NCBI GenBank assembly: GCA_002470165.1
Contig: DKNF01000065.1
Span: 1-30,182, forward strand
Length of the DNA stretch: 30,182 nucleotides
Origin: Betaproteobacteria bacterium UBA7395
Lineage (GTDB): Bacteria > Pseudomonadota > Gammaproteobacteria > Burkholderiales > Rhodocyclaceae
Direction of reading: 5' to 3'
In this document: positions 1-30,182 of the stretch, one piece after another
Layout: every line of letters begins with the position of its first letter
Position numbering within the stretch: the first letter of the stretch is position 1
The notes under the pieces: generated by a model
The model's input: the letters and a program-made list of their open reading frames with translations, nothing else
The model's database searches: none
Told to the model about the DNA's origin: nothing
Translations under genes and position numbers: made by a program

Positions 1-112
1 CGGCGCAGCTTGCCGAGCGGCGCGCCCAGACGTGCAACTCGTGGCCGGCCGCCTGCAGATGCAGGGCCATCGGGCGCCCCATCGCGCCCAGTCCGATGAA
101 ACCGACCTTCAT
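1..112 (-). CDS. NAD-binding 3-hydroxyisobutyrate dehydrogenase family protein (5' part only)
   Basis: Only the first 37 or so codons lie in the window; the gene continues past position 1. The N-terminus reads MKVGFIGLGAMGRPMA, the Rossmann GxGxxG dinucleotide-binding start of the beta-hydroxyacid dehydrogenase family (3-hydroxyisobutyrate, tartronate semialdehyde and related reductases). It is a paralogue of the gene just upstream, with nearly the same first 20 residues. Its ATG overlaps the upstream TGA by four bases (ATGA, 112-109), so translational coupling is likely. The substrate cannot be read from this fragment; the catalytic lysine region is outside the window. Confidence 0.8.
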   Translation of the reverse strand, partial: MKVGFIGLGAMGRPMALHLQAAGHELHVWARRSASCA

Positions 113-975
113 GCCTGTCCCGAGAGGCTTTCCAGCAGTTTCAGCACGGCGATCGAATCCTCTTCGCCCAGGCCCGAGCCGACCATCGCATTGAACATCT
201 GCGCCGTCGCTGCCGACCCCGGCAGGCACAGCCCGAGTTCATGCGCCGTCTGCATGACGATGTTCAGATCCTTTTCGTGCATCCAGCTCTTGAAGCCCGG
301 CTTGAAATTGCGGTCGAGCATGCGTTGACCGTGATTTTCCAGGATCTTCGAGTAAGCAAAACCACCGAGCAGCGCCTCGCGCACCTTGCTGCGGTCGACA
401 CCGTTTTTCGACGCAAAAGCCATTGCCTCGGCGACCGCCAGCACGCCCATGCCGGTGACGATCTGGTTGGCCGCCTTGGTCACCTGGCCGGCACCCGAAG
501 CGCCGACATGGACGATGTTCTTGCCCATGCAGGCGAACGCCGGCTGGGCGCGGGCAAAGGCGGCCTCGGAACCACCGGCCATGATCGACAGCGTCCCGGC
601 AATCGCGCCGACTTCGCCGCCGGACACCGGCGCGTCCATGAAATCGACGCCGGCCGCCGCCAGTTCCGCGTGAATGGCCTTGGCTGCCGCTGGTGCGATG
701 GTGCTCATGTCGACAGCGACCAGCCCCGGCACGGCGGCACTGGCGACGCCGCGCATGACTTCGGCGACGTCGGGCGCATCGGCGACCATGGAAATCACCA
801 GCTCCTGGCCGCGCGCCACATCAGCCGGAGACGCAGCGCCGCCGGCACCGGCGTCGAGCAAGGGCTGCATCGATTCGGCGCGGCGCGCCCAGACACTCAC
901 CTGGTGGCCCCCCTTCAACAGATTCAGCGCCATCGGGCGCCCCATGATGCCCAGGCCGATAAAACCAATCTTCAT
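109..975 (-). CDS. 2-hydroxy-3-oxopropionate reductase / 3-hydroxyisobutyrate dehydrogenase family
   Basis: A 288-residue cytoplasmic NAD(P)-dependent oxidoreductase, full length for the family (about 290). Visible motifs are GLGIMG at the N-terminus for dinucleotide binding, the signature DAPVSGGEVGAIAGTL in the middle, and GAGQVTKAANQ holding the conserved catalytic Lys. The Asn after Lys and the later KDLN motif also fit. The GarR/GlxR type (tartronate semialdehyde to glycerate, glyoxylate use) is the closest match by memory, but 3-hydroxyisobutyrate dehydrogenase or a succinic semialdehyde reductase is possible. An upstream in-frame ATG at 990 exists, but the ATG at 975 is preferred: it has GGAGGAG at a good distance and the protein then starts directly at MKIGFIG. 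It is the first gene of a coupled pair with the paralogue below it. Confidence 0.88.
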   Translation of the reverse strand: MKIGFIGLGIMGRPMALNLLKGGHQVSVWARRAESMQPLLDAGAGGAASPADVARGQELVISMVADAPDVAEVMRGVASAAVPGLVAVDMSTIAPAAAKAIHAELAAAGVDFMDAPVSGGEVGAIAGTLSIMAGGSEAAFARAQPAFACMGKNIVHVGASGAGQVTKAANQIVTGMGVLAVAEAMAFASKNGVDRSKVREALLGGFAYSKILENHGQRMLDRNFKPGFKSWMHEKDLNIVMQTAHELGLCLPGSAATAQMFNAMVGSGLGEEDSIAVLKLLESLSGQA

Positions 976-1142
976 GTCCCGCTCCTCCATGTTGTCAGGC
1001 GGATTCTAGCCGATCGGCCGGCAAGTCGACGGCGGCGAAAATTGCCGGAAGATGTGAATCTTTCAGCGGTCTCAGCCCACCGAAGACGGGGAAATGCCGG
1101 CAGAGCGCGACAGCGGCGGACGCGCCACCATTTCGCGGTACC

Positions 1143-1158
1143 GGGCACACTTGTTGCA
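1143..1158 (+). promoter_or_regulatory. Candidate sigma-54 (-24/-12) promoter
   Basis: The sequence GGGCAC-N5-TTGCA matches the sigma-54 consensus TGGCAC-N5-TTGCA except for the first base. The GG (1144-1145) and GC (1156-1157) pairs are exactly spaced. A start near 1169 would give a leader of about 48 bases before the ATG at 1217. Sigma-54 is the usual regulator of middle flagellar genes in many proteobacteria, which agrees with the FliD-like product. No enhancer-binding site was identified. Confidence 0.6.
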
Positions 1159-1216
1159 ACGAGGAAGACATGGGCAACTGGACGGCAATCTGCCGTCGCC
1201 ATCGCCAGGAGGTAAC

Positions 1217-2128
1217 ATGTCGACCAACGCCATCATCAACAAGACTTTCGATTTTTCACTGCTCTCCGGCATGCACCGCGGGCACGGCAATTCCGCGCCG
1301 GCGGCAGGCGGCAACTTCCTGGCCGTCCTGCAGGAGCGGCTGGCCGATTTCAAATCCCAGGCCATGGACAGCCTGCTCAACGGCGGCAGCACCACCGGCG
1401 CCATGAACGCCTTGCTGACGAATGCCCCCTTGATGGCCAACGGCCGCAATCCGTCGCTGTTCGATCCGGAATCAGCCTACGCGATGATGACCGCGATCAA
1501 CCGGAAGGAGGTTGTTTACAAAGCCGAATTCGCAGAAATGACCGCGATGGGAGACTACGTCGCGGCAATGCAGCAGGAAGCCGGCAAACTGGGCACAATC
1601 GACCATGGCAGCAGCGCCGACGAAATCCGCAGCCGCCTGCAGGCCTTTACCGAAGCCTACAACTGCTGGATCGACCGCTTCGACGAAGTCCTGGCCAACG
1701 GCGGCCTGCTGGCTGGCACACACGCCGCAACCGTGTCGCAGTGGGAACTGGAAAAGAGCATCGAGAACATTTTCAACGGTGCCGGCAGCGGTGTTCGCGG
1801 CATGGGCGCACTCGGACTGGAGATCCACCCGGTCACCAACATAGCCAGTCTCGACACCGCCCGCCTGGAACGGGTGCTGGCCAGCAACCCGAACGGTGCG
1901 GTGAACGCAATCCGCGAATTCAGCGGCAACTTTGCCCGCTCCGCGGAATTGCTCAATTCAGAGAACAATTTCATTCCCAACCGGATGAACAACCTGAGCC
2001 GCGTCATCGACTACATCGACACCAACAAGGCATCGTTGCAAATGGAATTCGGTCTTGGCGACAGCGCCCGCCCAAGCGGAGAAGTCGCGCGGGCACTGGC
2101 GGCCTATCAGGCGATGCGCGCTGCCTGA
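1217..2128 (+). CDS. Orphan protein resembling the FliD (flagellar cap) C-terminal region
   Basis: A 303-residue protein with no signal peptide. Residues 135-270 follow the pattern of the FliD C-terminal domain: LQAFTEAYN at 141-149, then LGLEIHPVTNIASLDTARLE with the 'LGI...G.L.lD...L' pattern, then repeated-helix segments ending near VIDYIDTN. It lacks the N-terminal half expected of a true cap protein (usually over 450 residues), so it is not an ordinary FliD. Residues 1-130 are Ala/Met/Asn-rich and not recognised. The start at 1217 is set by a perfect AGGAGGT at 1207-1213; the frame stays open upstream to 1094, but that part reads like non-coding. The family assignment is by eye and only moderately sure; existence of the gene is well supported by the ribosome binding site and the sigma-54-type promoter. 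Confidence 0.72.
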   Translation: MSTNAIINKTFDFSLLSGMHRGHGNSAPAAGGNFLAVLQERLADFKSQAMDSLLNGGSTTGAMNALLTNAPLMANGRNPSLFDPESAYAMMTAINRKEVVYKAEFAEMTAMGDYVAAMQQEAGKLGTIDHGSSADEIRSRLQAFTEAYNCWIDRFDEVLANGGLLAGTHAATVSQWELEKSIENIFNGAGSGVRGMGALGLEIHPVTNIASLDTARLERVLASNPNGAVNAIREFSGNFARSAELLNSENNFIPNRMNNLSRVIDYIDTNKASLQMEFGLGDSARPSGEVARALAAYQAMRAA

Positions 2129-2200
2129 GCGGAAAATCACCAGAACTTCCGGGGCATTTTGCTGACTAATCTACATGCTTCAGACCAATGAGGTCAGATC

Positions 2201-2416
2201 ATGCACAGACAGCTTTTCAAGGTCGGTGGCCTGAACGACATCCACCGCATGCAGATGCTCACCAGCGCAATTCAGGATTTGCCCAGTGTCACGCATATCG
2301 ACATTTCGATGGAAAGCAGCGAGGTCGATGTCGAGCACGGCAATTTCGTCAGTCCGGAGGAGATTCTCCAGGCCATCGTCGATGCGGGGTTCGATGCGGA
2401 GTACACGGCGCACTGA
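2201..2416 (+). CDS. Small HMA-fold-like protein lacking the CxxC metal site
   Basis: A 71-residue protein whose layout matches the heavy-metal-associated (HMA, CopZ-like) ferredoxin fold. A first strand with FKVGGLNDIHRMQ replaces the usual GMxCxxC loop. It is followed by a helix, the strand THIDISMESSEVDVEH and the final segment EEILQAIVDAGFDAEY, the classic 'I...I...GY.A' ending. No cysteine is present, so copper or zinc binding at the canonical loop is not expected. GAGG about 12 bases upstream gives a ribosome binding site. It lies between the FliD-like gene (same strand, 72 bases before) and a convergent membrane gene whose end is 9 bases away. Function unknown. Confidence 0.7.
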   Translation: MHRQLFKVGGLNDIHRMQMLTSAIQDLPSVTHIDISMESSEVDVEHGNFVSPEEILQAIVDAGFDAEYTAH

Positions 2417-2425
2417 AGCGCCGCC

Positions 2426-2650
2426 TCATCCCCCGCAGGAACCACCGCTGGATTTGACGCCAAGCTTCTTCAGCAGCTTCTCCGGCGGACAGAAGCCGGT
2501 GAAGCCGCTCTGGAACAGGTTGAAGCCGACGAAGGCGGTGAAGGCCAGGAACCATTCGGAGACGAAGACTGGACTGCCCTGCCAGCCGAGCGCCAGCGAA
2601 AGCATGACGAAGAAGCCGGCCATGATGCGGATGATGCGTTCGATGGTCAT
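2426..2650 (-). CDS. DUF2892 (YgaP-type) inner membrane protein
   Basis: A 74-residue protein with two hydrophobic segments (about residues 8-25 and 32-50) and the ending FNLFQSGFTGFCPPEKLLKKLG, typical of the DUF2892 / YgaP transmembrane family. The C-terminus SSGGSCGG carries one more Cys. In some proteins this module is joined to rhodanese domains; here it stands alone. Its ATG overlaps the TGA of the RND pump gene by four bases (2650-2647), so it is translated with the pump and is probably an accessory membrane protein of that operon. Its biochemical role is not known. Confidence 0.85.
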   Translation of the reverse strand: MTIERIIRIMAGFFVMLSLALGWQGSPVFVSEWFLAFTAFVGFNLFQSGFTGFCPPEKLLKKLGVKSSGGSCGG

Positions 2651-5600
2651 GATGCTTGATGCTCCTTGCGGAAGGCTGCGTAGTAGAGAACGGGAATGAC
2701 GACCAGGGTCAGCAGCGTGGACACCAGGATCCCGAAGATCAGCGCCAGCGCCAGGCCGTTGAAGATCGGGTCGTCGAGGATGAACATGGCGCCGAGCATG
2801 GCGGCCAATGCGGTCAGCGCAATCGGCTTGGCGCGCACCGCCGCCGACTGGATCACCGCGTCGTGGAAATCCATGCCGGCGGCGACCTGCTGCTTGATGA
2901 AATCAACGAGCAGGATGGAGTTGCGGACGATGATGCCGGCCAGGGCGATCATGCCGATCATCGAGGTCGCGGTGAATTGTGCGCCGAACAAGGCATGTCC
3001 GGGCATGACGCCGATGATGGTCAGCGGAATCGGCGCCATGATGATCAGCGGCACCAGATAGCTCCCGAAGTGAGCGACCACTAGCAGATAAATCAATATC
3101 AGGCCGACCGCGTAGGCCAGCCCCATGTCGCGGAAGGTCTCGTAGGTGACCTGCCACTCGCCGTCCCATTTGACGCTGTAGCCGGCGTAGGGATCGGTGG
3201 GCTGGCGGATGAACCATTCGCCGAGCGTGCCGCCTTCCTTCAGCGCCATACCGTTGATTTTCGAGCGGATGTCGAACATGCCGTAGAGCGGCGAATCGAG
3301 CTGGCCGCCCATGTCGCCGACGACGTAGACGACCGGCAGCAGGTCCTTGTGATAGATCGTCTTTTCGCGCACCGTGTCGCGCACTTCGACCAATTCCGAG
3401 ACGGGTACCAGTTGGCCGTCGCGGGAACGAACCCGCAACTTGAGCAGCGTATCGAGCGCCGATTTCTGCACTGACGGCAGCGTGATCCGCACCGGCACGG
3501 CGAACTTGGATTCGGCATTGCGCACCGGTGTCACGTCCATGCCGGCCAGCCCCATGCCGACGACTTCGACGATGTCGCGCTGCGCCACGCCCAGTTGCGC
3601 GGCCTTGGCCTGCAGCACGTGCAGGACGAACTTGCGCGCATCGGCGTCGATGTAGTCGTCGATGGCAACGATGTCGGGCGTTTCACTGAAGGCCTGGCGC
3701 ACCTGCTTGCCGACGGCGATCTGGCCGGCGTAGTCGGGACCGTAGATCTCGGCGACGATGGGTGACATCACCGGCGGCCCCGGCGGCACTTCGACGACCT
3801 TGGCGACGCCGCCGTTACGCTGACCGACGGCTTCGACCGCCGCCCGCACGCCGGCGGCGATTTCATGACTTTTGCGCGAACGCTTGGCCTTGTCGACCAG
3901 ATTGACCTGGATGTCGCCCTTCTCCGGCGCTGCCCGCAGGTAATACTGGCGGACCAGGCCGTTGAAGTTGATCGGGCTGGCGGTACCGGCATAGGCCTGG
4001 TAGTTCGTCACTTCCTCGACTTTGGCCAGCTCGGCACCGATTTCCTGCAGCACCCGCGCCGTTTCTTCGACCGGGGTACCGGCCGGCATGTCGACGATGA
4101 TCTGGAACTCGCTCTTGTTGTCGAAGGGCAGCATCTTCAGCACCACAAGCTGAAAGTACGCCAGCGACACCGAACCGAGGATCAGCACGACGACGGCGAC
4201 GGCCAGCTTGATGCGCGCGGCACCGCCCGTCAGCGGATCGAGGAAGGGCGTCAGCAGCTTGCGGAAGGTGCTGTCGAGCCTGGCATCCAGCTTCGACGCC
4301 GGCGCCGCGCCATGTGCGCCGCCATGCGACTTCATCAGCCGCACCGCCAGCCACGGCGTGACGACGAAGGCGATGGCCAGCGACAGCGCCATGCCCATCG
4401 ACGAGTTGATCGGGATCGGGCTCATGTACGGCCCCATCAGCCCGGACACGAAGGCCATCGGCAAGAGCGCGGCGATGACGGTCAGCGTCGCCAGGATGGT
4501 CGGCCCGCCGACCTCGTCGACGGCGCCGGGGATGATTTCGAGCAGCGTCTTTTCCGGATGCAGGCCCTGCCAGCGGTGGATGTTCTCGACGACGACAATC
4601 GCGTCGTCGACCAGGATGCCGATCGAGAAGATCAGCGCGAACAGCGACACCCTGTTGAGCGTGAAGCCCCAGGCCCAGGAGGCGAACAGCGTCGCCGCCA
4701 GGGTCAGCGTGACGGCGATGCCGACGATCAGCGCCTCGCGCTTGCCCAGCGCAAAGAAAACCAGCAATACAACGAAAGCGGTGGCGAAGACCAGCTTGCC
4801 GATCAGCTTCTGTGCCTTTTCGGTCGCCGTCTCGCCGTAGTTGCGCGTCACCGTGACCTCGACGCCGTCGGGAATGACGACATTCTTCAGGCTGTCGATG
4901 CGGGCGATGGCGGCATTGGCGACGTCGGCAGCATTGACCCCGGGCTGCTTGGAAATCTGGATGGTGACCGCCGGGAACTCGCCGGCCTGGGTGCCGAACC
5001 AGGCGTAGCGCTGCGGCTGGTCGGGGCCGTCCTCGACCGTGGCGACGTCGCTCAGGTAGATCGGCTTGCGCTCGCGAACTGCAACGACCAGGCGCTTCAC
5101 ATCCGCCGCCGACTCGAGGTAGGTGCCGGTCTGCACGAGGATTTCGCGATTGCCGGCGACCAGGCTGCCGGAGGTCTGCAGCGCATTGGACACCGTCAGC
5201 GCACCGGCAATGTCCTGCGGCGTGACGCCGTAGGCGTTCATCCGCTCGGCGTCGAGCAGCACGCGCACTGCGTGGTCCGGGCCGCCGAGCGTCGAGATGT
5301 CGCGCGTGCCCTTGATGCGCTTCAGTTCGATCTCGACGGCGCGCGCCACCTGCTGCAGTTCGTAGGCCGAACGTGCCGGATCGGCGGTGTGGAAGGTCAG
5401 CGCAACGATGGGCACGTCGTCGATGCCGCGCGGCTTGATCACCGGCTCGGACACGCCGAGATTGGCCGGCAGCCAGTCGCGATGCGCCATCACCGTGTCG
5501 TGCAGGCGTAGCACCGCGTCGTTGTATTTGACGCCGACTTCGAACTGCACGGTGATCACCGCCATGCCGGGGCGTGACATCGAATACACATGCTCGACGC

Positions 5601-5856
5601 CATGCATGCGCGACAGCACCTGCTCGCCCGGCGTCGCCACGAGATTCTCGACATCCTTGGCCGAAGCGCCCGGCCAGGCGACCAGCACGTCGGCCATGGT
5701 CACGTCGATCTGCGGCTCTTCCTCGCGCGGCGTGACCAGGGTCGCGAAAACGCCCATCAGGAAGGCGACCAGCGCGAGCAGCGGGGTGATCCGCGAATCC
5801 TGGAAGGCGGCGGCAATACGCCCGGAAATGCCGAGCGAGGTCTTTTCGGCGGCCAT
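2647..5856 (-). CDS. RND efflux transporter permease subunit
   Basis: A 1069-residue inner membrane proton-driven pump of the AcrB/MexB superfamily, full length. It has an N-terminal transmembrane helix (PLLALVAFLMGVFATLV), a large periplasmic porter region, a central block of helices containing GILVDDAIVVVEN (the paired Asp of the proton relay in TM4), a second periplasmic region and a C-terminal helix block (GIIVRNSILLVDFI). It follows the adaptor gene by three bases. No outer membrane channel is in the operon, so it presumably borrows a TolC. The substrate cannot be decided: the TM4 motif is not diagnostic for metals, and the branch looks closer to uncharacterised HAE-like pumps than to CusA. 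Confidence 0.93.
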   Translation of the reverse strand: MAAEKTSLGISGRIAAAFQDSRITPLLALVAFLMGVFATLVTPREEEPQIDVTMADVLVAWPGASAKDVENLVATPGEQVLSRMHGVEHVYSMSRPGMAVITVQFEVGVKYNDAVLRLHDTVMAHRDWLPANLGVSEPVIKPRGIDDVPIVALTFHTADPARSAYELQQVARAVEIELKRIKGTRDISTLGGPDHAVRVLLDAERMNAYGVTPQDIAGALTVSNALQTSGSLVAGNREILVQTGTYLESAADVKRLVVAVRERKPIYLSDVATVEDGPDQPQRYAWFGTQAGEFPAVTIQISKQPGVNAADVANAAIARIDSLKNVVIPDGVEVTVTRNYGETATEKAQKLIGKLVFATAFVVLLVFFALGKREALIVGIAVTLTLAATLFASWAWGFTLNRVSLFALIFSIGILVDDAIVVVENIHRWQGLHPEKTLLEIIPGAVDEVGGPTILATLTVIAALLPMAFVSGLMGPYMSPIPINSSMGMALSLAIAFVVTPWLAVRLMKSHGGAHGAAPASKLDARLDSTFRKLLTPFLDPLTGGAARIKLAVAVVVLILGSVSLAYFQLVVLKMLPFDNKSEFQIIVDMPAGTPVEETARVLQEIGAELAKVEEVTNYQAYAGTASPINFNGLVRQYYLRAAPEKGDIQVNLVDKAKRSRKSHEIAAGVRAAVEAVGQRNGGVAKVVEVPPGPPVMSPIVAEIYGPDYAGQIAVGKQVRQAFSETPDIVAIDDYIDADARKFVLHVLQAKAAQLGVAQRDIVEVVGMGLAGMDVTPVRNAESKFAVPVRITLPSVQKSALDTLLKLRVRSRDGQLVPVSELVEVRDTVREKTIYHKDLLPVVYVVGDMGGQLDSPLYGMFDIRSKINGMALKEGGTLGEWFIRQPTDPYAGYSVKWDGEWQVTYETFRDMGLAYAVGLILIYLLVVAHFGSYLVPLIIMAPIPLTIIGVMPGHALFGAQFTATSMIGMIALAGIIVRNSILLVDFIKQQVAAGMDFHDAVIQSAAVRAKPIALTALAAMLGAMFILDDPIFNGLALALIFGILVSTLLTLVVIPVLYYAAFRKEHQAS

Positions 5857-5859
5857 GGC

Positions 5860-6846
5860 CTACTTGCCCGACTGAACTTGAATGGCCGCCTTGACCGGAT
5901 CGGTGACCACCTTGTCACCTGCAGCCAGCCCGGCCAGCACCTCGATCTCGCCCTGACCGACGGCTTCGCCGAGGCGCAACTGGCGCAGGACGAGACGTTG
6001 ATCGGCGGTCTGCACATAGACGGCGGCAACTTCGCCGCGGCGCAGTATCGCGCCGGCCGGTACGGTCAGCTTGTCGGCGCGGCCGGTAACGAAATGGACC
6101 CGGGCGAACATGCCGGGAACGGCTTCCGCCAGTCCCGGCAGACTGACACGCACCTGCGCGACATGGGTCGCCGCATCGACCGTGGGCAAGACCTGAATGG
6201 CAGTCGCATCGACCCATTTGCCGAGTTCCGGGAACTCGACACGGGCGCTGGTCACACCACGCATGGCCGGCAGACGATGCTGGGGCACGCTGGCGGTGAC
6301 GCGCAGGCCGCCCGGCTGGTAAATGGTGAACAATGGCATTCCCGGCATCGCCATGTCGCCGGCTTCGGCATACCGGCGAGCGACGATGCCGGTCATCGGG
6401 GCGACAATGCTCGCGTGACTCTGGCTGGCGCCCGCGGCACTGCGATTGGCCGCCGCCGCATCGAAATCGGCCTTGGCCTTGTCGAGCGCCGCCTGACTGA
6501 CGAATTTCTGTTCTTTCAACTGCTTGTGGCGTTCGTAATTCAATTTCGCCACGGTGTATTGTGCTTCTGCCGCCCGGGCGGCTTCACTAGCTTCGCGGGC
6601 GTCGATACGCATCAGCAAGTCGCCCTTGCTGACCCGCTGACCGGCGTCGGCGCGTACCTCGGTGACGCGGCCGGCGACCTGGGCCCCGACCGTCGCCTGC
6701 ATGACTGCCTCAACGACCGATTCGGCGGGAAAAGTCAGATCGACCGGATGCGGCTTGACGACGACAACCGGCAAGGCATCGGCCGCATGCATGGCGGGCG
6801 ACACCAGTCCGAGGGCAAGAACCAGTACGGGCAGGATGGGCTTCAT
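5860..6846 (-). CDS. RND efflux periplasmic adaptor (membrane fusion protein)
   Basis: A 328-residue adaptor that would link the RND pump to an outer membrane channel. The N-terminus MKPILPVLVLALGLVSPAMHA is a Sec signal peptide cleaved after AHA-type residues. Next come the first half of a biotinyl-lipoyl-like barrel (VGAQVAGRVTEVRADAGQRV), a short alpha-helical hairpin rich in Ala/Lys/Gln, the returning lipoyl half (IVAPMTGIVARRYAEAGDM) and a beta-barrel region. An in-frame ATG at 6858 would add four residues; 6846 is preferred because it gives a regular signal peptide. Neither start has a clear Shine-Dalgarno. It is the first gene of the adaptor-pump-DUF2892 operon and lies about 56 bases after the MFS gene, which could be cotranscribed. 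Confidence 0.9.
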   Translation of the reverse strand: MKPILPVLVLALGLVSPAMHAADALPVVVVKPHPVDLTFPAESVVEAVMQATVGAQVAGRVTEVRADAGQRVSKGDLLMRIDAREASEAARAAEAQYTVAKLNYERHKQLKEQKFVSQAALDKAKADFDAAAANRSAAGASQSHASIVAPMTGIVARRYAEAGDMAMPGMPLFTIYQPGGLRVTASVPQHRLPAMRGVTSARVEFPELGKWVDATAIQVLPTVDAATHVAQVRVSLPGLAEAVPGMFARVHFVTGRADKLTVPAGAILRRGEVAAVYVQTADQRLVLRQLRLGEAVGQGEIEVLAGLAAGDKVVTDPVKAAIQVQSGK

Positions 6847-6902
6847 GAATATAAGCATACGCTAATTCACGAAACCACCGCAAGTCAGTTTTCAGACCCG
6901 GA

Positions 6903-8180
6903 TCATGGCGCCTGCCAGACGTTTCGACAGCGCGTTTCGCGGATACGCCAGCTGGCGGCAGCACCCAGCGCGGCACACAAGGTCACTGCCAAGACGCCGT
7001 TCTGCCAGGTGGCGACGTCGTAGACGCGGGCACCGGCGACCATTTCGCCATGCCAGCCGAGATCCATGATCCAGCCGACGACCGGCTGCATGATCGCGGC
7101 ACAGAGGAAACCGCCCATGTTGGCAACGCTGGTCGACATCCCCGACAGCAACGGCGGATTGACCTCCTTGGCGCACGCCCAGGTCAGGCTGAACCCGGCG
7201 GTCGACAAACCGAGCAGGGCAAAAAGCAGGTACGACAGGCTGAGCGGCATCGCCACGCAGGACAGCAGGATCAGCCAGATCGCCACGTACACATGCGAGA
7301 CGGCAATCATCACCGGTTTGCGCCGCCCCAGGCGGTCGGACAGACCGCCGATGAACAGGCAACCGACGGCAAAACCGCCGAACCACAAGGACAGGTGATT
7401 GGCAGCGGTCGCGCGCGCCATGCCGTGCACCTGCATCAGGTAAGGCGTCGCCCACAGCCCGGCAAAGGTGAAGAAGGCACCGGACATGCCGGTATTGACC
7501 AGCGCCGCCGGCCAGGTGGCACGGTTGCGGATCACCGCCAGCAGGCTGGAAAGCACCACCGTCCGGTCGAAACGCGGCCGCGATGCTTCGCCCGAAGCGG
7601 TCGGCGCATCGCGAACGATCAGCCAGCACAGCGCCCCGAGCACCAGCGAGACGGCGCCGACGCCGATGAACACCCCGCGCCAGCCGGTCGCCTGGGCCAT
7701 CGCCGACAGGGGTGCCCCGGCCAGCACCGAACCGAGATTGCCGACCAGCATGCAGATGCCGACGATGGTTGCAAAACGGTTCTCCTCGAACCACACGGCC
7801 ACCAGCTTGAGCATGGCGATGAAGGTGACCGAAACACCGAGCCCGACCAGGGTTCTGCCGGCCAATGCGAATTCGAGCGACGGCGCGAAGCCGAACAGCA
7901 GACTACCGACACCACCGACCAACGCCCCCAGCGCCAGTATCCGGCGCGGCCCCAGGGTATCGGCCAGAATCCCCGTGGGGATCTGCATCACCGTGTAGAT
8001 GTAGAAATAGGTCGCGGCGAGCACGCCGAGCGAGGCCGCCGAGGTCTGGAAGGCGGCAGCCAGATCCTGGGCGATACCGGCCGGCGCAAAGCGCTGGAAA
8101 AAGGAAAGGATGTACGCCAGCGCGACAACGGCCAGCGCCAGCCAGCGCCGCCGACGCTGTTCGGGAGTCAACGGCCCCAT
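6903..8180 (-). CDS. Major facilitator superfamily transporter
   Basis: A 425-residue polytopic inner membrane transporter with about 12 hydrophobic segments in two halves. The MFS loop 2-3 motif appears as GILADTLGPRRIL and again in the second half as GGLSDRLGRRKPV. The first half also has the FAPAGIAQDLAAAF and MQIPTGILAD segments common to organic anion and sugar-acid MFS carriers, but the substrate cannot be named. GGAG about ten bases before the ATG supports the start. It lies 68 bases after the cytochrome c gene and before the RND operon on the same strand. Confidence 0.9.
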   Translation of the reverse strand: MGPLTPEQRRRRWLALAVVALAYILSFFQRFAPAGIAQDLAAAFQTSAASLGVLAATYFYIYTVMQIPTGILADTLGPRRILALGALVGGVGSLLFGFAPSLEFALAGRTLVGLGVSVTFIAMLKLVAVWFEENRFATIVGICMLVGNLGSVLAGAPLSAMAQATGWRGVFIGVGAVSLVLGALCWLIVRDAPTASGEASRPRFDRTVVLSSLLAVIRNRATWPAALVNTGMSGAFFTFAGLWATPYLMQVHGMARATAANHLSLWFGGFAVGCLFIGGLSDRLGRRKPVMIAVSHVYVAIWLILLSCVAMPLSLSYLLFALLGLSTAGFSLTWACAKEVNPPLLSGMSTSVANMGGFLCAAIMQPVVGWIMDLGWHGEMVAGARVYDVATWQNGVLAVTLCAALGAAASWRIRETRCRNVWQAP

Positions 8181-8207
8181 GACAGTCTCCGGGTGATTGT
8201 TATATCA

Positions 8208-8227
8208 GGCGCCTCTGCGGGCGCCTT
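8208..8227. terminator. Intergenic GC hairpin between cytochrome c and MFS genes
   Basis: A perfect 7-base inverted repeat, AGGCGCC (8208-8214) and GGCGCCT (8221-8227), with a six-base loop. An alternative longer pairing joins TCAGGCG (8206-8212) with CGCCTGA (8237-8243). There is no good T run on the minus strand, so it may be a weak terminator or an mRNA-stabilising hairpin rather than a full stop. Confidence 0.4.
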
Positions 8228-8248
8228 CCTGCTACCGCCTGACAGTTC

Positions 8249-8548
8249 TTACTTGAACGACAGGACCCACTTGGCCAGTGCCAGTGCCTCGGCATCGGTG
8301 ACGGCATTGGGCGGCATCGGCACCTTGCCCCACTCGTCCTTGCTGCCGTTCTTGATCTTGGCAGCCAGGGCTGCCTCCGCCCCCTTCTCGCCGGCGCGCT
8401 TGGCGGCGATTTCCTGGTAGCCCGGACCGACGATCTTCTTGGCCATACCATGGCAGGTGGTGCAGTTCTTGGCCTTGGCCAGTTCCTCCGATGCCATGGT
8501 CGGCGCGGCAATCATCAGGCCCAGGACGACAGGGATCAATTTTTTCAT
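8249..8548 (-). CDS. Small periplasmic class I cytochrome c (c-551/c-552 type)
   Basis: A 99-residue monoheme electron carrier. The signal peptide MKKLIPVVLGLMIAAPTMA is followed by a mature domain of about 80 residues, the usual size of the c-551/c-552 group. The heme-attachment motif CTTCH is at residues 29-33, with His33 as one axial ligand. Met78 in KVPMPPN is the expected second ligand, and the C-terminal helix ALALAKWVLSF packs on the heme. GGAGGAA lies at a good distance from the ATG. It would carry electrons in the periplasm, for example between a bc1 complex and a terminal reductase or oxidase; the partner is not in the window. Confidence 0.93.
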   Translation of the reverse strand: MKKLIPVVLGLMIAAPTMASEELAKAKNCTTCHGMAKKIVGPGYQEIAAKRAGEKGAEAALAAKIKNGSKDEWGKVPMPPNAVTDAEALALAKWVLSFK

Positions 8549-8632
8549 GTGTGTTTCCTCCGCTTGTAAAAATTCTGGTGCATCGCCGCCAGTCTAACCC
8601 GAGACCCGGTCAAACAGACAAGTGCCCGGGGA

Positions 8633-9001
8633 TCAAACCAGCCACGCCCGCAAGCGAGCGGCCAGCGCCGTCCAGTCAACCGGCTTGGACAGATGACGGA
8701 GGCCCAGCCTTGAAGCAGCGTCGAAAAATGCCGCGTCCTCGCGCCCGCTCAACAACACGATTGGCAGTTCCGGCTCGCACCGCCGGATAGTCTCGGCAAG
8801 TCGCAAGCCGTCAATACCCGGCATTTCTACGTCAAGCACGACGATGTCGAAACTGCCGCCGGTGCCGTAAGCCGCCAGTGCCGCCTCGCCATCCGGAACA
8901 TAGCGCAAGGCGAACCCCGGCGCGGAGAGGACAACGCCGAACATCAGCCCCATGGTCGGATCGTCGTCCGCCGCCAGTACCCGACATACACGTTCGCTCA
9001 T
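8633..9001 (-). CDS. Single-domain response regulator (CheY-like receiver)
   Basis: A 122-residue stand-alone receiver domain with no output domain. Acidic pocket ADDDP is at residues 11-15, the phosphoacceptor Asp57 sits in [13 protein letters not shown], a Ser lies in VLLSGRED and the conserved Lys is in LSKPVDW. The start at 9001 gives [14 protein letters not shown]. The frame is open upstream inside the kinase gene, but that extension is not a domain. The ATG overlaps the kinase TGA by four bases (9001-8998). As the last gene of an HPt-kinase-receiver set it is a likely phosphate acceptor or sink, or it acts by protein contact. Confidence 0.88.
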
Positions 9002-11385
9002 GACGTCAGCCTCTTTTCCAACATCTCGTCCAGGGCCATGCGCACTGCCTCTTGTTCGGCGACGAATCCGGGGTGCAAGGCCATGACTTCTTCCTGCTTG
9101 CCTTCCTGGCACAAGGCCTCGATTTCCCGACACAAGCCGGCAAAACGCAGCGCCCCGACGTTGTAGCTGCTCGATTTCATCGCGTGACAGGCTCGTGCCA
9201 TGGCCGCCGCATCACCGGCAGACAGGGCGGATTCATAGTCGCTCCACAAACTTTCCATGCCCCGCAGATAAGCCTCGACCAGTTGGCGGATCAAGGCGCC
9301 GGCCCCATTCGGCGCCAGGGTACGCAATTGTTCGAAAACCCCCGGATCGAGTGCCTGACTCCCCGGCATGGCGGGCACCGACGCCGGCGCTGGCGTCAGC
9401 GGTGTCGCCACCAGCTTGCGACGTTCACGGGGCAGCCAGCGCTCGAGCACGGCGAGCATTTCCTCGCCCCGATAAGGTTTGGCCAGGTAGTCGTCCATCC
9501 CGGATGCCAGGCAACGTGCCCGGTCATCGCGCATGGCATTGGCCGTCAGCGCCACCACCGGCAGACGCGGCAGATCGCCCTGCGCTTCCCGGCGCCGCAG
9601 CTCTGCGCAGGCCGAGAAACCATCGACCACCGGCATCTGGCAATCCATCAGGACCAGATCGAAAGACTCGCGGGCCAGCAGATCGATGGCCTGCTGACCG
9701 TCGTTGACCACGACCACCTGCAGGCCCAGGTGTTCGAGGTGGGTACGCGCGACAATCTGGTTGCTTTCATTGTCCTCCGCCAGCAGCACCCGACCGCGCA
9801 GGACCGGCGTTGCCACATCCGTGTCGGTCGGCACATCAACCCGGCGCGCCGTCACTCCGCCCCCGGCATCCGGCAAATCGTCCGGCACCAGCCTTTCGAC
9901 AGTGGGGAGGCAGAGCTTCACGGTAAAGCACGAACCCACGCCGGGCATGCTGTCCACGGAAATCTCCCCCCCCATCATGTCAACCAGCCGCCGGCAGATG
10001 GCCAGACCAAGGCCGGTACCGCCAAAGCGCCGGCTGGTCGAGCCGTCGGCCTGGGCAAAGTGTTCGAAAATCCGCTCCCGCGCTTCCGGCGGGATGCCGA
10101 CGCCGGTATCCCGGACCCGCAACGCCATGCACTGGCAACCGGCCTCGGATGGCAGCAGCGCCAGACTGAGCACGATCTCTCCCCGATCGGTAAATTTCAC
10201 CGCGTTGTTGAGCAGATTGGCAACCACCTGGCGCAAACGCAGTGCATCGCCGCGCACATGCAATGCCTGGCCGGCCGGGACTTCGATCAGCAACGTCAGG
10301 CCCTTTTTGTGCGCCGGCTGAGAAAACAGTTCGACCGCCTCGTTGAGCAGGCGGACAAGATCGAAATCCTCTTCCTCCAGTTCGAAGTACCCGGATTCGA
10401 TCTTGGAAAAATCGAGCACGTCGTTGATGATTGCCAGCAAGTGCCGCCCGGAGCGATCGACCGCCTCGACGAACTGCCGCTGGGTCGGCGTCAGCCCTGT
10501 ATTCAGGAGCAGTTCTGTCATGCCCAGAACCCCGTTCATCGGGGTCCGGATTTCATGGCTCATGGTCGCTAGGAATTCACTCTTGGCCAGACTCCCCGCT
10601 TCGGCGATCTCTTTGGCCTGCCGCAACTCCCGGGTCCGCTGCTCGACGATCTGCTCAAGGTTACCGAGATGCGAAGCCAGCCAGTGATCACGCTCGCGTA
10701 TCTGCTCGACCATCTGGTTGAAACCTGCGCTCAGGCGCTCGAACTCGGCGATATCCGAATGTGCCGCCCGCGTTTCGAGGTGTCCGAGCGAAATCTCGGC
10801 CATGTTTTCGTTCAGCAGGTCCAGCGGACGCATGGCACGCTCGACCTGCCGGCGCTGCAGTCGCAGGATGACCCACAGGGCCAGCGCAAATTCGATCAGG
10901 ATCAACAGGGCATAACCCAGCATTTCCCGATGCAGGCGCCCCAGATCGAAACTGACCAGCATCCAGCCGCTGCCGGCAACCTTGCCGCGAACCAGAAAGT
11001 CGACGTAGCCGGGCTGCAGACGATAACCTTCTTCAAAAACCGGCGGCTTCCAGCCCGATACCGCGTAGCTGTCAGGGCGCAGATATTCGAAATAAATGCT
11101 TTGATCGTCTCGGTACAGGGTCAGCGAACGCAGATCGGGCAATGAATACAACATTTTCCTGAACACGGACACCCGTACCGGATCCTCGACTAGCACGCCC
11201 TTGCTCAGCATCTCTTCGAGCAGCGCGGTCCGCGCCCGACCTTCGTCGATCCGGTCCCGCAAATCCATACCGCCGGCGGTCAGCAGGATGATGGCCGAAA
11301 GAATAAGGAAAGCCGGCAGCAACACCTGCAGATTGACGCGGGCCAGATGCCGACCCAGCGGTGCCGGCTCGAACTGTTTCGTCAC
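8998..11385 (-). CDS. BarA-like hybrid sensor histidine kinase (HAMP-HisKA-HATPase-REC-HPt)
   Basis: A 795-residue membrane sensor. It has an N-terminal transmembrane helix (about 20-40), a periplasmic sensor region (40-155), a second helix (156-176), a HAMP-like linker and a coiled coil (about 235-265). The kinase part has H-box [11 protein letters not shown] with His277, N-box LLNNAVKF, and G-boxes DTGVGIP and [10 protein letters not shown] receiver follows with LVLMDCQMP (Asp581), then a C-terminal HPt domain with His734 in ACHAMKSSS. This full phosphorelay order is that of BarA/ArcB-type tripartite kinases. It overlaps the upstream HPt gene and the downstream receiver gene by four bases each. 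The signal is unknown; the sensor region looks like a small periplasmic fold, possibly double-CACHE-like, which I cannot confirm. Confidence 0.92.
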
Positions 11386-11774
11386 GACTGCCCCGGCAAC
11401 TCACAACCCGCTTCCCGCCAGGCTGCATCGGCACTTTTCCACGCCTCCGAGAAGGCAGCCGCAAGATCGGCGCGCAGCTCGACGGGAATATCCACATCCT
11501 CGCCGGCAATTCGCTGCAGCAGCAACTTTTCCAGGCGCTCGGCCAGCGCGGAAAGCCGCATCGCACCGACATTCGCCGCCGCACTCCGGATCGCATGCAC
11601 ACACCGACGCTCGGCTTGATCGTTGCCATGTACATCAAGCCAGGCATTTTCCCATCCTGAAAAATGATGAACAAAAAAGCCGACCGCCTGCCACCACAAC
11701 TCGGGACGATCCAGCATGCGCGCTACGGCGTCCCTCACATCGAAGCCTTCCAGTTCCTGAGGTATCAGCATCAT
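11382..11774 (-). CDS. Stand-alone histidine phosphotransfer (HPt) protein
   Basis: A 130-residue helical protein. [24 protein letters not shown] (residues 59-82) matches the HPt motif HxxKSxxxxxGAxxL, with His60 as phosphorylation site; the usual Lys is Arg here. It would pass phosphate between receivers. The operon's kinase already has an HPt domain, so this is a second one and could feed another receiver such as the divergent OmpR-type regulator. It ends in a four-base overlap with the kinase gene. No strong Shine-Dalgarno is seen; ATGs at 11774 and 11771 are both possible. Confidence 0.8.
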
Positions 11775-11846
11775 GGACTTAGCACCGCCAGCCGTTTAAG
11801 AGAGGATCATTTTCCCTCGCCGGCAAAAAACTTGGTTGAAAAAAGG

Positions 11847-11867
11847 TAAAACCCCCGAACGCCGGGG
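11847..11867 (-). terminator. Minus-strand intrinsic terminator/attenuator-like hairpin upstream of the HPt operon
   Basis: On the minus strand CCCCG (11867-11863) and CGGGG (11857-11853) form a stem with a five-base loop, followed by GTTTTACC and then a run of T (around 11845-11840). It lies in the 183-base divergent spacer between the HPt gene and the OmpR-type gene, so no known minus-strand gene ends there. It could attenuate transcription entering the HPt operon from a promoter nearer 11900. The structure is seen; the role is inference. Confidence 0.4.
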
Positions 11868-11957
11868 CTTGCCTCCTCTCGTCCATTGAACAACGGCCTG
11901 CGCACTTCCTTTTACAATGCATTACAATCATTTCCATCGAGCATCTTTACCCCTCCC

Positions 11958-12668
11958 ATGAATCAGACCGCACTGATCGTAGAAGATGACCCCGGCACCC
12001 GCCATGTTGTCAGCGCCACCCTTGGTACAGTGGGGATCGGCAGCATTTTCGCCGAAAATGGCGCCGCCATGTGGCAACAGCTCGATCAAAACCCCGACGT
12101 GGTGATCCTCGACCTGAGCCTCCCCGACGCGGACGGACTCGAACTCCTCAGGCAGCTGCGCCAGCACTCCGAGATACCGGTTCTGATTCATTCGACGCGC
12201 TCCGACGAAATCGAGCGCATCATCGGTATCGAGATCGGCGCTGACGATTTCCTGCCCAAGCCTTGCAACATGCGCGAACTGCTCGCCCGTACCCGTGCGC
12301 TGCTCCGACGCAGCCAGCTACGTAGTCAGACGGCGGTTTCGCGGGCAGATTTCAAGCGTATGCGTTTCGGGCACTGGACGCTGGACACCGCTGCCCGGGA
12401 ACTGCTGAACGGCAACGGCGAACCCGTATCGATCGGCGTTTCCGGTTTTTCCCTGCTGATGGCATTTCTTGAGCACCCGTTCGAACCCCTGTCCCGGGAA
12501 TGCCTCTCCCGCGTCCTCAAACGCGAGTACATCCCTTACGACCGGATCATCGACGTCCATGTCAGTCAAATCCGGCGCATTCTGGGCAAACAGGCCGACG
12601 GCAGCAGCTTCATCAAGACCTTGCGCTCGCAAGGCTATGTGTTTGTCTCCCAGGTCGATCTAACCTGA
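11958..12668 (+). CDS. OmpR/PhoB-type response regulator
   Basis: A 236-residue two-domain regulator. The receiver covers residues 1-120 (LIVEDDPGTR acidic pocket, Asp52 in VILDLSLPDADG, Thr/Ser in IHSTRSDE, Lys in FLPKPCN). A C-terminal winged helix (about 135-235) carries RIIDVHVSQIRRIL and FIKTLRSQGYVFV, the recognition-helix and wing signatures of the OmpR family. The ATG at 11958 starts right at the receiver; an in-frame TTG at 11886 would add 24 unrelated residues and is not favoured. It has no kinase partner on its own strand and faces the HPt/kinase operon head to head, so it may be one output of that phosphorelay. It ends at a strong terminator. Confidence 0.9.
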   Translation: MNQTALIVEDDPGTRHVVSATLGTVGIGSIFAENGAAMWQQLDQNPDVVILDLSLPDADGLELLRQLRQHSEIPVLIHSTRSDEIERIIGIEIGADDFLPKPCNMRELLARTRALLRRSQLRSQTAVSRADFKRMRFGHWTLDTAARELLNGNGEPVSIGVSGFSLLMAFLEHPFEPLSRECLSRVLKREYIPYDRIIDVHVSQIRRILGKQADGSSFIKTLRSQGYVFVSQVDLT

Positions 12669-12680
12669 CACCCTGAATAA

Positions 12681-12713
12681 AAAACCCCCGGGAAACTTAT
12701 CCCCGGGGGTTTT
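12681..12713 (+). terminator. Strong bidirectional intrinsic terminator
   Basis: AAAACCCCCGGG (12681-12692) pairs with CCCGGGGGTTTT (12702-12713) over 12 bases around a nine-base loop, ending in a T tract, 12 bases after the regulator stop. The A/T flanks are symmetric, so it can also stop minus-strand transcription leaving the TolC-family gene. Confidence 0.88.
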
Positions 12714-12721
12714 ATTTCCAA

Positions 12722-12741
12722 CGCGGGGACTCAGCCCCGCG
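12722..12741. terminator. Second hairpin between convergent genes
   Basis: CGCGGGG (12722-12728) pairs with CCCCGCG (12735-12741) around a six-base loop, followed on the plus strand by GGTTTT. It sits directly after the TolC-family stop codon. Together with the preceding stem-loop it isolates the regulator from the adhesin operon. Confidence 0.65.
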
Positions 12742-12746
12742 GGTTT

Positions 12747-14618
12747 TCAGCGTGCCAGTCGATGGCAACCGCCGACAGTATTACCCACGCAAGGGGTGGA
12801 GCTTTCGCGGTTGATCAACCACTTGCCATCGACCTTGATCATCTCAAGCGTCTTCATGACACGGTCGTTGAAGATGTTCGAGCGATAGGTCTGCTCAAAC
12901 TCGGCAAAGGCCCGTTCCTCGCCATCCATACGTACCTGGAGCTTGTCGACGGTGACCGAGATGCGCTCGCGCGGCGAGATCCGGGCGCGACGCAACTGGT
13001 CCCAGTCCTCGCGGGAAAGACCGCCATCCGGCGTGAAGGTCGGCGCATAGAAACCGGTGTAGGCCGAGTAATCCTTTGCCGACCAGGCCTCAGCCCAGGA
13101 ACGTACCCGATTTTCGATATCGCCAACGGCTGTCTGCGGCACCAGTTCCTGCGGGGCCTGCGCCACCACCGGCGAACGCGGCGCGGTCATCATCTCGCGA
13201 GCCTTGGCATCGAGCGCATCGCGCGACGAGGCTTGCTGGGTGACGGCATCGGTCGGGCACAGCGAGGCCGCATCGACTTCGGCCAGTTCGCCAGCGGTCG
13301 GTGTATGGGTATCAAGCTTCTGCAGCCCCATGAATTCCAGCAGCGACCCCATGCCGGCGTAGGTGCGCAGATAGGCCAGCGTCAGGTCGGTATCGGCATT
13401 GACTGCCGCACGCCGCGCCGACAGCAATTCGTTCTCGGTATCCAGCAAGTCGAGCAAGGTGCGTTGGCCGACATTGAACTGGTCACGATAGGCATTGCGC
13501 GTCTTTTCCAGCAAGGCGACCTGGGTTGCCAGGTAGTTGGACTGTTCCTTCAGTCGCAGCACGTCGTTGTACGCGATCAGCAACGTTTGGCGCGTGTCGC
13601 GACAGGCCTTTTCACGCATTTCCACGGCCATGTGCTTGCGCTCCATGAACTGACGCTCACGCGCCCGATCCGAACCGCCGTTGAACAGGTTCCAGCTGAA
13701 CACCACCTCGGCCACGTTGTAATCGCGGTCGCCGCTGACACCCTGATAGTTGGAGGTGCTCTCGGTTCTGGCCCGCAGATCCACTCGGGGCGAGTAGGCC
13801 GAACGCTTGGCGGCGATGTCGTGCTGGGCGGCTTCGATATTCTCGATCGCCGCATGCAGCGTCGGATTGCGCTTGTGCAGGATGTCCAGTGCCGCCTTCG
13901 GGCTGGCCGGCAGTGCACTACCGACCAGGCTGGGCGGAACGATCACGTCGGGCGGCATGTTGCCGACCAGACGCTGATAGCGCGCGGATACATCATGCAG
14001 GTTGGCGGTTTCCGTGGTCAGGTTGACTTCGGCCAGGGCCAGACGGCTGCCCGCCTGTTCCAGATCGACGCGACGCCCGACGCCCGACGCCGTACGCGCC
14101 TTCAACTGCTCATGCGTGGCCTTGTGGCGGATGTAGTTGTCTTCGGCGAGATCGACCAGGAAACGGTAGCGCAGCACATCGAGATAGGCGCGGCTGGCTT
14201 CCAGGGCGACATTCTCGGAGGCTTCCAGCAGTTCGTAGTAACGGACCAGACGCGCCTTGTCGAGTTTGCGAACCTCGCTGCGCGTGGCAAACCCGTCGAA
14301 CACCATCTGGTTCAGGGTCAGTGCGTAACCGCGCCGGGTATAGTCGTCCTTGACGTTCGTCGGCGGGGTCTTCAGGCTCTCGCGGCCGGTACCGGCCGTC
14401 AGGTCAACCCGCGGAAAATAACCGCCGCGTGCCACCCCGATTTCCTCGTCGGCCGCCTTGTAGTTACGCCACTTGGTCGTCACTTCCGGGCTCTTCAGCA
14501 CCGCTTGCTGGGCAATCTCGCGCAGGGCGTCGTGCACTTGTTGCGTACCGGCTTCCTGAGCGTGCGCGACGTTGGCAAACAGGCTGCCGATCAGGAAAGG
14601 GAGGATGGCCATTTTCAT
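12747..14618 (-). CDS. TolC-family outer membrane protein with C-terminal NTF2-like domain
   Basis: A 623-residue protein. Signal peptide MKMAILPFLIGSLFANVAHA precedes about 420 residues of TolC-type helical repeats (RNYKAADEEIGVARGGYFPRVDL and, in the second repeat, HDIAAKRSAYSPRVDLRAR, with NLFNGG strands). A linker follows, and residues 501-610 form an NTF2/SnoaL-like fold: IENRVRSWAEAWSAKDYSAY, FYAPTF, REDWDQLRRARI, FEQTYRS, WLINRES. TolC proteins are usually about 450 residues, so this is a fusion or long variant. It is the third gene after the adhesin and HTH genes, three bases from the latter, and is the likely outer membrane channel (LapE/AggA role) for the adhesin. The NTF2-like tail would be periplasmic and could bind peptidoglycan or partner proteins; this is inference. 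Confidence 0.9.
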   Translation of the reverse strand: MKMAILPFLIGSLFANVAHAQEAGTQQVHDALREIAQQAVLKSPEVTTKWRNYKAADEEIGVARGGYFPRVDLTAGTGRESLKTPPTNVKDDYTRRGYALTLNQMVFDGFATRSEVRKLDKARLVRYYELLEASENVALEASRAYLDVLRYRFLVDLAEDNYIRHKATHEQLKARTASGVGRRVDLEQAGSRLALAEVNLTTETANLHDVSARYQRLVGNMPPDVIVPPSLVGSALPASPKAALDILHKRNPTLHAAIENIEAAQHDIAAKRSAYSPRVDLRARTESTSNYQGVSGDRDYNVAEVVFSWNLFNGGSDRARERQFMERKHMAVEMREKACRDTRQTLLIAYNDVLRLKEQSNYLATQVALLEKTRNAYRDQFNVGQRTLLDLLDTENELLSARRAAVNADTDLTLAYLRTYAGMGSLLEFMGLQKLDTHTPTAGELAEVDAASLCPTDAVTQQASSRDALDAKAREMMTAPRSPVVAQAPQELVPQTAVGDIENRVRSWAEAWSAKDYSAYTGFYAPTFTPDGGLSREDWDQLRRARISPRERISVTVDKLQVRMDGEERAFAEFEQTYRSNIFNDRVMKTLEMIKVDGKWLINRESSTPCVGNTVGGCHRLAR

Positions 14619-14621
14619 GAT

Positions 14622-14936
14622 TCAGGCGGCTCCCATGTGCAGCGAAGCAGACGGTTTGGCGCGACGGATGCGCGGCTTGCCAGAAATATCCTGCAGGGTT
14701 TCCACGGATTTCCCGTTACGCAGTTCCTTGAGCAGGCGTTCGGCGCCCTTGGTCTCGCCGTAGGCAAGATGGATCAGCAGCAAGACCTGTTTGGGAATGG
14801 TTCGCCCCGTTTCATAGCGTGATCCCCCGGACTGGGTGACCAGAATGCGTTTCCAGAAGTCGGACTGTTTCATCCCCATGCGATCGCGAAGGTCGCGGAT
14901 GTCCTGGCCGGTGGTGCAGATCAGTACTTTGTCCAT
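14622..14936 (-). CDS. Small helix-turn-helix (XRE-like) protein
   Basis: A 104-residue cytoplasmic protein. Residues 10-60 look like a lambda-repressor-type HTH: DIRDLRDRMGMKQSDFWKRI, then SGGSRYETGRTIPKQV where 'S..E.GR..P' is the typical recognition-helix and following segment. The C-terminus is basic (KPRIRRAK). The start at 14936 is set by GGGAG upstream. It sits 25 bases after the adhesin gene and three bases before the TolC-family gene on the same strand, so it is probably cotranscribed with them and may autoregulate adhesin production. No target site was identified. Confidence 0.8.
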   Translation of the reverse strand: MDKVLICTTGQDIRDLRDRMGMKQSDFWKRILVTQSGGSRYETGRTIPKQVLLLIHLAYGETKGAERLLKELRNGKSVETLQDISGKPRIRRAKPSASLHMGAA

Positions 14937-14961
14937 GCTGTTTCTCCCTTGTGAAGATGGC

Positions 14962-17900
14962 TTAATCGACCAGCAGTTTTCCCTGCTGGAGCAAGTTCTG
15001 GATGATTTGGCTATTACCGGTGAATTGACCGCCTTCACTGAAATCGACGCCCTCGATGACGATTTGCTGCGTGACCGCGGCCCCATTGCCGAGAGGGTTG
15101 ATATGGATGGTCGTGCCGCTGGCGCTGGTTTCGAAATGCAGGTATTGCGTCAGATTGCCGGGCGCGAAACCGTCGTGGTACTCGCCTTGCAGCAGATCCC
15201 GCAGATCGATGATGTCGCCGCCAGCACCAACCGGTGCGTGCAGGTTGAAATCCATGATCCGGTCGATGGCGGGTGTGTCTACCGTGCCCTGGTCACCGAA
15301 TTCCCAGCGGAAAACATCGCTGCCATCGCCGCCCCAGAGCAGGTCGTTGCCCTTGCCGCCGATCAGCAGATCGTTGCCGTTGCCAGCGTGAAGCGCGTCG
15401 TCACCGGCGCCACCTCGCAATAGGTCGCTGCCATCGCTGCCGATGAGTACATCGTTACCGTCATGGCCGTAGAGGCGGCTGCCTTCCTGGGTGGCGGTCA
15501 GCGTGTCGTCCTGTGACGAGCCTTCGATGATCCGTCCGTTCTGATCCGGGGTGCTGAGCAGACCGACTTCTGCCAGCGAACCGACGCTGCTGGTGCTGCT
15601 CAGTCCATTGCTGTCGGTGGCGGTGATGCTGGTGGCGCTGAGAACGCTGACGTCGAGCAGCGACTGCTCGTAATGCACGGTGCCGAGAAGCTCGTTCAAT
15701 GCCAGGTTGTCGATGGTGCCACCATCCTTGGCCGTGATGACCAGGGTCGAACTGGGCAGGATCAGACCGAGCAGACCCGGATTGTTGATGATCGCGAGAT
15801 TCAGCCCCAGTTCGTCGGCCAGCGCATGCGAGGCCTTCAGGTGGTAGGGGCCGAGGTTGATCAGCGAGCGGTAGGAGATTTCCAGCTTGGCGATATTGTT
15901 GTTGGCATCGACGGCGGTAAACCGCGTGCGTGTTCCCAGATCGATCAGGTCAAGCGCATCGAGCCCGATGATGCCGAGCAGGTTGTTGCTGGTTTCGATG
16001 CCGGTGACCGGGGCGACATTGACGGTCGATGGTGTGCCGGTGCCGATGAACTGCAACGAGCCGGTGGCCTGGTCGCCATCGTTGTCGACCAGGGTGAATT
16101 CGACCTGGGTCGTGCTGCCGCGAGGCGGTGCTTCGGCGACGTGGTATTGATAGCTGCCATCGCAAAGGCCGATGCGGATGGTTTCGCCGGCGGTGGTCTG
16201 CACGGTCAGTGTCCGGGCGACCGGGTCGAATTGATAGCCGCTGACCGTCGCCGAAGTGCCGCTGACGGCGATGGTGTTGGCCTGGGCGTCATAGGCAAAG
16301 AGGTAACCGCCGATGGCGAGCGCGGCGACATGTCCGCCGTCCGCACCGAAGCCTCCCAGGCTGCCGCTGAGCGTGGTCGGGCCGCTGACTGTCGCCGCGA
16401 AGACGCAGGCCATTTCGTTGAAATCGCCAATCCAGTAGCCGTTCAGGTCGGATTCTGCCTGACCGTCCCAGGCAATCGGGTTGAGCTGGTTGGGGATGAT
16501 GATGGAACGTGGCCCGACACCGATGGCCTGCGAGGTCATGTCGTTGTCGTTGAGGAACTGGCGCCAGGCGCATTCCTCGTCCCGGTCGATGCCGTCGCCG
16601 AGGAAGGGGTCGAACTGTCCCGGATAGTTGAAGGGATGTCCGCTGCTGTCGATGGTCGGTTCGCCATCGGAGAAGAAGTACGAGACATTCTGCCCGCCGG
16701 CGATTTTGCCGTCGCTGGTAAACGCCTGCTGGGCTGTGGCCAGGGCGGCGTCGTAGTTCGAAGCTTCATTCCCGGCTTCCAGGCCGGCGAGCAGCAGGCG
16801 TGCCTCGTCGATGGTCAGCCAGCGTTCGCCCAGTGCATGTCCGTCGTTACCGAAGACCACCAGACGAACCTTGACGTCGCCCAGCGCGTCGTAGCGGTCG
16901 AGCAGGTCGCGGATGGCGATCTTGGCCAGATCCAGTCGGCTCAATTCCTGGCCGGCCAGGTCCTTGACGCCGGTGCGCTGATTCATGCTGGCGGAGAGGT
17001 CGAGCATGATCATCAGGTTGGTATCGACACCGTCGCCATCGCCGATCCGGATCGCCTGGTTGTTGGCCAGCGGCGCGTCGTCCTCGATGTGCACCGTCAG
17101 GCTGGCTTCGGTTTGCTGGCTGCCGTCGTTTGCCCGGATCGTGAATTGCAGGCTTTCGATGTTTTCACCGTTGCCGCTTGGGTGATCGATGGGTTTCAGC
17201 AGGCGGACTTCATAATTTCCCTGGCTGTCGATCCTGGCGCAGATGACTTCCGGACCGAGCGCGCCGGCACGACCGACGAGCGGGGAGTCTTCAGTTCCCG
17301 CCCCCGACCAGACAATCTGGACGCCACCGGAATAGAGCGCCTGGCTCGGCGGGGCAAGGCACAGGGATAGCGCGGCGTTGCCGTTGACGATGCCGATGGT
17401 GCCGCTGGCAGTCGGTTCATCGGTGTTGTCGTGCGGATTGCCCTCGCGGTCCGGAATGGCGTGGCGCAAGCCTTCTTCCGAGACACTGACTTCGGCATCG
17501 ACAATGATCAGGTTGGTCCAGAAAAGCGCTTGCGCTTCGCCGCGTGGCGTCGTGTTACCGGCCGGATCGCGGATTTCAGCCTCGACGGTAATCGTGGTGC
17601 CGTGCGCCTGGGGCGGGAAATGGGTGGTGACGAAGCCGGCTTGCTTGTCGGTGGCGGTGATCTGGATTTCCCGGGTCAGTTGGCCGGAAGTGACGACAAC
17701 GATGTCGCCGATATCCACCTTGTCGCCATCGAAGCGAACCTGAACGTCCACTTCGCCGTTCAGTTCGGCAGCGCTGATCCGGCCGTCACCGTTTGCATCC
17801 TCGGTGATTTCGACCAGTGGGGCATTGCCTCCGTTGGGCGCCAGGGTGTCGATGGTGGCGCCGGCATGTCCGATCTTGCCAAGATTGCCGGCCGGGTCGC

Positions 17901-19995
17901 GGACCTGTGCGGAGACGTCGATTCTCTGACCTTCACCCGGGTTGTCGAGTTCAAATGCCACGCTGCCACGAATCACGTCGCTCTGGGTCATCACGATGGG
18001 GGCGAGCACCTGACCGTTGACGGTGACCAGTAGTTGATCGCCGGCGCGGATGGTCGGGGGGAGGGTGATGCTGACGTCGATCTTTCCCTGCAATTCGGTG
18101 GCGTTGATCCAGCCGTCACTGTTCCTGTCCTCAAGGATGAAGACCTGGGGCGCTCCCGGTTCGCCCAGCATCAGGCGGGCGCTGGCTTCGGCCGGTCCGG
18201 CAGAATTGCCGGCGATGTCGCGGATCGTGGCGGTTGTGACAAAGGTTGTGTCGTCCGCCGTGGGGTTGAATTTGACGTCAAGGTGACCGGCGGCGATGTC
18301 GGCTGCGGTCAGCGTGAACACCTGGTCGACATTGCCGCTACCGGACACCGTCAGCGAATTCCCGACGGCTGCACCGGCAGGAAGCGTTACCCGGACATCG
18401 ATGTCGTTTTCGCGCAGTTCTTCCCGGTTGATGAAACCATCGCCATTCCGGTCTTCGGTGATGGCAACGCTCAGACCGCTGAACACGGTGGTGTCGATGA
18501 TGGCCGAAGCTTCGCCGGTGGGGCTGGTGTTGCCGGCCAGGTCACGGATGAAGGCGGTGACCGTGACGGTTTGCCCGTCGCCTGGATTTGGAATGCCACC
18601 GATATCGACGTGACCGTTGCGGATATCCTGCTGGGTCAGCAGGATCGGCAGGCGGGCGTTGCCATTGACGCTGACGAACAGCCATTCTCCGGCGCGGGCG
18701 CCGGAGGGCAGACCGATGCGGGCATCGATGTCGCCTTGAAGCTCGGCCGCATTGATGTAGCCGTCGCGATTGAGGTCGTCCAGCAGGGTGACGCGCGGCG
18801 CACCGATGTCGCTCGTTTCGATGATGGCGGCAGCGCTGGCCTCATTGGACAGATTTCCGGCCGGGTCGCTGACCTGGGCGCGAACTTCGAGTTTGCTGCC
18901 ATTGCCGGGCGGATCGAGTTCGATTTCCACGCGGCCAGCGTCGATATGGGCCTGGGTCAGTTCGATGGTGATCGTCGAATGCCCAGTCGCCCAGATGGTC
19001 AGCAGATCGCCGGCAATCGCTTCCGGCGGCAGGGTGAATTCAACGTCGACCTTGCCCTGCAATTCCGCCTTGTTGATGTAGCCATCGCCATTGATGTCCT
19101 CGGTGATGGTGACGACCAGTCCCTGCAGGTTGCTGGTGTCGATCTTTGCCGCTGCGCTGCCCCGATCCGAGGCATTGCCGGCCGGGTCGATCAGGTAAGC
19201 GTCGACGACCAGCACGCTGCCATGCGGCGGGATGGGAAAATCGGTGGTGATGTAGCCATTGGCCTTGTCGGCGGCGTTGATCACGATATCGCGGACGATC
19301 GTGCCGTCCGAGACGCGTACGGTATCGCCGACATCGACCAGATCGCGATTGAACTCGACCCTTACATCGGCATTGCCATTGGCTTCGGCGCGGTTGATGA
19401 AGCCGTCGTTGTTGGCATCTTCAACAATGATGACCCGGGGAGCAGCGCCGCCGTTGGGTGGTGTGTCATCGTCCGGAAGCAAGCTTGCGGCGGTCTCTTC
19501 CGGGATGAGCAGTGCCTCGTCCGAGAGCGCGAGGCCGGATCGGTCGCCCGTTCCGAAATTGTAGGCCGTTGCCGTGCCGCCGATTTCCTCCAGGATGCGT
19601 GCGAATTCGATGAAGCTGTGACCGCCTTCGCTGGTGGCGCCTGCTTGCCCTGCGGCCGGTGCTTCTTCGTCCAGTAGTTCGTCGAGCGGTGCATTGCTGG
19701 CAAGGGCCTGGGTAATCTGGCGGAAGCCGTCGTTGTCGGTGCGTATGGCGCTATCGTCCGGCGAACTGGTGCCGGCGACCTCATTGTCAAAGACGACGGT
19801 CTGACTGTTGCCAAGCCGGATCTCGCGGCCGTCGCTCGCGGCCAGAACGATATCGGCGTTGGCGCCGGTGACGACTGTTTCGCCGGGGAGAAGCCTGTCA
19901 CCGGCCTTGAGTTGCCGGCTGGATCCATTTTTCGTGATGGCAAATGCGCTGCCGTTCAGCGAGACCACCTGGGCGATAGGGTTGGTTTGTGACAT
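14962..19995 (-). CDS. LapA-like giant RTX adhesin with retention module
   Basis: A 1677-residue type I secreted surface adhesin. Residues 1-65 form the retention-module start (MSQTNPIAQVVSLNGSAFAI...). PAAG at 113-116, after DELLDEEA, fits the TAAG/PAAG di-Ala site cut by the periplasmic protease LapG. Six Ig-like repeats of about 108 residues span 183-826, each with an EF-hand loop. A T1SS-143-like domain lies at about 830-975 (ends VHIEDDAP). A VWA domain begins at DTNLMIMLDLSASM with MIDAS residues DLSAS at 999-1003. RTX nonapeptides lie near 1510-1560, and the last 110 residues resemble the type I secretion C-terminus. The start at 19995 has GAGGA upstream; an upstream start at 20055 is unlikely. 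No LapD, LapG or dedicated ABC/adaptor genes are in the window. Family placement is by domain pattern. Confidence 0.93.
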   Translation of the reverse strand: MSQTNPIAQVVSLNGSAFAITKNGSSRQLKAGDRLLPGETVVTGANADIVLAASDGREIRLGNSQTVVFDNEVAGTSSPDDSAIRTDNDGFRQITQALASNAPLDELLDEEAPAAGQAGATSEGGHSFIEFARILEEIGGTATAYNFGTGDRSGLALSDEALLIPEETAASLLPDDDTPPNGGAAPRVIIVEDANNDGFINRAEANGNADVRVEFNRDLVDVGDTVRVSDGTIVRDIVINAADKANGYITTDFPIPPHGSVLVVDAYLIDPAGNASDRGSAAAKIDTSNLQGLVVTITEDINGDGYINKAELQGKVDVEFTLPPEAIAGDLLTIWATGHSTITIELTQAHIDAGRVEIELDPPGNGSKLEVRAQVSDPAGNLSNEASAAAIIETSDIGAPRVTLLDDLNRDGYINAAELQGDIDARIGLPSGARAGEWLFVSVNGNARLPILLTQQDIRNGHVDIGGIPNPGDGQTVTVTAFIRDLAGNTSPTGEASAIIDTTVFSGLSVAITEDRNGDGFINREELRENDIDVRVTLPAGAAVGNSLTVSGSGNVDQVFTLTAADIAAGHLDVKFNPTADDTTFVTTATIRDIAGNSAGPAEASARLMLGEPGAPQVFILEDRNSDGWINATELQGKIDVSITLPPTIRAGDQLLVTVNGQVLAPIVMTQSDVIRGSVAFELDNPGEGQRIDVSAQVRDPAGNLGKIGHAGATIDTLAPNGGNAPLVEITEDANGDGRISAAELNGEVDVQVRFDGDKVDIGDIVVVTSGQLTREIQITATDKQAGFVTTHFPPQAHGTTITVEAEIRDPAGNTTPRGEAQALFWTNLIIVDAEVSVSEEGLRHAIPDREGNPHDNTDEPTASGTIGIVNGNAALSLCLAPPSQALYSGGVQIVWSGAGTEDSPLVGRAGALGPEVICARIDSQGNYEVRLLKPIDHPSGNGENIESLQFTIRANDGSQQTEASLTVHIEDDAPLANNQAIRIGDGDGVDTNLMIMLDLSASMNQRTGVKDLAGQELSRLDLAKIAIRDLLDRYDALGDVKVRLVVFGNDGHALGERWLTIDEARLLLAGLEAGNEASNYDAALATAQQAFTSDGKIAGGQNVSYFFSDGEPTIDSSGHPFNYPGQFDPFLGDGIDRDEECAWRQFLNDNDMTSQAIGVGPRSIIIPNQLNPIAWDGQAESDLNGYWIGDFNEMACVFAATVSGPTTLSGSLGGFGADGGHVAALAIGGYLFAYDAQANTIAVSGTSATVSGYQFDPVARTLTVQTTAGETIRIGLCDGSYQYHVAEAPPRGSTTQVEFTLVDNDGDQATGSLQFIGTGTPSTVNVAPVTGIETSNNLLGIIGLDALDLIDLGTRTRFTAVDANNNIAKLEISYRSLINLGPYHLKASHALADELGLNLAIINNPGLLGLILPSSTLVITAKDGGTIDNLALNELLGTVHYEQSLLDVSVLSATSITATDSNGLSSTSSVGSLAEVGLLSTPDQNGRIIEGSSQDDTLTATQEGSRLYGHDGNDVLIGSDGSDLLRGGAGDDALHAGNGNDLLIGGKGNDLLWGGDGSDVFRWEFGDQGTVDTPAIDRIMDFNLHAPVGAGGDIIDLRDLLQGEYHDGFAPGNLTQYLHFETSASGTTIHINPLGNGAAVTQQIVIEGVDFSEGGQFTGNSQIIQNLLQQGKLLVD
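15315..15471 (-). repeat. RTX nonapeptide repeats within the adhesin
   Basis: The encoded protein has consecutive GGxGxDxLx-type units (YGHDGNDVL, RGGAGDDAL, HAGNGNDLL, IGGKGNDLL, WGGDGSDVF). These bind Ca2+ and fold outside the cell, and are typical just before a type I secretion signal. Confidence 0.9.
17518..19449 (-). repeat. Six Ig-like repeats each starting with an EF-hand loop
   Basis: Units begin near residues 188, 294, 402, 510, 618 and 728 of the adhesin (spacing 106-110). Each has a 12-residue loop fitting the EF-hand pattern D-x-N-x-D-G-x-I-x-x-x-E, for example DINGDGYINKAE, and each ends in a 'DPAGN / DLAGN / DIAGN' turn plus an Ile/Ala-rich strand. Units 1 and 6 share features (TDK/ADK..G..TT.FP...HG) that units 2-5 lack. 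Confidence 0.88.
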
Positions 19996-20068
19996 GACTT
20001 GATTCCTCGCACCGAATTTGATGTGCCCTGGATGGGCAGGGGGGGGCTTACGCAAGCTGTTGTATCAA

Positions 20069-20095
20069 ATTATACGATAAAATCAAATTAACCAA
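20069..20095 (-). promoter_or_regulatory. Sigma-70-like promoter candidate for the adhesin operon
   Basis: On the minus strand a perfect -10 TATAAT lies at 20074-20069, and a partial -35 TTGGTT at 20095-20090 with 15 bases between, slightly short. Transcription would start near 20062, leaving about 67 bases of leader before the ATG at 19995. Confidence 0.5.
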
Positions 20096-20314
20096 GCATT
20101 TTCATTTCGTGTTTTGCGTTGTTGTTGTATTCATGGCGGCTCGTTCTACCGCTGCGCTCGATCGCTTTGTCAGCAAAATATCGGGTCGTTATTTATTTAA
20201 GTTATTGTAAAAACGATTTATTTTTCTATTTGGTGGTTTGTTTGCGTGGCGGTCGAGCGTTTGCATGTCTGGAATTTTGCGTATCACTATCGATGAATCG
20301 AGTTATCATATTTG

Positions 20315-20329
20315 AACGAATAGTTCGTT
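20315..20329. promoter_or_regulatory. Palindrome just before the diguanylate cyclase
   Basis: AACGAA-TAG-TTCGTT is a perfect six-base inverted repeat with a three-base spacer, ending three bases before the GAGGTG ribosome binding site. It is a possible operator or leader hairpin; which protein binds it is unknown. Confidence 0.4.
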
Positions 20330-20341
20330 TTGAGGTGTGTC

Positions 20342-22030
20342 ATGCGACTTGAGTCACATCTGCTGGATGAAGCGAAGGCGTCGATACTGGCGGTGGATGA
20401 CACGCCGGCCATTCTTCAGTTGCTCGAACTGGCATTGGGGATCGATTACGAGATCGTTCCCGCGGAATCGGGGCAGGCGGCGCTTGATGCCTTTCGTCAG
20501 CGTCAGTTCGATCTCGTCATGCTTGATCTGATGATGCCGGACATGGATGGCTTTGAGACCTTGAAACGGCTCAAGGAACTGCCATCCTTCGAGGGGACGC
20601 CGGTCATCTTCCTGACTGCCATGGATGATCTGACCAACGAATGCAGTGCCCTGGAACTCGGGGCGGACGATTACATCACCAAGCCGTTCAAGCCGAATCT
20701 GGTTCGTCTCAGAATCGCCAACATCCTGCACCGGGTCCGTTTGCAGCGTTTGTTGTCGTTGGCCCTGGCCGGGGCCGACCAGGGGTTGTGGTCATGGAAT
20801 CTGGATGGCGGGGTAAGAATTGCTTCTGCCTGGAGCCAGCCCTTGACTGTCGATGGTCAGGTCAAGGCGCTCGAGTTCAAGGATTGGCGGGAGGTTTGCC
20901 ACCCCGATGATGTACCTGCCGTAAGCGAAGCCAGTCGCGACTATTTGTCCGGTCTCAAGCCGGCGTTCGAAATCGATGTTCGCCTGCGGCGCCTCGGCGG
21001 GACGTGGACCTGGTTCAATATCCACGGCAAGTTCAGCGGTGCCGAGATGATCATTGGCACCTATCGCAACGTCGAGGCGCGCAAGCAGGCTGAGTTGAAA
21101 CTTCGCGAGAGCGAAGAGCGCTTGCGCCATGTCATGGATGCGACCGGCGAAGGTATCTGGGACTGGGCCGTCCAGGAACCGATCGTTCGGCATAACGCTG
21201 CCTGGTGTCGCTTGTTCGGTCTGGGCGAGGAAACGGCCAATCACCCGGTGGCCGACGTGCTGGCCATGATCAATCCAGATGACCGGCCCGAGGTTGAACG
21301 CCTGCTGCACGAATGCCTGGTCAACGATCAGCCGTTTTCTGCCGAGTACCGTGTACGTCACGTCGATGGATGGGATGTCTGGGTACAGGCACGCGGCAAA
21401 GTCGTCGAGCGTGCCGCTGACGGTTCCCCCTTGCGCATGGTCGGGGCGTTGCAGGATATCTCGGAGAAAAAGCGGATCGAGGAAGAGTATCGCCGTCTGG
21501 CCCTGTTCGATACCTTGACCGGCCTCCCCAATCGCCGCTTGCTGATTGATCGCCTGACCCAGGCCATCGAGCAGAATCGCCGCAATGCGACGCTGGGGGC
21601 GCTGATGTTTATCGATATGGATCGTTTCAAGACGCTCAACGACACCTTGGGCCATGATTACGGCGACATGCTGCTGATCGAGGTGGCTCGCCGCTTGTCG
21701 GGCGCTGTCCGGAAAATGGACACGGCGGCCCGTCTCGGCGGTGACGAATTCGTCATCATGCTGCCGCAGTTGTCGGCGGATGCCGTCATTGCCATGAAAG
21801 ACGCCATGACCGTGGCCAACAAGGTACTGCGCAATCTGGGGGTGCGCTATCAACTGGGCAGTCATGGGCACGACAGCACGCCGAGTATTGGCCTGACCTT
21901 ATTCTCAGGGGCCCATGGCGAGACTGTTGATGGCATTCTCCGGCGCGCCGATGCAGCGATGTACGAGGCCAAGCGGACCGGCCGGAATCGTATCTGCGTC
22001 GATCAGGCATTCGCCCCGGCAAACGCTTAG
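20342..22030 (+). CDS. REC-PAS-PAS-GGDEF diguanylate cyclase
   Basis: A 562-residue cytoplasmic enzyme making c-di-GMP from GTP. It has an N-terminal receiver (ILAVDDTP, Asp62 in LVMLDLMMPDMDG, Lys in YITKPFKP), then two PAS/PAC regions (about 135-255 with CHPDD, and 260-390 ending GALQDISEKKR). The catalytic domain starts at DTLTGLPNRRLL, with the intact GGDEF at 466-470 and inhibitory I-site RKMD at 457-460, so it should be active and product-inhibited. The ATG at 20342 has GAGGTG upstream; a TTG at 20330 would fall inside that site. It is divergent from the adhesin gene and ends convergently with the export operon, sharing four bases. The receiver places it under phosphorelay control; the partner kinase is unknown. 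Confidence 0.93.
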   Translation: MRLESHLLDEAKASILAVDDTPAILQLLELALGIDYEIVPAESGQAALDAFRQRQFDLVMLDLMMPDMDGFETLKRLKELPSFEGTPVIFLTAMDDLTNECSALELGADDYITKPFKPNLVRLRIANILHRVRLQRLLSLALAGADQGLWSWNLDGGVRIASAWSQPLTVDGQVKALEFKDWREVCHPDDVPAVSEASRDYLSGLKPAFEIDVRLRRLGGTWTWFNIHGKFSGAEMIIGTYRNVEARKQAELKLRESEERLRHVMDATGEGIWDWAVQEPIVRHNAAWCRLFGLGEETANHPVADVLAMINPDDRPEVERLLHECLVNDQPFSAEYRVRHVDGWDVWVQARGKVVERAADGSPLRMVGALQDISEKKRIEEEYRRLALFDTLTGLPNRRLLIDRLTQAIEQNRRNATLGALMFIDMDRFKTLNDTLGHDYGDMLLIEVARRLSGAVRKMDTAARLGGDEFVIMLPQLSADAVIAMKDAMTVANKVLRNLGVRYQLGSHGHDSTPSIGLTLFSGAHGETVDGILRRADAAMYEAKRTGRNRICVDQAFAPANA

Positions 22031-23478
22031 CGTATCGCCCACATGCCGAGTTTGCCGGTACTTGCCGCCAGTTGCAGGCGGGCGCTGAGCCAGCCGGAAA
22101 GCGCCTCGATGCGGCGCTGCTCGGCATTGGCCACGGCACTCTGGGCGCTCAGCAGTTCGAGGATGTTGCCGACGCCGGCGCGAAATCGTCCTTCGGCGAC
22201 TTCATAGGAACGACGCGCGCTGTCGAGCAGGGTCTGGGCGGCTTCGATATGGGCCTTCCGGGTATTGAGTGCCTGGTAGCTTTTCCAGACGTCGAGCATG
22301 ACCTGTTGCTCCGTCTTTTCCAGCTCGGCCTGCAGTTGTTCAACCTGACTGTTGGCGGCACGAACCTTGTAGCCGCGCCCAAAGCCCTCGAACAGCGGAA
22401 TGCTCAACTGCATGCCGACGATGTTGTCGCGAAAGACTGCACCGGTGGCTGGATAGCCGGAAATGGGAATGTGCTTGTCCTGCCGGCGTTCGCTGGCTTC
22501 TGCAGAAAACCCGAGCACCGGCCTGCCTTCGGCGCGAACGGCCCGAACCCGGGCCCGGGCGGCGTTTAGTTCGGCGCGGGCGGCTTGCAGCGCAGGGTGA
22601 TGGCTGCCGGCTTCCTCGAACAGGTCGTCGATACTGACGCCGATGCCGGTTTCGGGCAGTTTTTGGGTCCTCTCTGGCAGGAACAGGCGGGTCTTCGGGG
22701 ACAGACCGATGGCCGTGGCCAGGCTGCCGGTGGCATTCTCCAGTTCGCCCTGGGCGCTGACCCGTTTGAGCCGGGCATCCGACAGGGCGACGGCAGCTTG
22801 CAGTTTGTCGGTCAGCGCGCCGGCACCGGCGGCATGTTTGGCAGTCGTTGCCTCCAGATTTTTCCGGGCGGAGTTTTCGGCTTCTTCGCTGGCGCGGAGT
22901 ACGGCCTGTGCGGTCTGTACATCGAAATAACGCTGTGCCGTTTCCAGCAAGGTGCGCTGAATTGTCTGATCGTGGCTGGCGTTGGCCGCATCCAGCAAGG
23001 CCGCTGCCTGCTCCACATTCGCCCGGCGCAAGCCGGTGTCGGCAATGGTCCAGCTGAGTTTGAGACTGGCGGTGCGGGTGCGTGGCTGGGTTTTGGCGTC
23101 CAGCACATCGTAGGGTTTTTCGTAGGTATTGCTGGTCGTCTGGCCTAGATAGCCGAGATTGGCGCTCAGGTTCGGCAGATAGGCGGATCTGGCAACCCCG
23201 AGCTGAGCCGCCTGGATTTTCGCCTGTGCCCAGGCAGCCCGGCTCTGCGGACTCTGGCACAGGGCGCGTTCGATGGCCTCGTGCAGTTGCAGGCTGCCCT
23301 TGGGTTCGTCGAATGCGCAGATGATGGGCGTTTCATCATCAAGCAGAGGCAGTGCGGAGGGGGGCAGGCGGCTTTCGGTCAGGAGCAGGTCGGGGGGATT
23401 GGCGTGGGCAACCCCGGAGCACGCAAGCAGCAGGCAGCCAAACAGGCAGCCGATCCGCAATGCAGTTTTTCCTACCAT
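22027..23478 (-). CDS. TolC-family outer membrane channel of the peptide export operon
   Basis: A 483-residue outer membrane factor of normal size. The signal region MVGKTALRIGCLFGCLLLACSGVAHA allows cleavage after AHA; LLAC could act as a poor lipobox. TolC repeats follow: AQLGVARSAYLPNLSANLGYLGQ in the first half, and RAEGRPVLGFSAEA with SIPLFEGFGRGYKVRAA in the second. The start at 23478 is set by GAGGTGGG and overlaps the ABC transporter end by seven bases. The frame is open far upstream inside the ABC gene, but that part is Arg/His-rich shadow. It would complete a tripartite type I system with the two genes before it. Its TAA overlaps the convergent cyclase TAG within TTAG (22027-22030). 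Confidence 0.92.
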   Translation of the reverse strand: MVGKTALRIGCLFGCLLLACSGVAHANPPDLLLTESRLPPSALPLLDDETPIICAFDEPKGSLQLHEAIERALCQSPQSRAAWAQAKIQAAQLGVARSAYLPNLSANLGYLGQTTSNTYEKPYDVLDAKTQPRTRTASLKLSWTIADTGLRRANVEQAAALLDAANASHDQTIQRTLLETAQRYFDVQTAQAVLRASEEAENSARKNLEATTAKHAAGAGALTDKLQAAVALSDARLKRVSAQGELENATGSLATAIGLSPKTRLFLPERTQKLPETGIGVSIDDLFEEAGSHHPALQAARAELNAARARVRAVRAEGRPVLGFSAEASERRQDKHIPISGYPATGAVFRDNIVGMQLSIPLFEGFGRGYKVRAANSQVEQLQAELEKTEQQVMLDVWKSYQALNTRKAHIEAAQTLLDSARRSYEVAEGRFRAGVGNILELLSAQSAVANAEQRRIEALSGWLSARLQLAASTGKLGMWAIR

Positions 23479-25634
23479 TGCCCACCTCGGGCGATACGCT
23501 CGAGATCGAGCTCTCTGGCCGGGATGTCGCGGATGATCCGCCCCTGGTCGAGAATGACCACCCGGTCTGCGCTGGCAATGGTTTCCGGACGATGGGCGAC
23601 GATGATGCGGGTGATGTTCAGTCCCTTGATTGCGGTGTTGACCCGCTTTTCGCAGGAAATATCGAGGTGGCTGGTCGCCTCGTCGAGGAACAGGATGCTT
23701 GGCCGTTTGTACATGGCCCGCGCCAGCAGGACGCGCTGCTTCTGACCACCGGAAAGCGCGGTGCCCATGTCGCCGATCAGGGTGTTGTAACCCATCGGCA
23801 TTTCCATGATCTCGTCGTGGATGGCGGCAAGCTTTGCGCATTCCTCGATGCGGGCGGGCTCGGGATGATGGTCGAAGAAGCTGATGTTGTCGGCGATCGA
23901 CCCGGCAAACAGGACGTCGTCCTGAAGAACGGTACCGACCATCTCGCGCAGGGCGCCGATACCGACCTGATTGACGCTGGTGCCACCGATCAGGACATCG
24001 CCCTCGGTCGGAGTCCGGATGCCGAGCATGGTGCTGATCAGGGTGGATTTGCCACAGCCCGAGGGGCCGATGATGGCGATCGATTCGCCCGGATGTACGG
24101 TCAGGTCGATGCCATCGAGTACCCACGGTTCGCCATCGGCGTAGCGGTAGCGAAGCGCCTTCAGTTCGATGGAGGCTTCCGGAGTGCCATGACTTCCGGG
24201 CGTTGAAATCGATTTTTCGGCATGGCTTTCCGGGGTCGCGAAGACGATATCGGCCAGACGTTCGCCCTGCAGTTGCAGCATCTTGATTTCGACCAGCTTG
24301 TCGATCAGGGCGCTGACGCGTGAGTCGAACTGATCCTTGTAGGCGCTGAACGCCATCAGCGCGCCGACGGTAAAGTGCCCGTCAAGAATGAGCTTGGCGC
24401 CGAGCCAGATGACAAGGATACGTTCCACACCGAACAGCAGGCCGTTGGCCAGGCGATAGAAAATCTGCAGTTTCTGGTTGCGCAGATCGGCATTGATCTG
24501 GTCGACGAGCAGGCTCAGCCAGGTCGAACGTCTTTCTTCCTGGCGCTGAAACAGCTTGATGCTGCGAACACCGCGTACGGTTTCGAGAAAATGGCTCTGT
24601 TGCTTGGCTGCATGGATGATCTGTTCTTCGGTGGCGTTGCGCAACGGCCGGTACCAGAGCCAGCGGACAACGCCGTAGAGCGCCATGGCGCCAACCGCGA
24701 TCCACGCCAGCGGCGGGCTGTAGATGAACATCACGATCAAGGTCACGATGGTCATCGCACCATCGAGAATGCCTTCGACAAAAGCGGTGGTCAGCGTTTT
24801 CTGGATGACATCGATCGAACTGAAACGGGAGACGACATCGCCCAGGTGGCGTTTCTCGAAATACTCGACCGGCAGACGCAGCAAATGGGTGAACACATTC
24901 GCCCGCCACTGGATGTTCAGGGTCGTCGACATATGCATGATGACCCACGAACGCAGTGCCGAAATGCCCTGTTGCATCAGCATCAGCAAACCGAATCCGA
25001 TGGCCAGCGTACTCAGGAGATCCCGGTCGCCGGAGACGATGACGTTATCGATGACCCACTGGAGGAAAAACGGGCTGACCAGGGCAAAGACTTCGAGCGA
25101 TACGGCAAGCAACAGGATCTGGCCGAGCGAGCGGTAGAGGCCGGTGACGTGCCCCATCAACTGGCGCAGCCGGACTCGTTGCTTCAAGGTGACGGCCTTG
25201 AACTCGGTATTCGGCCACAACTCCAGCGCGACGCCGGTGAACTGACCGGAAACCTCGTCGAGCTTCAGCTTGCGCACGCCAAAGGCCGGGTCGTGAATGG
25301 TCACCGTGTTGCGGTCGACCTCCTTGAGTACGACAAAGTGATTGAAGTTCCAGTGCAGGATGCAGGGCAGGCGCAGTTGCGGCAGATCTTCAAGGTCGAG
25401 CTTGATCGGGCGGGTGGCGAGGTTCAGCGACTGCGCCATCTGCATCAGGTGTCCCAGCGTGCTGCCCTTGATCGAGACCAGGAACAGGCGGCGGAGCGTG
25501 GCCAGGTCGGTGCGCAGGCCGTGATAGCCGGCAACCATGGCGATGCTGGCCAGGCCGCATTCGGTGGCCTCCGTTTGCAGGATTTGCGGCAGCTTGCGGC
25601 GCAGGCCGAAGGATAGGTTTTCTAGAAAGGACAT
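23472..25634 (-). CDS. C39-peptidase ABC transporter (bacteriocin-type processing exporter)
   Basis: A 720-residue half-transporter. Residues 1-130 form a C39 cysteine protease domain with Gln20 and Cys26 in LQTEATECGLAS, His99 in NHFVVLKEVD and Asp115 in TIHDPAFG, so the catalytic set is intact, unlike the degenerate domain in LapB/HlyB. Transmembrane helices follow (about 160-430). The ATPase has Walker A GPSGCGKST, signature LSGGQKQRVLLARA, Walker B ILFLDEATS and switch AHRPE. Such enzymes cut substrates after a double glycine and export the mature peptide through an adaptor and TolC. It starts 34 bases after the adaptor gene and overlaps the TolC gene. The likely substrate is the GG-leader peptide at 27116-27331. 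Confidence 0.94.
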   Translation of the reverse strand: MSFLENLSFGLRRKLPQILQTEATECGLASIAMVAGYHGLRTDLATLRRLFLVSIKGSTLGHLMQMAQSLNLATRPIKLDLEDLPQLRLPCILHWNFNHFVVLKEVDRNTVTIHDPAFGVRKLKLDEVSGQFTGVALELWPNTEFKAVTLKQRVRLRQLMGHVTGLYRSLGQILLLAVSLEVFALVSPFFLQWVIDNVIVSGDRDLLSTLAIGFGLLMLMQQGISALRSWVIMHMSTTLNIQWRANVFTHLLRLPVEYFEKRHLGDVVSRFSSIDVIQKTLTTAFVEGILDGAMTIVTLIVMFIYSPPLAWIAVGAMALYGVVRWLWYRPLRNATEEQIIHAAKQQSHFLETVRGVRSIKLFQRQEERRSTWLSLLVDQINADLRNQKLQIFYRLANGLLFGVERILVIWLGAKLILDGHFTVGALMAFSAYKDQFDSRVSALIDKLVEIKMLQLQGERLADIVFATPESHAEKSISTPGSHGTPEASIELKALRYRYADGEPWVLDGIDLTVHPGESIAIIGPSGCGKSTLISTMLGIRTPTEGDVLIGGTSVNQVGIGALREMVGTVLQDDVLFAGSIADNISFFDHHPEPARIEECAKLAAIHDEIMEMPMGYNTLIGDMGTALSGGQKQRVLLARAMYKRPSILFLDEATSHLDISCEKRVNTAIKGLNITRIIVAHRPETIASADRVVILDQGRIIRDIPARELDLERIARGGQW

Positions 25635-25668
25635 TGCTGGCCTGGGGCTAATGGTCGTTGAATACCGG

Positions 25669-26937
25669 TCAGAGTTTTCCGGTCAGGCTGAACAGGGGTT
25701 CCAGCACCCATTCATAGAGGCGGCGCGTTTCCTGCAGCACGTCGGCTTCCAGCAGCATGCCGGCCTGTAGCGGGTGTTCTTCGCCGTAAGCCCGGATGGT
25801 TTGCGCGGTCAGGGCCACGGTAATCAGGTACAGGGGTTCGTGGGTCTGGTTTTCAACGCCGGCAGGGAGCAGGGCGGAAATTTCGCCAGCCGGTAGCGCT
25901 GTTCTCGCGACTGAAACGACCTTGCCCTCGGCGTGACCGAATTTCTGATACGGGTAGGCCTGGTAACGCAAACGCACTGCGGCACCCGGCTTGACGAAAC
26001 CGACGGCCCGACTTGGCGCATAGAGCTGTGCTTCGAGGCGGCTGTCGGCTGGGACCACGCTCAACAGCGGGCGCCGGGCATCGGCCATCTGGCCCAGTTC
26101 GCCTACGACCGCAGTGGCTACACCGTCGACCGGGGCGGTAATGGCGATCATTCGGCGCCCCTCGTTCTCGCTCAATTCCTGGCTGGTGCTGGAGATGTAG
26201 CGTTCGATCTGGGCCAGCTGGTTCTGCTGCTTGAGGCGCAGTGCGCCGAGATTTTCCTGGCGCATGGCCAACTCACGACGCAGGGCAATCTGCTCGCGCT
26301 CGATGCTCTTCAGTCGTGCTTGCTGATCGAGCCATTCCTCGTGCTTTTGTTGCTGTTGCTCGCGCGAGATGTAATCCTGTTCGAGCAGGGACTGGTAACG
26401 GCGGCTGGTTTCGTCGGCTAGTCCGACACGCGACCGTTGGCCGTCGAGCAGGCTGTCGACTTTTTCAAGTTCCGCCTGGAGGGCATGGATCTGGCGCCGC
26501 AGCCCTTCCTGTTCTTCCTGTTGCAGGCGGCTCGTCCGCTCCAGTTCCCTTTCCAGGGATTCCTGGCGCGATCCCAGTTGCTCGCTGATGCTGGCCTGTA
26601 CCGATTCCAGGTTACTGCTTTGCCGCTCGCTCGATAGCAGGAAAAGTATTTCGCCGGCACGGACGCGCTGTCCTTCGCTCACCCGCTTTTCCTGGATGAT
26701 GCCGGCTTGTGGGGCATAAACGCGTAGCAGACCGCCGTTCGGTACCAGGTGTCCGGTTACGCTGCTGCGCTTGGTATAGCTGCCAAAAGTGAATAACAGC
26801 ACAATCGACAGGGCGCAGATTGCAGCAACGATGCTCAGTATCCGGTAACTGAGAGGGCGGATCAGCAGGATGTCGCCGAAGGATTTCGGCTTCTGGGCCT
26901 CTAGGGCTGCTTGTCTGAATAGGGGCTGCGAGGCCAT
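25669..26937 (-). CDS. HlyD/CvaA-type membrane fusion protein
   Basis: A 422-residue inner-membrane-anchored periplasmic adaptor. A short cytoplasmic tail ending RPLSYR precedes one transmembrane helix (about residues 32-52). The lipoyl half VYAPQAGIIQEKRVSEGQRV is next, then a long Gln/Glu/Arg-rich coiled coil (about 105-255), the second lipoyl half ITAPVDGVATAVVGELGQ and a barrel domain. The layout is that of CvaA/MchE and RaxA adaptors used with C39 ABC exporters. No strong Shine-Dalgarno is seen before the ATG. It is the second gene of the peptide operon, 178 bases after the precursor. Confidence 0.93.
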   Translation of the reverse strand: MASQPLFRQAALEAQKPKSFGDILLIRPLSYRILSIVAAICALSIVLLFTFGSYTKRSSVTGHLVPNGGLLRVYAPQAGIIQEKRVSEGQRVRAGEILFLLSSERQSSNLESVQASISEQLGSRQESLERELERTSRLQQEEQEGLRRQIHALQAELEKVDSLLDGQRSRVGLADETSRRYQSLLEQDYISREQQQQKHEEWLDQQARLKSIEREQIALRRELAMRQENLGALRLKQQNQLAQIERYISSTSQELSENEGRRMIAITAPVDGVATAVVGELGQMADARRPLLSVVPADSRLEAQLYAPSRAVGFVKPGAAVRLRYQAYPYQKFGHAEGKVVSVARTALPAGEISALLPAGVENQTHEPLYLITVALTAQTIRAYGEEHPLQAGMLLEADVLQETRRLYEWVLEPLFSLTGKL

Positions 26938-27064
26938 GCTGCAACTTCTGCTCTGAGGGAAAGACTACCCTGTTTGATGAGGGCCGGCCTGCGCGAGGGG
27001 CGCGTGGGTAAAACTGAACCCGGTTTTGATCAGCCTAGGTCTGGTTGGTCAGAAATGCGGGCTG

Positions 27065-27103
27065 ACGGGGCGGGAGGAGGTCGTGTTCAGGGGCCCGCCC
27101 CGT
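27065..27103. terminator. GC-rich stem between precursor peptide and export genes
   Basis: ACGGGGCGGG (27065-27074) pairs perfectly with CCCGCCCCGT (27094-27103) around a 19-base loop, 13 bases after the peptide stop codon. On the minus strand the stem is not followed by T, so it is more likely a 3' mRNA stabiliser or partial terminator that lets the peptide be made in excess of the exporter. On the plus strand a TTTT follows. Confidence 0.55.
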
Positions 27104-27115
27104 TTTCCTGGCTTC

Positions 27116-27331
27116 TTAGCGGCAGGAATTACCCAGCAGACCGCCGAGTAGACCGCCCAGCAGGCCGGTCACGGTGCCAACCAGACCCTGAACCAGGCCG
27201 ACAACCGGGGTCAGCAGGCCGCCAACGAGGCCGAGAACCGGGTTCAGAACGCCACCAAGCAGGCCACCCAGATCCAGGATGCCACCGGAAACTGCTTCGA
27301 TTTCGGTCTTGCTAAGCTCTTGAATTGCCAT
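27116..27331 (-). CDS. Double-glycine-leader bacteriocin/microcin-like precursor peptide
   Basis: A 71-residue peptide. The leader MAIQELSKTEIEAVSGG (1-17) fits the C39 leader pattern: acidic/hydrophilic, hydrophobic positions at Leu6, Ile11 and Val14, and GG at the cut site. The predicted 54-residue core (18-71) is almost all Gly, Leu and Val with a few Pro, Thr and Asn and no lysine. It is built of 11-residue units (VLNPVLGLVGG, LLTPVVGLVQG, LVGTVTGLLGG) and ends GNSCR, with one Cys. AAAGGAG lies seven bases before the ATG. It is the first gene of the adaptor-protease/ABC-TolC operon. It is probably a secreted membrane-active peptide of class II bacteriocin type. A signalling or surface-assembly peptide is an alternative. 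I recognise no named family for the core. Confidence 0.88.
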   Translation of the reverse strand: MAIQELSKTEIEAVSGGILDLGGLLGGVLNPVLGLVGGLLTPVVGLVQGLVGTVTGLLGGLLGGLLGNSCR

Positions 27332-27464
27332 GTTGCTACTCCTTTAACGATTGAAAATGCCAAGTTGATGGCGGGTATTGCCCCGGGATGGGGTAATTCT
27401 TGGCGCATTTCTGCAATCACTGCCGCTTTATTTAATAAAACGCGCAGAACGCGAACTGTTTGCC

Positions 27465-27492
27465 ATGATAATCAAATAAAATGAAAAAGCAA
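27465..27492 (-). promoter_or_regulatory. Sigma-70-like promoter candidate for the peptide operon
   Basis: On the minus strand -35 TTGCTT (27492-27487) and -10 TATCAT (27470-27465) are separated by 16 bases. The transcript would start near 27458 and have a leader of about 127 bases. Confidence 0.45.
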
Positions 27493-27605
27493 CACTCTTT
27501 TTGTTGTCTTTGCGCTTGGTGCTTGCGGGGAAAATGATGTCTCCGAGAAGGCTTGCTCATCCCCGGCGAATATCCGGGGCGGGCCCGACGAGCGCTGAAA
27601 ATCCC

Positions 27606-27634
27606 TTGTCTGTATTCCATCGGCTTACTAAACT
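27606..27634 (+). promoter_or_regulatory. Sigma-70-like promoter candidate for the ligase gene
   Basis: -35 TTGTCT (27606-27611) and -10 TAAACT (27629-27634) are separated by 17 bases. A start near 27641 would leave a short leader of about 22 bases to the ATG at 27663, which supports that start. Confidence 0.4.
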
Positions 27635-27662
27635 AGCTGCCTTTCCCATTGCACTGCCGCCG

Positions 27663-29123
27663 ATGCCTGAATCTCCTGTCGCGTCTTACCGTTCTTCCGA
27701 TTCCGTTCGCGATCAATGGGTTTTTTACGGGCTGCTTGGCCTGTTGTGCTGGATTCCCTTGCCGCTGGGCAGCAACCGGACGTTTGCTGCCGGCATCGTG
27801 ATTGTCTGGGCGGTGTTGTTGCTGGGCGGTGCGCTGTTTGCCTGGCGCAATCACGCGGCGGCGATGGCCGAGCGTTTGCGACCCTTGCGCTGGCCGATCG
27901 TGCTGCTGGGCCTGTTCGTGCTGATTCCGTGGATACAGATTTTTCCGTGGCCGGCCGGGGTGATCGGTGCGCTGTCGCCGGAGGCGCTGGCGGTCTGGGA
28001 TGGCGTCGGTACGCCGCGGTTCACGCTGGATCCGCACCAGACACAGTTCTTCGCGGCGCTGTCTTTTGCCTACTGGGCGGTTTTCGTGGTGGCGCTACTG
28101 ACGGTACGCAGCCATCGTCGGCTCGACCTGCTGGCGCTGGTGCTGGTCGGCAGCGGGGTGTTCCAGGCGATCATCGGCGCGCTGCTGTTCTCGTTCGGCG
28201 CCAATTACACGCTGTTTTTCTCCGAGGTGGTCCACGACCGGGTTCGGGGAAGTTTCGTTTATCACAACCACATGGCGGGTTACATGGAGCTGTGCCTGTC
28301 GATGGGCATTGGTCTGATGCTGGCCCGCCTGGGCAACGACGGCGGCGGCAGCCGGCACTGGCGCAGCCGCATGCGCGGGGCCATCGATTTCATGCTCAGC
28401 CCGAAGATGCTGCTGCGCCTGATGCTGGTGATCATGGTCATTGCCCTGGTGCTGACGCGCTCGCGGATGGGTAACGGCGGTTTCTTTGCCGCGCTGATCG
28501 TGGTCGGTCTCGTGTATATCCTGTTGTCGCGCAAGACAGCGCCGAAGGCGGTGGCGCTGATTGCCAGCCTGATCATCATCGACGTGGTGGTGATCGGCAC
28601 CTGGGTCGGCCTGGAGAAGGTGGTCAGCCGGGTCCAGGAAACCTCGATGACCATTGAGGGCGAGGGGCGCGAGGAGTCGGTCGAACTGCGCTTGAGCGCG
28701 GCCCGGCATGCGATGGACATGGTGCAGGATTTCCCGGTGCTGGGCACCGGGGCGGGGAGTTTCTACGGAACTTACCTGCGCTACCGGACGCCGCGCGAGG
28801 GGTATTTCGACCATGCGCACAACGATTACGTCGAGATTGCCGCCGATTTCGGTCTGCCGGGGCTGGGCCTGCTCGGGGCTTTCGTGGCGCTGACGCTGGC
28901 CGCTGGGGTGCGGGTGCTGGTCAAGCGCCGATCCAGTCTGCCGCGCGGCATCGCCTTCGGTTCCCTGATGGCGATGGTGGCACTGATCATTCATAGCTGG
29001 GTCGATTTCAACCTGCAGATTCCGGCGAATGCGCTGACCCTGGTGGTGATCATGGCCATGGCTTGGTGCGCCGGTGCGCTGCCGTCCGGCGGCGGGCAAG
29101 GGCGGCGACGCCCGAGCGAATGA
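27663..29123 (+). CDS. O-antigen ligase family (Wzy_C) membrane protein
   Basis: A 486-residue polytopic inner membrane protein with about 11 hydrophobic segments. Family features are VRGSFVYHNHMAGYMEL, then LTRSRMGNGGFF, then a periplasmic loop with the LGTGAGSFYGTYLRYRTPREG pattern and DHAHNDYVEIAADFGLPGLG, where the His/Asn/Glu pattern marks the Wzy/WaaL/PglL group. Such enzymes transfer or polymerise lipid-linked glycans at the periplasmic face (O-antigen ligation, capsule or exopolysaccharide polymerisation, or protein O-glycosylation). I cannot tell which. The start at 27663 has a weak ribosome binding site; ATGs at 27534/27537 would add 42 residues of poor codon character. It is divergent from the peptide operon and 49 bases before pepD. 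Confidence 0.87.
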   Translation: MPESPVASYRSSDSVRDQWVFYGLLGLLCWIPLPLGSNRTFAAGIVIVWAVLLLGGALFAWRNHAAAMAERLRPLRWPIVLLGLFVLIPWIQIFPWPAGVIGALSPEALAVWDGVGTPRFTLDPHQTQFFAALSFAYWAVFVVALLTVRSHRRLDLLALVLVGSGVFQAIIGALLFSFGANYTLFFSEVVHDRVRGSFVYHNHMAGYMELCLSMGIGLMLARLGNDGGGSRHWRSRMRGAIDFMLSPKMLLRLMLVIMVIALVLTRSRMGNGGFFAALIVVGLVYILLSRKTAPKAVALIASLIIIDVVVIGTWVGLEKVVSRVQETSMTIEGEGREESVELRLSAARHAMDMVQDFPVLGTGAGSFYGTYLRYRTPREGYFDHAHNDYVEIAADFGLPGLGLLGAFVALTLAAGVRVLVKRRSSLPRGIAFGSLMAMVALIIHSWVDFNLQIPANALTLVVIMAMAWCAGALPSGGGQGRRRPSE

Positions 29124-29172
29124 CGCCGGCGCAGGCTTTCGGTAAGCTGCCGCCTTTTCTGCCGGATAGACC

Positions 29173-30182
29173 ATGACTGCCGATTTGATTGCCGGACTCG
29201 ATCCCGCTGCCGTGTGGCGCCATTTCGCCTTGCTCTGCGCGACACCGCGCGCCTCGAAGCAGGAGGCGGCACTGCGCGACAAATTGCTAGCCTGGGCGCG
29301 GGCAAGGTCGCTGAATGCGCGGGTCGATGGCGCCGGCAACCTGATCCTGAAAAAGCCGGCGACGCCCGGGTGTGAAAATGCCCCGACCGTGGTCCTGCAG
29401 GCGCACCTGGACATGGTCTGCCAGAAGAATGCCGACAGCGATCACGATTTCTCCCGCGATGCGATCCAGCCGGTGCTGCGCGATGGCTGGCTGCTTGCGG
29501 AGAAGACGACACTGGGCGCCGACAACGGCATCGGCGTGGCGCTGATCCTGGCCGCGCTGGAAGACGAAACGCTGCGCCACGGGCCGCTGGAAGCCCTGCT
29601 GACCATCGACGAGGAAGCCGGCATGGGCGGTGCCCGCGGTCTCGAACCGGGCTTGCTCGATGCCTCGCTGATGCTCAACCTGGATACCGAGGCCTGGGGC
29701 GAGTTCTATCTTGGCTGTGCCGGCGGGCTCGATGTCGATGTGCGCCGCGACGGCGAGCCCGAACCGCTGCCGGCCGGCTGGACGGTCCGCCGGATCGCGC
29801 TGAATGGGCTGCGCGGCGGGCATTCCGGCGTCGATATCCACGAGGAACGCGGCAACGCGATCAAGCTGCTGGTCGGTGTGCTGCACGACCTGGCCGGCGT
29901 CATGCCTTACCGGCTGGTGTCGCTGCATGGTGGCTCGGCGCGCAACGCCCTGCCGCGCGAGGCCTTCGCCGTGCTGGCGCTGCTCGAAGCCGACGTCTCG
30001 CTGCCGGTGGTCCGCGGGTTCATCGCCAAGATCAAGCAGCGCGCCAAGGGCGCCGAGGTCTCGGCCGCGCTCAACCCGGCGCAGCAGGTCGTCAAGATCG
30101 TCAACGAGGAACTCATCGCGATCCTCGGCGGCGAGACGCGGCGCGTGCAGTTCGCCAAGAAGCCGCCGACCGTCATCATGCT
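29173..30182 (+). CDS. pepD: Aminoacyl-histidine dipeptidase (PepD), M20 family, 3' end missing
   Basis: The first 336 codons of a cytoplasmic metallo-dipeptidase that splits Xaa-His dipeptides such as carnosine; the family is about 485 residues, so roughly 150 are beyond the window. The N-terminus LDPAAVWRHFALLCATPRASKQE is typical. Metal-site motifs are LQAHLDMVCQK (His78, Asp80), TTLGADNGIG (Asp117) and TIDEEAGM (Glu147/Glu148). GLRGGHSGVDIHEERGNA and LHGGSARNALPREA match the PepD dimerisation and substrate loop. GGA lies about nine bases before the ATG. It could be cotranscribed with the ligase gene, but no functional link is evident. Confidence 0.9.
   Translation, partial: MTADLIAGLDPAAVWRHFALLCATPRASKQEAALRDKLLAWARARSLNARVDGAGNLILKKPATPGCENAPTVVLQAHLDMVCQKNADSDHDFSRDAIQPVLRDGWLLAEKTTLGADNGIGVALILAALEDETLRHGPLEALLTIDEEAGMGGARGLEPGLLDASLMLNLDTEAWGEFYLGCAGGLDVDVRRDGEPEPLPAGWTVRRIALNGLRGGHSGVDIHEERGNAIKLLVGVLHDLAGVMPYRLVSLHGGSARNALPREAFAVLALLEADVSLPVVRGFIAKIKQRAKGAEVSAALNPAQQVVKIVNEELIAILGGETRRVQFAKKPPTVIM

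Follow-up and report, generated by a model that had tools for sequence, protein, structure and literature searches.

A double-glycine (GG) leader combined with a C39 exporter, HlyD and TolC represents the usual layout of class II microcins. In the Cdz system of Caulobacter, CdzC and CdzD are described as contact-killing glycine-zipper proteins, and their authors predict mostly single-peptide relatives, often located near adhesion genes (Garcia-Bayona 2017, PMC5380434). In Synechococcus elongatus, the double-glycine proteins EbfG1-4 enable biofilm formation, and their efficient secretion needs the Cys of the peptidase-exporter PteB (PMC4997328; PMC9981879). Here, we compare with these systems a gene for a 71-amino-acid double-glycine peptide, located in the window (the whole stretch of 30,182 nucleotides that was analysed) together with genes for its predicted export and for a surface adhesin.

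The peptide gene, its relatives and its core

The peptide gene occupies positions 27116..27331 of the minus strand and is recognised from its open reading frame, its relatives and the selection acting on it. Its product begins with a leader of 17 residues, MAIQELSKTEIEAVSGG (27281..27331, minus strand), which ends in VSGG with a predicted C39 cut site after Gly17, and continues in a 54-residue core (27119..27280, minus strand). The Shine-Dalgarno sequence AAGGAG lies 7 bases ahead of the ATG (27339..27344, minus strand), and a scan for a sigma-70 promoter found none. The division into leader and core and the good ribosome binding site, both proposed in the earlier note, are thus borne out. Leader positions V14, G16 and G17 are invariant in an alignment of 38 sequences, the end of the leader at residues 14-17 has the G[G/A/S] form that serves as a Cdz-like criterion, and the peptide length falls within the Cdz-like range of 60-151 residues. 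Gly, Leu and Val constitute 76% of the core, in agreement with its initial description as rich in these residues, and its charged residues are limited to a single Arg and a single Asp, with Lys, His and Glu all absent. Pro31 and Pro42 are situated inside the core, with the zipper unbroken on the C-terminal side of Pro42. The C-terminus reads NSCR, while many relatives end instead in GGLLG, GGL or similar. The host genome, which is 83.6% complete, contains a single copy of the peptide and two weak matches (E 0.02 and 0.16) in longer frames.

A search with the single sequence retrieved 41 relatives at E <=0.01 and a profile search 119 at E <=0.001, all of the latter without a Pfam domain, with about 8000 candidates scored of about 5.8 billion proteins in each case. 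The family is spread over several groups of Proteobacteria, the named relatives belonging to Azonexus, Dechloromonas, Thiobacillus, Gallionellaceae, Aquariibacter, Solimonas, Methylocystis, Methylorubrum, Acidiphilium and further taxa, and their UniRef names are mostly 'hypothetical' and in a few cases 'Bacteriocin'. The earlier note recognised no match of the core among class II bacteriocins or microcins; a comparison with Pfam and NCBIfam at E <=0.1 gave 0 matches, and the family is without a name in either collection. The further suggestion of a new, putatively membrane-active peptide family holds in so far as no description of the family, or of its link to adhesins, was found in the open-licence papers searched. 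It does not hold as to novelty of kind, since type I-exported glycine-zipper peptides are already known from Cdz (PMC5380434), and the peptide is a variant of this known exported kind and not a wholly new class.

The peptide gene of Azonexus hydrophilus DSM 23864 differs from that of the window by 3 synonymous substitutions and encodes the identical peptide. For relatives with a divergent protein sequence, dN/dS amounts to 0.09-0.37, with 0.09 for locus L017 and 0.15 for locus L015, or 0.105 and 0.19, respectively, when the core alone is considered. The gene is therefore under purifying selection rather than showing the random codon change that would have spoken against a peptide, and a chance ORF is ruled out by the relatives, the synteny and dN/dS. 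With the host counted in each set, carriers amount to 7 of 199 in a genome set from the bacterial family (4 of the 7 having another core type) and to 8 of 399 and 6 of 369 in further genome sets, counts that include several weak matches or other core types. None of the four other genomes of the same genus in the 199-genome set carries the peptide. The scan of named genomes yielded 15 loci, and the weak matches L029-L034, L036 and L055-L062 were set aside as long repetitive ORFs, other GG peptides or probable chance matches. In one such case (L029/L036; genome G384, contig C2 near 7000), a frame of 242 residues exhibits repeated TVTGLVGGL-type stretches and prolines, and no leader of the kind found in the peptide family was seen in it.

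One of the structural features of the core is its regular spacing of residues. In 41 cores (of 42 sequences, one having been dropped as no leader matched), residues repeat at lags 4, 7, 11, 15, 18 and 22 with identity z-scores of 18, 11, 21, 6.5, 7.4 and 9.5, respectively, values that are inflated by the kinship of the cores. Lags 2, 9, 13 and 20 are avoided in the same set, and at lags 4, 11 and 15 the core of the window, taken by itself, scores higher than every one of 300 shuffles. Because of the peaks at lags 4, 7, 11, 15, 18 and 22 and the deficit at lag 2, the periodicity, as read from sequence, is that of a predicted helix in which an 11-residue repeat places small residues on one face, i.e. 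a glycine zipper, and not that of a beta strand. AlphaFold likewise models a single helix over residues 21-69, with a mean pLDDT of 77.6 and about 93 for residues 41-60. AlphaFold tends toward helices for Leu/Gly-rich sequences, and hence this model adds little weight to the periodicity. The helical periodicity provides a testable prediction for an extracellular glycine-zipper assembly.

The export operon and the stem-loop behind the peptide gene

Downstream of the peptide gene, in the same direction and within 10 kb, lie genes for an HlyD-type periplasmic adaptor of 422 amino acids (25669..26937), a C39 peptidase-containing ABC exporter of 720 amino acids (23472..25634) and a TolC-type outer-membrane channel of 483 amino acids (22027..23478, scanned as a longer frame), all on the minus strand. 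In the C39 domain of the exporter, the motifs of the active-site Cys, His and Asp are intact. The best NCBIfam match of this exporter remains below its cut-off (NHLM_micro_ABC1, 512.6 versus 853.3 bits), and thus it resembles peptide exporters without falling into a named subfamily. Among 20 exporter rows, a list that leaves out incomplete exporters and has two genomes and one species represented twice, the Cys-His-Asp motifs are present in 19, including that of the window, and in the remaining one (L026) the called gene has a truncated start.

Export genes are found beside the peptide in 13 of the 15 named-genome loci, as far as the contigs reach, the exceptions being L025 (Streptomyces) without an export set and L026 (Sinomicrobium) with a distant exporter. 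The usual order is peptide, HlyD, C39 exporter and channel, with variants in which the peptide gene is divergent or placed behind the channel gene, and some loci contain several peptides (three each in L015 and L023, four in L021). The initial placement of the peptide at the head of a dedicated export operon applies to the window copy, but elsewhere members also occur away from an exporter, either beside an adhesin (L037) or alone (L039).

Related exporters are also associated with other peptides. In L042-L045 (G133, G049, G175 and G036), a C39 exporter that is 60-61% identical accompanies a similar leader, MAIREL...VSGG, with a different core of the type TFCLLGGLxSFKLxLxSSLF or similar, and hence exporters of this group handle cores of different types. 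In Sinomicrobium oceani (Bacteroidota; L026, 7040-8171), three GG peptides precede a C39 exporter, and two of them have a similar Gly/Leu/Val/Thr repeat core with an unrelated NGG leader, a likeness that possibly reflects convergence.

Directly 3' of the peptide stop codon, a GC-rich stem-loop is located at 27065..27103 (minus strand), and the 129 nt around it have a more stable predicted fold than 195 of 200 shuffled versions. A hairpin scan of 12 loci, window included and run without a shuffle control, revealed stems of -19 kcal/mol or stronger 3' of the peptide in 10 of the 11 other loci, with only a weak stem in L019. A terminator-like T run follows the stem in four loci (L018, L024, L027 and L038), and the L015 stem contains one compensatory pair in which both sides are changed and pairing is kept. 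Given this stem-loop behind the peptide gene, more peptide than exporter is probably produced.

Linkage to LapA-type adhesins and Tad genes

Further along the window, a LapA-type adhesin of 1677 amino acids is encoded (14962..19995, minus strand), with a retention module and a T1SS C-terminal domain over cut-off and RTX repeats. A second TolC-type channel gene lies beside it (12747..14618, minus strand; TIGR01844 over cut-off), and between the two is an RsaL-like HTH gene (14622-14936, minus strand; PF22495), a candidate regulator. A convergent gene encodes a REC-PAS-GGDEF diguanylate cyclase (20342..22030, plus strand), and a similar gene is present at this place in L013, L015, L017 and L019. 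Positions 8998-12668, beside the adhesin genes, contain a gene for a hybrid histidine kinase with an Hpt domain, a small ORF and a gene that resembles a response regulator in BLAST comparison.

Of 12 carrier genomes, 8 have an adhesin gene and a peptide gene no more than 9 kb apart, where 0.12 would be expected, or 8 of 14 if two short contigs (L020 and L023) are counted as misses. In four genomes, the peptide gene is directly upstream of the adhesin gene on the same strand at a distance of up to 1 kb, compared to 0.0034 expected. Both distances were picked after the loci had been seen, and these expectations treat genomes as independent. The count of 12 leaves out L013 (the species of the window), L020 and L023 (contigs below 6 kb) and L025, L026 and L042-L046 (other core types), and retains L024, a short contig, since its adhesin is visible. 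The eight linked cases represent three layouts, and the chance of reaching three was estimated at 0.0002. In the window, L015, L017 and L019, the adhesin gene follows the export operon behind the convergent GGDEF gene, whereas in L018, L024 and L027 an extra peptide gene, divergent from the export operon, stands ahead of the adhesin gene and on its strand. In genome G023 (one contig, 100% complete), a peptide gene is situated 105 bp before an adhesin gene (L037), the surrounding 20 kb lack exporter genes, and an exporter with another peptide is found at a separate site. The same genome contains, at L039 (8994-9272), a GG peptide with the same leader type that stands alone, with no export genes or adhesin in 20 kb.

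In five genomes, Tad genes and a peptide gene are separated by at most about 4 kb, namely at L015, L019, L022 and L038, where ten proteins were profile-checked, and at L041, which belongs to the L016 genome and was assigned by gene-call similarity. L016 and L022 have Tad genes and no adhesin, and in L014 and L021 neither is in reach. The adhesin family is common, being present over cut-off in 84 of the 199 genomes from the bacterial family versus 15 of 18 genomes in a second search, where one species is represented by two genomes and four of the 18 have a different core type. A peptide gene of this kind is present in only 3 of 28 adhesin upstream regions of up to 3 kb each, taken from the adhesin-bearing genomes of that second search, where three of the 28 adhesins are linked at 7-9 kb, beyond the reach of this test, and G023 provides a fourth case, found separately.

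Since the window has no ABC gene for the adhesin, sharing of one exporter by peptide and adhesin was considered and dropped. The host possesses a LapB-type exporter (TIGR03375, 1015 bits versus a cut-off of 693) about 2 kb from a second retention adhesin (G000:C24:586-5274), and the second exporter of G023 gives only a weak C39 match and, by inspection, may be LapB-like. Thus, nothing shows a common pathway for peptide and adhesin.

Proposed function and comparison with known systems

The reading that we tentatively prefer, at somewhat less than even chances, is that the exported glycine-zipper peptide remains at the cell surface or close to it and contributes to attachment or to the formation of biofilm, a role for which EbfG1-4 provide a precedent. 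A site of action on the cell surface is probable because the genes of its relatives are often near surface-adhesion genes. In such a scheme, the peptide gene would be translated, probably in excess over the exporter owing to the stem-loop, the C39 domain would cut after Gly17, and HlyD and the TolC-type channel would carry the core out. The core would then form a long hydrophobic helix with a small-residue stripe every 3-4 positions, which could pack against itself into surface-bound assemblies. The LapA-type adhesin or Tad pilus encoded nearby may be the partner of these assemblies, and the diguanylate cyclase is a possible regulator. A more specific version, which we regard as rather unlikely, is that of a new attachment factor, in which a C39-exported, purely helical glycine-zipper peptide would build a cross-alpha rather than cross-beta assembly on the outer surface and would, for instance, anchor or cluster a LapA-type retention adhesin as its partner. 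Against attachment stand the patchy distribution, as seen for bacteriocins, the loci L014 and L021 without an adhesin or Tad genes, the loci L016 and L022 with Tad genes alone, the wide occurrence of LapA-type adhesins in any case, the few adhesin upstream regions that contain a peptide gene (3 of 28) and the separate exporters in the host and G023.

Next in rank, and a possibility that deserves weight even if we consider it doubtful, is a Cdz-like contact-dependent bacteriocin that would aggregate on the producer surface and permeabilise touching neighbours, with adhesins or pili bringing the cells together. The peptide resembles the published criteria in its 71 amino acids, GG leader and type I system within 10 kb. 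It may also do so in its glycine zippers, of which the criteria ask for one or two that are flanked and not interrupted by Pro or charge, and in its C-terminus, which should be short and polar or charged. The authors note adhesion genes near many Cdz-like systems and immunity genes that are harder to identify, and their search filtered out matches with zipper-interrupting prolines, whereas the core here contains prolines (PMC5380434). The multi-peptide loci L015, L021 and L023 and the UniRef name Bacteriocin of some relatives would also agree with killing, and patchy distribution together with the likeness to Cdz-like criteria favours it, but peptide genes also occur away from any exporter (L037 and L039) and no immunity candidate was seen near the peptides.

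As to such a candidate, gene calling gave no small membrane ORF over 10 kb on the covered side of the window peptide or over 2.9 kb on the other side, and among the matches listed no gene families recur beside the peptides beyond the export cassette, adhesin, regulators and Tad. Small membrane-type genes in 16 loci turned out to be Tad parts, distant genes, a frame on the strand opposite the adaptor gene (L021) or genes confined to one locus, such as L014 6024-6425. Gene calling relied on a codon-usage script which a very small gene could escape and which missed the peptide genes at L027 1720-1902 and in L026. No small membrane immunity gene of the CdzI kind was recognised in the regions covered, and an unlinked or very small one may exist. 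The missing immunity gene and the linkage to LapA-type adhesins and Tad point to surface attachment no less than to a bacteriocin role. Attachment or cohesion is placed slightly ahead of contact killing because of the lack of recognised immunity genes, the adhesin-adjacent peptides without an exporter and the purifying selection.

A diffusible class II microcin or bacteriocin released to the medium is improbable. The GG leader, C39 exporter, HlyD and TolC would suit it, but the core is near neutral and extremely hydrophobic and no immunity gene is recognised, hence a freely diffusing form seems unlikely. Even less credible is a self-lysis peptide promoting stationary-phase lysis, similar to the gonococcal Nap peptides. 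Naps are described as bacteriocin-like with no detectable antimicrobial activity (PMC11798529), and missing immunity would fit, yet they are cationic and the core is not, and no other link was found. Least probable is an exported signalling peptide. GG peptides serve communication besides competition (PMC7018657) and several loci have a sensor-kinase-like gene nearby, but the mature core consists of 54 repetitive, very hydrophobic residues and no dedicated receptor was recognised.

If the peptide acts with adhesins, exporters of a type that is commonly taken as a sign of a bacteriocin can function in betaproteobacterial attachment, and labelling every GG peptide 'bacteriocin' misleads. If contact killing is true, this would be a betaproteobacterial Cdz-like case tied to a defined adhesin.

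Viewed against the described systems, of which Cdz and EbfG are the nearest, the peptide has the leader type and exporter set of class II microcins with C39 exporters, and differs from them in its extreme hydrophobicity and in having no recognised immunity gene. With Cdz, when compared by published criteria rather than by the CdzC/D sequences, it shares a small glycine-zipper protein and a type I exporter. Unlike Cdz, it has core prolines and no recognised CdzI-like immunity gene, and its genes are also found outside exporter loci, linked to LapA-type adhesins. With EbfG1-4 and PteB, EbfG being compared by description, it shares small GG proteins, a peptidase-transporter with a catalytic Cys and several peptides per operon, but unlike EbfG1-3, which are described as amyloid with predicted cross-beta hotspots (PMC9981879), its periodicity fits a helix.
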